Program-made: the position numbers and the translations under genes | Assembly: GCF_913020055.1 (NCBI RefSeq) | Contig: NZ_CAJWCF010000008.1 | Span: 1 to 64,000, forward strand | Source of the DNA: an uncultured Paraglaciecola sp. | GTDB taxonomy: Bacteria; Pseudomonadota; Gammaproteobacteria; Enterobacterales; Alteromonadaceae | Length of the DNA stretch: 64,000 nt | Direction of reading: 5' to 3' | Shown here: positions 1 through 64,000 of the stretch, piece by piece | How the letters are laid out: each line of letters starts with the position of its first letter | Position numbering within the stretch: position 1 is the stretch's first letter | The notes under the pieces: generated by a model | Told to the model about the DNA's origin: nothing | The model's input: the letters and a program-made list of their open reading frames with translations, nothing else | Databases searched by the model: none

Positions 1-203
1 GTATTAACGAGACGGCCATTTTAGCCAATTTGGCCGGCCAGGCATTAGTTGTTACCGAAGAATTTAAAACCAAGTTGATTGACGTTGAGAAAGCTGTAAA
101 ACATTTAAACCCAGAGATGGCCATAGGTTTTGTTGTTAATAAAACTGAACAGGTTAGTTTAGAAGGTGGTGGTTATGGTTACTATTATGGAGCAAAAAAT
201 TAG
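1..203 (+). CDS. C-terminal end of an XrtA/PEP-CTERM-associated tyrosine autokinase (CpsD/CapB-like), 5' truncated by window
   Basis: Reading frame from nt 3: ...NETAILANLAGQALVVTEEFKTKLIDVEKAVKHLNPEMAIGFVVNKTEQVSLEGGGYGYYYGAKN*, with a Tyr-rich C-terminus typical of BY-kinases; followed directly by a PEP-CTERM-associated beta-barrel gene. Confidence 0.7.
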   Translation, partial: INETAILANLAGQALVVTEEFKTKLIDVEKAVKHLNPEMAIGFVVNKTEQVSLEGGGYGYYYGAKN

Positions 204-1858
204 TGTTGTTGCGGCCATTACTTAATCCAAATCAATCGGCCTCAAAAAAACAACTCGCTAAGTATGTCGCTGTTTTATTAGTGATGCTGCCATTCAGTGT
301 TTTTTGCCAAGAGCTTGATATTAAAGCAACAGTAAATACATCAGGCTATATATACGAAACTCAAATTGGGGATGAGGAGGCAACACAAGGTGAATCAATC
401 CTTGTAAAGCCATCTATTGTTGGCAGTTATTCTAGTCGACGCTTGTCCGCATCTTTAAGCGCCAATCATTCCATAGTGAAAAAAAATAGTGACAGTAGCA
501 TTGATACTGTCAACGGCACTACCACTGACAGTCAAAGTCAAAATTACACTGATTTCAAATATACCAGTACTTTAACACTAATTGAAAACGCAATGACGCT
601 GTCTTTAAATGGTACCCAAGGTTATCGAAATATCAGTCAGCAACAAAATTATTTTAGCGATAAAATTTTAGATTCAAAGGATTTAACTAAAACCACTAGA
701 AATAGTGCACAGCTGAGTTTTTCAATTCCAAACCCACTATATTTAGGGTTCAACTTGCAAGGAACCTATTCACAAACAAAATCTGACCGTTCTCAGGAAA
801 GTACATTAGGTTTAGACAACGATAATTTAGGTGTTGTCGCCAAACTCTACCAAGGTAAAAATGTACGAGGTGTGAATTTTGATGTTTCCGCACAGTATAA
901 CGATACTAGCCGCTCTAATTTGCAAAATTTTAAGTCAACTAGAGTGCAAGCTAATTTTGGTTTTCCTATTGTTAATAAAATTGAATTTTTCGTCACTGGA
1001 GGCTTAGAAGAATACGACTCTGGTAATATAGAGTTCTCATCTCGCTCTAATATTGACACCAGCAGCTACGGTGCAGGTTTAAAGTGGAATCCGAGCAATG
1101 AACGTACTATATCTTTAACCTATAATCAGCTTGACGAAGGCGATAAACAAACCAACTATGTAGGCTTAGATCTAGCTTGGGCATTTACCTCCAGAACTGC
1201 ACTCAATTTTGATTATAGTAAGCGTTTTTTTGGCGATTCATACCGTTTGGGATTTAAGCACTCACTTAAATCACTAAGAACATCTGTTACATATTCAGAG
1301 GATGTCACCTCGTTTTCTCGTCTTGGTGCTTCAACCACTACTATAACTGGCATTTTTGTATGTGAATTTGGATCGACAGATCTAGCCGATTGTTTTCAAC
1401 CAGACAGCCTAGATTATCAGTTGCAGGCAGGTGAAGAGTTTAGAGCGACCACCGAAATAGATACGGACATCACTGAAGAGGTTTTGTTTCGAAAGACAGG
1501 CACCGCCAGTATTGGTTATGACAAACGCAAGATCAAAGTATCTATCAATGCCAATTACAGCCAAACCGAGTACCTGGAGTCTGACCGAATAAACACTAAT
1601 CGTAGACTTAGCTTTAATTTTAACTACGCCTTAAGCCGCAAAACCAATATTAGCTTTGCATCTACTGTTGCTAAAAATCAACGTAGTGAATTGGAAGACG
1701 CAGATACCATAGTCACTAACAGCCTAGACTTCAAAAGAAACCTAACCCGACAGTTAAAGTTGAGTGTAGGCCTTAGATTGTTAGATAGAAAGTCAGATAC
1801 CCTAGAGCGTGACGGTAGTGATAAACGTTTAACTGTTGGACTCAATTACACCTTTTAA
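203..1858 (+). CDS. PEP-CTERM system-associated outer-membrane beta-barrel protein (TIGR03016-like)
   Basis: 551 aa, signal peptide, repeated amphipathic beta-strand pattern, terminal aromatic residue (NYTF*); GTG start overlaps the upstream TAG. Confidence 0.7.
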   Translation: MLLRPLLNPNQSASKKQLAKYVAVLLVMLPFSVFCQELDIKATVNTSGYIYETQIGDEEATQGESILVKPSIVGSYSSRRLSASLSANHSIVKKNSDSSIDTVNGTTTDSQSQNYTDFKYTSTLTLIENAMTLSLNGTQGYRNISQQQNYFSDKILDSKDLTKTTRNSAQLSFSIPNPLYLGFNLQGTYSQTKSDRSQESTLGLDNDNLGVVAKLYQGKNVRGVNFDVSAQYNDTSRSNLQNFKSTRVQANFGFPIVNKIEFFVTGGLEEYDSGNIEFSSRSNIDTSSYGAGLKWNPSNERTISLTYNQLDEGDKQTNYVGLDLAWAFTSRTALNFDYSKRFFGDSYRLGFKHSLKSLRTSVTYSEDVTSFSRLGASTTTITGIFVCEFGSTDLADCFQPDSLDYQLQAGEEFRATTEIDTDITEEVLFRKTGTASIGYDKRKIKVSINANYSQTEYLESDRINTNRRLSFNFNYALSRKTNISFASTVAKNQRSELEDADTIVTNSLDFKRNLTRQLKLSVGLRLLDRKSDTLERDGSDKRLTVGLNYTF

Positions 1859-2044
1859 ACAGTATTTATATTGATGAACTAGTACAGTTGCTAACCCAAT
1901 TTCACCCGATCATCAGATATCTATTTATCCCTTTTTTTACCTTCCCCGTATAATAACTAACATTCCTGTAACACTGCTATACTTTCAAAGCTGGTTGATT
2001 TTTGATCAGCACTTCATTAGTTAACGCGTCAGGAGAATATACAC

Positions 2045-2602
2045 ATGCAACGATATTATTATCTAAGTGATGATCTAAACGACCTCGAAGCTGTTGAACG
2101 AGAACTTGAAAAAAGCGGGCTCAGTTCGCCGCAACTCCATGTACTGAGTGAGAATGATGCGGAAGTAGAAAAACATCACCTACACGCCATTGAATCAGTT
2201 CTCAAACAAGATGTGGTTCACTCTACCCAACTAGGTGCCGTAGTGGGTATTATTACTGCAGCGCTTATTTTAGGCCTTACTTATGCCATGCAATGGCATA
2301 CCACAGCAGCGGGTTGGCTTCCTTCAGGTTTTTTGGCGGTGATTGTATTAGGTTTTTGTGCTTGGGAAGGTGGCTTAGTTGGTATTCAAATACCTAATTA
2401 CCAGTTTAAGCGTTTTCAAGCTTTGTTGAAGCAAGGTAAACACGTATTTTTTGTTGATGTATATGCGAATCAATATGAGGTGTTGTGTGACGTGGTTGAA
2501 CGTCATTCTTCTTTAACTTTTGCAGGGCAAGGAGATGCGACACCATCATGGGTAGTCAAAGGTCAAGACAAGTTCAAGCATGCAATGAAAGCACTGCCTT
2601 AA
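2045..2602 (+). CDS. conserved membrane protein of unknown function, two central TM segments
   Basis: 185 aa; hydrophobic stretches LGAVVGIITAALILGLTYAM and LAVIVLGFCAWEGGLVGI; RBS-like aggagaa upstream. Confidence 0.6.
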   Translation: MQRYYYLSDDLNDLEAVERELEKSGLSSPQLHVLSENDAEVEKHHLHAIESVLKQDVVHSTQLGAVVGIITAALILGLTYAMQWHTTAAGWLPSGFLAVIVLGFCAWEGGLVGIQIPNYQFKRFQALLKQGKHVFFVDVYANQYEVLCDVVERHSSLTFAGQGDATPSWVVKGQDKFKHAMKALP

Positions 2603-2631
2603 CCTCCTCTGTACCACTAAGTTTGTTTAGA

Positions 2632-2661
2632 AAGCCAATGTAATCAGCATTGGCTTTTTTG
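2632..2661 (+). terminator. Rho-independent terminator
   Basis: AAGCCAATG-TAATCAG-CATTGGCTT followed by TTTTG, downstream of the 2045-2602 gene. Confidence 0.85.
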
Positions 2662-2707
2662 TGCAGATTTTTAGTCTTTTAAATCAAACTACACATCATC
2701 ACTTAGC

Positions 2708-3979
2708 CTAACCTGCCGCCTGAAAATCACCAAAAAATCGCATGCCTACAGTCACATCTTGAATAATGTGTAATTGGTTAAAACGACTTTGCTGGGCACT
2801 GTCTTTTTCTAGCATAAAGCTTCGTTTGTTTTGTTGAGGCAAGCCTTCGTATTCAGCCACAATTTGGAATAACCACATTTCTGGCTCCCAAAGTAATTCT
2901 CGTTCAGCTAAATAATCCACACCACTTAAGGCTTGTGGACTTTCTATTACTTGAATAAAAAAGTCTTCTACGTCTTTTGCTAGTTGCTTTTGCTCGGTGG
3001 CGACTAAATTCTGTGCAGCTACAGCAAAACCTTGGGTTTGTTGTTCTGACTGTGAACCTTGCTCTTGCTCTCTGGGCACTGCTCGGGCAAGTTCTGCTAG
3101 CGCATAGCTATCTTGTGCCCTGTCTAAAGCGATAAAGGCCTTAGCGTTGATACTATGAGCCTGATTAATCACCGCAGGCACTTGACTACGATTCGGATAA
3201 TCACCTATTTGAAAATTAGGATGTTGACGTAAAAAGGCACTCATTCTGTTTATTAACAAGGCTCTATCTTGTTGTTGCCTAAAACGGGCCATCAACAAAA
3301 CCAAACGTTTTTGCACTTGAAACAATGAGCCAGAGTGCTCAGAAATACGGGCCTGCAGTTGACTGACTAATAACTTGCGTAGAGTGCCATCACTGCCTGC
3401 TAGTTGAATAAGATCGTCAAAGTTAATAATGCCAAAGCCGTCTAGTATTCGCCTAAGTTGACGCTGGGCCAGTTCAATTTCTAAAATTTTGTCATCTAAA
3501 CTACTAACAAAACCAAATTCAGTATTCAATCTATGCCACAGGCTTTCAATTGCATCACCAAATTGCCCTGTCATGTCGTTAACACGCTCAGTTAGCAGTT
3601 GTATGTGATGTTCACTGGCTGCGTAATCACCTTTTTGCCTAGCTGCTTGTAATGACTGCACCCGGGTCTGAATTTGGTCGAGGTGTTCGCCCACATCAGA
3701 GTTAATTTGCCGTTTGCGTTCATCTTGAGTCAAACTTGCAATCAATTCGTTAACGATTGGTCGTAAACTTAACGATTGCTCGTCAGGATAGAACAACACG
3801 CGGCTGTCTAGCAGCTTTTGCAGCGCTTGCTGAGAAAAAACCGACTCGCTCACCTGCCCTTCCAAGTACCCCTGCATTAACGCATCAGCATGTTTACCAA
3901 TAAGTTCTAAGCGTTCTTTACCCAACTCAAATAAAGGGTTGCTTTGGGCAGTGCTTTTTTTCTGCTTTACCTGACTCAA
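2708..3979 (-). CDS. MksF/kleisin-like subunit of SMC (condensin) complex
   Basis: 423 aa; helical protein overlapping the 207-aa MksE-like gene by 4 nt; third gene of the SMC operon. Position and fold pattern suggest the kleisin. Confidence 0.6.
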   Translation of the reverse strand: MSQVKQKKSTAQSNPLFELGKERLELIGKHADALMQGYLEGQVSESVFSQQALQKLLDSRVLFYPDEQSLSLRPIVNELIASLTQDERKRQINSDVGEHLDQIQTRVQSLQAARQKGDYAASEHHIQLLTERVNDMTGQFGDAIESLWHRLNTEFGFVSSLDDKILEIELAQRQLRRILDGFGIINFDDLIQLAGSDGTLRKLLVSQLQARISEHSGSLFQVQKRLVLLMARFRQQQDRALLINRMSAFLRQHPNFQIGDYPNRSQVPAVINQAHSINAKAFIALDRAQDSYALAELARAVPREQEQGSQSEQQTQGFAVAAQNLVATEQKQLAKDVEDFFIQVIESPQALSGVDYLAERELLWEPEMWLFQIVAEYEGLPQQNKRSFMLEKDSAQQSRFNQLHIIQDVTVGMRFFGDFQAAG

Positions 3980-4599
3980 AACATGGACTCTTGTTCAGGC
4001 GTTTCGTCATCAATCGGCAGGTTTTCTTCGTCTTTGATAAAACGTACCAACTCAATGAGTTGTTCAACTTTACCTGTGACAATAAAAAACAGTCTATCTT
4101 TGTGCGGCTGATGTAAATAACCTAGCTCTTTGATCCTGCGAAAAACCTGCTTAATTTGCATATCAGCTTTATCGCTGGTTGATTTGAATACTTTGTCATT
4201 AGCAAGATGCGCCAAACGCTGGATAAGAGACTGGTTATCTACAACCTTAGACTCAAAGTCTTGTAACTTAATAGTGTCACCCGCGCTGAGCGCGCCATCG
4301 CGACCTAACGCTTCTTGTACCAACTGCATCCATTCCAGCATAGGCAACAAAGATTGCACTGTGTGGGTAAATTGATGGCTTAAATGCTGACGGGCGTTGG
4401 GAGTCAAATCACAATAAGCCAGAAAATACACCGAGCCATCATCGTTCTTCGCCACTCGTCTATTTAGCGGCCTTAAGAAATGATTTAAGTCATCCACCAA
4501 TTCGTCATTTTGTAGTTTATGAAAACTATGTTCGTCGGTAACCGCACAAATAAACTCACCTTCCAACAAGCGTTCTAATAATGGGCCATGTTCTATCAT
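3976..4599 (-). CDS. MksE-like subunit of SMC (condensin) complex
   Basis: 207 aa; small subunit between SMC ATPase and kleisin-like gene; 4-nt overlaps on both sides. Confidence 0.6.
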   Translation of the reverse strand: MIEHGPLLERLLEGEFICAVTDEHSFHKLQNDELVDDLNHFLRPLNRRVAKNDDGSVYFLAYCDLTPNARQHLSHQFTHTVQSLLPMLEWMQLVQEALGRDGALSAGDTIKLQDFESKVVDNQSLIQRLAHLANDKVFKSTSDKADMQIKQVFRRIKELGYLHQPHKDRLFFIVTGKVEQLIELVRFIKDEENLPIDDETPEQESMF

Positions 4600-7500
4600 G
4601 CGTTCACCTGCGAAGATTCAGTGGCCGAGGAGTTATTTTGCTGCAAACGTTCGGCAATACGACTGAGTTTAGGTTCGATTTTTTCCAATTGTTGTTTTTG
4701 TTTATCAATCAAATATCGATGTTTAAACAACATCAACACATCAGACTCCGGATTCGGAAACGCGCCCAAAATGTGAATGTTATTGGTATCACAAGCCTTA
4801 AATAGTTTTTCAACATTGTGATATGCCAAAGTACCAATTTCATCAATAGGCCAGTGAACATGAATGTTGGCTTGATTGCGTAGTAGTCGAGTAAAGGCCA
4901 ATAGGAATTTACACAAGATCAAATAAGCCATGCCGTGACTAGAAGATTCAAGTAATTGCCTATCATTCTTAATCACCAAATCTGAGCCACCTTCATTCAG
5001 ATGTAACTCCAAACGTAACAAGGATTCAATGCTGTAATTGGCATCATTCGGCAATACCTCAACCACATCGGCCAAGTTATCTAAATAGGCCTCGCTGGGC
5101 AAAAAGTCGTCTGAGGTGTTCCACTTATTATATTGCTGAGCGAAACGTTTCAGTGGCGCCCAAAAGTTAAGCTCATCAACCGTAGATATTATCTTCACTT
5201 CAGAACGGGCAATACCGTCCAAGGATAAATCATCAGACACTTCGTCGGTCAGGCGTTTACTTTGCTGGGCAATTTTGCGGTTAATATCACTGAAAACAGT
5301 GAAGAACTTATTTAAGTCACCGCCTATGGTTTCCCCTTGCTCAACTATTTGCCGCTGACGAGATTCTAAAATACTCAATAAACGCTGCAAAATCGGTAAA
5401 CGTTCTCGCACATTGGCATCTTCATCCAACACGGCAAACGCTTGCAACATAGTATCCAGAAAATCTTTACCGGCATCTTTACCTAAATTGGCTTCAAACT
5501 CGGATAATGACTCTTTTAATTTTTTCTCACCGCGACTTCTGCTTTCTAGTGCTTCTGTACAACGATTGATTCGTTCTGCCTGATCTCCTAGGTTAATCGT
5601 TGACTCTTCTGCAGGTTTAAACGAAAAAATAATATGACCAAGTTGGCGTACCATAGGCTCAATTTCTGTCATCAAAGCAGCAAAACCAGACAAACTTTTC
5701 TCTACTGTTGATAAAGTTTGCGATAAATCCACTCGTTTAGTTTGGTATTGACTACCTAAAGTGGCTTGTTGTTGTTCTAGCTGCTGAGTAAGCGCTTTTA
5801 ATTCAGCTTCTTGTTCTAGTAATTCTGGGCGTTGCTTCAACCAATCAGTCTGAACAAATGTTTTATATTCGTTTAGTTCATCACGTCTAGCGGTAACCGC
5901 TTGAAGATGATTTTTTAACACCTCAATTTGCTGCTTAAGTTCGCGCAGAGTGATGGGGTCAATATCCTTGTTAGCCAATTCTTGGTTAAAGGCATCTTCA
6001 AGCTGTTTAATTTGATCGCGATTTTGCTGTCTTTTGTTATCAACTTGGCGCTCAAGCTCTTCTATTTGGTCATCTAAAACAGCTAATTCATCTTGCCAGC
6101 CAGTCTTAAATTCTAAAAGTTGCTCTTCAAAATCAGATTTTAATACATCGATAGCACTTTGTTTTTGCGATAATACTTGCTGCTTTTCATCTAGATGCTG
6201 CTGCAAAGTTTGTTTGGCTTGTTGCTTACGTTTCTCTAGTACAGATTTAAGTTCATCGGCAAAACGTTGTTTAGCACTTCGCGCATAATCTGACTCTTGT
6301 TCTGCTTGTTCAAACGCTCGATTTTGTTCGGCTACGGTTTCTCGTTGTAGCTCAGCCTCTCGATGACATTCGTCCAATTCAGACTCAGCTTGTTTTTGTT
6401 GTTTTTCGGCGGCCACTAAGTGTTTTTTGGCATGCTCTAACGACATGCTTAAGGTCGTTTCATCTTGAGCATAATCCGGCGCTTCAATGATGGTTATATC
6501 TAGCTGTACACCCAATAAATTGTTACTTAGCGCGTTATCATTGTCTGCAAGGAGTTGCGGTGATAAATCTTTACGATCAAGTAAAGGTTCATCAATCAAC
6601 TTACCGATACTCTGCTCCCAGCCGGGTTTATGGTCCCTGAGGAATTGCCTTAAGCTATCTTGTTCCGGTGAAAGTTGTTTATGTAACTGCTGCAGGCGTT
6701 CTTTGGCTTGCCGAGAAGCTTGTCTTGCTTGATCCAATACTTTATCGGCTTCTTCGCGTTTATTTCTCAGCTGTTGATAGGTATTTTCAGCCAGTTTTTT
6801 AGCACTTGAACTCTGTTGCCATGCTCGCTGAGCCAGCTCTAAACGTTTGTCAGCTAAGGTTTGATTTTCCAGTTCTTGCTCGGTAGGTGTCGCTTGTTTA
6901 GCTTGATGTTCAAAGCGCACTATACTGCGCTCTGCATCTAATAATTGTTGATCAAACTCTTTGGCTTGCGACTCTTTACGTTGTTCAAATTGTCCCCGTA
7001 AATCCACTTCTTTTTCATTTTGATTTTTGCGCGCAGTCTCTTTTTGTTGGCTAAAGACTTTTACTTGCGCCTGATTTTTACGGGACAATCGTTCTAAGGA
7101 TTCAGACAACTTAAACTTTTGCTGATCAAGCTGGCCTTGTAAGTCTTTATGTTGCTCAATCAACAAATTGTATTGTTCTAACTTTTGCTCGTATTCTTCA
7201 CGTTTGAGGGGCAAGGCATCCATATCTTTCTGTAATTGGTCGAGATCAGAATCTTGATAGTTTTCATACTGTTGTTGAATATGGTCTAACCGTGACGATT
7301 TGGCTTTAAGGTTTTCAGCGGTTTCACTGACGCGGCTGTTCAACACCCCTTCAGCTTGTTCAAAAGACTCTTTTTCAGTGTTTTGTTGGTTTTTAATTTT
7401 ACTACGCTGCTCTTGGGCATCGGCCTTTTGAGTCGCTAAGGTCTGTAAGTCTTTTTCTAATATCGGCTTAAGCTGTAACAGCTGATTTTCAATGGTATTC

Positions 7501-8285
7501 AGTTTCTCCGACTGCACCTGAATTTTTTGATATTCATTCTGCATTTTTTGCAAACGCATGGTTTGTCGCATCTGCGTGATCCACTCACGAGCCTTGGTAT
7601 TCTTGACTGTGGTAGTAGGCTGAACTAAACCATCTTCTTCAAAAATGGCAGCCAACATAGTTCGCAAGGTATCCATCTTGCCTTCTTTAGCATGTACCGC
7701 ACTGACCAACTTCTCTATATGCCTAATACGATGTTGGCTAGACACCAAACTGTAACGACTGGCTAGCTGCCTTAGTTTAGTACTTTCACGCCCTGCCCCT
7801 CGGCCTAAACTGACATCATTTTGAATAATATTACGGAATTCACTAGTCGCTTGAATTTTATGAGAAAAATCGATACCAAGCTGGCGCAGTTGTTTTATCC
7901 ACTGCTCGGGTAACATAGCTTGTACATTACCCTTTTCCACGTCCACTAAAATCTGTTCTTGATGATAAGGCGCTTCAACAAAGCGATACTGTACGCCATC
8001 ACTGCCTTTACGAGTCAATACAACTTGGCAATTCTGACCGTCTTCCCTTTGGTATTCATAAATCAGATAACTATTGGCGTGGGGCAAATAAAAGTCATCA
8101 AACTTCTTACGGGTTTTGGGCACGACTTTACTGGGTAATTCACCATAAAAGACCGGGATCAAACGTTGTAAAGTGGTTTTACCCGACGCATTGGTGCCAC
8201 AAATATTACTGTGTCCCGATACATCAAGTTCAACAAAACCAGGGAGGTGACAATTAATCAGAATAATACGGTGTAACCCAGGCAT
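4596..8285 (-). CDS. SMC-like ATPase, MksB/JetC-like
   Basis: 1229 aa; Walker A GTNASGKTT near the N-terminus, long coiled coil, signature-like SSSHGMAYLILCKFLLAFTRLLR and Walker B-like HWPIDEIGTLA near the C-terminus. Confidence 0.8.
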   Translation of the reverse strand: MPGLHRIILINCHLPGFVELDVSGHSNICGTNASGKTTLQRLIPVFYGELPSKVVPKTRKKFDDFYLPHANSYLIYEYQREDGQNCQVVLTRKGSDGVQYRFVEAPYHQEQILVDVEKGNVQAMLPEQWIKQLRQLGIDFSHKIQATSEFRNIIQNDVSLGRGAGRESTKLRQLASRYSLVSSQHRIRHIEKLVSAVHAKEGKMDTLRTMLAAIFEEDGLVQPTTTVKNTKAREWITQMRQTMRLQKMQNEYQKIQVQSEKLNTIENQLLQLKPILEKDLQTLATQKADAQEQRSKIKNQQNTEKESFEQAEGVLNSRVSETAENLKAKSSRLDHIQQQYENYQDSDLDQLQKDMDALPLKREEYEQKLEQYNLLIEQHKDLQGQLDQQKFKLSESLERLSRKNQAQVKVFSQQKETARKNQNEKEVDLRGQFEQRKESQAKEFDQQLLDAERSIVRFEHQAKQATPTEQELENQTLADKRLELAQRAWQQSSSAKKLAENTYQQLRNKREEADKVLDQARQASRQAKERLQQLHKQLSPEQDSLRQFLRDHKPGWEQSIGKLIDEPLLDRKDLSPQLLADNDNALSNNLLGVQLDITIIEAPDYAQDETTLSMSLEHAKKHLVAAEKQQKQAESELDECHREAELQRETVAEQNRAFEQAEQESDYARSAKQRFADELKSVLEKRKQQAKQTLQQHLDEKQQVLSQKQSAIDVLKSDFEEQLLEFKTGWQDELAVLDDQIEELERQVDNKRQQNRDQIKQLEDAFNQELANKDIDPITLRELKQQIEVLKNHLQAVTARRDELNEYKTFVQTDWLKQRPELLEQEAELKALTQQLEQQQATLGSQYQTKRVDLSQTLSTVEKSLSGFAALMTEIEPMVRQLGHIIFSFKPAEESTINLGDQAERINRCTEALESRSRGEKKLKESLSEFEANLGKDAGKDFLDTMLQAFAVLDEDANVRERLPILQRLLSILESRQRQIVEQGETIGGDLNKFFTVFSDINRKIAQQSKRLTDEVSDDLSLDGIARSEVKIISTVDELNFWAPLKRFAQQYNKWNTSDDFLPSEAYLDNLADVVEVLPNDANYSIESLLRLELHLNEGGSDLVIKNDRQLLESSSHGMAYLILCKFLLAFTRLLRNQANIHVHWPIDEIGTLAYHNVEKLFKACDTNNIHILGAFPNPESDVLMLFKHRYLIDKQKQQLEKIEPKLSRIAERLQQNNSSATESSQVNA

Positions 8286-8603
8286 AGACTTCCTTTAATC
8301 AAGGGTTTAATAACCGTATAATTTTACCAAGAAGTAGCCATGTTTAACACCAGTAACGGTCGTTATAGCCACCTTTTTACCAGAGTAAAAATTGAAAGAT
8401 TTTAAAAGACAGCTTTCACAATCAAACTTGACTTAAAGTTTAACAATTGCGAGAATTTAACTAGGATTTCGGAGATGCCTGTCCGTAAAAGATGAATTCA
8501 CTCTGCATATATTGCATGCTTTTTCATGCGACTTATCGCTTTTAAAACAATTTACACCATTAAGTAAACCTAACGGAAGGTAATACTACTTAGGAGTAAT
8601 ATT

Positions 8604-9131
8604 GTGAATAAAGCCTTAGATGAACTTAAAATCCAAGCAAAAATTTTACTTAAATCAGTAAAAGAAAACCACCCCACTGCAACCCAACGCTTGAAAAGAC
8701 ACTATAAATATTATCAAGAGGGATCTGTATACCAACCAAAACTCAAACATTGCCAACAAGTTGTAGCTTGTGAGTCAGGATTTCTCGACTGGCAACATGC
8801 ACATCAAATATTAAGTGCCAACGACCTGAATCAGGATAAACAGACCAGCATGGGATCGTTTTGGCATGATCATAGGTGCAACGCTTTACTCAATTATTGG
8901 TTTAGTAATTATCCTGAGGCCGCGATTTTTCACCAAGGAAAACCAGAGACTTATCTATTTCCCTATAATCATCAGTTTATTGTGGCCACACAGGAATATG
9001 TGCAGGCTATTGGATTACATGAACTAGACCCAACACTTTGGCATATCGTGCAAAATAACTTGGTTGCGAGTTACACCAGTGATGCATGGGATAAAATTGC
9101 ACTGGCGAGGTTACAAAACCGAATAATCTAA
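8604..9131 (+). CDS. hypothetical protein, divergent from the SMC operon
   Basis: 175 aa; N-terminal LKIQAKILLKSVKENHPTATQRLK...CESGFLDWQHAHQIL resembles the short helical GFxxWxxAH module seen at the N-terminus of some glyoxalase/ankyrin-type proteins; rest unknown. Confidence 0.5.
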   Translation: MNKALDELKIQAKILLKSVKENHPTATQRLKRHYKYYQEGSVYQPKLKHCQQVVACESGFLDWQHAHQILSANDLNQDKQTSMGSFWHDHRCNALLNYWFSNYPEAAIFHQGKPETYLFPYNHQFIVATQEYVQAIGLHELDPTLWHIVQNNLVASYTSDAWDKIALARLQNRII

Positions 9132-9147
9132 TCAATAACATATTACT

Positions 9148-9200
9148 GATAACAATTGGTCGATAGGCAAAGGATTGCTCCCTATCTATTAATTGTTATC
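9148..9200. repeat. inverted repeat / hairpin
   Basis: GATAACAATT (9148-9157) and AATTGTTATC (9191-9200), with partial inner complementarity (cgatag/ctatc). Confidence 0.6.
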
Positions 9201-9326
9201 TCATAGTTATGCTGTGATTTAGTCATTTATCTCATACTATATTGAGTAGCAGTTAAGAGAAAACTGATCGACTTAAGCTATATTGCAGTAATAGATTGCA
9301 GAAACAAATTACTTATAGAGAATGAC

Positions 9327-9503
9327 ATGTTCGGTTTTTTAAAAGCAGACCCAATCAAAAAATTACGTAAAATCTATGACCAAAAATCTACAGATGCCAT
9401 GTTGGCGCAGCGCAAAGGTGATATAAAAACTTACTCGATGCTTACTGCTGAAGCAGAAAAATTATGGGCAGAAATAGAACAACTAGAAGCTGGAAAAAAA
9501 TAG
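9327..9503 (+). CDS. small DUF6435-like protein
   Basis: 58 aa MFGFLKADPIKKLRKIYDQKSTDAMLAQRKGDIKTYSMLTAEAEKLWAEIEQLEAGKK; below the supplied ORF length cutoff. Confidence 0.75.
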   Translation: MFGFLKADPIKKLRKIYDQKSTDAMLAQRKGDIKTYSMLTAEAEKLWAEIEQLEAGKK

Positions 9504-9525
9504 AAACCTCACTCGACTCCAATTT

Positions 9526-9954
9526 TTAATATTGTGTTTCGATCCAACTTTCAAAAATAAGGCAGGCCGAGACACTATCAACTTTTTGTTTATCAAGCTT
9601 TTTGAAGCCACCGAGTTCAAACAAACGAGCTTTAGCATCAACTGTGGTTAATCGTTCGTCGCAAGTTTCAACTACGACTTTGTATTTAGCGTTAAGACGG
9701 TTAGCGAATTTTTTTGCAGAAAATGTCACTTGTTGACTGGTTCCATCCATATTCAGAGGTAAACCTACCACTGCTAATTGCGGGGACCATTCAGCAAACA
9801 ACTTTGCCACAACATCCCAATTTGGAATACCATCCACAGCCTTGAGGGCATCAAGTGGAGAAGCAGTGCCGGTTATCTCCTGCCCTACAGCAACACCAAT
9901 GCTTTTGGTACCGAAATCAAAAGCTAAAATGGTTCGTTCGCCTGGTTTACTCAT
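9526..9954 (-). CDS. ruvX: Holliday junction resolvase RuvX (YqgF)
   Basis: [16 protein letters not shown] motif; adjacent to algH and gshB as in many gammaproteobacteria. Confidence 0.92.
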
Positions 9955-9967
9955 TTAGTAAACTTCA

Positions 9968-10525
9968 TTAAGCGTGACCTACATCAGGGCCTAATTGCCA
10001 AACATCTATGCCTAAGCGCTGTACAGCAGTTTCCCATTTTTTATGGATAGGCGTGTCGAATAAAATTTCAGTATCGGCTTCAACCATTAACCATGAATTG
10101 GTTTGAATTTCTTCTTCTAGTTGCCCTGCTGTCCAACCAGCATAACCAAGCATAATCAGTGATTTTTCTGGCGCATCGCTGTTGCCTAAAGACGATATGA
10201 TGTCTTTAGAAGTAGTTACCATCACTTGTGGAGTCATGTTTAAACTTGAACTCCAACCAGGTTGTGAGGTGTGTAAAATAAAACCACGGTCTTGACTGAC
10301 CGGGCCACCAGCCAAAATGATATCTTCAGCTTTTTCGTCAATCACCTTCGCCTTATCATCTACCTGCTCAACTAGTTCCTTTAACTTCATGCCTACTGGC
10401 TGATTGATTACCAAGCCCATGGCACCGTGTTCGTTGTGCTCACAAATATAGGTAACCGTTCGGGCGAAGTATGGGTCCTCCATACTTGGCGAGGCGATGA
10501 GTAAATAATTCTGCAAACTTTGCAT
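9968..10525 (-). CDS. YqgE/AlgH family protein
   Basis: LLIASPSMEDPYFARTVTYICEHNEHGAMGLVINQP. Confidence 0.93.
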   Translation of the reverse strand: MQSLQNYLLIASPSMEDPYFARTVTYICEHNEHGAMGLVINQPVGMKLKELVEQVDDKAKVIDEKAEDIILAGGPVSQDRGFILHTSQPGWSSSLNMTPQVMVTTSKDIISSLGNSDAPEKSLIMLGYAGWTAGQLEEEIQTNSWLMVEADTEILFDTPIHKKWETAVQRLGIDVWQLGPDVGHA

Positions 10526-10532
10526 TTAGAAA

Positions 10533-11510
10533 TTAAGCTCCTTTGCCAGCAGCAAGACGTTTCTCACCTAAACGCCTCTCAATAGCATCAAATAACATAC
10601 CGGTAATATTCACATCATATGCAGCTTCAATTTCTCGCACACAAGTTGGGCTGGTGACATTGATTTCGGTAACTCTATCTCCAATTACATCTAATCCCAC
10701 AAATATCAGTCCTCTTTCAACTAACAGTGGCGCAATAGTTTCGGCAATCCTAAAATCAGACTCAGACAAAGGTTGTGGTCTTCCAGTGCCACCCGCAGCC
10801 AAGTTACCACGATTTTCACCTTTGGTAGGTAACCTTGCTAACGCATAAGGCACCACTTGCCCATCAACGATCAGGATACGTTTGTCGCCGTCTTTTATTT
10901 CCGGCAAAAACTTCTGGAACATGGCGTAGCGCGTACCTAACTCAGTCAATGTTTCTATCACTACACCTAAGTTATTACCGTCTTCCTTGATCCTAAAAAT
11001 AGAGGTGCCGCCCATTCCATCTAGGGGTTTACAAATTATATCTTTGTGCTTTTGATGAAATTCTTTAACTAGTTTGCTATCACTTGTAACAAGCGTATCG
11101 GCAACTAAATCAGGGAACCACGAGGTAAACAACTTCTCATTAAAGTCCCTTAGGCTTTGTGCCTTATTCACAATCAAGGTGCCTGCTTGTTCAGCTAATT
11201 CAAACATATGAGTGGCATAGATAAATTCATTATCCACAGGGGGATCTTTACGCATTAAAATCACATCTAATTCAGCCAAACTTTGATGTAATTCATCACC
11301 TAAAGTAAACCATTTGTTTGCATTCGACTCGACAGCCAAACTAGCCATACGCGCCATGGGTTTACCATTTTGCAAATACAAATCGCCCATTTCCATATAG
11401 AACAACTCATAACCACGGTTTTGTGCATCGAGCAACATAGCAAAACTGGTATCTTTTTTGATGTTGATGGACTGGATGGGATCCATCACTATGCCAAGTT
11501 TAATGGTCAA
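10533..11510 (-). CDS. gshB: glutathione synthase
   Basis: KLGIVMDPIQSINIKKDTSFAMLLDAQ..., ATP-grasp motifs CKPLDGMGGTSIFR and FVGLDVIGDRVTEINVTSPTC. Confidence 0.95.
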   Translation of the reverse strand: MTIKLGIVMDPIQSINIKKDTSFAMLLDAQNRGYELFYMEMGDLYLQNGKPMARMASLAVESNANKWFTLGDELHQSLAELDVILMRKDPPVDNEFIYATHMFELAEQAGTLIVNKAQSLRDFNEKLFTSWFPDLVADTLVTSDSKLVKEFHQKHKDIICKPLDGMGGTSIFRIKEDGNNLGVVIETLTELGTRYAMFQKFLPEIKDGDKRILIVDGQVVPYALARLPTKGENRGNLAAGGTGRPQPLSESDFRIAETIAPLLVERGLIFVGLDVIGDRVTEINVTSPTCVREIEAAYDVNITGMLFDAIERRLGEKRLAAGKGA

Positions 11511-11686
11511 TATTGTTCCTTAGGGAGGGTTAAGCGTACGCAATAAATAGCTAGCTGTTACATATAATATAGATCTTGAGGTAATGACAGCAGAATTCAA
11601 GCTTGGATTAAGATCTATGTTTGAATCGTTGGGTAAAACTCGCACAAGGGCTTTGCGCGAGTCAATTTTGCGACTGAAAGCATCGA

Positions 11687-12667
11687 CTAAATTTTCTTTG
11701 AGGCTTTTTTAGCTTGTTTAACAAGTTCTTTATCATCATTTTTTGCCAAACGCAGATAGATCGATTTAGCTTCTGGCTGTTGAGAATTGAGCACTAACAG
11801 GTTTGCCAAGCGAAACTCTGCCCATGGTCTAGATGGCATACCATCAAAATTGGGTGCCTGAGCAATATATTCGTTCAGAGATTGAATACCACTTTCGATG
11901 CTGTTTCCACTGAGTACGGCTGTTTTGCCTAGTTGATATAAAGCATTATATTTAGCTTTAATACTGTCTTCGGTCAAAGCAGTTTTAGTTGCCGCTTGAG
12001 CCAGCTCTGCGATAGCTCGCTCATAGTTTTCTTGCCTTTGATAAATCATGCCTGCTTTAAAGAAAAAATCTGGTATGTCCGTGTAAGTCTGTTTTGCCTC
12101 AGCCAATAATTGTTCGACACTTTTATTATCATCCTGAGACGAAGCAAAATCGATCTCCGCCTTCAATCCAGCAATTGCATCTAACTGTTGTATCTCTACT
12201 ACTTGCTGTTTAGCGATTTCAATATCACCACCAGCAATACTAGGTGCCTGAATATGAAATTGCATTAGTGCATTTCTATAGCGCACTGAGTCTGGCATCA
12301 ACTCTACAGCCCGGGTAAAGGCATCTACCGATTTTCCAGCATAACTCAAAGCTGAAAAAATAGAATTTTGCGCCTGGCCACCCATTATCCTACCAAGAAA
12401 ATAGTGTGCTTCAGCATTTTCAGGCTGTTTCTTTAGCGTTTTTTCTATCCACTCTTCTGCCTCATCTAAATCGCTCTGCATATAAATTTTAGCTAAATAA
12501 AACATCGCTTCTGGGTTACTTTTTTGTTGTTTAAACAAATCGGCGGCTTGTTCTGTTTGACCTGCTTTAAGCGCAGAAACAGCTTGTTCTAACGTGTCTG
12601 CGATTGCCAAAGTAGACAAACCTAAACAACTGACAAAAAGAATTTTTGATGCAAAACTAATTGACAT
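11687..12667 (-). CDS. secreted TPR-repeat protein
   Basis: Signal peptide MSISFASKILFVSCLGLSTLAIA; TPR-like repeats; start trimmed from the ORF start at 12706. Confidence 0.65.
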   Translation of the reverse strand: MSISFASKILFVSCLGLSTLAIADTLEQAVSALKAGQTEQAADLFKQQKSNPEAMFYLAKIYMQSDLDEAEEWIEKTLKKQPENAEAHYFLGRIMGGQAQNSIFSALSYAGKSVDAFTRAVELMPDSVRYRNALMQFHIQAPSIAGGDIEIAKQQVVEIQQLDAIAGLKAEIDFASSQDDNKSVEQLLAEAKQTYTDIPDFFFKAGMIYQRQENYERAIAELAQAATKTALTEDSIKAKYNALYQLGKTAVLSGNSIESGIQSLNEYIAQAPNFDGMPSRPWAEFRLANLLVLNSQQPEAKSIYLRLAKNDDKELVKQAKKASKKI

Positions 12668-12822
12668 TATTTTCCTTAATTTTAAGTGTACTGAGTAGTT
12701 ATTCAATGTCTCTGACGACAGGTTAGCTGTTCAGTTCAATTATTATCCCTCTCAATCGTCACTGCATTTTTATATTTACAGAAGAAGTAGTAGTAAACAC
12801 CTCAGGATTTAGAGCATTTAAA

Positions 12823-13662
12823 TTAGACTTGAAAATCGTTATTTTTTCTTAGTTCTTCTAATTTAAATTTATATTTTCGGCTGACTTTAACACTGTCACC
12901 CGAAATCAACTGAGCAACATATTCACCGTTAGAATTTGGTGTTAATTTTTTCAATTTACTCATATTGATCATCGCTGAACGATTCACTCTAGGAAAAAGA
13001 TTAGAGTCTAATTCTTGTTCAAACTGTTTGAGGGTTTTACGTATAATGTGCGTGCCTTCCAATGTATGTACACACATGTAATCCCCGGCAGCCTCAATCC
13101 ATGAAATATCATCAAGCCTGACCCTAATCCACTCAGAGCCACTTTTGATCGAAACCGAACGCTGCAGTTCGCTCATTGAGCCGCCACTTGAAACCTCCAG
13201 ATTACGGATAAAACCATCAATTGAGTTACCTGTTTTACGGCTTAGTAACTCGTCCAACTTTAGATGCTGAAGCACTACATCACTATCAAAAAAAGAATCA
13301 ACGAGTTTACTTAAACAACTGGCTAACCTGTCATCTGAAAACGGTTTAAGTAAATAATCAAAAGCCTGAAACTCAAAGGCATTCAGAGCAAACTCTCTAA
13401 AGGCTGTGACGAACACCACTTTAGGCACAGGAGTGCTGTTTTTTGATAGTAGTTCTGCCAATTCAAGCCCGCTTAATCCTGGCATTTCGATATCCACAAA
13501 AGCAATATCTGGCTGAAATAGATCAATAGCGTCCAACGCATCATTAGCGGACGGACATTGGGCAACTACATCGAATCTAGGGTCGTCATTCAACCTCAGC
13601 ATTAACCCCTCTCTGGCCAAACGCTCATCATCAACAATAATGGCAGTCAATTGACGACTCAT
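12823..13662 (-). CDS. LytTR-family response regulator
   Basis: Receiver domain (VDIEMPG), C-terminal LytTR (WIEAAGDYMCVHT...FPRVNRSAMIN). Confidence 0.88.
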   Translation of the reverse strand: MSRQLTAIIVDDERLAREGLMLRLNDDPRFDVVAQCPSANDALDAIDLFQPDIAFVDIEMPGLSGLELAELLSKNSTPVPKVVFVTAFREFALNAFEFQAFDYLLKPFSDDRLASCLSKLVDSFFDSDVVLQHLKLDELLSRKTGNSIDGFIRNLEVSSGGSMSELQRSVSIKSGSEWIRVRLDDISWIEAAGDYMCVHTLEGTHIIRKTLKQFEQELDSNLFPRVNRSAMINMSKLKKLTPNSNGEYVAQLISGDSVKVSRKYKFKLEELRKNNDFQV

Positions 13663-14804
13663 GAATTCTCCATTGGTATTGAAATTTTCACAAAATACCC
13701 TGCGGTTAAACCACGCTTAACCTTAAAGTTATGATTGTCAGGGTACAAAACGTTTAGTCTGTCGACAATATTTTGTACTCCGACTCCGGTATGGCTAGAT
13801 GCCGTTTGGCCCTTAACATCAGACTTTATATCTAGATATAAGTTATCTTGAACAGGTCCATTGTCAACCACTTCCATATGTAAATAACCATGTTGGCAGT
13901 TAGCCGACACTTTGATAATCCCACCTTTAGACATCTGTGCAATAGCATATTTGATCGAATTTTCGACTAAAGGCTGCAACAACAAACTGGGGACAAGCAA
14001 TGCTTCTGCTTGTGGATCAATTTCAAATTCTACTGTTAGCCTGTCTTCAAAACGTGTTTTTTCAATTTCCAAATATAACATCAGCGCTTTTAGCTCTTCA
14101 TATAAACGGATCTTTTTTTCAGGATCATTATCTAGTGAGAAACGCAAAAAAGTAGACAACCTAATCAACATACCATTGGCTTTATCTTTACTGCCTCTTA
14201 ATACCAAGGTTGAGACCGCATTTAGCGTGTTAAATAGAAAGTGAGGATTAATCTGATATCGCAACATCTTAATTTGCGATATATGGGATAGACGAACAGC
14301 CTCTAAATGTAACTTCTTCTCATTTATCAAGCGAAAATGATAATTGATCCCAAAGTACAAGGTGCTCCAAACAAAAATCATAAAAAACGCATAACTAACT
14401 GACATAAAAAGCATATACCATTTGAAGGGTTGAGATGGGTTACCAGCAATAAGTGAAAAAACATCAAAACCTTCGTAAAAATACCACATGGCGAGATTTT
14501 TTGCGGGTGTCCAAATACCTGATACTAAAAGACTACAAAGCATAATTGCTGCAATTAACCAACCAGAAGGTAATCCCCAGCATTGACGATAAATATACCT
14601 TAACGGCCAGGTCAGAAGCGCTGCGAAAATTCCAGCTAAAACTAAGGGGAAAAATACCTCAAAGCCTATTTTATTAATGTCGCGATAGAAAAACACATTG
14701 TCTATGGTGAAGATAAACACATAGGTCATCCAGCCCAAACTGTGCAAAAGCCAAAACGAAGGTTTGTCTTTGTTGGCTATAAATGTTTCTGCTGTATCTT
14801 TCAC
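13659..14804 (-). CDS. LytS-like membrane sensor histidine kinase
   Basis: YQINPHFLFNTLNAVSTLVL (His_kinase family) and C-terminal HATPase; multiple TMs; 4-nt overlap with the RR gene. Confidence 0.88.
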   Translation of the reverse strand: MKDTAETFIANKDKPSFWLLHSLGWMTYVFIFTIDNVFFYRDINKIGFEVFFPLVLAGIFAALLTWPLRYIYRQCWGLPSGWLIAAIMLCSLLVSGIWTPAKNLAMWYFYEGFDVFSLIAGNPSQPFKWYMLFMSVSYAFFMIFVWSTLYFGINYHFRLINEKKLHLEAVRLSHISQIKMLRYQINPHFLFNTLNAVSTLVLRGSKDKANGMLIRLSTFLRFSLDNDPEKKIRLYEELKALMLYLEIEKTRFEDRLTVEFEIDPQAEALLVPSLLLQPLVENSIKYAIAQMSKGGIIKVSANCQHGYLHMEVVDNGPVQDNLYLDIKSDVKGQTASSHTGVGVQNIVDRLNVLYPDNHNFKVKRGLTAGYFVKISIPMENS

Positions 14805-14831
14805 CTACACAATCAACTCAATATGCATACA

Positions 14832-15542
14832 CTAAGCATCCAATCCTAAAAACTCGAAAAGCGAAGCTTTGTGGCCCTGACCGATTTTAACTTCATCTCC
14901 ATTGTCTAAATGTAACAACGAAAACCTTCCCAACTCACTGCTCAAAGAATTAATTTTTCCCACATTCACCATCGCAGAACGATGCACACGAATAAACTTC
15001 TCTGGATTGAGCTGCATTTCTAATTTAGACAAGGTTTCTCTATGCAATAACATACGGTTCGCACAGTGCAGCTCTACATAATTGGCCGAACCTTTTATCC
15101 AGATAATGTCCTCCACGTTCACAAACTCAACGGCCCCTACTGATTTCACCGCTAATACGTTTTTACACGGTTTAATAGTCTGCCGTTTGAGTCTTGCCAC
15201 TTTTTGTAAAACATTGGCCAGCCACATGTTTTCAAATGGCTTGAGCAAGTAATCCGTAGCAGCGAGATCAAAGGCTTGAAGCGCGTATTCACTAGAGGCG
15301 GTGGTAAACACCCAATGACAATCGAGGCTTGTAGCAAGCTTGCTTGCCAATTCAATCCCGCTGCCTCCAATAATGTTGATATCCATGAAACACACATCTG
15401 GTCGATGTTTTAGTAGTAAATTTTCTGCTTCTTTATACTCGCCAGATTGCCCAGAAACGTGCCAGTTATCTTGTTCATTTACAAAGCTCGATATTCTTTC
15501 CCTGGCTAAGGATTCATCATCTATTACTATGCAGTGGTGCAT
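14832..15542 (-). CDS. second LytTR-family response regulator
   Basis: MHHCIVIDDESLARERI..., receiver and LytTR (WIKGSANYVELHC...FIRVHRSAMVN); start trimmed from 15581. Confidence 0.87.
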   Translation of the reverse strand: MHHCIVIDDESLARERISSFVNEQDNWHVSGQSGEYKEAENLLLKHRPDVCFMDINIIGGSGIELASKLATSLDCHWVFTTASSEYALQAFDLAATDYLLKPFENMWLANVLQKVARLKRQTIKPCKNVLAVKSVGAVEFVNVEDIIWIKGSANYVELHCANRMLLHRETLSKLEMQLNPEKFIRVHRSAMVNVGKINSLSSELGRFSLLHLDNGDEVKIGQGHKASLFEFLGLDA

Positions 15543-15709
15543 ACATTTCAATTCTGAATTGGTGTGGTATAAAATATACAAGCTGGGGGATAAACAACGG
15601 ACTTTTCTGCGACCAAGTGCGGGGATCTAGGATAAATGGCGCCAAGCTGTAACAAACTATTTTAGTTAGTTTAATTTCCCAACAATTAACCAATATTCAG
15701 ACAAAAAGA

Positions 15710-15737
15710 AAGGGCTGCGCTTTGTAGCGGCAGCCCT
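15710..15737 (-). terminator. Rho-independent terminator (minus strand)
   Basis: Minus strand AAGGGCTGCCGCTACAAAGCGCAGCCCTTTCTTTTTG. Confidence 0.75.
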
Positions 15738-15990
15738 TGCTTAATCCAGGAAACAATACATGTTTTAAAAATCTAGTAAAAACATATATTCATCGGGTCA
15801 CTACTCCGACACTCATAGTGTAAATCCATCTGTTTGATTTAATACCCAAATGTGATGAATCATTCAGATCATGGGATGAACTTCACCATTTATTATTCCT
15901 GAAACATCTTGTAATAATTAGTCGATTTATTTCTATTTTACTATGGCTTCTTTAAGTCTATTGGGTTTACCAGCTTCGCTGCGCAAAAAC

Positions 15991-16016
15991 AAAAAACCCC
16001 GCTATGCGGGGTTTAT
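15991..16016 (-). terminator. Rho-independent terminator of the TonB-dependent receptor gene
   Basis: Minus strand AAACCCCGCATAGCGGGGTTTTTTGTTTTTG immediately after the 16046 stop. Confidence 0.85.
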
Positions 16017-16045
16017 ATTTATTTGACTGAACCTGACAATTGTTT

Positions 16046-19006
16046 CTAGAACCTAACTTCTAGGCCTAAAGTTACATGTCTTGGAGTCTGCCAAGTTTTA
16101 GCGGCACCATAAAATTGATTGCGTTCACCTGCAGCCCAACCAATTCCTTCGTAATTATCAACGATAGTAGTAGCTTGGCTATTATCTAGTATATTGAAAA
16201 TGTCTAACGAAGCTTTCATTTCAACGCCATTTATTTCAAAGTCATAGTTAGCAGATAAATCAACATTGAATGTCCAAGATGTTGTACCGTTACTACCACG
16301 TGGGAAGTAGTCAATTGTTCCATCATCTTGAGTAATATAGTAAGTATCACCGTAGCTACCGTATAAATCTGAATCTGATGTCCAGTAACTACCACCTTGT
16401 AGGCCACGAGGACGACCACTTGCTAATGTTGAGTTCCAACCAATGACTAAATCTTCAGTCACATTATAGTTACCGAAAAACTTAAATACATGGCGACGAT
16501 CATTAGGTAAGTTACCGTAGGCACCATCCATCAAAGCAGGGAAATCGAAATCAGTTGTTAAACCAGCATCTTGCTGACCGTTATCCGACTTAACTGCACC
16601 TTCAAAGTTTCCGTAACTATGAGACCATGTATAACTAGAGGACCAGGTCAAGTTTTCACCTTGGTATCTAACTGTAGATTCTAAACCATAGTATTTGTTG
16701 ATACCTTTAGGTAATTGGATCTGGGTAGCATTGTCAAACGTTGTAATTGTACTAGAATCAGCAAAACCATCACTATGAGCATCAATAAATACTGACGAAT
16801 CACTACCTGGATTAAGCATCATACAATAAGCATTTGCATAAGCACCACAGTAGTCATCGAGTGCCGAATCAACATAACGATAAGTACCTTTAACCAAAAT
16901 AGAATACTCATCATTTATCATGCCTTCATAACCGACTATATATTCAATTTTAGAAAACGGATCCGCTTCTGCTGCTTGGAACGTTTCTTTTGTTGGAGGT
17001 TGTGGCGTTGAATTAACTACTTGCGAGTTGGCTTCTGTACCATTCACTGGCACTGCGCCTGTAGGCGATCCATCGGCAGCGTTAACTCCGGTAAATTCAT
17101 AGTGCGTTGTTCTATCATCAACACCTGAAGCGGCACGGAAAATAGTATTATTAGCAATAGGTAAATAATACTGACCAGCAGTGGCAAATATTTTACTATC
17201 ACCGTTGCCAGTAGGATCCCAAGTTACGCCTAAACGCGGCGCAACATCGGTAGTGAACGATGTGAGTACATTACCCGTCACCCCAACATTCTCAAAATCA
17301 TCAACCCGGAAACCAATACTCAAGGTTAAGTCATCCGTTGCTTCCCATTTATCTTCAACGAAATAGGCTTGAATATCACTTGAGAAACCACCACCACCAG
17401 CAAATATACGATCACGTACATAATCTTGAGTAACACCAGAGTCGTTTGAGAATAACACTCCATTATCCCCCTGAATTTCACCACCGGCAGCTAAGGTATA
17501 ATATGTATAGTTATGACCACCTGAGGGTAAGGATACTCGCGTAGTATCACGCTTTTGGAACTCGTAACCTGCAGTTATAGTGTGGTCACCAAATGCATAT
17601 TCTATATCTAATGAATATTGTGTGTTTTTATCTTGGTTTTCACCGAAAGTGCCACCTTGGCCGCAACTTACAGCTGGATTAGCAGGAGCAGGTGTGCGTG
17701 CATCACTAACAGTAGGACAAATAGTTTCTGTAGGGCTGGTCTCATAGTCAGCTTCAATTTGGCCGGCCAAAGCAGTAACAATTAAATCATCGGTAATATA
17801 ACCCGTATAGCTAATACTATGGGTTTCACCACCACGTAATCGTTTGTTAGCACCTATTCTATCGCCTCTTTCACCTGTCAAAACATCGCCATAAGCGTAT
17901 ATAGTTTCTATAGATTCTGTTTTATTTGAATACCCAAAGTAACTTAAACGATGATCTTCACTGATATCCCAATCTAAAGTCGCGCCCCAAAAGACATCAT
18001 TCTGACTTTCACGATCGCGAATTTGGTTGTTTGCTAGGTAGTGATCCCAAAATGACGGCTGCCATCCATATGTACGTGAGCTGTCCTTGGGGTTTACAAT
18101 CGCATAGAAAAATAATGTGTCTTTAATGATTGGACCGCCAACCGATAAAGTAATTTCTTTGTCATCTTGTTCATTAATGCCATCATTACGGTAACCGACA
18201 CCAGTACCATCATTTGCACGTGATAACTGCTCGTTATCACTTCTCCAAGCGTCAGGGGTAATAGTACCAGTAGCTGCAAATTCCCATTCATTAGTACCAC
18301 TTTTTGCAGTCGCATTCACAGTACCACCGGTAGCTCTACCGTAACGCGCCGAATAACCACCTGTTTTTACTTGAAATTCTTTGTAGAATTCAAATGGTAG
18401 TTCACCACAACCCAAACCGTTTCGTGTGTTGGTCACTTCCATGCCATTAATATAACAAACATTTTCTGCAACAGATGAACCGCCAAATGAAGCAGTATTC
18501 CCAAAAGTAGTATCCCCTCGAACAACACCTGGACCTAATAAAGCTACAGACGTTAAATTACGAGCGATTGGCATAACGTCAATTTCCATTTCACCAATAG
18601 TTAGCCCTGAATCTGAAGATCCTAAATCAATAGTTTGCATTGATGAACCAACAACTTGAATGACTTCTAAATTGGAAGACATAGCCGAAACTTCAAAGTT
18701 AGTGATTGTATTTTTACCAAGTGAAACTCTTACCACTTCTTGTGCAAGTACAGTGTTACCTTTTGCAACAGTGACGTCATATTGACCTGATGGAAGTTTT
18801 GCTAAACGGTAACTTCCGTCCACATTAAGCTCCACAGTACGCGTTGTACCTGTTGCTTGATTAACAGCCTTTACCGTTAAATCAGTAGGGTTACCGCTGA
18901 CAACTGCTATTGTTCCTTTAATATCTTCAGCCGATGCTGAAGTCATCCCTAATATGGTCGACACTGCAATTGCCGCAAAACTTTTCTTAAATGTGATTTT
19001 TCCCAT
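16046..19006 (-). CDS. TonB-dependent receptor, Oar-like with N-terminal carboxypeptidase-regulatory-like domain
   Basis: 986 aa, signal peptide, CarboxypepD_reg-like N-terminus (IKGTIAVVSGNPTDLTVKAVNQATGTTRTVELNVDGSYRLAKLPSGQYDVTV), plug domain, C-terminal beta strand TLGLEVRF. Confidence 0.88.
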   Translation of the reverse strand: MGKITFKKSFAAIAVSTILGMTSASAEDIKGTIAVVSGNPTDLTVKAVNQATGTTRTVELNVDGSYRLAKLPSGQYDVTVAKGNTVLAQEVVRVSLGKNTITNFEVSAMSSNLEVIQVVGSSMQTIDLGSSDSGLTIGEMEIDVMPIARNLTSVALLGPGVVRGDTTFGNTASFGGSSVAENVCYINGMEVTNTRNGLGCGELPFEFYKEFQVKTGGYSARYGRATGGTVNATAKSGTNEWEFAATGTITPDAWRSDNEQLSRANDGTGVGYRNDGINEQDDKEITLSVGGPIIKDTLFFYAIVNPKDSSRTYGWQPSFWDHYLANNQIRDRESQNDVFWGATLDWDISEDHRLSYFGYSNKTESIETIYAYGDVLTGERGDRIGANKRLRGGETHSISYTGYITDDLIVTALAGQIEADYETSPTETICPTVSDARTPAPANPAVSCGQGGTFGENQDKNTQYSLDIEYAFGDHTITAGYEFQKRDTTRVSLPSGGHNYTYYTLAAGGEIQGDNGVLFSNDSGVTQDYVRDRIFAGGGGFSSDIQAYFVEDKWEATDDLTLSIGFRVDDFENVGVTGNVLTSFTTDVAPRLGVTWDPTGNGDSKIFATAGQYYLPIANNTIFRAASGVDDRTTHYEFTGVNAADGSPTGAVPVNGTEANSQVVNSTPQPPTKETFQAAEADPFSKIEYIVGYEGMINDEYSILVKGTYRYVDSALDDYCGAYANAYCMMLNPGSDSSVFIDAHSDGFADSSTITTFDNATQIQLPKGINKYYGLESTVRYQGENLTWSSSYTWSHSYGNFEGAVKSDNGQQDAGLTTDFDFPALMDGAYGNLPNDRRHVFKFFGNYNVTEDLVIGWNSTLASGRPRGLQGGSYWTSDSDLYGSYGDTYYITQDDGTIDYFPRGSNGTTSWTFNVDLSANYDFEINGVEMKASLDIFNILDNSQATTIVDNYEGIGWAAGERNQFYGAAKTWQTPRHVTLGLEVRF

Positions 19007-19301
19007 GGAAAACTCCCTGATATGTATTTTTAGTTATAAATGATCGATTTACTGCGGGTGCAGCTTGGCGATAATTCAAACTATCAAAAAGTTCAATTGG
19101 GAGGCTGGCTTAGGGACGAATATGACGCACAGTGTGTCTAAAAGCGCATTAATTAGGGATGAGATTTTCAGTGTTTTAAAATGGAGTTAACATAAAAAAA
19201 TAGGCTGCCTAAGTGACAAAAGATTAATAGTAAGTGAGCGATCCAAACAAAAATATAATAAAGGTTTAAATGCACTCACTTTGGGAGATCATATTACCCT
19301 T

Positions 19302-19616
19302 CTATAATTTAGCTAATAGAGCTTCGTAATCTACTCCACTTTTACGAGCCATATATTTAGCTGTATTTTGTGCGTTGTTTACCATTGCAAAAGTCACTGG
19401 ATCATAGCCATTACAGACTAAACCTTCACTCACTGTTTTAGCTTTTATGCCACTGTTTTTAATCGCACGGTTCACTTTATATTTGCTGTCACTTTTAATA
19501 GCCTCACATATTTTAACCAAATGAGCCTCGACATTTTTATCAATGGAATTAGCTTGTGCGCTGCCAGCTAAAAGAATGCCTGCTGTTAATAAACTACCGA
19601 TAATAATTTTTTTCAT
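19302..19616 (-). CDS. DUF3718 family secreted protein
   Basis: 104 aa, signal peptide, two Cys (KICEAIKSD...LVCNGYDPVTFA). Confidence 0.75.
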   Translation of the reverse strand: MKKIIIGSLLTAGILLAGSAQANSIDKNVEAHLVKICEAIKSDSKYKVNRAIKNSGIKAKTVSEGLVCNGYDPVTFAMVNNAQNTAKYMARKSGVDYEALLAKL

Positions 19617-19737
19617 GATATTTCACCTTGAGTTTGTAAAGTTCTGCATGATTGCAAGTTCAAGCTTAATGTAGAGTTCAAGATGATTTAATGAGGCATA
19701 AAAAAGGCTAAGCACGGCTAAATGCGATTAAGCGACC

Positions 19738-19782
19738 AACCCACTATTCTCAGCGATAAACTATCGCAGAGAATGGTGGGTT
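19738..19782. repeat. long near-perfect intergenic hairpin (21-bp stem, 3-nt loop)
   Basis: AACCCACTATTCTC-a-GCGATA/AAC/TATCGC-a-GAGAATGGTGGGTT; one A-A mismatch and one T-G pair; no U-tract on either side. Confidence 0.85.
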
Positions 19783-19862
19783 AATCGTATTTGTAGGTAT
19801 TTGCTTACATTTGGATTGGTGTATCTAAGTACTGAAATTCAATTTTAAAATGGCTTAGATAT

Positions 19863-19885
19863 AAAAAAGCCCTGGAATCAGGGCT
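19863..19885 (-). terminator. Rho-independent terminator (minus strand)
   Basis: Minus strand AGCCCTGATTCCAGGGCTTTTTTAT, downstream of 19920-20249. Confidence 0.85.
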
Positions 19886-19919
19886 ATTTACAAAAAAATT
19901 TACGACTCGTTAGTCGAAC

Positions 19920-20249
19920 CTAAAAGGCATTTTCCTGATGGATTTTAATAAACAATGGCGTTCCACGTTTGCTGTAGTCCACTTTATATTCCTTGCCATT
20001 AATAGTTTGCACAAATAACAGCGTTTTTTCCTCACCAAATACGTCAATACTGGTGAGATCTACCAATTCTAAATCTTGCGCTTTCGCTTCGCGCTTATTT
20101 TCTGGCACATTACCAGTATATTCCTTAATGCCTTTATGTGTGACAACAATGGGTGGATGATCCTCACCGTTGACAACCAATAAATCCAATTTTCGTATCT
20201 TATGAATTAAAGTATTACGACCACTTACTAAAAAGGGCTTCTCCGTCAT
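19920..20249 (-). CDS. hypothetical protein
   Basis: 109 aa intact ORF followed by a strong terminator. Confidence 0.55.
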   Translation of the reverse strand: MTEKPFLVSGRNTLIHKIRKLDLLVVNGEDHPPIVVTHKGIKEYTGNVPENKREAKAQDLELVDLTSIDVFGEEKTLLFVQTINGKEYKVDYSKRGTPLFIKIHQENAF

Positions 20250-20345
20250 TTTGCTCTCCCATAAAAATGCGCTAAATTAATTAGTCTAAGTTTTTAAGAA
20301 GATACCAAAGTTCTTTTGCCCTTGCACCCCTTAGTTTTTATAGCA

Positions 20346-21473
20346 TCAGTGAGATACAGGTGGATAATTCAAATTCGAATTTAAAAACTGATGATCAGTT
20401 AAGCTTTGTAAAAATTCGATGAGATCTTGTTTTTGTGCTAGTTGCAGCTCGAAACCAGTTAAAAAAGGGCTTTTTAAAGGATTATTTATACCTTGCCCTC
20501 TGCCCCCCGCTGCATAAAATTCTATCACGTCGTCTAATGTGGCCAAACTACCATCATGCATATAGGGAGCGCTCACCTCTACATTACGTAAAGTAGGCGC
20601 TCTGAACTTACCCATATCAGTATTTTGTAGCGTGACTTCAATCAATCCTTGGTCTGAAAGAGGATAAGCCCCCATATTATCAACGTTGTATAAACCCGTG
20701 TTATGGAATGGACGTAAATCTAACCTTTGATTTTCATGTTGACTGGACTGAGTAAAATTGAATCCTCCATGACAATGAAAACACTCAAATTTTTCGGAGA
20801 AGAACAACTCCATACCTCTTTTTGCCGCATCGGTCATAGCACCATCTTTATTTTGATAGGCATACTCATCAAATGGTGATGCAAAACTGGTTAAACTTCT
20901 GACATAACTAGCCAGTGCTTTGACTATTTTGTCGTAACTAGCTTGACTGTCCTCAAAAGCATCTTTAAATAGCTGTGCATAATGTTGTTTTTCAAATCGT
21001 AGTAACACTTCATTTTCATGTCCGGTAATACCCAACTCAATTGGGTCTTCAGAAAACATTGGAATAAGAATTTGCTGTTCAATTGTATTTAGCCCTGAAT
21101 GAGCCCAGGTCAAATTACTGTTGTAGGCCACATTCACTAAGGACTGACTATTACGTCTATGTTTTTGACCAGTTGAACCTACCGCTGTTTTTTTAGGTTC
21201 AGAAAAAGAAAACTTGGGTTGATGGCAGCTAGCACAAGAAGTCGATTGGTTAAAAGACAGGTCAGTATCAAAAAATAACGTTTTTCCCAAAACAACTTTA
21301 GCGGTGGTCATAGGGTTATCTTCAGGCACTAAAGGACTTGGAAACCCTTTCGGTAATTTCCAGTCATATTCAGTATGTGGCGGTGTCACCGGTGTACAAG
21401 CCACCAACAAACTGCTCAGTATGAAACAAACACTCACTTTTACCCAGCCAATTGCGATCATGTTCACAGCCAC
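20346..21473 (-). CDS. di-heme cytochrome-c-peroxidase-like protein, MbnH-like ('metallo-mystery pair' heme partner)
   Basis: Two CXXCH motifs (CASCH, CFHCH), lipoprotein-like N-terminus; overlaps the MbnP-like gene. Confidence 0.82.
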   Translation of the reverse strand: MAVNMIAIGWVKVSVCFILSSLLVACTPVTPPHTEYDWKLPKGFPSPLVPEDNPMTTAKVVLGKTLFFDTDLSFNQSTSCASCHQPKFSFSEPKKTAVGSTGQKHRRNSQSLVNVAYNSNLTWAHSGLNTIEQQILIPMFSEDPIELGITGHENEVLLRFEKQHYAQLFKDAFEDSQASYDKIVKALASYVRSLTSFASPFDEYAYQNKDGAMTDAAKRGMELFFSEKFECFHCHGGFNFTQSSQHENQRLDLRPFHNTGLYNVDNMGAYPLSDQGLIEVTLQNTDMGKFRAPTLRNVEVSAPYMHDGSLATLDDVIEFYAAGGRGQGINNPLKSPFLTGFELQLAQKQDLIEFLQSLTDHQFLNSNLNYPPVSH

Positions 21474-22345
21474 TCAAATACATCTTGTGTTTTTAAGTTA
21501 GACATTAAAACTGAGCAACTTTCTTGACCTGAATGAAACAAACAAGAATCACTTTTTTGCATCGATGTATTAGCTATAAGTCTGTCTAGATGCATAACCA
21601 GTTTTGTTCCATCACGCTTTTTATCCAACTGAAAATTGATCCTATTTGGCTGAACACATTCCTCATTAGGAGCACGCATAGTCGAAACAGCACTACAGCC
21701 TACGCTGCCTAAATGAAATACCCAGTGTTTGTTAGGGCCTTGCATATCTAATCGAAAAAATTTGTGACCAGAACGCCACGACCAAAACATACTTGGCAGG
21801 TTTAATGGCGAAGGCTGTAATAAAGGATTTTGATGATTTAACGCAAATGGCACGGCAAGGGTAAACGAAAGTTGTTCAGATGTTTCTATATCAACTGGCA
21901 CTAAAAATTGCAGGTAATTATTGGTTTTGAGAGATCCTAAAATAGCTAATTCGTCTTGTGATATTTCATCCCCGCCCTCTGACTTTGTGCCACAGTCAGC
22001 GAAATGAGGCTGAATCAACACCACATCATCTGTTTGCCAAGGTGTTGAACTTAACTGTACTTGATGCTCGGTATTTTCACTCGATAATCTAACATCACTA
22101 ATAAAAAAAGCGAGTCGCTGGATAGACCACACCTGCTGATTACGCTCAAAGGCGTTGCAATTAATGGGGCTTCCATTTTGCCATATCTCAACCTTTAAAC
22201 CTTCTACTTCATTTAATCTAGAGCAACTACTATTGAGCAGCACGAAACAACTAAATACAAAAAACGTAAAAACTTTTTTTAACCTTTTATTGGGTAAAAA
22301 ATTTGATATATCAGGTCTAAAAGGTAAGATATTAACAGACTTCAT
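21464..22345 (-). CDS. MbnP-family copper-binding protein ('metallo-mystery pair' four-Cys protein)
   Basis: Lipobox-like VLLNSSCS; CNAFERNQQVWSIQRLAFFISDVRL...CG...RSGHKFFRLDMQGPNKHWVFHLGSVGC...C; start trimmed to MKSVNIL. Confidence 0.82.
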   Translation of the reverse strand: MKSVNILPFRPDISNFLPNKRLKKVFTFFVFSCFVLLNSSCSRLNEVEGLKVEIWQNGSPINCNAFERNQQVWSIQRLAFFISDVRLSSENTEHQVQLSSTPWQTDDVVLIQPHFADCGTKSEGGDEISQDELAILGSLKTNNYLQFLVPVDIETSEQLSFTLAVPFALNHQNPLLQPSPLNLPSMFWSWRSGHKFFRLDMQGPNKHWVFHLGSVGCSAVSTMRAPNEECVQPNRINFQLDKKRDGTKLVMHLDRLIANTSMQKSDSCLFHSGQESCSVLMSNLKTQDVFEWL

Positions 22346-22364
22346 AGTGTAATAGGTAATTTCC

Positions 22365-25100
22365 ATGCGGTGTTTAATTGGCATCATAATGATACTGGCC
22401 ATAGGGTACAGTCAAGGCGTTAAGGCGCATGCAGAACATGACAAAGCACGTTTTGTTGCCTACAACGGAGAAGATCTAGGTAACTGCGACAACAGATTTC
22501 GCCCTTGTAAAACAGTAACTTACGCAGCACAAAAGGCAAATAAGGGTGATACTATTTTGGTGGCGCAAGGACAATATACTATTAAGTCTGAACAAGACTT
22601 ACTGTATATCACTGGTCTAATTGTTCCTGTTCTGGGTGGGTTTAACCAAGTAGAACAATACCAGCAACAAAACCCCGATACCTATTTAACCTCAGTTTCC
22701 GGTGTACCTGCCGAATATGCCGAACAACTAAGTCAACAAGGCTTTCATGTTATACGTGACACAAAAGGCCTATCGAAGTTAAATATACAAGGTAAAGGCC
22801 TAAACACTTCACAACTGCAGTTGATGCAACAAAAACAAGCTAATAGCACATGTGTTGATGGCAGTGCCGCTGGCTTTGCCTGCAACAACATGTCGTTACT
22901 GGCGCATATCCCATTAGCTGACTTCCCCAACAACCCTGCTTCCGCCAGTGATATTTGGGGCCATGTTGATCTCAATACAAATAAAGAATACGCCATTATA
23001 GGGCTCAATAATGGCGTAACAGTAGTAGATGTAACCACTCCAGCCTCCCCTCAAATAATAGGCAGCATCGCTGGTTTACCTACCGCATGGAGAGATATAA
23101 AAGTGTATCAGTACTTTGATACATCTAGCTTGAGATGGCAGGCCTATGCTTATTCTACCAGTGAGGCTGATGAGTCTTTGACTCACATTGACTTAAACTA
23201 TTTAGAAAATGGTATTTCATTAGTAAAGCGCCAATCTACATACAGCTCCGCACACAATATATACATCAGCAATGTGGATTACGGGTTAAACATTGCTTTG
23301 GCAGGACAAGAACCTATGGTGCACATTTTAGGCTCCAACAGTTTTGGCGGTTCTTTTCGTTCCTACGCATTATCTGATCCTGAAACATTAGGTCATGCCT
23401 ACACCAATTCTTCAGGTGTTCGGAGTGACTATACTCACGATGCAACATCACTTACGATTAACGATACTCGTGCTCAAACCGATTGTGTTCAAGCTGAAAA
23501 TAGCGACTGTTTAGTTGTACTAGATTTTAACGAAGACTCTCTTAGAATCTGGGACCACACTGATAAAAACCAGGCAATAGAATTAGGTTCGAGCTCTTAC
23601 CCTAATGTCGAATATACTCATTCGGGTTGGTATAGCGAAGACAAACAATATGTCATCGTACACGACGAACTTGACGAAAAAAGACATGCTCTTAATACCA
23701 CCTTAAATATTTTTGATATCAGCAGTTTAAGTAATCCAACGCTAGTGAGTACATGGACAGGTAATACTCGGGCCATAGATCACAACGGATTTGTGCGGGG
23801 CAATCGTTATTATATGTCCAACTACGAACGTGGGGTAACTGTGCTCGATATCACAGATCCTGCGACCCCAGTTGAAGTAGGTTTCTTTGATACTTACCCA
23901 GTGTCTAACAATTCTGGTTTTAATGGCGCTTGGGGAGTCTATCCGTTTTTGCCAAGTGGCAATATTTTAGTCAGCGACATCAACAGCGGTTTATACATTA
24001 TTGAAGATCAAACTTTAGCTAACGATATTGGTAATATCGCCTTCGAAACCACACAAGTTAATGTAAACGAAGGCCAAAGCGTCAACCTAGTCGTGACTAA
24101 AACGGGTAATGGTACCAGTACTGTCAGCTACGAAATAATACCGGGCTCAGCAAACGTTGAGGACTTTGTTTTAACAAGTGGCGAATTACAATGGACAACC
24201 AACGACACGCAACCCCAGAGCATTGAAATCCAAACCAACAACGATGCCTTAGATGAAGTCAATGAAAGCCTTTTCATACGGCTATTTGATCCTAAAAATG
24301 GTGCGACTTTAGTCAATCCAAACATTGCCACTATCAATATCATCGATGCGCTGCAACAAGGGCAAATAGTGTTTGCCACAAATGAAGTAAAAATCAAAGA
24401 AACCGATGGCATAGTGCACATAGCAGTAACCCGTCAAGGCGGCAGTGATGGCGCTTTAACTGTTACGTATTTAGTTAGCTCGGGTACAGCGATACTTGGC
24501 GAAGATGTCAATACGGCTAGTGGCACACTTGAATGGTTAGACGGCGATAATGCAGACAAATTCATCGAGCTCTCAATAATCAACGATAACGAAACGGAAA
24601 CCGAGGAATCACTTGTATTAACACTCACAGCAAATGATTCAAACGTACTTGGCAATCAATCAACTCTAAATATAATCATCAACGACGATGAGTCTAATCA
24701 GGCACCGCTAGCATTAGCCGGTGACAATTCGCAAGTGAACACGAGACAAATCGTCACACTTTCTGGAAGTGGAACCGACCCAGAAGATCAACCACTTAGC
24801 TACCTATGGCAGCAAATTGCGGGTACTAACGTCACAATCAATAACGCCGATAGCCCAATGGCTAGTTTTACCGCGCCAAGTGCAGCAGGCACATTGGAGT
24901 TTTCACTTACCATCACAGATGATTTTGGCTTGTCTAGCTCTGATAACGTTAATGTGACGGTAGTCGCATCTGTACAAACAACTCCCCCTTCATCTGGAGG
25001 AGGCAGCCTACATTATTGGTTATTTATGGGTTTAATCACCATGCTAATCATTCGTCAAATCGAAACTCATATCCAAAATAGTATTAACAGCAAAGGGTAA
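22365..25100 (+). CDS. choice-of-anchor B family protein with Calx-beta and PKD-like domains and GlyGly-CTERM-like tail
   Basis: LVIVD-type beta-propeller repeats (GLNNGVTVVDVTTPASPQIIG; RGVTVLDITDPATPVEVG), Calx-beta segments, Ig/PKD segment, C-terminal SSGGGSLHYWLFMGLITMLIIRQ. Confidence 0.8.
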   Translation: MRCLIGIIMILAIGYSQGVKAHAEHDKARFVAYNGEDLGNCDNRFRPCKTVTYAAQKANKGDTILVAQGQYTIKSEQDLLYITGLIVPVLGGFNQVEQYQQQNPDTYLTSVSGVPAEYAEQLSQQGFHVIRDTKGLSKLNIQGKGLNTSQLQLMQQKQANSTCVDGSAAGFACNNMSLLAHIPLADFPNNPASASDIWGHVDLNTNKEYAIIGLNNGVTVVDVTTPASPQIIGSIAGLPTAWRDIKVYQYFDTSSLRWQAYAYSTSEADESLTHIDLNYLENGISLVKRQSTYSSAHNIYISNVDYGLNIALAGQEPMVHILGSNSFGGSFRSYALSDPETLGHAYTNSSGVRSDYTHDATSLTINDTRAQTDCVQAENSDCLVVLDFNEDSLRIWDHTDKNQAIELGSSSYPNVEYTHSGWYSEDKQYVIVHDELDEKRHALNTTLNIFDISSLSNPTLVSTWTGNTRAIDHNGFVRGNRYYMSNYERGVTVLDITDPATPVEVGFFDTYPVSNNSGFNGAWGVYPFLPSGNILVSDINSGLYIIEDQTLANDIGNIAFETTQVNVNEGQSVNLVVTKTGNGTSTVSYEIIPGSANVEDFVLTSGELQWTTNDTQPQSIEIQTNNDALDEVNESLFIRLFDPKNGATLVNPNIATINIIDALQQGQIVFATNEVKIKETDGIVHIAVTRQGGSDGALTVTYLVSSGTAILGEDVNTASGTLEWLDGDNADKFIELSIINDNETETEESLVLTLTANDSNVLGNQSTLNIIINDDESNQAPLALAGDNSQVNTRQIVTLSGSGTDPEDQPLSYLWQQIAGTNVTINNADSPMASFTAPSAAGTLEFSLTITDDFGLSSSDNVNVTVVASVQTTPPSSGGGSLHYWLFMGLITMLIIRQIETHIQNSINSKG

Positions 25101-25246
25101 TACACTGAAAAATATAGTGTTTAAGGTGTAAGTCGGATAGAATGCCGTATATTTTTTAGGCTAATATCAAGCTTGATTGTTCCGGCTTTTACACAATAGC
25201 TCATGATGAAAATTGGGTTAGTAACACTTCCTACAGGGATGTAAAC

Positions 25247-26668
25247 ATGAAAAAAACACTACTTATTGGTGCTGGCATTATTGTGCTTGCGGCCGTTGTC
25301 ACACCTAAATTTGTTGCCAATTCATTCAATCAAAAACTCGACTCGGTTGTGGCGTTAATTGACCAAAACCCCGCTTACAGCGTATCAATCAAAGAGCGCA
25401 CAAGTGGTTGGTTTTCTAGCATGGCAACTATTAATATTGGCCTAGATACCAGTGCTTTTGCCCAAGAAAATACACCAGAGTTACAAGATGTATTCAAAGA
25501 CATGAATGTCGATGTGGTGATTGATGCACAACATGGTCCAATTTTAACGCAAAACGGTATATCCTTAGGCTGGCTAACTTGGAACGCCAAAGTGGATGGC
25601 AATAGTTTTCGTGACACCCTGGAATTCCCTGCGAATACACCTTTCTATCAAATGACTGCCTACACAAATTTGTCAGGCTCATCCACATTATCTGACAGTA
25701 TTCCAAGTTTCACCCTGAAAGATAAGGAAGCATTTAGCCAATTTTCATTTTCAGGCTGGAACGGTTCAGGCTCTTATTCAAATTCAGAAGTGAGTTACCA
25801 AGGAGTCTTAGAAACAATCACCGCCGATAGTGCGTTTGGCAAATTTGGATTAAATCAATGGCGTGTTGACTCAACTATCCAAGGCGACCTGATGCATGCA
25901 ATGGGCGGCAATTTTTATGACTCAACCATGACTATGCAAATACAGGACATCACCTTTGAACAAGTATCTGACCAAGCAAAAACAACTTTGACTGAATTTA
26001 AAATAGACGGTATTTCAGATTTCGACAAAACAACGTCTTTAATGGACACACAATTCAACTTTTATTTAAAAGAATTGGCATCAGATGGATTCAATTTATC
26101 CTCTGTTGTGGTCAATACCGAAGTCAACAATTTGCACGAGCAATTCTTTAAGGCTTATCAAACATTGATGAGCGAAATAGGTAAAGAGCCAGAAAAAACC
26201 CAAGAAAATATCAACACCTTTATGCAAGCGGAATTACTAGGGCAATTACAGGCAGAACCTGAATTGAATATCAGCTCATTCGAAGCAAAGATAAACCAAG
26301 GTAATATCACCGGCTCACTCACTAGCAAAATTCAAAACGTGACTACATTACCTGATGCCATAGAATCACCGGCTTTTTGGTTGCAACACATTATGGCTAA
26401 CGGTCAAATTAGCGCTGACCAAAGCGCCGCTTTATGGCTAGCAACCGACACAATCAAGTCTCAAATTAAAGCCGACCCTAGTGCTGCTCAAATGACCGAA
26501 GACGAAATCAACGCCATTGCACAGCAGCAAGCGATACCGATGTTGCAAGGCATGCAGCAACAAGGTTTATTTACTGAAACGACTACTGGGTATGAGATAG
26601 TGTTTTCACTAAAAGATGGCCAAGCACTGCTTAATGGTAATCCTATGCCATTACCAATTAGCCAGTAG
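25247..26668 (+). CDS. DUF945 (YdgA-like) family protein
   Basis: 473 aa; N-terminal KKTLLIGAGIIVLAAVVTPKFVANSFNQKLDSVVALIDQNPAYSVSIKERTSGWFSS. Confidence 0.8.
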   Translation: MKKTLLIGAGIIVLAAVVTPKFVANSFNQKLDSVVALIDQNPAYSVSIKERTSGWFSSMATINIGLDTSAFAQENTPELQDVFKDMNVDVVIDAQHGPILTQNGISLGWLTWNAKVDGNSFRDTLEFPANTPFYQMTAYTNLSGSSTLSDSIPSFTLKDKEAFSQFSFSGWNGSGSYSNSEVSYQGVLETITADSAFGKFGLNQWRVDSTIQGDLMHAMGGNFYDSTMTMQIQDITFEQVSDQAKTTLTEFKIDGISDFDKTTSLMDTQFNFYLKELASDGFNLSSVVVNTEVNNLHEQFFKAYQTLMSEIGKEPEKTQENINTFMQAELLGQLQAEPELNISSFEAKINQGNITGSLTSKIQNVTTLPDAIESPAFWLQHIMANGQISADQSAALWLATDTIKSQIKADPSAAQMTEDEINAIAQQQAIPMLQGMQQQGLFTETTTGYEIVFSLKDGQALLNGNPMPLPISQ

Positions 26669-26878
26669 CATTAACCGCACATTTGATGGTGAGCACAAAT
26701 ATGCCAATATTTAAGGCAAAACTCACCATCAGTGCACAATAAATAGGCATTTGAATTATAAATTGCTAATTCTTGCAATATCAGGTGCGCCAAAGTGATG
26801 ACAAGTCCATAAAAACTGCTTATACTGCGCGTCGTTTTCGCCATCTACGGTTAGAAAGCAAAGTTAAATAAAGTAAGT

Positions 26879-26955
26879 GGCCCTTTAGCTCAGTTGGTTA
26901 GAGCATACGACTCATAATCGTCAGGTCCCCTGTTCGAGTCAGGGAAGGGCCACCA
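26879..26955 (+). tRNA. tRNA with CAU anticodon, probably tRNA-Ile2 (lysidine) rather than elongator Met
   Basis: GGCCCTTTAGCTCAGTTGGTTAGAGCATACGACTCATAATCGTCAGGTCCCCTGTTCGAGTCAGGGAAGGGCCACCA: complete cloverleaf, encoded CCA; acceptor GGCCC.../...GGGCC and anticodon arm CGACTCATAATCG resemble E. coli ileX. Confidence 0.9.
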
Positions 26956-27383
26956 TTTTAAAGACGTTAAGCAGAAGTGCTCACTAAAATAAAATCAAAG
27001 ACCTCTCTTTTATAGCATTTAAATCTGATTTACTTTCCAAATACATTTTTATGTCTAACTACCTTCTACGAGTGAAAGAGCGCAGCATCAATATTTTCGA
27101 GTGCAATATTTAAATGTTATTCAAGCCGAATCGCATTCCCAAGATGCATCACAAAACATCCTGTGTAGCACGACATGCAGCAAGTAATCGATAAGGAGGG
27201 TTCTATATTTATCCTGTAAATATGGTCAACAGCCAAAAGAAGTAAGTAAGAAAGGCTGCTCACTACTATAGTTTTTACTGAAACCTTGAAGGCGGAAAAA
27301 CAGTGGCAAAGCCACGAAAGCGGTATCGGCGAAGCTGATGTTTTTGCTCTATCTCTCGTACGTATGTTCGCCATTCATTTATC

Positions 27384-27896
27384 TTAGTAATCGCTGTCGC
27401 CTGAGAGCTCAGCTTCACACTTCTTATACTTAGCAATGGGGATTCCCGTTTTTTTAGTCATAACGTCTTCAGTACAAGCACTGAACTCAGCAAGAGCGGG
27501 TTCTTGAGTAAAATCCATTGACGTCATATTAAAAGCCTCTGGAATTTTTGATGAGCACTGCTTCATCACATCCAGCATGGCTTTTGGCTGAAATGTTTCT
27601 TTTGCTTTAGCCAATCTCACTGGCGCGATGCCTATGCATTTTGCTAACTCACTAGTAAGCTGTTTTTCGATCTCTTCTTCTTCGTCTTTGTAATTATCAT
27701 AGTCTTCAGGAGACATGTTTTTTTTCATTATTTCGTCGGATATAGAACTGCCTTTTTGAGAAAATTTTTCAGCCTGATTTAACATCTTTTCGTAAGTCTC
27801 TAAAAACTGATGCTTTGTCATTGGGATGCTTTCTTGCTGGGCTATTACTGAAAATTATATTGAGCCTGCGACGAGTAGCGTAATAATATTTTTCAT
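27384..27896 (-). pseudogene. secreted hypothetical protein interrupted by TAA within its signal peptide
   Basis: Minus-strand ATG at 27896: MKNIITLLVAGSI*FSVIAQQESIPMTKHQFLETYEKML..., same frame as ORF 27384-27821; TAA at 27855-27857; GGAG RBS upstream. Confidence 0.75.
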
Positions 27897-28215
27897 TGAA
27901 TTGTCTCCGATTAATTTGATTGAGGGATTGAGGTACAGCTAAGGATTAGCTATTAGTTTATGCGTCCGGCGCCAAAATCAATGCTTTTTTGTCATCGTTA
28001 TTTTGGATGCTCCTGAGTGCTCATTGCCCAACACCCCGACTATGTGTATAGGAAGAATAAACGCTAACCCTGCTCGAATCAATGAGTTACAGGCTGTTCT
28101 TAGGCTGCAATCATGAAGTAAAACGGGCTATTCAAATACAGATGCAAAATTTGCCAAGAATTTACCAAGCTGTAAGAATTTACCAAACCACCCATCGCAA
28201 TTAATAATGAATATC

Positions 28216-28440
28216 CTTATAGAGTCAAAGGTGCGTTCTGCCCATGGCCCACTCCATGACTTACTGCCGAAGTTATCAGTCAATGCGGTTGATGTGATGG
28301 ATAATGCTTCGTTCCACAATCGATATGGTGTGTTAGATGTTATTCATGAATATAGATTTACATTAGAGTTTTTACCGTCCTATAGTCCCGAACTAAGTCC
28401 AATTGACAAAAAAATGGGCACAAGTTGAGGCTATTAGAAG
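28216..28440 (+). pseudogene. IS630-family transposase C-terminal remnant
   Basis: DLLPKLSVNAVDVMDNASFHNRYGVLDVIHEYRFTLEFLPSYSPELSPIDKK, then an extra A in A7 shifts the frame; WAQVEAIRRAKVG continues in the next frame. Confidence 0.85.
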
Positions 28441-28543
28441 AGCTAAAGTGGGAGCTTTGATGCGTGATCGAGCCTTTCCGATCACGCATTAATAAACATA
28501 AAACCTAAATAATGGCTGGCAAACTTAGTCTACCATCCGTTTT

Positions 28544-30241
28544 TTATTGGTAACTAAAGCTAAATGTCACACCACTGTATGCGCTGTAAGCATTAAGACC
28601 AATATGCCAGGTGCCAGCAGCCGGATTAGAGAAAGTACATGTCTCTGTATTTCCAGCCTCATATGGACGACAATCGAAAGCCGTTGTACTAGGACTAGAT
28701 CCATAACGAATATACAAATCGGCGTCTCCAGACCCACCTGATATGGCGAAAGTCACGCTAGTCACTCCTTCTGGAATTTCTCGGGTGCCTCGCAACCAGC
28801 CGCTGTTATCAGATAGATTGCTTACGGTTTCATTCACGGGATCAACTGTACCACCACCATTGCCGCCACCAGTATCACCAGCACAACCATATATATTGAG
28901 GTAATCATAAGCATCTTTAGATTGTACTATTCCGTTACCATACAAGTTATCCCGTCCAGCGGACCCCTTATCCTTAGCCGTATCATTTAATGTTGTACGA
29001 ATTTCTGCATTTGAACATTCAGGAAAAAAGCTCCAGACCAAAGCAGCCGCACCTACTACATGCGGGGTCGCCATAGAGGTGCCACTGATAGAGTTATAAC
29101 TATCTACTGGCCATGTGGACGAAACACTGCTGCCAGGCCCCGCTATTTCAACTTCACTATTGTACTGCGAATAAGATGCTCGGTTTTCACTAGAATCGAC
29201 TGCCGCGACCGACATTACCGCATCATATGATGCAGGATAGGACAACGTAGTGTTACCACTATTACCCGCAGCTGCAACTAATAACATGCCCTGACGATCA
29301 AAGGTTTGCATGGCATTTAGTTCCGTTGTAGAGGCTGCACCGCCCCCCAGGCTCATATTCACAACATCTGCACCTGCATCTTGACACTGTGAAATGGCGT
29401 CAATCAGATCAGAGGCAAAAGTCCAAGAACCACTATCGTCAAATATTTTAACAATATGCAAATCAACCCCAGGATACACCCCAACTACACCCTCATTGTT
29501 GGATAACGCAGCGATAGTGCCTGCGACATGGGTACCATGACCGTTACCATCGTTGTACCAATTGCCTACCGCAGAATTATTTGCTATTCCAGATACCCCA
29601 TCATTTAGGTCTGGTAAATCCGGATGATTAAGATTGTAACCAGTGTCAATAATACAAACGGTTTTAATACCAGGGTCACTTTGAGCCAGTTGATTAGCTT
29701 GAACCATAGTGATCCCATAAGGTGTACTTTGAGCCAGCAACGAACGCACGGGATCGCGCTCAATACTCTCAACCTGATTATTTTCTAACAACATTTTCAA
29801 CGCGGCACGTTTCATTTTGACTGCAGCACTGCGCTTGCCCCTAATAAATTTTTGGGGTGCAACGCCTATCTTCTTCAACATTTTTGTAGCGGCATCCTTA
29901 TCCACTTCACCATTTTTGACCATGGCTACATCTGCAACACCCTTTGTTTTTTTGGATAGCTTTGAGGTGCTATCAACTGAGCCAAAAGAGTTTGATAATT
30001 TAGACTTTGGCTGCTTAAAGGTCACAATGTATCGCAGCGCTTCTTCCTTAGTCTCATCACCAACAAACAGCTTTTCACTCACATTATCTACTGGGCCTTT
30101 AACTAGAGGTTCTCCTTCAGTAACCGACTTTTTGAGATCATCAAAACCTGTCACTCCCGTCGCTTGCGCAATACTAGTAGCCATTAACGATAAGGCAAAA
30201 ATGCCAAAAGTTGCTTTTACATGTCGTTTTTGAAATTTCAT
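28544..30241 (-). CDS. S8 subtilisin-like serine protease with inhibitor-like prodomain and C-terminal PPC domain
   Basis: Catalytic motifs CIIDTGYN, NGHGTHVAGT, SGTSMATPHV; C-terminal PPC domain GDADLYIRYGSSPSTTAFDCRPY. Confidence 0.93.
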   Translation of the reverse strand: MKFQKRHVKATFGIFALSLMATSIAQATGVTGFDDLKKSVTEGEPLVKGPVDNVSEKLFVGDETKEEALRYIVTFKQPKSKLSNSFGSVDSTSKLSKKTKGVADVAMVKNGEVDKDAATKMLKKIGVAPQKFIRGKRSAAVKMKRAALKMLLENNQVESIERDPVRSLLAQSTPYGITMVQANQLAQSDPGIKTVCIIDTGYNLNHPDLPDLNDGVSGIANNSAVGNWYNDGNGHGTHVAGTIAALSNNEGVVGVYPGVDLHIVKIFDDSGSWTFASDLIDAISQCQDAGADVVNMSLGGGAASTTELNAMQTFDRQGMLLVAAAGNSGNTTLSYPASYDAVMSVAAVDSSENRASYSQYNSEVEIAGPGSSVSSTWPVDSYNSISGTSMATPHVVGAAALVWSFFPECSNAEIRTTLNDTAKDKGSAGRDNLYGNGIVQSKDAYDYLNIYGCAGDTGGGNGGGTVDPVNETVSNLSDNSGWLRGTREIPEGVTSVTFAISGGSGDADLYIRYGSSPSTTAFDCRPYEAGNTETCTFSNPAAGTWHIGLNAYSAYSGVTFSFSYQ

Positions 30242-30551
30242 TATTTCTCCACTGAATTTTATAATATTACTTTTGATTTATGAGCTTTACACTCAGTCAT
30301 CCGGGTCTTTTTTTAACCCAGACTAAATAAGAAAAGCAGAAAACTTAAAGGGCGGCAAATTTTATTACCCATAAAAGAGTGAAAAAAACTTTTCGTTAAG
30401 TGCGTAATGGCAACTTTTAGTGACAGGCTGCATTTTTATTACTGCCAAAAAGATATGGTGAGCGATTCAATCGAACGGCAAGACATGAATGGTTAGACTT
30501 ACATATGTTTGAAAGCGTTGGGCAAACACAATAACTAGCGACTAGCTGGAT

Positions 30552-30812
30552 ATGGACAAAGAACAAGGTCTGGATCTTTTAATGAATGGTGCTTTTCAAG
30601 AACAAACTGAAGCTGATGGTAAATGGCGCCGTGCAACCTTAAGTCAAGTGCAGTTAACCAGCTACTTTAGTGGATACCGAGAAATATATGATTTGCGCGA
30701 ACGCCAAAAACAAAGACTAGGCCAAGATTTTGACTTAAAAGCCTTCCATGAAAAGTTTTTAAGTTTTGGTAGCTCACCAGTCAAATATATCAGCCAACTT
30801 ATGGAAAAATAA
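30552..30812 (+). pseudogene. C-terminal stub of a DUF885-family protein
   Basis: 86 aa: FQEQTEADGKWRRATLSQVQLTSYFSGYREIYDLRERQKQRLGQDFDLKAFHEKFLSFGSSPVKYISQLM matches the C-terminal pattern of DUF885 and aligns by eye with the end of ORF 33021-34094. Confidence 0.6.
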
Positions 30813-30900
30813 GCGACCTAAGCTGAACTAGAAAACAAGTAGGCCACACATGCTTGTTTTCTTTACCATTCTACATTGCTAACTATCACTAAGCTTTTAT

Positions 30901-32046
30901 CTACAAAAAACCAGCTACAGAAAAGCCAATATAAGTACCAATGGCACCGCCTAGGCTACCGATTAAAATGGCAGGAACAATAAGCTCTTTGCGCCCCATA
31001 CTTTCAGCTAAAGCCATAGCAGTTGTGCCGCCACCCACATTTGCTTGACTAGCAATCGCTATCATCTGCCAATCGCTAAATAAAAGTCGTCCTATGGTTA
31101 ACATTATCGCACCATGGATCACCACAGTAAGGCCAAAAAACAGCATAAGAGTTAACCCTATGTCTCCTAACTGACCAATCGCCGCAAACTCACAAAATGC
31201 TCCTATGACCACTAAAAATAAGTACACCAAATACAATCCCAAATTACGGGCCATTGTTAACTTTTTGAACCATGAGAATTGAGCCAAAATGATACCTATT
31301 GTGGTAATCGTTAATATGGGAGGTACTTGCGGAATAAACAGCCCTATCCATTCAGTCGCAATGAAAACGACAAAACCTAACGGAATTAAGTAATACAGCT
31401 CTTGAAAGTTGTCCTTCAGTTGATTCGCGTTTTCAGACTGGCTATCTGTTATTTGTGGGTTATTTGAGTGTATTTTTTTTCCTGGCCACAGTTTGTGCAT
31501 AATTTTGGGGATCATCAAAGTTGCGATAACCCAAATAGTTGACAGAACATTATCCACCGCAATTGCGCCAGCGTACAAAATGCCGGTTTCATTGACTTTG
31601 TAGTGCACCGCAACAGCATTAAAATTAATGCTACCGCCAGAATAGGTTCCTGCAATCATGCCCGCCATTGGTGATGAAAACTCTCCCAAAACGGAGCCAG
31701 GATCAACCAGGTAATAAGCAACAATAACGCCAATAACAGTCGCAACACTGCCTAAAATGAATAGAGAAATCATGGGTAAGCCCGCGCTTCTTATTTCTTG
31801 TAAGTTCACGCCTAAAACAAGGTAAAAAATCGATATCGGTGCTACATAAGTAAAAATTTCTGAATAAAGTGGGATGGTATTTGAAGCGCTAGGGATCAGA
31901 TTAAAGTTGGCAAACAATGCACCTAAAATAATGACTATCAATGCTGCGCCAACGGGCTTTCCCAAACGGGTTTCAGAAATATATTGTGCCAACATGACTA
32001 ATAAGCAGAGTATCCCAAGCACTACAAAATTTGATGTTAATAACAT
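30901..32046 (-). CDS. DUF819 family membrane protein (YjcL-like)
   Basis: 381 aa polytopic; AGTYSGGSINFNAVAVHY and SQANVGGGTTAMALAESMGRKELIVPAILIGSLGGAIGTYIGF. Confidence 0.85.
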   Translation of the reverse strand: MLLTSNFVVLGILCLLVMLAQYISETRLGKPVGAALIVIILGALFANFNLIPSASNTIPLYSEIFTYVAPISIFYLVLGVNLQEIRSAGLPMISLFILGSVATVIGVIVAYYLVDPGSVLGEFSSPMAGMIAGTYSGGSINFNAVAVHYKVNETGILYAGAIAVDNVLSTIWVIATLMIPKIMHKLWPGKKIHSNNPQITDSQSENANQLKDNFQELYYLIPLGFVVFIATEWIGLFIPQVPPILTITTIGIILAQFSWFKKLTMARNLGLYLVYLFLVVIGAFCEFAAIGQLGDIGLTLMLFFGLTVVIHGAIMLTIGRLLFSDWQMIAIASQANVGGGTTAMALAESMGRKELIVPAILIGSLGGAIGTYIGFSVAGFL

Positions 32047-32258
32047 TATTGTTTTTCTTCTGTCGTTAAAGATAACCTGTTGAACATAAACATAAATAAA
32101 TCACTAAGTCGAATCTCAACAAAATCAGGGTTTGTTGCGTGGCTCAGGGATGTGATTTATTCTTCTGCAGTCAGAGTGACCTTTATTTTATGCTACACAG
32201 CGCCAGACACAGATCTTGGAAATAACAATAACAATAACAAACAAGGGATACATCAATC

Positions 32259-34094
32259 ATGAAACCTTTTTCAAATGGCTAGGCATCATCTTGCTCGCAA
32301 TAACAGTGTTAGCGGGCATTTTTGCGACTTACGAATGGAAAGCTGACAAACCGTTTTCATTCAATAATTTTCTAAACAGAACCTTAATAAAAGAGGCCTT
32401 AGATAGCCCTGAAACCCTTACATCAATTGGTATTCTTGAAAACATAGGCATAACAGGTCATAACGCTCATTTGAATGATGCAAGTGAAGCTAACTCCTTG
32501 GCTCTTTTTAAACGCTTAAAAAAAGTCCGTGAAACCCTGTTGCAGTACAAAGATGATGAGTTAAACGAAGATCAGCTTTTGTCCAAAGAAATCGCCATGT
32601 ATTTACTCAACATGTTGGACGATATGGAAAAATATCAACACCATGATTACCCGTTTAATCAAATGTCAGGAGCCCAGAGTAATTTTCCTAGTTTTATGGA
32701 TGCACAACATGCTATTTCCAATGTTGAAAGTGTTGAGCACTACATATCTCGACTCAGCGAGTCTAAACGTTATTACACACAAACCCTTGAAGGTATGCGC
32801 ATTCGGCAAGAAAAAAACATATTCCCCCCCACTTTTGTAGTGGAGCGTGTGATTGATGAAATGACAGGGTTCATTGGCACACCTGCTACTAAAAACGTGT
32901 TGTACACTTCATTAGAGAAAAAAAATAGATGAGAGTGAATCCATCACCAGCGAACAAAAACCAGAATTATTAGCAGCAGTAGCCGCCGAAATTGAAAAAA
33001 CGGTTTATCCCACTTACCAAATGCTCATTGAATATTTTACAGAGCTAAAAAGTAAAACTAATTCAGATGATGGCGTGTGGAGCATGCCTCAAGGTGAGGA
33101 AGTGTATAACCTAAGTTTACGTTTTATGACCACCACTGATTACAGTGCTGACAAAATCCATAACATTGGTTTATCTGAAGTAGCACGCATACAGGCGGAA
33201 ATATTATCGATATTAGCCAGTGAAGGTTTTGATACTACCCAAGGGTTTACTGATTCGATTAATCAATTAGCCTCACAAGAACGCTTCTATTTCCCAGATA
33301 CTGACGAAGGGCGTGAACAAATACTCGTCGAGTATCAAACTATTTTAGATGAAATTGACAGTGGCTTAGGAGACAGTTTCTCAATGCGCCCAGAAGCGGG
33401 AATGGAAGTAAAACGTATTCCATTATTTAAAGAAAAAACCGCACCGGGAGCATACTATTATCCACCTTCACTAGATGGCTCTCGTCCCGGTGTATTTTAC
33501 GCAAACCTATATGACATCAAGGCCACTCCAAAATACAGTATGCGCACTTTGGCCTACCATGAAGGTATTCCAGGACACCATTTCCAAATTGCCATTGGCA
33601 TGGAATTAGAAGACTTGCCTATTTTTAGAACACTGCCATTATTTACTGCTTATGTGGAGGGTTGGGCTTTGTATACCGAATATTTAGCGTGGGAATTAGG
33701 CTTTCAAGACGACCCTTTCGATAACATAGGAAGATTACAAGCAGAGCTATTTAGAGCAGTACGCTTGGTTGTAGACACAGGGCTACATGCGAAACGCTGG
33801 ACACGAGAAGAAGCCATCACTTACATGCTGAACAATACAGGTATGGCCGAGTCAGATGTTGTTTCAGAGATTGAGCGCTACATAGTGTTACCGGGCCAAG
33901 CCAAAGCGTATAAAGTAGGCATGATGAAAATTCTCGAAGTCCGCGAAAAAGCCAAACAAGCTTTAGGTGATAAGTTTGTACTGGGTGAATTTCATGATGT
34001 GGTACTAAAGAATGGCGCCGTGCCGTTAGACATCTTAGACCGCTTGGTTGCAAAGTGGGTTGCTAAAAAGCTAGCTAGTAACCAATCAGATTAG
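32259..34094 (+). pseudogene. DUF885-family metallopeptidase-like protein, frameshifted
   Basis: ORFs 32216-32932 and 33021-34094 are consecutive parts of one DUF885 protein. Removing one A from A8 near 32920 fuses them (YTSLEKK-IDESESITSEQKPELLAAVAAEIEKTVYPTYQMLIEYF); adding one T to T5 near 32270 connects to ATG 32259 (MKPFFKWLGIILLAITVLAG). Active-site-like HEGIPGHHFQ is retained. Confidence 0.75.
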
Positions 34095-34108
34095 CAATAA
34101 AAATGAAG

Positions 34109-34139
34109 GGTAGACAGTATCCTTTTGATACTGTCTACC
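34109..34139. repeat. perfect 13-bp hairpin downstream of the DUF885 gene
   Basis: GGTAGACAGTATC-CTTTT-GATACTGTCTACC; no U-tract. Confidence 0.8.
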
Positions 34140-34468
34140 TAAAGAATATCGAGCTAAAGCAGATTCGCTAAAGTAAATGGGTAGCAAACACAAAGACTGC
34201 AAATACGTCATCGATGTCACAACCTTACAAGAAACATCATTGAAGGTTGAATTAGCGTAGTTTTTTGATTTTCGCCAAACAAAACATGGAAATTAAACCT
34301 GCATTAATCTAGCTAAATTTGAGCGAGCATATTTTGTACATAGCGTTACATCAGCTTTTAAAATTGTGTTTTAATAAAACTTATACCAATCGTCATCAGT
34401 AAAACTATCCCTAAGTTTTGCATACCCATTAGCAGTATTTGTTTATGGGTAAAACCAAGGAACTCACC

Positions 34469-35371
34469 ATGAGTTGGTTGTCAAAAATTGTTGTGCTGTT
34501 TTTAACGCTGGCTTTATTGCAGCATTCCTACGCAGCGGATAGCGTAAATCTGTTGGTAATGGTGGAAGACGCTGATCAAAACTCTATTCCTCGGGATAGT
34601 CGTATCAATAAACGAGTACATGCCAGTATTAGCCAGCAACTTAATCACATCGTTGATGTGTATGACGAAACAAGTCTCACCCTAACATCATTTAAACAAG
34701 GCCGAGTGCGACGGTCTGACGCAGAGTTATTTGATATTGCTCAATCTATTACACGCCCTCCCATCGATATAATTGCAGTATTTAGTACCTATGCGTCGAT
34801 TAGTACCAGCGAGTATGCAAAAAAAGCCCGGGCGCGAGTAGAGGGCCGTTTATTGAATGCCAAGTCTGGTAAGTTTTTGGATAACTTCGAAGTGCAAAGC
34901 CCGCGTAGCTGGACGATTCCCTACGCCTGTGACAGTCAAACTTGTATGTTAGAAGAGATGGGCGATGAAGCTAAAGTGTTAGGTGATGAGTTAGGGTTAA
35001 TTCTAGCTGAAAAATTAAATTGGCTTATAAATGGCGAGTCATCTGCCCTCCCTGCCCCTGCAACAGAATTATTCAATGATTATTACTTAGAGTTTGATGG
35101 GTTTAGTGCCCAAGATGTGGCTAGTATTGAGGAGTATTTATTGCTTTTTTCAGGTTATATTTCCCATCGCCCCACACAACAAAGGCATACTCGCACGACC
35201 TTGTTATATCGCTCTACTATTGGCAGCGCAAAACTGAGTAGAAATATTCTAAAATTATTAGAAGAACTCAACATGCGAGCGACGGTCAATTTTGAAGGTA
35301 ACGCTTTTAATGTCAAAAGAATTACTCTGCGGGGTGAATCCCCCATTCGAGATGTTGCCGAAGGTTGGTAA
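34469..35371 (+). CDS. secreted protein of unknown function, paralogue of next gene's N-terminal region
   Basis: Signal peptide MSWLSKIVVLFLTLALLQHSYA; RBS AAGGAA; CsgG/LpoB-like alpha/beta pattern followed by a second domain; start trimmed from 34439. Confidence 0.65.
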   Translation: MSWLSKIVVLFLTLALLQHSYAADSVNLLVMVEDADQNSIPRDSRINKRVHASISQQLNHIVDVYDETSLTLTSFKQGRVRRSDAELFDIAQSITRPPIDIIAVFSTYASISTSEYAKKARARVEGRLLNAKSGKFLDNFEVQSPRSWTIPYACDSQTCMLEEMGDEAKVLGDELGLILAEKLNWLINGESSALPAPATELFNDYYLEFDGFSAQDVASIEEYLLLFSGYISHRPTQQRHTRTTLLYRSTIGSAKLSRNILKLLEELNMRATVNFEGNAFNVKRITLRGESPIRDVAEGW

Positions 35372-35410
35372 CATTCTTGCATTCAAAAGTTGTTCTATTG
35401 ACTTTTAATA

Positions 35411-37339
35411 GTGGACAATGAAAACCAACACAAACATTTTAAACTGACTATGCCGCGTACTTTTCAGCAAAAAACCAAAAGGCAACAACTAGGCAACGTA
35501 ATTGTAAGTTACGTAATTGGCCTATTGTGCCTGTGTGTGCAAACAAGTTTTGCCGCTGAGCGCTGGAAAATTGTGGTGTTGCCCGATAAAAACAACAATA
35601 CGCCAAACGAGCTAACAGCAGTTGCAGACTTTCACCGTACAATTTCTCAAGGCTTGACTAATGCTTTAACTAACGCAGACTTTGATGTGCTTAATTTAGA
35701 TTATTTAGGTTTACCCAATTGTATCCTCGAAGACTGTTCCAATTTAACCGACCAAACTATTCAGCTGGCAGCAAATCGTTCTGGTAGAGAAGTTAACCTT
35801 GCCCTGCTTTATCGACTGAATACATTTAAACAACGTCAGTCGGCAGTACAAAAATGGTATTTCAGTTTATCAGGGCGGTTATTAGATTTACAAAGTGGCG
35901 CCCAACAAGATGCCTTTTCTGTGGAGAGTCGGCTCAACCCTCCAGCCAAAAATTGCATTGCTGATTGTTTAAACCTTTGGTTAAACCAAAACCTCGCGTT
36001 ATTAGCTCAGGATTTAGGAGCGGTTTTAAGCGAAAAACTCCAAGCTTTACCAAGACGTTTTCACTACCAACTTAATCTGAGCAACTTCAATAGTGCCGAT
36101 TTGCTACAAATCGATAAAAATTTAAAAACTTTCGATGGTTACGTTGCAGACACATTATTGAGTGATCCCAAACCAACCAACCAAGACCTAGCCACTGTCC
36201 CAAATCGCACATATCAATATGTCTCTGAGTTGAGCGCTTCTGAGTTAAGCTCAGAGTTAGAAAACCTAAACAACTTAGGCGTCCTGTCACTTAAGTTAGA
36301 GTACGATAATAAACAACGACTTTTCCATCTCAGGGCTGCACAGGAAAGCGCCTCATGGGCAACAATTAGCCAATTTATTACCGACTTATTAGACGATCCA
36401 GAACCAGAAATATCACAACCAACCACTGAAGTTACTGCCCCCACAACGACCGAAACACCAGAAATACAAACAGATGCAGAGAAGGAAATCCAAAAAGATC
36501 GACAAATGTGGCAACAAGCTCTCGGTATTAATAGCAAAGACAGTTACCAACAATATCTGACTATTTGGCCACAAGGGCAACATTTCATCCAAGCAAAGGC
36601 AGCAATAAAACGTTTTGATGATGATGAAAACGCATGGCAACAAGCATTAAGTCAAACAACAAGCCGAGCATTTCAACACTATCTAAGGTTGCAACCAACA
36701 GGTAAATATACAAACCAAGCTAAACAGCAATTAGCTTTAATTCGAGAGCAACAAAAGCTAGTACAAAAACAACGAGAAAACAAAGCGTTAGCTGACGATT
36801 ATTATCATCAACAACAAAATTATCCAGAAGCCCTGTATTACTACGAACAAGCTGCAAAACTGGGCGATATTTCGTCCCAATATCTGTTAGCCAAAATGTA
36901 TGACGATGGCAAAGGTATAGAACAAAACAAGCACCAAGCAGCTATTTGGTATACCCAAGCAGCCAAACATGGTCACAGCCAAGCTCAAGTGGCACTGGGT
37001 TATATGTATTCAAAAGGTAATGGCGTTAATCAAGATTATTCACAGGCCGCACACTGGTATCTAAAAGCAGCAACTCAGGGGCATATCGATGCCCAGCACA
37101 ATCTAGCCTACTTGTATTCACTCGGCCAAGGCGTAGCAAAAGACTACCAACAAGCTGCTTTTTGGTATGAAAAGTCGGCCATTCAAGGTGATGCAGATGC
37201 GCAAAATAGTTTAGGAAAACTATATGAGAGAGGCTTGGGCGTTAGTAAAAATTTAATCAAAGCAAAAAGCTTATATAAACAAGCGGCTGCCCAAGGCAAC
37301 CAAATTGCCCAACTCAATCTGCAAATGCTGAATAATTAA
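35411..37339 (+). CDS. secreted/anchored protein: N-terminal paralogous domain and about five C-terminal Sel1-like repeats
   Basis: Signal-like VIVSYVIGLLCLCVQTSFA; repeats such as AAIWYTQAAKHGHSQAQVALGYMYSKGNGVNQDYSQAAHWYLKAATQGHIDAQHNLAYLYSLGQGV. Start may be at a downstream Met. Confidence 0.75.
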   Translation: MDNENQHKHFKLTMPRTFQQKTKRQQLGNVIVSYVIGLLCLCVQTSFAAERWKIVVLPDKNNNTPNELTAVADFHRTISQGLTNALTNADFDVLNLDYLGLPNCILEDCSNLTDQTIQLAANRSGREVNLALLYRLNTFKQRQSAVQKWYFSLSGRLLDLQSGAQQDAFSVESRLNPPAKNCIADCLNLWLNQNLALLAQDLGAVLSEKLQALPRRFHYQLNLSNFNSADLLQIDKNLKTFDGYVADTLLSDPKPTNQDLATVPNRTYQYVSELSASELSSELENLNNLGVLSLKLEYDNKQRLFHLRAAQESASWATISQFITDLLDDPEPEISQPTTEVTAPTTTETPEIQTDAEKEIQKDRQMWQQALGINSKDSYQQYLTIWPQGQHFIQAKAAIKRFDDDENAWQQALSQTTSRAFQHYLRLQPTGKYTNQAKQQLALIREQQKLVQKQRENKALADDYYHQQQNYPEALYYYEQAAKLGDISSQYLLAKMYDDGKGIEQNKHQAAIWYTQAAKHGHSQAQVALGYMYSKGNGVNQDYSQAAHWYLKAATQGHIDAQHNLAYLYSLGQGVAKDYQQAAFWYEKSAIQGDADAQNSLGKLYERGLGVSKNLIKAKSLYKQAAAQGNQIAQLNLQMLNN

Positions 37340-37406
37340 GGCTCATTCAGCCAGAACCTAACAAAAATATCTCTGAGGTTTGCATAACCGCCAATGGAGG
37401 TACGTT

Positions 37407-37856
37407 ATGCATCAACATACAAATCACGACACCAGCACACAAGCTATGACCGAAGTGGCATTGGGATTATCAATGGCGTTTTTTTCTTTGTTAATCTTGG
37501 CCCTATTTTCTATTGGTTTACCTGACTCAACACAAAAAGAAGAACCATCATTAACAATTGATGAACAGCTAACACTAGCTGACAACAACGAAAAACCGTC
37601 TAAAAACCAAACCGCTGAAAGTAGAAAACAACAATACGTCTTTTACTTTAATCAGCAGTTTTATGATAAACAGCTCACTCGCTTAAATATCGACAACTTT
37701 AGCCGTTTTGAGACTCAACAACCTTTGATCCTTGCGGTACAAGACAACCTACCCTTGATAAAAATAATGGCTCTTCGTAAACAAATTAATCATCCACAGC
37801 TTTCCATAACCATGCTGGATAATAAGTGGCAATCGCAATTGGAGAAGATGCAATGA
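37407..37856 (+). CDS. bitopic inner-membrane protein, unknown function
   Basis: GGAGG RBS, single N-terminal TM (TEVALGLSMAFFSLLILALFSIGLP) and periplasmic C-terminus; start trimmed from 37380. Confidence 0.6.
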   Translation: MHQHTNHDTSTQAMTEVALGLSMAFFSLLILALFSIGLPDSTQKEEPSLTIDEQLTLADNNEKPSKNQTAESRKQQYVFYFNQQFYDKQLTRLNIDNFSRFETQQPLILAVQDNLPLIKIMALRKQINHPQLSITMLDNKWQSQLEKMQ

Positions 37857-38650
37857 ACCCCAAATCAATAATTAAAGTGTTAAGTGTATTTGTGATGTTT
37901 TTAGCTCCAACAGCTTCGGCAACTTATTACTACGATACTGAAGATATTCAACAACAAGTCATTTCTGAAGCCAAACGGCAAAATCTAGCGCCATCATTAG
38001 CTTTAGCGATTGCCAAGGTTGAGTCCAACTTTAACCCCAATGCATTAAGCCACGCTGGAGCGAAAGGTGTGATGCAAATCATGCCGCGCACTGCAGAACA
38101 AGTATTTGGCGTGAATCAAAGCCGGTTATTTGAGCCTGATGTGAATATAAAGTTGGGAGTAAAATTTATTAAACAGTTACTTGAACGTTATGAAAACCGC
38201 TTGGATATTGCTTTATCACATTACAATGGTGGCTCTGGCGTGAAAAACAGGCAAGGCGAGCTCAAAGTGATACCCGCCACACGTAACTACGTGAATAAAG
38301 TACTCAACAGCCAACAAGCATTTTTGCAGCACGACAATCAATGGCTATCTACATCAGGGGGTAAACCACTGTATTTCACCTCTTTGTATAACGATACTGG
38401 AATAGCTCAAACGGATTCTACAATTATTGAACCCCACTCTGAAAATCCACAAATTGAAACCTTACGGGCGTTGCGATTACATAACATTACCCGTAATTAT
38501 CAAAGCACTAGCGCTCTCACCGGCAAAAACCAAACGACTCATTTCGCAAAGCCACACATCGCTGAAACCTCTCTCAAGACAAAAATGTCGAAAGTTAGAC
38601 TGTGGGAATCTATCTATACCAATCCACATAAACTGGTATTGCTAGATTAG
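37853..38650 (+). CDS. lytic transglycosylase, SLT family 1
   Basis: Signal peptide; AIAKVESNFNPNALSHAGAKGVMQIMPRTAEQVF; LSHYNGGSG; 4-nt overlap with the previous gene. Confidence 0.88.
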   Translation: MNPKSIIKVLSVFVMFLAPTASATYYYDTEDIQQQVISEAKRQNLAPSLALAIAKVESNFNPNALSHAGAKGVMQIMPRTAEQVFGVNQSRLFEPDVNIKLGVKFIKQLLERYENRLDIALSHYNGGSGVKNRQGELKVIPATRNYVNKVLNSQQAFLQHDNQWLSTSGGKPLYFTSLYNDTGIAQTDSTIIEPHSENPQIETLRALRLHNITRNYQSTSALTGKNQTTHFAKPHIAETSLKTKMSKVRLWESIYTNPHKLVLLD

Positions 38651-38708
38651 GATCTGTTTATCCGTTAAATTAAAGACATAACAGTAGTAGCAATCTTAAT
38701 CAGGCCGA

Positions 38709-40271
38709 ATGAGCAAAATTATTAACTTTGGAATTAGCGAAACCTTAAAAGCGCTTTTTGCCCAGCTAAAAGAAACACCCAGCCAGCATGGGTATAAATA
38801 TCATGCCAAGGACGTGGAGCAATTATCCCAATACATTGTTTGTCGCAACTATGGATCGGTGTGTTATGAACTCAGTTTTCTTTGCTGGGCCGTAGTCAAC
38901 CATCCAGGTTATTCGTCATCACCTTTACTCAGTTTTTTTTGGCTAGAAGACAACCTGCAACCTAAACGTTTTCGTCAGGCATTTAATCAGCCAATACAAA
39001 CAGCTTCAGATAACATTATTATGGGCAAGGAACATTTACAGCTGCAAATCGGCGACATCGACTTTGCTATTTCCCCTACCCGCGTCAGTTTATTAGCCCT
39101 ATTGTTGGAGTTGATTACCAATATTGAGCCAGCTCAGTTGGCTAATATTGAAAAACGGCTGTTAGGTGCCAACAACCAAGCAATAAAACAAATGTCTTCT
39201 GAACTACAAAAGCTGATTTATGCCTACTTAAAAGAACATATTCCAGAAGCCAGTACCCAAGAACGTTTTCGAGCCATTAGCGGCTGGCTAAAACAACATA
39301 ACCTAACGGCTGCTAGACTCACCGATCAAGATGTACTGAATTTTTGGCTCAGCCCACCAGCACAACCTAGTTATATTAAATATTCCACAGTATTGGACGA
39401 TTTACTCGATGCGATAACCGCCATAGAAGTGGTCGAAAATACGCTTAATGCGGATTATGCCCTAAGTCTTGGTAACGATAGTGAGCAAGGGGAAATTAGT
39501 ACTGAGTGGGTGCAACAGACTTTATTTGAACAAGCTGAAAACAACATTGATTTAGGCTGGTTGTGTCGCTCACCCAAATTTTTAACTCTGGCGCAGTTTC
39601 AGCCAATGAAATCCTTATTAAGCCACGGGAAATTAGCGCGCCAATTACCTTTGTCCTTTTTGCGTTTAAGCATATTTGGTGGTTGGCAATCAGTATTAAT
39701 CCAGGCCAAAAGAAAGTCGTCTCAGGAATTGGCTGATAAACTTCAACAAAACCCCAACCGCCAATACTTAGATTATATAGCCGAACTCAATGACTCTGAG
39801 TCACAATGTAAACAAGTACAACAAATCATTGCCCACATATTTTACAGTCTTAATATTCCTTTATTTATTGGCATCATGCTCAAACAAATACCAACAGATT
39901 TGCAACAAACACTCAAAATATGGATGAGAGAGCAAATAGCCAATACAGCAGAGTCTGAAAGAAACCCTTTTGTGCACATCCAGCAATGGTTATCCCAGCA
40001 CCCAAAGGCACAATTTTGGTTAACTGAAGCGGAATTCCTGTTTAAAAACAATAATAAGGATGGATTTAAAAATATACCATCAGTTCCAGAGCTGGATATT
40101 TATCAGGATGGCAGCGAAGCACTCAACCATTGCCAAGAGTTAGTTGCCCGCTATTTGTTGGTCATAACAAAATTAAATCATGAAAACACTCAGTTAGCGG
40201 AAATTTATCGCTCTGACCTGTGCATATTCAGTAATAGATTTAAGCAAATATATGGAGCACCCGATGCCTGA
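38709..40271 (+). CDS. hypothetical cytosolic protein
   Basis: 520 aa intact ORF, no signal peptide or recognised motif; overlaps the next start codon. Confidence 0.6.
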   Translation: MSKIINFGISETLKALFAQLKETPSQHGYKYHAKDVEQLSQYIVCRNYGSVCYELSFLCWAVVNHPGYSSSPLLSFFWLEDNLQPKRFRQAFNQPIQTASDNIIMGKEHLQLQIGDIDFAISPTRVSLLALLLELITNIEPAQLANIEKRLLGANNQAIKQMSSELQKLIYAYLKEHIPEASTQERFRAISGWLKQHNLTAARLTDQDVLNFWLSPPAQPSYIKYSTVLDDLLDAITAIEVVENTLNADYALSLGNDSEQGEISTEWVQQTLFEQAENNIDLGWLCRSPKFLTLAQFQPMKSLLSHGKLARQLPLSFLRLSIFGGWQSVLIQAKRKSSQELADKLQQNPNRQYLDYIAELNDSESQCKQVQQIIAHIFYSLNIPLFIGIMLKQIPTDLQQTLKIWMREQIANTAESERNPFVHIQQWLSQHPKAQFWLTEAEFLFKNNNKDGFKNIPSVPELDIYQDGSEALNHCQELVARYLLVITKLNHENTQLAEIYRSDLCIFSNRFKQIYGAPDA

Positions 40272-40809
40272 TCATCAATATCACATGCAGGAGCAACTAT
40301 TTACCGCCAAAACCTTGTACCGCGAGTTACATCAATTTGCGCCAGAAAAAAATAGTACTGGCAAACCTGTGCTGTTAAATGACTTAGTACAGTTGGCTGA
40401 AGGTAATCCACAAATTGATGGCCAGCAGGTTATGCAGCAAATTAATCAATCACTGCCACTGCGCCGTCAATATATGCAGTTGTTACAAAAATTGGCCTTT
40501 GCCAATAGCCCAGTGCAAGCAGCTGCCAGTTCAGTCGCTGAAATCAGCAGTCGTAAATCTGCAGAATTTGAATTGTTATTTAAGCGCGACAAACAATTTT
40601 CAGGACAGGTGTACGTGATACTTAAAATTCCACATTCAATTGAAAAGCATCACAACCAAGGCGTGCATGTGAATTGTTGTTCCGACAAAATAATATCTTC
40701 GATCCACTTCCCGCCTATTGTGGATGGTAAAACGCAGCTATTAATGGAAGAATCAGATCAGAAGTTTATAAACATGTTTGATGCTGAGTTTGCAATATAC
40801 CTATCCTAA
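40264..40809 (+). CDS. hypothetical cytosolic protein
   Basis: Start trimmed to MPDHQYHMQEQ, overlapping the previous stop (gATGCCTGA). Confidence 0.55.
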   Translation: MPDHQYHMQEQLFTAKTLYRELHQFAPEKNSTGKPVLLNDLVQLAEGNPQIDGQQVMQQINQSLPLRRQYMQLLQKLAFANSPVQAAASSVAEISSRKSAEFELLFKRDKQFSGQVYVILKIPHSIEKHHNQGVHVNCCSDKIISSIHFPPIVDGKTQLLMEESDQKFINMFDAEFAIYLS

Positions 40810-40875
40810 CAATGACATTAGAGTTAAGTCGCCTTTGTTTGCTGTTTTGATATTAATGGCAGGGAACCAAGTTAG

Positions 40876-42045
40876 ATGAAAACTCATATATTTATCGCCA
40901 CCACTCAAGGCTTAGTAGCGATACAAAATATCACGCCTATTGATGACGAAGACATTAGCTCTGTTGTATCCGTTAATGGCACTTCAACTACCGCCAATAT
41001 CAGCAGCAGTTACCACAACTTTGTCAAAAAAGGCGTGGGCATTATCCATAAGATGTTTGGCGCCTGCAGTTATCGAGTGGATATCAGTGCGCGAATAGAC
41101 CAAGGTAATAGTTGGCAAGTCGCCATGTATTTAGCTCACCTAGCCCAAGCAAAAGGTATATTAGGCAATGGCGAAGTTAGACAAGGTGACAGGGTTATTT
41201 GTGCCACTGGCGAGGTCAATACCACTAACCTTCAAGTACTTGCTGTTAATGAAGTCCCGGTTAAATTTGAGCTGGCTCAATCACAACTGACGCAATGGAC
41301 AGCGCTTGGCGCTGAAGTACAGTTTTTATTACCACAAGCCAATCAATCTGAAATACAACCAAACACTTATATCAAGCTAATTAGTAACCTCGAACAAGCA
41401 GCTACTGCATTGCCAAACAGCATACAAGAGCAATCAACATCTAATATAAAAACAAAAAAGTTAGTAAGTAATAACTCTCGGTACATTATCACTGGTGTAG
41501 TAGTATTATTGGTATTGGCGATGTTTTTTGGACTCAGTAAATTTATACCTTCCGATAATAGTACTCAGCAAAGTGTGGCTGAAAAAAACAATATATCTAC
41601 AGGCGACACCAACCTAAAAATACAATTAGTCGCCCAACTAAAACAAAGTAAAACCTGCGCCCAAACATCTAGTCAAAGTTTATCTCTAAGCAATAAATCC
41701 TTTGCTGAATTGGCACTCAGTCAACTCTGTGAATTACATCTGCAAACACCTCAAGCTATCGGTCAACTATTGCTCATCGCACAAGATGCCTACACAGTCC
41801 TACCGCTGAAACGTAACCAACCAGGTTGGCAAATTCCCCTGCCTAAAAATCGCTTAGCAGACCGCAGTTATTTTTTAGTTACTATCGTTAATCCCCTTAG
41901 TGAAGAAAAAATCGAAAAGTTACGGCTTTATCGTGAGGCCATGGCTAAACCAACGATGCTGACTGAAGCAGCGCTAGTGATTTGGTTGCAAACACAAGAT
42001 GTAGAATTTACTGTTTATAGTCATAAGTTGGTGCTGAAGGAATGA
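40876..42045 (+). CDS. Lon-protease-like (S16-type) domain protein with a TM helix
   Basis: DQGNSWQVAMYLAHLAQAKGILGNGEVRQGDRVICATGEVNTTNLQVLAVNEVPVKFELAQS resembles the Lon proteolytic core (DGPSAGIA...TGEV...VGGIKEK), followed by TM YIITGVVVLLVLAMFFGLSKFI. Confidence 0.6.
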   Translation: MKTHIFIATTQGLVAIQNITPIDDEDISSVVSVNGTSTTANISSSYHNFVKKGVGIIHKMFGACSYRVDISARIDQGNSWQVAMYLAHLAQAKGILGNGEVRQGDRVICATGEVNTTNLQVLAVNEVPVKFELAQSQLTQWTALGAEVQFLLPQANQSEIQPNTYIKLISNLEQAATALPNSIQEQSTSNIKTKKLVSNNSRYIITGVVVLLVLAMFFGLSKFIPSDNSTQQSVAEKNNISTGDTNLKIQLVAQLKQSKTCAQTSSQSLSLSNKSFAELALSQLCELHLQTPQAIGQLLLIAQDAYTVLPLKRNQPGWQIPLPKNRLADRSYFLVTIVNPLSEEKIEKLRLYREAMAKPTMLTEAALVIWLQTQDVEFTVYSHKLVLKE

Positions 42046-44585
42046 CAGTATTTTTTCGGGGAAAACGCCTGAGTAAAAAATGGTTTGGACTTTTGCTGTG
42101 CTGCACTTTGCTGGCTACAGTGATCATTTATCGCCAACCTATTGCTATCAAAAGCATTGAACATTTGACTCAATCACAAAATATATCCGTTACCTGCTTA
42201 AGCTTTATCTTAGATTGGCAACTAAACATTAATATTCAACAAATGTGTTTAGCTTCACCAAAAGGAAAAGTTTTTATACAAAAAGCATTTTGGCAGCCAT
42301 GGTCCAATGTTTTAAGTATTGAACAAATAACAATCACACACATTGAACAACTAGCGACTGATAATAAGGTGATTGAAACTCCACTAAATGGCCAGCAAGC
42401 AATTGCACTTAACCTACCTGACTCGTTACCAAAACTAAACATTTCAAGTCTCAAAATTGACTCTTTTGTTTTACTTCAGCCCTTACAGTTAAGTGTAAAC
42501 TCGGTTTCAGATAACAAACTGAATATCACAGGCGATGTAAATGCCTCGCTTGAGGTTTACCCAAATACTGTAGTTGGAAATATAGAATGGAATTTATCCG
42601 ACCTCGCAAAATGGATACCCCAAGCACAGAAATTCTATCAAGATAACGCCGAACAATTGCAGGATGCGGCCTTAGATACAGCCCAAATAAAAACTAATAT
42701 CACTTTTGATGGCATGGCTTTACATGCAGAAAACAGCGTAGATATAGCAAGTGTTATTCATGTTTCAAACTGCCCAATTGACGCGATTTTACAAGGAGAT
42801 GTGTTAGTTGATATAAGCCTCAGGAGTCTTAAAATCAGCTTGAATTTAAGCCAACTTAACAACGATATTTCTATAGTTAATTGCCCATTAATAACAGATT
42901 ATTTTGCCAAAGATGACGTGCCTCAGTTGTCTTTTCTGTTTCCTCAAGAAATGACTATTAGTCAAACGCATGTAGAGCTTGGCGAATTACGTATTATCGA
43001 CAAGCAAAATACACATCGAAGTATCATTCTTAAAGCTTTGAATTATAAAGCAACAGGTCTACTTGAAGTTGACTACACCACCTCAATTAGACAGGCTTTA
43101 AAGACAAAAAAAATACATGGAGGAATGCTGGATTTACAGGGGGTGGGCAATCTTTCTGTCGATCTCTCAACTGTGCATACTCAAGATACAAAACTGCCAA
43201 TCGATTTTAAAATTACTAATAGTAACAACCAATTAGTAATAAACGATTTTCAGATGGACTCTTTGTTGATCGGCAAGTTAACAATGGAATTTTCCTTACA
43301 CGAAAACGCACCTAATCAACTTAAACTGCAGGGAAATATTAATAGCCAAGATATACAGATGGGCGCCGTTAAGCTTGCAAAAACAAGTAGCCTATTTTCT
43401 ATTACAGGCGATAATTTTAATGATTTGCAATTGAGTATAGACAATCAACTATCTCAGATTTCTCACCCTGAATTCAGATTACATAACCTTGCCAATCACC
43501 TAGATTTGAATATACAGAAATTTGACACCCTGAGCTTTTCAGGGAACTCAACTATCACAAAACTAACGACGCAAAACATCAACTTGTTGCCAATTGATTT
43601 AGTGCACAAAGGGCAAGCAAGTTTGGCGAATATGACTGTATCTAGTCAGCATGACATTGGTTTTAAGCAAGGTTTTTCGATTCAGCTTGAACAGCAGCAA
43701 ACTCAGGCAAAAGTACATGTAAACCAACAAGATATCGCTAGTTTGCAACACATCATTTCACAGTTGGAAAACGCACTGTTGATTAAAGAAGGTAAACTTT
43801 CAGCCAGTATTGCTTTTGCTTTACCCAAAGAAGGTGAACCATTCTTTGCCCAAGGAAAGTCAGACTTTAAAGGGGTAACCATAAAGTATCAAGACTATGT
43901 GCTAAATAACATCACTTACCAAACACCACTCACATTTGATTCAGCAGGTCTTCAGCTAGCCGAATCTACTCTACACATAGATTCAATTGAAGCTGGAGTG
44001 TCTATTGAAAAACTTCAAGCGCTGGTTATTGCAAAAGACAGCGTATTTCGTTTAAGCCAAATTCACGGAGAAATATTTAATGGTAAGTTTTCATCCAGTC
44101 AATTGTGGTTAGATGGACGCGAGCAAGAATTCGATATCAATTTTCAGGGTATTGATTTGTCTCAGGTAGTGGCATTACAACAACAACCCGGAATCAAAAT
44201 CACTGGGAATATTGATGGCGATTTACCCATGTTGATGAATACACATGGACTCAGTATAGATAAAGGCTGGGCGTCGAGTCTTTCAGGTGGGAAGTTGACT
44301 ATAATAGATAATCCGTCCTTTGATTCTATTAAAGTCCAACAGCCTGAATTAGCCTTGCTGGAAAATATTGACTTCAGCCAATTAGAAAGCAAAATAAAGC
44401 TTAATCCAGATGGTTGGGTGTTTTTTGATTTTGCTTTACAGGGTAATAACCCTGACAAAAAGCAAAGTGTTAATTTAAATTATAGTCATCAAGAAAATGT
44501 ATTGGCTTTATTAGAGTCAATACGATTAGTTAAGTCAGTAGAAAATAGAATTGAACAGAAAATAACCCAAGGTAAGAAAAAGTGA
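42042..44585 (+). CDS. ydbH: YdbH family intermembrane bridge (AsmA-like/DctA-YdbH domain) protein
   Basis: 847 aa, N-terminal TM, repetitive beta structure, followed by ynbE-like and ydbL-like genes in canonical order. Confidence 0.82.
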   Translation: MTVFFRGKRLSKKWFGLLLCCTLLATVIIYRQPIAIKSIEHLTQSQNISVTCLSFILDWQLNINIQQMCLASPKGKVFIQKAFWQPWSNVLSIEQITITHIEQLATDNKVIETPLNGQQAIALNLPDSLPKLNISSLKIDSFVLLQPLQLSVNSVSDNKLNITGDVNASLEVYPNTVVGNIEWNLSDLAKWIPQAQKFYQDNAEQLQDAALDTAQIKTNITFDGMALHAENSVDIASVIHVSNCPIDAILQGDVLVDISLRSLKISLNLSQLNNDISIVNCPLITDYFAKDDVPQLSFLFPQEMTISQTHVELGELRIIDKQNTHRSIILKALNYKATGLLEVDYTTSIRQALKTKKIHGGMLDLQGVGNLSVDLSTVHTQDTKLPIDFKITNSNNQLVINDFQMDSLLIGKLTMEFSLHENAPNQLKLQGNINSQDIQMGAVKLAKTSSLFSITGDNFNDLQLSIDNQLSQISHPEFRLHNLANHLDLNIQKFDTLSFSGNSTITKLTTQNINLLPIDLVHKGQASLANMTVSSQHDIGFKQGFSIQLEQQQTQAKVHVNQQDIASLQHIISQLENALLIKEGKLSASIAFALPKEGEPFFAQGKSDFKGVTIKYQDYVLNNITYQTPLTFDSAGLQLAESTLHIDSIEAGVSIEKLQALVIAKDSVFRLSQIHGEIFNGKFSSSQLWLDGREQEFDINFQGIDLSQVVALQQQPGIKITGNIDGDLPMLMNTHGLSIDKGWASSLSGGKLTIIDNPSFDSIKVQQPELALLENIDFSQLESKIKLNPDGWVFFDFALQGNNPDKKQSVNLNYSHQENVLALLESIRLVKSVENRIEQKITQGKKK

Positions 44586-44764
44586 AAATATTATATTTAG
44601 GACTTGTGGCGACAGGGTTTCTAAGTGCTTGTACCCATACAGTACAAGTTGAAACAAAAGAGCCAATTACTATCAATATTAATGTAAAAATTGATCACGA
44701 AATTCGAGTGAAAGTTGATAAAGAACTTGATGACGTATTTAGTGAAGACAGTAATTTGTTTTAA
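44582..44764 (+). CDS. ynbE: YnbE family lipoprotein
   Basis: 60 aa; lipobox LSAC; VETKEPITININVKIDHEIRVKVDKELDD. Confidence 0.88.
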   Translation: MKILYLGLVATGFLSACTHTVQVETKEPITININVKIDHEIRVKVDKELDDVFSEDSNLF

Positions 44765-44784
44765 GCCAATTTAGGAATAACTTT

Positions 44785-45111
44785 ATGAAAACCAAAATAA
44801 TTTTTAAATCCCTTGTTATTGTCAGTTTACTATTTAGCAGTTTTGTTTTCGCTATAGGTTTAGGTGAAGCGAAAGACCAAGGTCTAGTGGGCGAAAAAGA
44901 TAATGGCTATTTAGGTTTAGTGATAGCAAAAGCTGAGACACAAAGTTTAGTAGATGATATCAACGCTAAGCGCAAAGAAGTGTATTTAAAACTCGCGGCG
45001 AAAAATGGTATTACCTTGCAACAAATAGAAAAATTAGCCGCTCAGAAAGCTTATGAAAAGACTAGCTCTGGTCATTACCTTTGGGTAAGTGGTAAATGGA
45101 CTACAAAATAA
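44785..45111 (+). CDS. ydbL: YdbL family protein (DUF1318)
   Basis: Signal peptide; LGEAKDQGLVGEKDNGYLGLV...DINAKRKEVYLKLAAKNGITLQQIEKLAAQKAYEKTSSGHYLW. Confidence 0.9.
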   Translation: MKTKIIFKSLVIVSLLFSSFVFAIGLGEAKDQGLVGEKDNGYLGLVIAKAETQSLVDDINAKRKEVYLKLAAKNGITLQQIEKLAAQKAYEKTSSGHYLWVSGKWTTK

Positions 45112-45418
45112 GATAGGGTTTGTAGCGTTCTAGTTTGTTCTTTTTTATTGGATTACCCAAGTTACATACAGAGAATACTCTGCAAAACCAACTTGCAAAT
45201 ACACTAAGCCCAGTAGCCTACAGCAGTACATTTTTTGCTGCTGTAAGGCAAAAACACTTTTGACGAATCGTTTTTTTGTTTAGATAAATACAAAGCGCCG
45301 CCGCTCAAGATGAAGGTATGCTCGGCCCATACTTAAAAATGCATAAGCATTTCCCCCTTCACTGCTTTATAATCCCCCACAATTCCCAAGCCAACGATAA
45401 AACAAGGCTTAAACATAC

Positions 45419-46684
45419 ATGTTTGATCAATTAGAACTAGACGATGACCTAATTCACGCAGTAGCGGACTTAGGTTATAAAGAGCCAACCAGTATCCAAT
45501 CACTGGTCATACCCGAAGCTATGAATGGCAAAGATATATTAGCCTCTGCCCCAACAGGTACAGGAAAAACAGCAGCATTTCTATTACCTGCTTGCCAATT
45601 TTTATTGGATTACCCAAGACGTCAACCGGGCTCGACGCGGATTTTGATCCTCACCCCAACCCGAGAATTGGCATTACAAATTTTTGAACAAGCCAAAGCT
45701 ATCAGTAAATATGTACCTCATATCGCATGTGGTGTGATCACAGGTGGCATCAACTACGGTACTGACCGTGATTTGTTAGAAAAAAATCTGGATATTTTGG
45801 TCGCCACACCGGGTCGTTTATTCGAACATATTGAAAAAGAAAGTTTTGATTGCCGTGATATCGAATGTCTTATTTTAGATGAAGCTGACCGTATGTTGGA
45901 TATGGGCTTTTCACCTGTAGTAAACCAAATTGCTGCAGAAGCACGCTGGCGCAAACAAACCATGTTGTTTTCAGCCACACTTGAAGGCTCGGGTATTGCT
46001 CGTTTTTCTGATGAATTGCTAAACGAACCAGTTGAATTAGAAGCAGATTCAAGCCGTAAAGAGAAAGGTATTATCCACCAGTGGATCCATCTGGCAGATG
46101 ACGCTATACATAAACTGGATTTGTTAACTCATATCCTAAGTAGCCAAGTAGAAACAGCTATTGTGTTTGTGAAAACGCGAGAACGCTTAGCCACCTTAGT
46201 CGGCCAATTACAATCAGTCGATATTGACTGTTGTTGGTTGCAGGGAGAAATGCCACAAGACAAACGTAACGAAGCTATGGAGCGATTTCGCACCGGTGAT
46301 GTAAAGATATTGATCGCCACAGATGTTGCCGCTAGAGGCATAGACGTAGACAATATTAGTCATGTAATTAACTATGATATGCCACGTACAGCCGACGTGT
46401 ATGTGCACCGTATTGGTCGTACAGGACGTGCCGGTAACAAAGGCACGGCAATTTCTATCGTAGAAGCTCACGACATTGGCATAGTGCCAAAAATTGAACG
46501 TTACACAGAACAAGTGTTAAAACGCAGGATTATTGCCGAATTACGTCCTGCCAACAAAGAAGCCAAACCACCGACTAAGAAAAAAGTCAGTAATAAGACT
46601 AAAAAGGCGGTTATTAAAGCTAAACGTACCGCCAAAATCAAAAAGCGTAAAAATAAAGGTCGAGGTAAAAAGGCCCCGTCCTAA
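45419..46684 (+). CDS. srmB: ATP-dependent RNA helicase SrmB (DEAD-box)
   Basis: APTGTGKT, DEAD motif (LDEADRMLDMGF), SAT, HRIGRTGRAG; Lys-rich C-terminus. Confidence 0.88.
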   Translation: MFDQLELDDDLIHAVADLGYKEPTSIQSLVIPEAMNGKDILASAPTGTGKTAAFLLPACQFLLDYPRRQPGSTRILILTPTRELALQIFEQAKAISKYVPHIACGVITGGINYGTDRDLLEKNLDILVATPGRLFEHIEKESFDCRDIECLILDEADRMLDMGFSPVVNQIAAEARWRKQTMLFSATLEGSGIARFSDELLNEPVELEADSSRKEKGIIHQWIHLADDAIHKLDLLTHILSSQVETAIVFVKTRERLATLVGQLQSVDIDCCWLQGEMPQDKRNEAMERFRTGDVKILIATDVAARGIDVDNISHVINYDMPRTADVYVHRIGRTGRAGNKGTAISIVEAHDIGIVPKIERYTEQVLKRRIIAELRPANKEAKPPTKKKVSNKTKKAVIKAKRTAKIKKRKNKGRGKKAPS

Positions 46685-46701
46685 TTTTTTCAGGCTATGA
46701 G

Positions 46702-47748
46702 CTAAGCGTCTTGGCGAATTTCAACTAAGTTGAAATTCGTTTGGTTATCACCCACTACCATGATTCTGCAGCGCCCCCAACTTTCAGGGATTTTCCACTC
46801 AGTATTTTCTGCTACGGTATACTTTTCTCTCTTATTTGCACAACGCAGTTCTACAGAATCCAATGTGCCTGATATATCACTGAAGCTAAAACGGTTTCGA
46901 CTAAGAGAGTGCCACCAATCACCATCGCTATCTATTTTTCCTTGGACAACAATATAGTCTTCATCTTTTAAAATCTGCCGAGCTTGGATTGCATATTGTT
47001 CTAAGAAACTGACAACTTTATCACTATTAGGTTGCTGTTCAATTTGGGTAAATGTATTTAACGCATCTGAAAATAATGATGCTTGAATTTCTAAAACAAA
47101 CTTTTGACGAAGAAGGTTGAGGAAAGCGACCTCACCAATGTGTTTACTGCTGTTACCAGAAAAGACAACTCGCTTAATACTATTTAATTGAACGTTTACC
47201 TGGCCTTGTGCTTTGGCGACCTTAGACTTCAACATCCAAAACCATGCGTCTTCGTAACTATTCCAAATTTTTTCTTCACCCATTTTAGTAATCAATTGTT
47301 CTGCCAGAAGGATATCGTTAGTTTTTAGTGCCTCTGTCGCTTTTCTATATTCTCTTACAAACCGTTTTCTGCCGCCCTTTGTTGATTTATCTAATCTAAA
47401 ATCAAGCTGCACACTGTTGCGACACTGTTCGATCTTTTCTCCATCGCGAATAGCAGGCGAATATTGCCATTGTTTAATGGCGCGTAAACTAGCCTTTTCA
47501 AAACCACGAATACCAGACGAGTCTTCAACAATTGGATCCACCACTGCACCGTTTTCGTCCACAACAAAACTAATCTGAACCCATCCTTCATTGCCGCTTC
47601 GAGCTGCAAGAGTAGGATATTTAGGAGGCACACGTTCGATGGCTTTGGCTGGAATAACAGTTTCAACTAATTCAACACTGGATGATAACGCTGTATCTGC
47701 GATTAAAACATTCGAAAATAAAGATAATACGAGTAGGGATAATTTCAT
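46702..47748 (-). CDS. TonB C-terminal domain (energy transducer TonB-like) protein
   Basis: PPKYPTLAARSGNEGWVQISFVVDENGAVVDPIVEDSSGIRGFEKASLRAIKQWQYSPAI; start trimmed to MKLSLLVLSLFSNVLIADT. Confidence 0.8.
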   Translation of the reverse strand: MKLSLLVLSLFSNVLIADTALSSSVELVETVIPAKAIERVPPKYPTLAARSGNEGWVQISFVVDENGAVVDPIVEDSSGIRGFEKASLRAIKQWQYSPAIRDGEKIEQCRNSVQLDFRLDKSTKGGRKRFVREYRKATEALKTNDILLAEQLITKMGEEKIWNSYEDAWFWMLKSKVAKAQGQVNVQLNSIKRVVFSGNSSKHIGEVAFLNLLRQKFVLEIQASLFSDALNTFTQIEQQPNSDKVVSFLEQYAIQARQILKDEDYIVVQGKIDSDGDWWHSLSRNRFSFSDISGTLDSVELRCANKREKYTVAENTEWKIPESWGRCRIMVVGDNQTNFNLVEIRQDA

Positions 47749-47874
47749 TTTACGTCCTTGAAAAGTGATATAATTATGGGAAGTTTTCTGTGCTGATAGT
47801 AGGGCTTTGTATAAACAATTACAAATATAGAAAACAGCATTAGGCAACACCGAAATCAAACCGAAGGAATATAC

Positions 47875-48477
47875 GTGAGTAAACAAGTAGTACTAGCAAC
47901 TGGCAATAAAGGTAAAGTTAAAGAGCTTGCTCGTATGTTGTCGGGCTTAGGTATTGAAGTATTACCTCAAAGCGAATTCGCCGTGAGTGAAGTGGCCGAA
48001 ACGGGTAGTACCTTTGTCGAAAATGCCATCATCAAAGCACGACATGCGGCTAAACAAACAGGCTTACCGGCAATCGCCGATGACTCGGGTTTAGCGGTTG
48101 ATGCCCTAGGTGGTGCGCCCGGAGTGTATTCTGCACGTTATTCTGGTGAGCAAGCTACAGATCAGAGCAATATCATTAAATTACTTGATGCTATGGCTGA
48201 TGTGCCTAAAGACAAACGCCAAGCCAAGTTTCTATGTGTATTAGTTTTTATGCGTCACGCTGATGACCCCACGCCTATTATTTGCCAAGGTGAATGGGCT
48301 GGCGAAATCACCAGTGAACAACATGGTGAAAATGGTTTTGGATACGATCCTGTTTTCTGGGTCGAACAACAAAACTGTAGCTCTGCTCAATTGTTGCCCG
48401 AACAAAAAAATGAGTTAAGCCACCGCGGTAAAGCGTTAAAACTGCTGTTAGCCCAACTACACAATAAAATGGGTTAA
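47875..48477 (+). CDS. rdgB: RdgB/HAM1 family XTP/dITP pyrophosphatase
   Basis: [46 protein letters not shown]. Confidence 0.94.
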
Positions 48478-48481
48478 CGAC

Positions 48482-49642
48482 TTGTCACAAGCTCATAGTT
48501 TAAAACTACCGCCTCTTTCGTTGTATATCCATATTCCTTGGTGTGTGCAAAAGTGTCCTTATTGTGATTTTAATTCTCACGGACAAAAACAACAGGTATT
48601 GCCAGAAACTGAATATGTCAGCCACTTACTAGATGATTTGGCTGAAGATGCTAAATTGGTGGGCGACAGAGCTATTCACAGTATTTTTATTGGTGGTGGC
48701 ACACCGAGTTTGTTTTCAGCCCAGTCAATTAAAAGCCTATTAGACGGGGTCAAAGATAGGGTTAACCTATTAGCCGACGCTGAAATCACCATGGAAGCGA
48801 ATCCCGGCACAGTAGAAAGCCAACGTTTTGCAGATTATGTCAAAGCTGGCATTACCCGTATATCCATTGGTGTACAAAGTTTTCAGCCAGAAAAACTATC
48901 CGCCTTAGGGCGTATTCACGATGAAAATCAGGCGCTTAAAGCCGCAACATTGGCTAAGAGTATAGGTCTAAATAGTTTTAACCTAGATCTAATGCATGGC
49001 TTACCTAAGCAGTCTTTAGACGATGCTTTGTTTGATTTGAATACAGCTATAACCCAACATCCACCACACTTATCTTGGTATCAATTGACCATTGAACCTA
49101 ATACCCAGTTTCATTCCAAACCGCCTAAATTACCGGAAGATGAGCTATTATGGGATATTCAAGAACAGGGTGATGCATTACTTCAACAAGCAGGATTCGA
49201 ACAGTACGAAATATCCGCATACAGTCAGCCAGGCCAACAATGTCAGCATAATTTAAATTATTGGCGTTTTGGTGACTACTTAGGTATTGGTTGTGGCGCC
49301 CATGGTAAAATCACCCTAGCTAACGAAGGTCAGATAATTCGTACGGTTAAAGTCAAACATCCCAAAGGTTATATGGATTTAACCCGCAGTTATACAAGCG
49401 ATAAAAAACAGGTGCCTAGCGAAGATTTACCCTTTGAGTTTTTTATGAATCGCTTTCGTTTACTTGAGCCCTGCCCTAAGTCAGATTATGCAGACTTTAC
49501 GGGGTTACCCTTAGATAATAAAACCGAAGAAAACTTACAGATTGCAATCAAGCGAGGTTTGTTAGTTGAGTCAGATGATGAATGGCAAGTCACACCTTTA
49601 GGCAGACGGTATTTAAATACACTTTTGGAAATGATGGTGTAG
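48482..49642 (+). CDS. hemW: radical SAM heme chaperone HemW
   Basis: LYIHIPWCVQKCPYCDFNSH; IFIGGGTPSLF; GAHGKI. Confidence 0.93.
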   Translation: MSQAHSLKLPPLSLYIHIPWCVQKCPYCDFNSHGQKQQVLPETEYVSHLLDDLAEDAKLVGDRAIHSIFIGGGTPSLFSAQSIKSLLDGVKDRVNLLADAEITMEANPGTVESQRFADYVKAGITRISIGVQSFQPEKLSALGRIHDENQALKAATLAKSIGLNSFNLDLMHGLPKQSLDDALFDLNTAITQHPPHLSWYQLTIEPNTQFHSKPPKLPEDELLWDIQEQGDALLQQAGFEQYEISAYSQPGQQCQHNLNYWRFGDYLGIGCGAHGKITLANEGQIIRTVKVKHPKGYMDLTRSYTSDKKQVPSEDLPFEFFMNRFRLLEPCPKSDYADFTGLPLDNKTEENLQIAIKRGLLVESDDEWQVTPLGRRYLNTLLEMMV

Positions 49643-49674
49643 TTCAAGAGTCAGATGATTATAGGCATGACACC

Positions 49675-50469
49675 CTATTCATCAAGATAAGCATTGGTGC
49701 CTGTTAATAACACGTTGTATGGCTGTAATTCTTTAATCGAGGCTCTAAGTCTATCTTCAGCCTTATCTAACTCTTTGAATCTATTACAAAACCATTGGGC
49801 TTTAAGTTTCAGACTTTCAGCTTTCGGGCCTACGTTTTGACCAATTTCTTCACCCATAGTTTCTAATTTTTTAGCGATGGCAGTGATTTTTTCTTCACCT
49901 GCCTCTCCATTTGCCACCAACCCTCCTATAGCGGATAAAATACCACCAACAGAAGTACTGATTGCCTCTTCTAGCTGTTCTTCCAACTCACGATCGACCA
50001 AGTCATCGACTTGCTCTAGTCTGCCGGGTCCCATATAGAAGTTATCATTGGCGCGAATAAACTTTTCTTTGACGCTCATTTGAACCCGCTTAAGAGATTT
50101 TTGCAGTTTCTTCTGACTTTTATCGTCTTTAACTAAGCCGCCGTAAACTTGCTCAATGGTCTCAATGGCTAGCTCTACACCTTCGTTTGCCAGCAAAATC
50201 ATTTTAGGCACAACTTGATGTATACCTGTAGACAACTCTGTGAGTTCAAGCTCTTGTTGCTCATTTAGAGCAATCCATTCACCTTTCACTATAAGTTGTG
50301 CTGGATGATTAATTTGGTAAACAGATCGCCCTCCCTTATCTAGCACTCTAATATGCTTACCGTTCACTACCACACCATAATTGAGTGACACCTCACAATC
50401 GGTCTTGGCTTGAACCTGAGTGTTAACCACCATGCTCAATACAGATAAAGTTAAAACTAGAAAACGCAT
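49675..50469 (-). CDS. YggN family (DUF2884) protein
   Basis: Signal peptide; CEVSLNYGVVVNGKHIRVLDKGG. Confidence 0.8.
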   Translation of the reverse strand: MRFLVLTLSVLSMVVNTQVQAKTDCEVSLNYGVVVNGKHIRVLDKGGRSVYQINHPAQLIVKGEWIALNEQQELELTELSTGIHQVVPKMILLANEGVELAIETIEQVYGGLVKDDKSQKKLQKSLKRVQMSVKEKFIRANDNFYMGPGRLEQVDDLVDRELEEQLEEAISTSVGGILSAIGGLVANGEAGEEKITAIAKKLETMGEEIGQNVGPKAESLKLKAQWFCNRFKELDKAEDRLRASIKELQPYNVLLTGTNAYLDE

Positions 50470-50558
50470 AAAATTCCGATAATTGTAAGTCCGATGTTAG
50501 TGTGCCTTTAAACAGAATAAAAGCAATATAAGATCAGACAAGACAGACAAAACTTAGG

Positions 50559-51059
50559 TTAATCTGCAGTTTTCACCAAACGAGTAAAAACAAATAAGCG
50601 TTTATCTTTAAGAGAATTACTGCTGTTAAAAAAGGCAATCACCCATGCGCGATCGGGATCGATAACAGAAGGGGTAGAAGTCCAATAGTCATCTGAGGAG
50701 GTATTTGGAAAAAACAATTCGTTAATGGCAGGGCGCACACAACTGCGCTCGGTTAAACTGGCTAACTCTTTCATATTTGGCACACGCCAACCTAATTGCT
50801 CTGCATATTCGTAACCATGGGCTGCTTGTAAAGCTTGTTGCCACGTCAGCTCACTCGCATCACCAGTACAGGTTTCATCAACCCATGTTTGACCAAGACT
50901 ACAACGCATCCAAATTAAGCCCAATGATTCATCTGTGACAGTACCATCAGCATTATCTACAAATTCATCTGTCTGGGCGCTTGTATCAAAAGTAGGTAAA
51001 CATGTTTGGCCTGAAGCCACATAAGATACAAAAAAACAAAAAAGGAAGAGTATTCTCAT
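50559..51059 (-). CDS. DUF1566 (Lcl) domain protein
   Basis: DNADGTVTDESLGLIWMRCSLGQTW...WRVPNMKELASLTERS. Confidence 0.85.
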   Translation of the reverse strand: MRILFLFCFFVSYVASGQTCLPTFDTSAQTDEFVDNADGTVTDESLGLIWMRCSLGQTWVDETCTGDASELTWQQALQAAHGYEYAEQLGWRVPNMKELASLTERSCVRPAINELFFPNTSSDDYWTSTPSVIDPDRAWVIAFFNSSNSLKDKRLFVFTRLVKTAD

Positions 51060-51060
51060 G

Positions 51061-52776
51061 TTATCGCCCTGCCCTAACTAGCCGCACTCGCGCTGCAGTT
51101 GATTTGTTTAAAAAATTATCATTTCCCGACGAAAAATCAATGGCCCACGCATTTTGCGCTTGATCGTTGTTAAAACCGTCAGCACTTGAATCTTGGGTCC
51201 AATACCAAACATGAGGGGTTAATGAATCAGTAGTATTAGGGAAATAATCGGTATCAATCATCGGCGCTGAAGTTTGACCAAGATGTAATATAGATAACAA
51301 TTCGTTATGTGTTGGCAAACGCCAATCTCTAAAATTACATAAACCTTGGGTGTTCACTTCGGTAATGAAGTTTTCGGTGTTGCAACTGGTCAGAGAACAA
51401 CTAGTCGCCGCACCATTTTCGTCACCATCAACACTTCCTTCTTCGACAGTTTGATACCAAGAGTAGCTGTGACTATTACTGTGCAAAGTTGTAGTAAAAA
51501 CATCTGTTTTAGACTCCCAAATTAGACCAGTAATGTTATCTCGCACACAATTCCATGACGAAGATTCGTCATCCACTTCATCTCCGATTGCATCTAACCG
51601 AGTGAAATCAAAACCTTGGTCTCCCCTTCCGGCTTTCTCAGACAAACCATTAGCATGGATAATATCTTGGCCACGTTGACCATCTTGACCGGGATAATCA
51701 GCTTGATAAGCGCTGAGTATTTGTGAATCAGTTGCTTGTAAAATAACCCCAGTATCATTTAGTGGTTGGATTGGCAGCGGTTTGATCGTAACCGTTAGGC
51801 TATCGTCAACTGAATTTCCCTGCGCATCTGTAACTCTTAGCGTAAAAGTAACGGTTTCTGTCTGTGTGACTGTTGGCGCAACGGCAACAGTTTGCAACAG
51901 ATTAAGATTTTCAATTTGCGGGTCATTTTCAGAGTCATTTAACCAAGTCACAACTAAAGGTTCAGAAGCAGCCACTGTGGTGCTAGCAGCACCGTTTAAG
52001 TTAATGCTCTCACCGGTAAATACTTGATGACTAATACCGGCATCAATTGCTGGTAAAGTATCTGCAGAACTTTGAATATTTAGGGTCAGTGTTTCAACAT
52101 TTTCAGCCCCTTCCTGATCAGTCACTGTCAAACTAATAGTGACTGAATTCGCGTCCATCAGTATAGGTGTAATAAAAGCTAGGCTGTCACCTTGTAAACT
52201 AATGCCAGTTAATACCGACTCACCGGCAGTTTGTTGCCATAAATATGCCGCAATGGGAGTGTTAATATCAGAAGTATCCGAATCGGAGCTAGTACTGCCA
52301 TCCAATATAACTTCAAAACCAGCCGGAAACTGATTGATTGCTAGCCCCTTAAATTGGCTAAGGTTGATAACAGCTTTTGGTGGCACATTAACAGGGTTAA
52401 TTTGATATACCACAGAATCGCTGCCTGAATTGCCATTGGCATCAGTGACTTCAACAGTGAAAGTATAAGTCAGTGCATCGGTAGCAACAGGCGCAGTAAA
52501 AGTGGCGGTTCCTAAGGCTGTATCACTTTGCGTAATAGCGATAGTGGGTGACACACTCCATTTATAGGTCAAAACGTCGGTCTGACCGCTAGCAACTGCA
52601 CTAAGAGTTACAGTAGTTTGTTCATCAACAGATTGATTTGTACCAGCATTAACCAGTACTTTGGGTGTAGGAGTGTCGGTGTCACTGTCCAGTGAACTTC
52701 CAGAACAGCCAACTAAAAGCGCGGCAACAAACAGAATGGTAAAAAAGCGATTATGCATGGTCATGGCAGTAGGCAA
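51061..52776 (-). CDS. lipoprotein with PKD-like domains and C-terminal DUF1566 domain
   Basis: Lipobox LLVGCSG; PKD-like repeats; CVRDNITGLIWESKTD...WRLPTHNELLSILHL. Confidence 0.82.
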   Translation of the reverse strand: MPTAMTMHNRFFTILFVAALLVGCSGSSLDSDTDTPTPKVLVNAGTNQSVDEQTTVTLSAVASGQTDVLTYKWSVSPTIAITQSDTALGTATFTAPVATDALTYTFTVEVTDANGNSGSDSVVYQINPVNVPPKAVINLSQFKGLAINQFPAGFEVILDGSTSSDSDTSDINTPIAAYLWQQTAGESVLTGISLQGDSLAFITPILMDANSVTISLTVTDQEGAENVETLTLNIQSSADTLPAIDAGISHQVFTGESINLNGAASTTVAASEPLVVTWLNDSENDPQIENLNLLQTVAVAPTVTQTETVTFTLRVTDAQGNSVDDSLTVTIKPLPIQPLNDTGVILQATDSQILSAYQADYPGQDGQRGQDIIHANGLSEKAGRGDQGFDFTRLDAIGDEVDDESSSWNCVRDNITGLIWESKTDVFTTTLHSNSHSYSWYQTVEEGSVDGDENGAATSCSLTSCNTENFITEVNTQGLCNFRDWRLPTHNELLSILHLGQTSAPMIDTDYFPNTTDSLTPHVWYWTQDSSADGFNNDQAQNAWAIDFSSGNDNFLNKSTAARVRLVRAGR

Positions 52777-52863
52777 TCATTTATCTTCAAATGCAAAACA
52801 GTAGATAACACTATGCAGTTACTGTACCAGCTGAACGCCATTATATTGGCTGGCCATCTAAAG

Positions 52864-53592
52864 CTATGTAAACAACATAAAAACAACAGGTAGAACAATG
52901 GCTGTGAGTATGCCATTTACGCATAATGCCATAGTGGAAAATGCCCCCGCTTTTGTATGTAACTGATATGCTCTAGCAGTACCTATGGCATGGGAGACAG
53001 TGCCTAACGCTAAACCTTTAGCCCTAGGATCAGTACAACGAGTCAACTTGAAAATAAATTGGCTGAACATGACCCCCAATATACCAGTGATAACCACTAC
53101 CGCTGCAGCAAGTTCGGGTAACCCTCCAATAATTTTAGAGGTATCCACTGCCAGCGGTGTGGTAATAGATTTAGTTAACACTGAAAACCTGACAGGGTCT
53201 GAAAAATCAAATAAACCTAACCAACCAATTGCTATTAGGGGAGCAATAACTCCACCAATAATAATCACTACTATGCCTTTGCGGCCTGCGGTGTATATCA
53301 ATCTAATCTGTTGGTACAAGGGAATTGCCAATGCCACAGTGATAGGCCCAAGCATCCAGTTTATTGGCGTAACATAATGTTGGTAGTCGAGCACAGAAGT
53401 GTGACTCACTAAACTTATTCCACCAATTAAAATGGCGCCTACTATTATCGGGTGTAACAATATGTTGTTAGAAAAATATTTAAAGATCCAAACCGCCAAC
53501 ACATAAACCAATAAAGTCGCAGTTAACCAAAATAGTTGGTCTAGGGAAACAAGCGCGATCATTGACGGCCAATCCATTAGATTAACCTTCAT
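52864..53592 (-). CDS. lrgB: LrgB family protein
   Basis: ITTPLAVDTSKIIGGLPELAAAVVVITGILG; LALGTVSHAIGTARAYQL; start trimmed from 53625. Confidence 0.85.
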   Translation of the reverse strand: MKVNLMDWPSMIALVSLDQLFWLTATLLVYVLAVWIFKYFSNNILLHPIIVGAILIGGISLVSHTSVLDYQHYVTPINWMLGPITVALAIPLYQQIRLIYTAGRKGIVVIIIGGVIAPLIAIGWLGLFDFSDPVRFSVLTKSITTPLAVDTSKIIGGLPELAAAVVVITGILGVMFSQFIFKLTRCTDPRAKGLALGTVSHAIGTARAYQLHTKAGAFSTMALCVNGILTAIVLPVVFMLFT

Positions 53593-53968
53593 CGTCTTGC
53601 TGGTCTGACTGATTTGGACTACCAAAAAAACGCTGGCCTAGCCAAGAAGTAATACACAAACTTACAAAGGTGCTGAGCATCACAGCAAATAAAAATAGCC
53701 ATAAATTATCACTCAGTTGTTTAGCGTAAAACCAAGCAGCAACCAAAGGGGGGATAAAAAACAAAGATAAATGTCTAAGGCAAAATTGACTGACAGATGC
53801 CAAAGCGCTTGGAACGCGCCCTAAACATATAAGCGCAATAAATAATAATAACAGCCCTAATAATGAGGCAGGTAAAGCTAAGAAGTGACTCAACCCATAC
53901 CCCAAGAACCAAAAACCGATAAGAGTAATAAAAGCTAGGATTGCCTTTACAACATCATTTTTTGACAT
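53582..53968 (-). CDS. CidA/LrgA family protein
   Basis: Four TMs, FWFLGYGLSHFLALPASLLGLLLLF...LSLFFIPPLVA; adjacent to lrgB. Confidence 0.85.
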   Translation of the reverse strand: MSKNDVVKAILAFITLIGFWFLGYGLSHFLALPASLLGLLLLFIALICLGRVPSALASVSQFCLRHLSLFFIPPLVAAWFYAKQLSDNLWLFLFAVMLSTFVSLCITSWLGQRFFGSPNQSDQQDDEG

Positions 53969-53998
53969 GATAAAATCAATCCAGTCAATTCAACCTAA

Positions 53999-55357
53999 TT
54001 AACTACCCGTTTTGACATCTTCTAAGTGATATTTTTCAATTAAAGAATACAAAGTCGGTCTAGTGACCCCAAGCAATTCTGCAGTCTTAGACATGTTACG
54101 CTCTGCCACCAAAAAGGCATTACGTATTGCCCGACTTTCAGCATACTCTCTCACTTCACGTAAATTTAGCGTGTCGATAACGGGTCCATCATCAAGTAAC
54201 GTTAAATTCAAATCATCAGCCTGAATATGACTGCCCTCGGCCATTATCACCGCTGATTTTAGTTTGTTTTGCAGCTCTCGAATATTGCCTGGCCATTTAT
54301 GCTGTTTCATGGCTTTTATCGCTGAGTCACTGAAACCTTTGAGTTTGGTTTTAAATTCTTCGTTGTATTGCGCCAAAAAAGTTTTGGCCAATAACACCAC
54401 ATCGTTATCACGCTCTCTAAGTGGTGGGATGATAATGCTAATTTCCCCCACTCGATAAAATAAATCTTCACGAAAAGTCTGTTCTTCGACCATAGAAGGA
54501 ATATCCCTGTGAGTAGCGCATATCACTCGAATATTCACAGGTATTTCAGATCGCCCACCCACACGTTCAATCACACGTTCTTGTAAAAAACGTAACATTT
54601 TGGCTTGTAAACCAATAGGCATATCGCCAATTTCATCTAAAAACAAGGTACCGTTTTGAGCCGTTTCTATCTTGCCTGGAGTGGTTTTACTGGCCCCAGT
54701 GAAGGCGCCTTTTTCATAACCAAATAGTTCACTTTCAAGCAAATTTTCTGGAATAGAAGCACAGTTAATCGCAACAAACGCTTTGTCTTTACGCAGACTG
54801 TGTTCATGAATACTGCGAGCAAACACCTCTTTACCTGTACCACTTTCACCGAGTAATAATGTACTGATATCAGTCTGCGCGATCCGTTCGGCTTTTCTAC
54901 TGGCCGCTAAAAGACCTTCACTCTGACCAATTATCTTGTCCATTGAAGGTGCCACTTCAGCTAAATGGCGATTCTCCAGTTCCAAATTAAACAGGTTAAT
55001 AGCACGGCTAACTAAAATTTGAATAGTGTCTGAGTCGATGGGCTTTTGGTAGAAGTCGTATGCACCTAAATTTACAGCTTTTAATGCATTTTTTTTGTCA
55101 TTATTACCGGTTACCACTATGACTTTTGTTTGCGGCGCTAAGGCTAAAATTTCTTCTAGAGTAGCTAAACCTTCAGTAGCATTACTGGGATCTGGGGGTA
55201 AACCTAAATCAAGTGTGACAACCTTTGGTTCAAAACGTCTCAATTGTGCAATAGCCGAGGTACGATCTTCGGCAAAAATAACTTCGTAGCCTGAAAAGCT
55301 CCACTTTAGTTGTTTTTGGATCCCTAAATCGTCATCGACGACCAAAATTTTATCCAT
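53999..55357 (-). CDS. prsR: PEP-CTERM-box response regulator transcription factor PrsR (sigma-54 activator)
   Basis: Receiver + AAA+ (GESGTGKE, GAFTGA) + Fis-type HTH (MSKTAELLGVTRPTLYSLIEKYHL); partner PrsK adjacent. Confidence 0.88.
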   Translation of the reverse strand: MDKILVVDDDLGIQKQLKWSFSGYEVIFAEDRTSAIAQLRRFEPKVVTLDLGLPPDPSNATEGLATLEEILALAPQTKVIVVTGNNDKKNALKAVNLGAYDFYQKPIDSDTIQILVSRAINLFNLELENRHLAEVAPSMDKIIGQSEGLLAASRKAERIAQTDISTLLLGESGTGKEVFARSIHEHSLRKDKAFVAINCASIPENLLESELFGYEKGAFTGASKTTPGKIETAQNGTLFLDEIGDMPIGLQAKMLRFLQERVIERVGGRSEIPVNIRVICATHRDIPSMVEEQTFREDLFYRVGEISIIIPPLRERDNDVVLLAKTFLAQYNEEFKTKLKGFSDSAIKAMKQHKWPGNIRELQNKLKSAVIMAEGSHIQADDLNLTLLDDGPVIDTLNLREVREYAESRAIRNAFLVAERNMSKTAELLGVTRPTLYSLIEKYHLEDVKTGS

Positions 55358-55369
55358 CTGTCAAAACCC

Positions 55370-57388
55370 TTAGCTTGTTGGTATTCGTAATGTAAAAGTT
55401 GTACCTTGCTGTTGCTTACTCTGCACCAGTAACTGACCGCCAATTTTTTCTAAATAGGCTTTTGCATCAAACGCCCCAATGCCCATGCCAGCGTTTCCTT
55501 TAGTTGTATCAAACGGTTTGAACAAGCGTGTGCGAATAAAGTCTTCGCTCATACCACAACCGGTATCCACAATATTGATCAGCATATACCTTTCATCTAT
55601 AGATAATTCTATCCCAATATCAACTTTACCATCATCACTCGTTGCTTGTTGAGCATTACTAACCAAATGGTAAATAACGTTACTTAATTTATCTTTATCT
55701 AACACCACTGGGGTCTCACTACTAACTAGCACACTAGGAGCAGGTAAATAGGATGCACATCTTTGTTCAACAACTTGCTTAATACACTCCGAAAGACTAA
55801 CTAAACTATCGGATCCATCTTGTGAAGCATTTTTTTCAGTCAATTGATGTAGCATTTTATCCATTCTAGCCTTGGTATGTTGCAAGGTTTCGAAAGTATC
55901 TGCAATAAACTCAGGGTTATCTTTATGCTGCTCTGCATTCGACAGAATGAGGTCAATTTGCGCCAATACGTTTTTTAAGTCGTGCACGATAAATGCAGAC
56001 ATCCGCGTGAAGGCAGCAAATTGTGCATTCTCAGCCAATTCTTGCGCTGCTTTATGATGAAACAAAAAATTCGAAATTTGTGCGTTCACCGCAGTTAAAT
56101 AATCTCTTAATTCCCAATTGAGTTTTTTGCTGGTGTTATCTGAACCTTGCATAACCACCATGCCCCAAAACTCTTCATCATCATATATGGGTACCACCAG
56201 CTGAAAAGAGACACCGTTTAACAGGCCATGATTAACTTTTAGCTCTTCATATACGTAGGGTTGGGTTCTAAGTTCCTCAATATCAACTATCCAATTTTTT
56301 GTTTTAAAAAACTCGGAAAATTCTAATAACACTGATTGTTCATCTTCATTTAAATTGGGTTTCTCAATGTTTGCCACGACCTTCAACTCACCATTTTTAA
56401 CCTGAATAAAACATCCAGTTTGGTAATCGATTGCCTGTGTTAACCCTCTTAATGCTGTTGCATAAACATTTTCGTCTGACTCTTTGGTATTTAGGCAATG
56501 TGTTAACTTTAACCATTCATGTCGATAGTCAAATTGATTGGCGAAGAAGTGTTTAGTAATAAACACCTTAATTTTTGTGCGAAAACTCATAGAAAGGAAC
56601 AATGTCGCTAATAGCGCTAGTGACAAGGCAATCAATACCACTTGTATGGTCGCTCCCCACTCGCCACCTAAATACTTAACTGCATAACCGAGCATGGCCA
56701 TTACAAATAAATAACCACCTGCTACCATCAGCAAAGTGCTATGCATCACTATATCTCTGGAAATATAGATCTCCACCCCCCAATTTTCGACTCGCCTAAT
56801 GGCTAATATCAAAAAGGGGATCATCGCCGAATAGATGTAACCTCTAGCCGCGATGTAATTAATATGAATTTGTTCCACCATCAAGGCATTAGCAAAGGTG
56901 ACAAATTCAAACACACTGATGACCGCCAAATATAAGATTAATGGCTTTAATGCCCATCTATTTTCACCGGCCTGACGATATATAACCTCAAGTAAAACAA
57001 GCACTTCAAGGGCGATAACCGTCTGCAGTAGAAACCGCCATGACTCCTTATCAATACCAAGATAAGGCATTACAATTGCTGTAATCGGCAAAGTCAAAAT
57101 GAACCAAGTCTCTTTTCGACTTAACACTTCAATGATATTAGTAAAATTATTTTTTAAACATGATGCTAGAAAAAGAAGCCAAAACAAACTTTTAATATTG
57201 TCAAAAAGTAATAATTTTTCGACCGATAGCTGGGAAAAAATGAACGGTGCAACAGACCATAGACATGTCGCACCTGTGGCTAAAATTAGCAAATACTTTG
57301 CTAATCCAGATTTGCGAACGGTTAATAACAGTAATAAAAGAAAGGCATAACCAATTGCACTGATTGCATATCCAACAGTTGCGATCAT
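55370..57388 (-). CDS. prsK: XrtA/PEP-CTERM system histidine kinase PrsK
   Basis: Multi-TM N-terminus, GAF-like region, VHDLKNVLAQIDLILSNAEQH, C-terminal HATPase; adjacent to prsR. Confidence 0.88.
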   Translation of the reverse strand: MIATVGYAISAIGYAFLLLLLLTVRKSGLAKYLLILATGATCLWSVAPFIFSQLSVEKLLLFDNIKSLFWLLFLASCLKNNFTNIIEVLSRKETWFILTLPITAIVMPYLGIDKESWRFLLQTVIALEVLVLLEVIYRQAGENRWALKPLILYLAVISVFEFVTFANALMVEQIHINYIAARGYIYSAMIPFLILAIRRVENWGVEIYISRDIVMHSTLLMVAGGYLFVMAMLGYAVKYLGGEWGATIQVVLIALSLALLATLFLSMSFRTKIKVFITKHFFANQFDYRHEWLKLTHCLNTKESDENVYATALRGLTQAIDYQTGCFIQVKNGELKVVANIEKPNLNEDEQSVLLEFSEFFKTKNWIVDIEELRTQPYVYEELKVNHGLLNGVSFQLVVPIYDDEEFWGMVVMQGSDNTSKKLNWELRDYLTAVNAQISNFLFHHKAAQELAENAQFAAFTRMSAFIVHDLKNVLAQIDLILSNAEQHKDNPEFIADTFETLQHTKARMDKMLHQLTEKNASQDGSDSLVSLSECIKQVVEQRCASYLPAPSVLVSSETPVVLDKDKLSNVIYHLVSNAQQATSDDGKVDIGIELSIDERYMLINIVDTGCGMSEDFIRTRLFKPFDTTKGNAGMGIGAFDAKAYLEKIGGQLLVQSKQQQGTTFTLRIPTS

Positions 57389-57398
57389 AGTGAGCTCT

Positions 57399-58523
57399 TT
57401 ATCGTTTTTTTAATACTAGACTGCCGATTGAATAACCTGCTCCAAACGAACATAACAAACCGATGTCACCTGATTGTAAATCTTTGTGATTCAGATAAAA
57501 CGCGATAATCGAGCCGGCAGAAGCAGTATTCGCAAACGTATCTAATACGATTGGCGCTTCTTGTAAGTCAGGTTGTCTGCCGAGTAACTTGCGACTGATC
57601 AACGTATTCATATTGATATTCGCTTGATGCAACCACCATCTTGATACATTTTCAGAACCAAGCTGGTGTCGAGCTAAATGTTCAGAAATATGCTCAACGG
57701 CCATCGGACAAACCTCTTTAAATACTTTGCGCCCTACTTGATGGAAAAGTTTATCTTCGCCAAAGGGATCAACGTCATTAGCACGGCTAACGTAACTGAA
57801 ATTCGAGCGAATATTGTTTGAATATTCCGTGACAGCTTTGGTGCTAAGTATTTCAAACACATGTTCTGATTTAGCGGTTTGTGCACTTTCAACCACCATT
57901 GCCGTCGCCACATCGCCAAAAATAAAATGACTATCTCTGTCACAAAAATTAACTTGTGGCGTGGTCAACTCTGGATTGATAACTAAAACGGCTTTAGCGG
58001 TGCCAGCCGCAATCATTTCATAGGCACGATGTAAGGCAAAAGTAGCAGCAGAACAAGCCACTAACATATCAAAAGCAAAACCTTTAATACCCAAAGCACC
58101 TTGCACTTCAATAGCTAAAGCAGGGTAAGAACGCTGCGTATAGGCACAAGCCACAATTACTGCGTCAATGTCATCTGCGGTTTTATTTGCCGCTTTTAGT
58201 GCGTCTTTAGCGGCATGAATAGCCATTTCGGCTTGATCAGATAATTCATCCTCTGCTCGCTCAGGGATCATTGGGCGCATTCTATCAATGTCTAGAATGC
58301 CATCTTTCACGTATACGTAGCGGCTCTTGATACCTGATGCTTTTTCAATAAACTCAGCACTTGAAAGAGGCTTTTCAGACAGTTCTTGTTGTTCAATGGC
58401 AAGTTTATTTATTTGGTTAAACTGCGTTGCATACGCGTTATATGCGACTACCAATTCTTCATTAGAAATACTGAAATCGGGCTTCCATAAACCTGAACCA
58501 CTTATAACAACTGAAGATGACAT
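57399..58523 (-). CDS. beta-ketoacyl-ACP synthase III (FabH-like)
   Basis: Active-site DMLVACSAATFAL, WWLHQAN, FANTASAG. Confidence 0.88.
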   Translation of the reverse strand: MSSSVVISGSGLWKPDFSISNEELVVAYNAYATQFNQINKLAIEQQELSEKPLSSAEFIEKASGIKSRYVYVKDGILDIDRMRPMIPERAEDELSDQAEMAIHAAKDALKAANKTADDIDAVIVACAYTQRSYPALAIEVQGALGIKGFAFDMLVACSAATFALHRAYEMIAAGTAKAVLVINPELTTPQVNFCDRDSHFIFGDVATAMVVESAQTAKSEHVFEILSTKAVTEYSNNIRSNFSYVSRANDVDPFGEDKLFHQVGRKVFKEVCPMAVEHISEHLARHQLGSENVSRWWLHQANINMNTLISRKLLGRQPDLQEAPIVLDTFANTASAGSIIAFYLNHKDLQSGDIGLLCSFGAGYSIGSLVLKKR

Positions 58524-58610
58524 ATAGATTCCTAACTAAAACATGCGAAGCCACAGGTACAGACAAATAAATTATGTGGCAGATATTCAGTTAGCTTATC
58601 GGTTTGTATG

Positions 58611-58637
58611 AAAAAAGTCAGCTTGAAGCTGACTTTT
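58611..58637 (-). terminator. Rho-independent terminator (minus strand)
   Basis: Minus strand AAAAGTCAGCTTCAAGCTGACTTTTTT, downstream of 58663-59655. Confidence 0.85.
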
Positions 58638-58662
58638 AAAGTGAATAAATGTTGCAGGCGAC

Positions 58663-59655
58663 TCAGAACAAATAGGTGGTCGCTGCCAATAACAATTTAT
58701 CTTTGTTTGATTTCCCAGTGACGCATGCTTGTATATCTTTATGTTTGAAGACATACACCTTGTCGTGTGAACCAATCACACTGTCGTTGTCTGCGTCTAC
58801 AAAGTCAGACAATAAAAAGGTCACATTTTCATCAACGGACAAAGACCGAAGGCCAGCACCATAGCGGCACAACATATCACCTATGGTATTTTCAAATATC
58901 GATAAAGACTCTTTATATAATTTATGCTTAGCAGCCTGACGCTTAGCGACTTCCTGATTACGTTCAGCTTCTAGGCTAGTACGAAAGGATTCCAATTCCA
59001 TCTTTTTTGCCTCAAGCTTAGCGACTTCTCTGTCGAGTTCACTAAAACGTTTATCAATCTCTTTGCGGCGATTTGAATCTGCATTGCGTTTTTCAAACTC
59101 TAAGTCCCTGCGAGAGCGGTCATATTCTCTTTTCTCCCAGCCCAACTCTCTTTGCTCTTCACTTAACTCACGCATTTTGTCGCTTAAATCGTCATCAAAA
59201 TGATCGCCATGTTCAACAATACTCATGACCATTCTTTCGATTTCATCTTCATCGATATCAATTTCTATACGGCCACCTTTAGTATTTGGAGCCATTGGCG
59301 CCTTGGGGATACTGTTAATTAACCCATTAAAATCAAAACCAAAGAAATTTCCACCGTGCCTACCACTGTCTATTTCAAAAACCACACCTTGATCCGCAAG
59401 ATAAAACACCGATTCCGCTCTAAAACGTATATTTTTATTAGATTTCTGTTGTTTCAATGAGGCTTGCAGAATATTCAGCATAATGCCTGCTTCATTACGT
59501 ACTTCTTTTATATTGGTGTCACTACTTTTAGCTTGTAGTGGACTAATAGCTAGGCTGCTAAAAGCCAACGCCAATAACGTTTTTTTAATCGATATAATCA
59601 TGATTACTTCCTCATTCGTTAATGTTGCCAGTGCCGAGTAAATCTGGCTTAGCAT
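58663..59655 (-). CDS. hypothetical exported protein with charged coiled coil
   Basis: Signal peptide IKKTLLALAFSSLAISPLQA; EQRELGWEKREYDRSRRDLEFEKRNADSNRRKEIDKRFSELDREVAKLEAKK; true start probably downstream of the ORF start (overlap with the anti-sigma gene). Confidence 0.6.
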   Translation of the reverse strand: MLSQIYSALATLTNEEVIMIISIKKTLLALAFSSLAISPLQAKSSDTNIKEVRNEAGIMLNILQASLKQQKSNKNIRFRAESVFYLADQGVVFEIDSGRHGGNFFGFDFNGLINSIPKAPMAPNTKGGRIEIDIDEDEIERMVMSIVEHGDHFDDDLSDKMRELSEEQRELGWEKREYDRSRRDLEFEKRNADSNRRKEIDKRFSELDREVAKLEAKKMELESFRTSLEAERNQEVAKRQAAKHKLYKESLSIFENTIGDMLCRYGAGLRSLSVDENVTFLLSDFVDADNDSVIGSHDKVYVFKHKDIQACVTGKSNKDKLLLAATTYLF

Positions 59656-60307
59656 GCATATTTTTTTGTAATTTGTTTAATTGACGCGCATAAAATATTT
59701 GATCGTCACCGCGCTGCTCGTTTACATATTTAATAAGTTCAGCGAAGTCCTCTCGCCTTTCTTTACGACTTGCCCCGAGTAAATATTGAGTCAATTGAGT
59801 ACTGGTATCCATTTGTTGCTGCTGCATTGTTTGGGTGTAATTTGTTAATGCGAGTTGCTGCGTTTCTTGAAATTCAGTTATTCGGTCATTGACTAATTTT
59901 TCAATTTTTTGCTCACTTTGTTTACCCGCAAAACTGATCGTTATCGCGCCTTCCTCTGTGCGTACTTGCAACCCAGTTAATACCATCACTATGGCAAGCA
60001 TAGACGTGGCAAAGGATAACGTTGGCAACCCTTGCCACTGCCACCATTTGGCTTTCTCTGGCATATCAAAAGTGCTTGCTCTATCCCAGCTTGGCACTTC
60101 GTCACTTTGATAATGCTCACTTTGCATAGCGAACATGTTGAATGTCTCAACTTGTTTGGAAAAAATCTGGTCTTCTAAACATCGCTGCTCAAACTCAATG
60201 CGCTGTTGCTCATTAAGCTGCTGCTCTGACCAAAGAGCGAATAATTGTTCGTTATTTAAGGGTTTGCCTAAATCAGCTCCGCCCAATTTTGATTCATGTT
60301 TAGGCAT
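59612..60307 (-). CDS. putative anti-sigma factor (single TM)
   Basis: 232 aa, N-terminal helical cytosolic region, TM LSFATSMLAIVMVLTGLQV; start codon overlaps the sigma-factor stop. Confidence 0.65.
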   Translation of the reverse strand: MPKHESKLGGADLGKPLNNEQLFALWSEQQLNEQQRIEFEQRCLEDQIFSKQVETFNMFAMQSEHYQSDEVPSWDRASTFDMPEKAKWWQWQGLPTLSFATSMLAIVMVLTGLQVRTEEGAITISFAGKQSEQKIEKLVNDRITEFQETQQLALTNYTQTMQQQQMDTSTQLTQYLLGASRKERREDFAELIKYVNEQRGDDQIFYARQLNKLQKNMHAKPDLLGTGNINE

Positions 60308-60842
60308 AATCAACCTCCATTAAGGTTTTCAATTTTTCTAACGCACCGTATAAACGAGACTTAGCAGTATTGGCAGAAATACCTGTTTGCTCGGCAATTT
60401 CATCAAACGTAAACTGTCCAAAAAACTTTAATTCCACCACCGCTTTTTGTGCTAAAGGTAATTGTTGCATCGCACTAATTAGTTGTTTATTTTCGTGACT
60501 GGTATGAATACTGGCATCTGCACTAATTTCATTGCTTTCTATTTCAGGGGTATCATCTAAGCCTTGAGTCGGCTTTTTACGCCGATAAAACTCAATACAA
60601 CGAAAATGGGCGATACGAAATAACCAACTTTTAAAACTACCTTCATTTCTATAACTGGCTAAATTTCGAAATACCTAAATAAACACCTCTTGCATTAAAT
60701 CCAAAGCATCTTCATTTTTACCCGTCATACGCATGCCGTAGTTATAAATGGGTTTTTCATAGCGTTTGAGTAAACTCAGCCAGGCTTGTTTATTGCCCTG
60801 CAGAGCTTTAGTTATTAACTGTTCATCGCTTTTTTCAAACAC
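60300..60842 (-). pseudogene. ECF-type RNA polymerase sigma factor with internal TAG
   Basis: Minus-strand translation MFEKSDEQLITKALQGNKQAWLSLLKRYEKPIYNYGMRMTGKNEDALDLMQEVFI*VFRNLASYRNEGSFKSWLFRIAHFRCIEFYRRKKPTQGLDDTPEIESNEISADASIHTSHENKQLISAMQQLPLAQKAVVELKFFGQFTFDEIAEQTGISANTAKSRLYGALEKLKTLMEVDYA*; TAG at 60675-60677. Absent from the supplied ORF track. Confidence 0.85.
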
Positions 60843-60940
60843 TGTTTTTAGTTCCCAGATTGAAGGTGCTTTCCCTTTTCAAACATTAAGTCGAGGGGTA
60901 AAGAAAAAAAGTTTGTTTTTTTAAATAAATTTTTTGAATA

Positions 60941-61852
60941 TTAACGAGTCAGGGTGGGAATAGGTGTTAAGGGTGCCAGTAATTCAGCCAAATACCGAAA
61001 TAATCTCACTCGAGTTGTACCATTGCGCCAAACCATACCAATTTCACGATAAGCCATATCTTCAGCAGGCATCGAAACTAAGGGGGTGGTACTTAAGATA
61101 TGATTCTGAATAGCCAACTCAGGCATGAAAGTGAAGCCCAGTTTACTATTTGCTAGTTGAACTAGGGTATACAGACTACTAGCTGTCAATGAACTGACTT
61201 GTTCCCGATGTTTTAAACCGCAAGCGCTAACAGCGTGCCCGGTCATGCAATGCTCTTGCTGCAATAAGAAAATACTTTCTTTGGGTAAATCGGCCACATC
61301 TAGGGGTACGGGTAAGGTTTCTACTAAATCACTATGGGCGATTAAATGAAAAGGGTCATGGCCTAATACCAATTGTTTACATCCTGGCGTCTCCATAGGT
61401 AAGGCTAAAATCAGTAAATCTAAACCGCCTTCATTAAGCTGAGTCAATAAATTAGCGGTGGTGTCTTCTTGCAGTTGTAGCGTGATATCGGGTAGATGTT
61501 GCTTCACCTTACCTATCAAGCCCTCAAAAATAAAAGGGGCGATAGTAGGTATGACGCCTATTTTGAGTTTACCAGCTTGCCAATTACCCGCACTTTGTGC
61601 GAAGTCGACCAGTTCGTGAGCATCTGTTAGCAAGGCTTTGCTGCGCTCTACTAATTCTAGGCCAAAAGGCGTAAACACAAAGGTTTTGTGATCTCGCTCA
61701 AGCAGTTGTGATCCAAACTGCTCCTCTAAATTCTGGATTGCGGTACTCAGTGTTGACTGACTGACATGGCAATGTTGTGCAGCTCTGTGAAAATGCTGCT
61801 CTTGATGCAACACAACCAGATAGTGTAGATGTTTAAGATTGGGCCATTTCAT
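60941..61852 (-). CDS. oxyR: LysR-family regulator, OxyR-like
   Basis: LysR HTH; redox Cys pair EHCMTGHAVSAC with the same 8-residue spacing as OxyR C199/C208. Confidence 0.8.
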   Translation of the reverse strand: MKWPNLKHLHYLVVLHQEQHFHRAAQHCHVSQSTLSTAIQNLEEQFGSQLLERDHKTFVFTPFGLELVERSKALLTDAHELVDFAQSAGNWQAGKLKIGVIPTIAPFIFEGLIGKVKQHLPDITLQLQEDTTANLLTQLNEGGLDLLILALPMETPGCKQLVLGHDPFHLIAHSDLVETLPVPLDVADLPKESIFLLQQEHCMTGHAVSACGLKHREQVSSLTASSLYTLVQLANSKLGFTFMPELAIQNHILSTTPLVSMPAEDMAYREIGMVWRNGTTRVRLFRYLAELLAPLTPIPTLTR

Positions 61853-61910
61853 ATTCAGTCATCTATAAAAGCGATTAGTAACACTATATTAAATTAGATT
61901 TACTGATAAA

Positions 61911-61934
61911 AAAAGCGCCATCTGGCGCTTTTTA
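61911..61934 (-). terminator. Rho-independent terminator
   Basis: AAAAAGCGCC-ATCT-GGCGCTTTTT, downstream of the TPR gene. Confidence 0.85.
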
Positions 61935-61952
61935 GAAAGTGCAGACTGACTA

Positions 61953-63275
61953 CTAACTACCTACAGAAGCGAAACTAGCATATTGTTTTCTTTCGCCCTC
62001 AACAAATTTAGACCATTGTTGTGCCATGCCACGACTACCATCGTACTCTTGAGCTTTAGCCAGTTGGTTTAGCGCTTCGTTGTATGCACCGACATTAAAT
62101 TGCGCCATGCCAATAACTAGATGCGACATACCTTCATTGCGCAAACCACCTTTTTCTAGGGCTTGTTGTGAGGCAGTTATAGCGAGATCCCATTTATCCA
62201 TGTTCAAGTACATTTGACCAAGTTGAGCATACAACTCACCTGTTTTAGATAATTTAGCAGCGGCTAACATAACTGGAATCGCTTTTTCAGTTTCCTTAGC
62301 AGCATTCCAAGATTGCCCTAAGAACGTTAAGTTACGTTCATCTTCAATCAATTTACCTGCGTCCATAGCTTTTTGTATGACTGCTGCGGCTTTATAAGGC
62401 ATTTGATGATAGTAATAAAGTTGCGCTAAATTAAACATGTCTGAACCGCTAGCAATAATACTTTTTTGCTCAGCAATTTCCATTACGGCTAACTGTTTTT
62501 GTTCTTGTTCTAACTCACCGTACATACCAGCTAGTTGTAACCAATACTTGGGCGCTTCAAATTTTTTGACTAGTTTAAGTAATACATTTTTCACATTTTC
62601 AGGTTGCTTAAGTTCAAAATAAACAGCTCTTTGTAATACATACCACTGCTCATCTACCTGAAAACCTAAGTTGTTGCTTTCCACTTGCTCTACAGCTGCA
62701 TTGATATATTCAGAAGCAACTGCATAATCTTGTTTTTGATACATAGCTTGGGCTTTTAATACCAAGTTTTTAGCCGGAATATCTTTAGTGGGATATAGAC
62801 TCTTTTGAATGGCTTCCCATTGTTCAATTTTGGCTATGGTTTTGTCGTAATTGCCGCGCATCATATGCAACTGAGCAAGGCTAAATAAAGTGGCTTGTTC
62901 GAACGTTTCTGGAATAGGCTGTTGTTGCACCACGCTTTCAAATGCGGCAATAGCCTGGTCGTAGTTTTCAGCTTCATAATGAATAAAAGCATAAAAGTTA
63001 TACATCATGGCTTGTTCGTAACTGTTCATTGAGCTGGCTTTAGACTTAACCTTGTCTAATACAGCGAAAGCTTCGACTTGGTTACCGGCATCGGCTAAAC
63101 CTTGCGCCCGTGACAATTGATCGTACACCTTAGAACGCAAAGTAGGCACACGTTTGGTTTTACGTTCTACTTTTACCTGTTCTGCGTTAACAACGCTTGT
63201 TTGTATACTGGTTAATAAAACACTGGTCATTAATACCGGTGCCGCTAATTTAAGTAGTAATTTATGCATTGCCAT
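61953..63275 (-). CDS. Ton-system-associated TPR protein
   Basis: Signal peptide MAMHKLLLKLAAPVLMTSVLLTS; multiple TPRs; downstream of tonB. Start trimmed from 63338. Confidence 0.8.
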   Translation of the reverse strand: MAMHKLLLKLAAPVLMTSVLLTSIQTSVVNAEQVKVERKTKRVPTLRSKVYDQLSRAQGLADAGNQVEAFAVLDKVKSKASSMNSYEQAMMYNFYAFIHYEAENYDQAIAAFESVVQQQPIPETFEQATLFSLAQLHMMRGNYDKTIAKIEQWEAIQKSLYPTKDIPAKNLVLKAQAMYQKQDYAVASEYINAAVEQVESNNLGFQVDEQWYVLQRAVYFELKQPENVKNVLLKLVKKFEAPKYWLQLAGMYGELEQEQKQLAVMEIAEQKSIIASGSDMFNLAQLYYYHQMPYKAAAVIQKAMDAGKLIEDERNLTFLGQSWNAAKETEKAIPVMLAAAKLSKTGELYAQLGQMYLNMDKWDLAITASQQALEKGGLRNEGMSHLVIGMAQFNVGAYNEALNQLAKAQEYDGSRGMAQQWSKFVEGERKQYASFASVGS

Positions 63276-63276
63276 T

Positions 63277-63933
63277 TTAGCCCCCAAGTTCGAATTTAAC
63301 CCGCACTTCAACCCCAGATACTTCCATGGGTTCGCCATTTACGACGCGCGGTTTGTATTTATATTTTAAAGTGGCGTCTAACGCCGCTTGATCAAAAATG
63401 CCTGCAGGTGATGCTTGGATCACCTTGGGATGGGTTACTGAGCCAAATTTGGACACAGTGAATTCAACATCCACATACCCCTCGATGCCACGTTGTAATG
63501 CTCTTCTTGGATACACGGCTGCCACGCGCACTATTGGTAAAAACTCACCATCACCTGACTCCAAGGCTAAGCCTCCATCAAGAGAGATATCAGCCGCTAC
63601 ATCCGCTCCAAAGTCCATACCACTGGTTGCACTTTCTGGACTAGGTGCATCCATTTGTGGCGGTGCCATATCCGGTGGTGGCTGTTCGGGTTTGGGTGGC
63701 TTTTTAGGTTTTCTGTCTTTCTTTTGTACCGCTTCCTCTTTCTTCACCCGGACAAAATCCAACACACTGCCTTTAGGCGCATCCGTTAATGCGCTGCCAC
63801 CACTTTGGATTAATGACTGCATCAAAAAGAACAATGCTAAAGTGACAAACGCTGCCAATAGAATGGCTACCACTAACCTTGATAGAGTCTGCGGCATGGT
63901 TTTTGCCGGAGTCTTCGATATACGCTGCGACAT
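63277..63933 (-). CDS. tonB: TonB energy transducer
   Basis: N-terminal TM, Pro/Lys-rich linker (KKDRKPKKPPKPEQPPPDMAPP), C-terminal TonB domain (VYPRRALQRGIEGYVDVEFTVSKFGSVTHPKV). Confidence 0.9.
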   Translation of the reverse strand: MSQRISKTPAKTMPQTLSRLVVAILLAAFVTLALFFLMQSLIQSGGSALTDAPKGSVLDFVRVKKEEAVQKKDRKPKKPPKPEQPPPDMAPPQMDAPSPESATSGMDFGADVAADISLDGGLALESGDGEFLPIVRVAAVYPRRALQRGIEGYVDVEFTVSKFGSVTHPKVIQASPAGIFDQAALDATLKYKYKPRVVNGEPMEVSGVEVRVKFELGG

Positions 63934-63939
63934 GGCTGC

Positions 63940-64000
63940 TTACGGCTCCTGCGCGGCAATAGACACGTCTAAAATACCTGCTGCCCGTGATGCATCCATG
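63940..64000 (-). CDS. exbD: ExbD, C-terminal end (truncated by window)
   Basis: Minus-strand reading MDASRAAGILDVSIAAQEP*, immediately upstream of tonB. Confidence 0.75.
   Translation of the reverse strand, partial: MDASRAAGILDVSIAAQEP

Follow-up and report, generated by a model that had tools for sequence, protein, structure and literature searches.

The run of ten genes found at positions 34469 to 45111 of the window, the 64,000 nucleotide stretch of DNA analysed here (from contig C8; the draft genome measures 4.6 Mb), raises the question of whether its first seven genes, g1-g7, belong with the ydbH, ynbE and ydbL genes that follow them, as the original prediction held, or whether their true partners are found elsewhere. 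The arrangement itself is as first described, since the coordinates of the open reading frames confirm ten of them on one strand (+) with stop/start overlaps, the consecutive spacings from g1 to ydbL being +39, +67, -4, +58, -20, +66, -4, -4 and +20 nt. The overlaps thus amount to 4 nt at g3/g4, g7/ydbH (in the form of an overlapping ATGA) and ydbH/ynbE and to 20 nt at g5/g6. Furthermore, no terminator-like site was found when the + strand inside the run was scanned, and promoter-like sites within it do not exceed the frequency seen after shuffling.

The identities first read from the letters alone are likewise mostly borne out. The two related secreted proteins are encoded by g1 (34469-35371, about 300 aa) and g2 (35411-37339), which by sequence comparison have an N-terminal region in common and of which g2 carries C-terminal Sel1 repeats (Pfam Sel1, E=6.7e-44); in the g2 homologues of relatives an FHA domain often replaces the C-terminal end. 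The third gene, g3 (37407-37856), encodes a candidate ExbD/TolR-like motor B subunit, and g4 (37853-38650) an exported lytic transglycosylase of the SLT type (GH23), as had been proposed, with a PF01464 match above the Pfam cut-off (E=4.9e-25). These are followed by g5 (38709-40271), a core gene of the system described below, and g6 (beginning at 40252 or 40264 and ending at 40809), encoding cytosolic proteins of 520 and 185 aa and of no known family, and by g7 (40876-42045), whose product of 389 aa consists of an N-terminal Lon (S16)-like domain, a transmembrane helix and a C-terminal domain. The last three genes are what they were taken to be, namely ydbH (42042-44585; PF11739, E=1.5e-94), ynbE (44582-44764; PF13617, YnbE-like, E=3.4e-16) and, at the end of the run, ydbL (44785-45111; PF07027, DUF1318, E=5.9e-29). 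Pfam accordingly gives matches for g2, g4 and these three genes and no family for g1, g3, g5, g6 and g7; NCBIfam and PADLOC gave nothing useful beyond Pfam for the genes of the run, and a 26-member alignment of g1 (A11) found no family in Pfam or the PDB.

The partners of the seven genes are found on another contig of the same genome, C86, where an operon of six genes, c1-c6, occupies positions 1218-4820. It encodes a lipoprotein (c1), an exported coiled coil of about 290 aa (c2), an exported protein of about 130 aa (c3), a protein of 160-190 aa with membrane helices (c4, at 3085-3561), a protein with one transmembrane segment and a coiled coil (c5), and a protein whose single transmembrane helix leads through a Pro-rich linker to a C-terminal domain holding two invariant cysteines (c6). 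In one relative (G024) the block g1-g7 is followed directly by c1-c6, and in another (G004) c1-c6 lie downstream of ydbL, a GGDEF gene and a DedA-like gene. The two halves are moreover found in the same genomes. In a set made up of the window genome and 60 relatives (61 genomes), g5 is present in 10, g7 in the same 10 with one weak partial match besides (in G006), and c4 in exactly the 10 that carry g5, with one further marginal match in G043 (E=1e-3). An order-wide sample likewise has c4 (E<1e-50) and g5 in the same 7 of 395 genomes, three weak c4 matches falling in other proteins, and neither the 61 nor the 395 genomes include one that clearly carries one half only. If the two genes were independent, identical g5 and c4 sets would arise by chance with a probability of about 1e-11 among the 61 genomes and about 4e-15 among the 395, but these figures ignore shared ancestry and overstate independence because the genomes are related. 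In a class-wide sample of 369 genomes, about one per genus, c4 was found only in the window's genome, and the system is therefore patchy.

What kind of system this may be is indicated by g3 and c4. Searches of the PDB with sequence profiles built from the g3 and c4 alignments gave matches at chance level only, and fold prediction was therefore needed for both proteins. In the AlphaFold model of g3 a transmembrane helix (8-36) is joined by a disordered linker to a periplasmic domain, which is modelled with confidence and has the predicted order beta-beta-alpha-beta-alpha-beta-alpha, and the best five PDB fold matches of this model are periplasmic domains of ExbD/TolR (prob 0.96-1.00, E 0.009-0.06), to which the hhalign comparison of g3 with ExbD adds a value that is suggestive only (P=0.01). 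The single transmembrane helix furthermore holds a glutamate, Glu16, that is invariant in 36 of 36 homologues and is followed in all of them by an M-x-F-F motif. Thus g3 has the topology, the predicted periplasmic fold and the invariant acidic transmembrane residue of ExbD/TolR, although the transmembrane acid of ExbD, TolR and MotB is Asp and that of g3 is Glu.

For c4, the model (pLDDT 90) has two long terminal helices, and A subunits of the MotA/PomA/TolQ/ExbB/ZorA kind make up 33 of its best 50 PDB matches, none of them individually significant, the best Foldseek E being 0.31 with no match at E<=1e-3. The fit to ZorA (8vvn) has a prob of 0.98 over 76 columns at 2.1 Å, and the PADLOC profile of ZorA matches residues 46-156 of c4 (E=2e-4). 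A comparison by hhalign with the seven MotA_ExbB proteins of the window genome is weak (P=0.05), though it falls in the expected TM4 motif. In its predicted long terminal helices and a TM4-like motif c4 resembles MotA/ExbB, whereas it differs from ExbB/TolQ in being only 160-190 aa long and in staying below the Pfam cut-off for MotA_ExbB: PF01618 matches weakly in 3 of 48 c4 homologues, with a best E of 0.02. Four threonines of c4 (T91, T95, T97 and T135) are conserved. ExbB-ExbD and TolQ-TolR are 5:2 ion-driven motors and generic ion transporters (PMC9389320, PMC12505986), and the non-flagellar 5:2 motors are a diverse group that includes proteins of unknown function (PMC12505986, PMC9389320, PMC12204202). 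The predicted structures support the notion that c4 and g3 are a divergent member of this class, the assignment of c4 resting on the pattern of its matches.

A motor of this kind could belong to a Ton-type uptake energiser, in which a divergent set of ExbB, ExbD and TonB would work for particular receptors of the outer membrane, and in addition to the ExbB-like c4 and the ExbD-like g3 such a reading would find its third member in c6, which has the TonB topology, its transmembrane helix being followed by a Pro-rich linker and then by a C-terminal domain. It is nevertheless unlikely, since neither a TonB_C match nor a conserved transmembrane His of the kind described in PMC12204202 was found in c6, since the transglycosylase, the Lon-like protein and g5/g6 are absent from Ton systems, and since the cluster has no conserved receptor gene. 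As to c6 itself, membership of the TonB family was considered and rejected, hhalign aligning its transmembrane helix only and no TonB_C.

A Zorya-like system of phage defence is still less probable and would be a distinctly surprising outcome. Its attraction is that ZorA is the best-scoring fold match of c4 by probability as well as the sole relevant PADLOC match, but there is no match to ZorC, ZorD, ZorE, a nuclease or a helicase, many of the components are instead exported periplasmic proteins, and the g3 domain is short and ExbD/TolR-like, without the OmpA-like domain that ZorB has. PADLOC called no phage defence system here, its other matches being at chance level.

Gene order speaks for a function common to the two halves. 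A c4 scan of 85,000 species genomes returned 121 relatives, of which 80 were kept for locus analysis, and these derive from Paraglaciecola, Glaciecola, Alteromonas, Colwellia, Pseudoalteromonas and other Gammaproteobacteria as well as from many Alphaproteobacteria, such as Terasakiella, Magnetovibrio, Rhodospirillaceae and SAR116. Profile annotation finds c1-c6 accompanied by block genes at 60 of the 80 c4 loci and all 11 core genes (g3-g7 and c1-c6) together at 22; some c4 loci have no block gene inside 10 kb, in many cases because the contig stops short, and draft contigs hide some linkages. At loci in Alpha- and Gammaproteobacteria the genes form three modules, g3-g4, g5-g6-g7 and c1-c6, which occur in permuted orders. 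The commonest is g3 g4 g5 g6 g7 c1-c6; c1-c6 g3-g7 and g3 g4 c1-c6 g5-g7 are also found, as is an arrangement in which the g genes have the opposite orientation. Terasakiella pusilla DSM 6293 and Pseudoalteromonas denitrificans DSM 6059 are examples of cultivable marine strains whose cluster is not split. The two halves thus co-occur in the genomes searched and make one gene cluster in other proteobacteria. Synteny through shared ancestry alone, with no joint function, is scarcely credible, since although related genomes inflate the co-occurrence counts, permuted and even inverted modules stay linked in both classes and both halves are kept in Paraglaciecola where the cluster is split. That the modules have been shuffled and yet kept together is therefore good evidence for joint function, and we consider it likely that g1-g7 and c1-c6 are the two halves of a single conserved envelope machine.

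The remaining components fit a machine that would span the envelope. The catalytic Glu57 of g4 and the adjoining Ser58 are conserved in 47 of 47 homologues, and the G-M-Q motif and Tyr124 are conserved as well. In having a full SLT domain with its catalytic Glu, g4 resembles the SLT/GH23 transglycosylases of secretion and flagellar systems, from which it differs by a C-terminal extension with a conserved L-H-N-x-T-R outside the Pfam domain. The Lon-like domain of g7 is borne out by profile comparison, since a PDB search with a profile of 44 sequences matched Lon protease (best E=8.8e-5) and hhalign aligns this profile with 20 Lon-family proteins of relatives (prob 91, P=9e-7). Ser79 and Lys130, both invariant in the 44 sequences, align with the catalytic Ser and Lys of Lon, and G77, W80, G112 and C261 are invariant too, Cys285 of the C-terminal domain being less widely conserved than Cys261. 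The N-terminal domain of g7 thus aligns with Lon protease (S16) and keeps its Ser-Lys dyad, whereas the protein as a whole departs from Lon in being membrane-anchored, in carrying an extra C-terminal domain, in lying below Pfam detection and in having no AAA+ part, no AAA+ ATPase family being found for it in Pfam or NCBIfam; where the transmembrane helix lies, and that the C-terminal domain is on the periplasmic side, was read from the sequence. Many gammaproteobacterial clusters furthermore include a Ser/Thr kinase (STPK), SUMF1-like and FHA domains, and a few a PP2C phosphatase, but no kinase genes are among those adjoining g1-g7 in the window genome; some alphaproteobacterial clusters include a CsgG/LpoB-type protein and a lipoprotein after c6. 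No family above the cut-off was found in Pfam or NCBIfam for g3, g5, g6, g7 or c1-c6, and searches of Pfam, NCBIfam and PDB profiles with g1, g5, g6, c1-c3, c5 and c6 returned nothing usable.

Taken together, the cluster is best read as a putative divergent proton-driven envelope machine with a motor related to those of Ton, Tol and Zorya. The ExbB/TolQ-like c4 and the ExbD/TolR-like g3, with its Glu16, would form the inner-membrane motor, and proton flow through c4-g3 would turn or move g3, c5 and c6, which may in turn pass force toward the periplasmic c2 and c3, the lipoprotein c1 and the outer membrane. The work so done could be transport or uptake, secretion, movement over surfaces, or the maintenance or tension of the envelope. 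The transglycosylase g4 could open the cell wall for assembly, and the membrane-tethered g7 may by way of its cytosolic Lon-like domain process or sense a component, perhaps g5 or g6, while control of the machine or its assembly may rest with a Ser/Thr kinase-FHA pair in many of the gammaproteobacterial relatives. The partner genes of the Ton, Tol, Agl, Gld and Mot systems differ from those found here (SLT, Lon-like, g5, g6, c1-c3 and c5). It is quite possible, though we advance it only tentatively, that the cluster represents a distinct and undescribed class of trans-envelope machine in Alpha- and Gammaproteobacteria, combining a minimal ExbBD/ZorA-like proton motor with an ATPase-free membrane-anchored Lon-like protease, a dedicated wall opener and kinase control, and serving a purpose, be it secretion, surface motility or the remodelling of the envelope, that Ton, Tol, Mot, Agl and Gld do not serve. 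No description of such a cluster was found in the open literature. For most of the active work known at the outer membrane the energy comes from proton-driven motors, and a conserved 11-gene motor cluster unrecognised by the current family databases would add a new branch to this small group.

As for the three genes that follow the block, the original prediction saw them as fused with it into one operon and suggested a tie in function. That idea has fared poorly. The YdbH-YnbE-YdbL system is known to act in AsmA-like intermembrane lipid transport (PMC8593681), and the neighbours in the window are by Pfam true members of it. YdbH is present in 41 of the 61 genomes and 31 of these are without the seven-gene block, while the block adjoins ydbH in only 2 of the 10 genomes that have it, the window genome and G004. 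In the others the two are about 16 kb (G015), 28 kb (G019) or 53 kb (G001) apart, about 1 Mb apart (G024), on different contigs (G017 and G011) or on different draft contigs (G012 and G021). This distribution, with ydbH found without the block and the block mostly elsewhere, is therefore the very one that the original prediction had itself named as speaking against it. Consistent co-occurrence and co-localisation of block and ydbH was looked for in the 61 genomes and not found, and a linkage was rejected on the strength of this distribution. Likewise, among the 80 c4 loci ydbH was found in two Paraglaciecola records only and in none outside that genus. That the block matures or quality-controls the lipid bridge is accordingly most improbable, the ATGA overlap of g7 and ydbH in the window, the overlap of 1 nt in G004 and the failure to find a terminator-like site between the two genes being outweighed by the rarity of the adjacency, by the 31 YdbH genomes without the block and by the c4 loci beyond Paraglaciecola that have no ydbH nearby. 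The interpretation proposed at the outset is partly supported. A trans-envelope assembly that includes a peptidoglycan hydrolase together with a protease-like protein of the membrane finds support, which is indeed strengthened because the partner genes of the block encode a motor-like protein, whereas the link to YdbH-YnbE-YdbL finds none. These three genes are no part of the conserved g/c cluster, and annotation by adjacency would misfile half of it under lipid transport. We can conclude that ydbH-ynbE-ydbL is a local neighbour, attached at the g7 end of the block in some Paraglaciecola. In a tree of g5-g7, G004 and the window genome are successive branches, which would agree either with one attachment of ydbH followed by relocation elsewhere or with two separate events, and in G004 the ydb genes are found at the split point of the cluster.

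In many alphaproteobacterial clusters (genes g3-g7 of the block together with c1-c6 of the partner operon), c6 is immediately followed by a lipoprotein-like gene of about 220 aa, which lies at L122:11899-12561 in Terasakiella pusilla, has equivalents at other alphaproteobacterial loci, and is possibly the twelfth gene of the cluster. CsgG/LpoB-type proteins are furthermore encoded inside or adjoining the clusters of three alphaproteobacterial loci (L128:2586-3494, L159:12436-13770 and L141:14361-15614), one of them with a peptidoglycan-binding domain, and the secreted proteins g1 and g2 of the block might be distant members of this type of fold. Next to the complete cluster of Terasakiella pusilla, on the minus strand (L122:364-2208), lies a gene for a protein that combines a caspase-like (Peptidase_C14) part and a bacterial SH3 domain. 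Receptor-like Ser/Thr kinases, the C-terminal parts of which are SUMF1-like and FKBP domains, come after the block in the related genome G021 (L057:3316-8821, minus strand).

Two genes seem to be interrupted. Upstream of the block, two plus-strand DUF885 ORFs of 238 and 357 aa (window 32216-34094) cover profile positions 1-165 and 192-532 and appear to be one protein in two pieces, the split therefore reflecting either a frameshift or pseudogene or an error in the draft sequence. Likewise, the g3 copy of the related genome G001 (L054:7549-8034) seemingly has a frameshift at its N-terminus, the transmembrane motif being read in a different frame, so that either the gene is broken or the sequencing was faulty here.

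The window genome also holds Ton-type genes. One of them (window 46702-47886, minus strand) encodes 394 aa, including a TonB_C domain, and has no obvious motor partner among the adjoining genes. A canonical TonB2-type operon, encoding a TPR protein, TonB, ExbD, ExbB and a long MotA/TolQ/ExbB protein, begins near the window's right-hand end and runs on past it (window 61953-63933, minus strand, and C8:63949-65350, on the same contig), and is separate from the divergent motor predicted to be formed by c4 (ExbB/TolQ-like) and g3 (ExbD/TolR-like).
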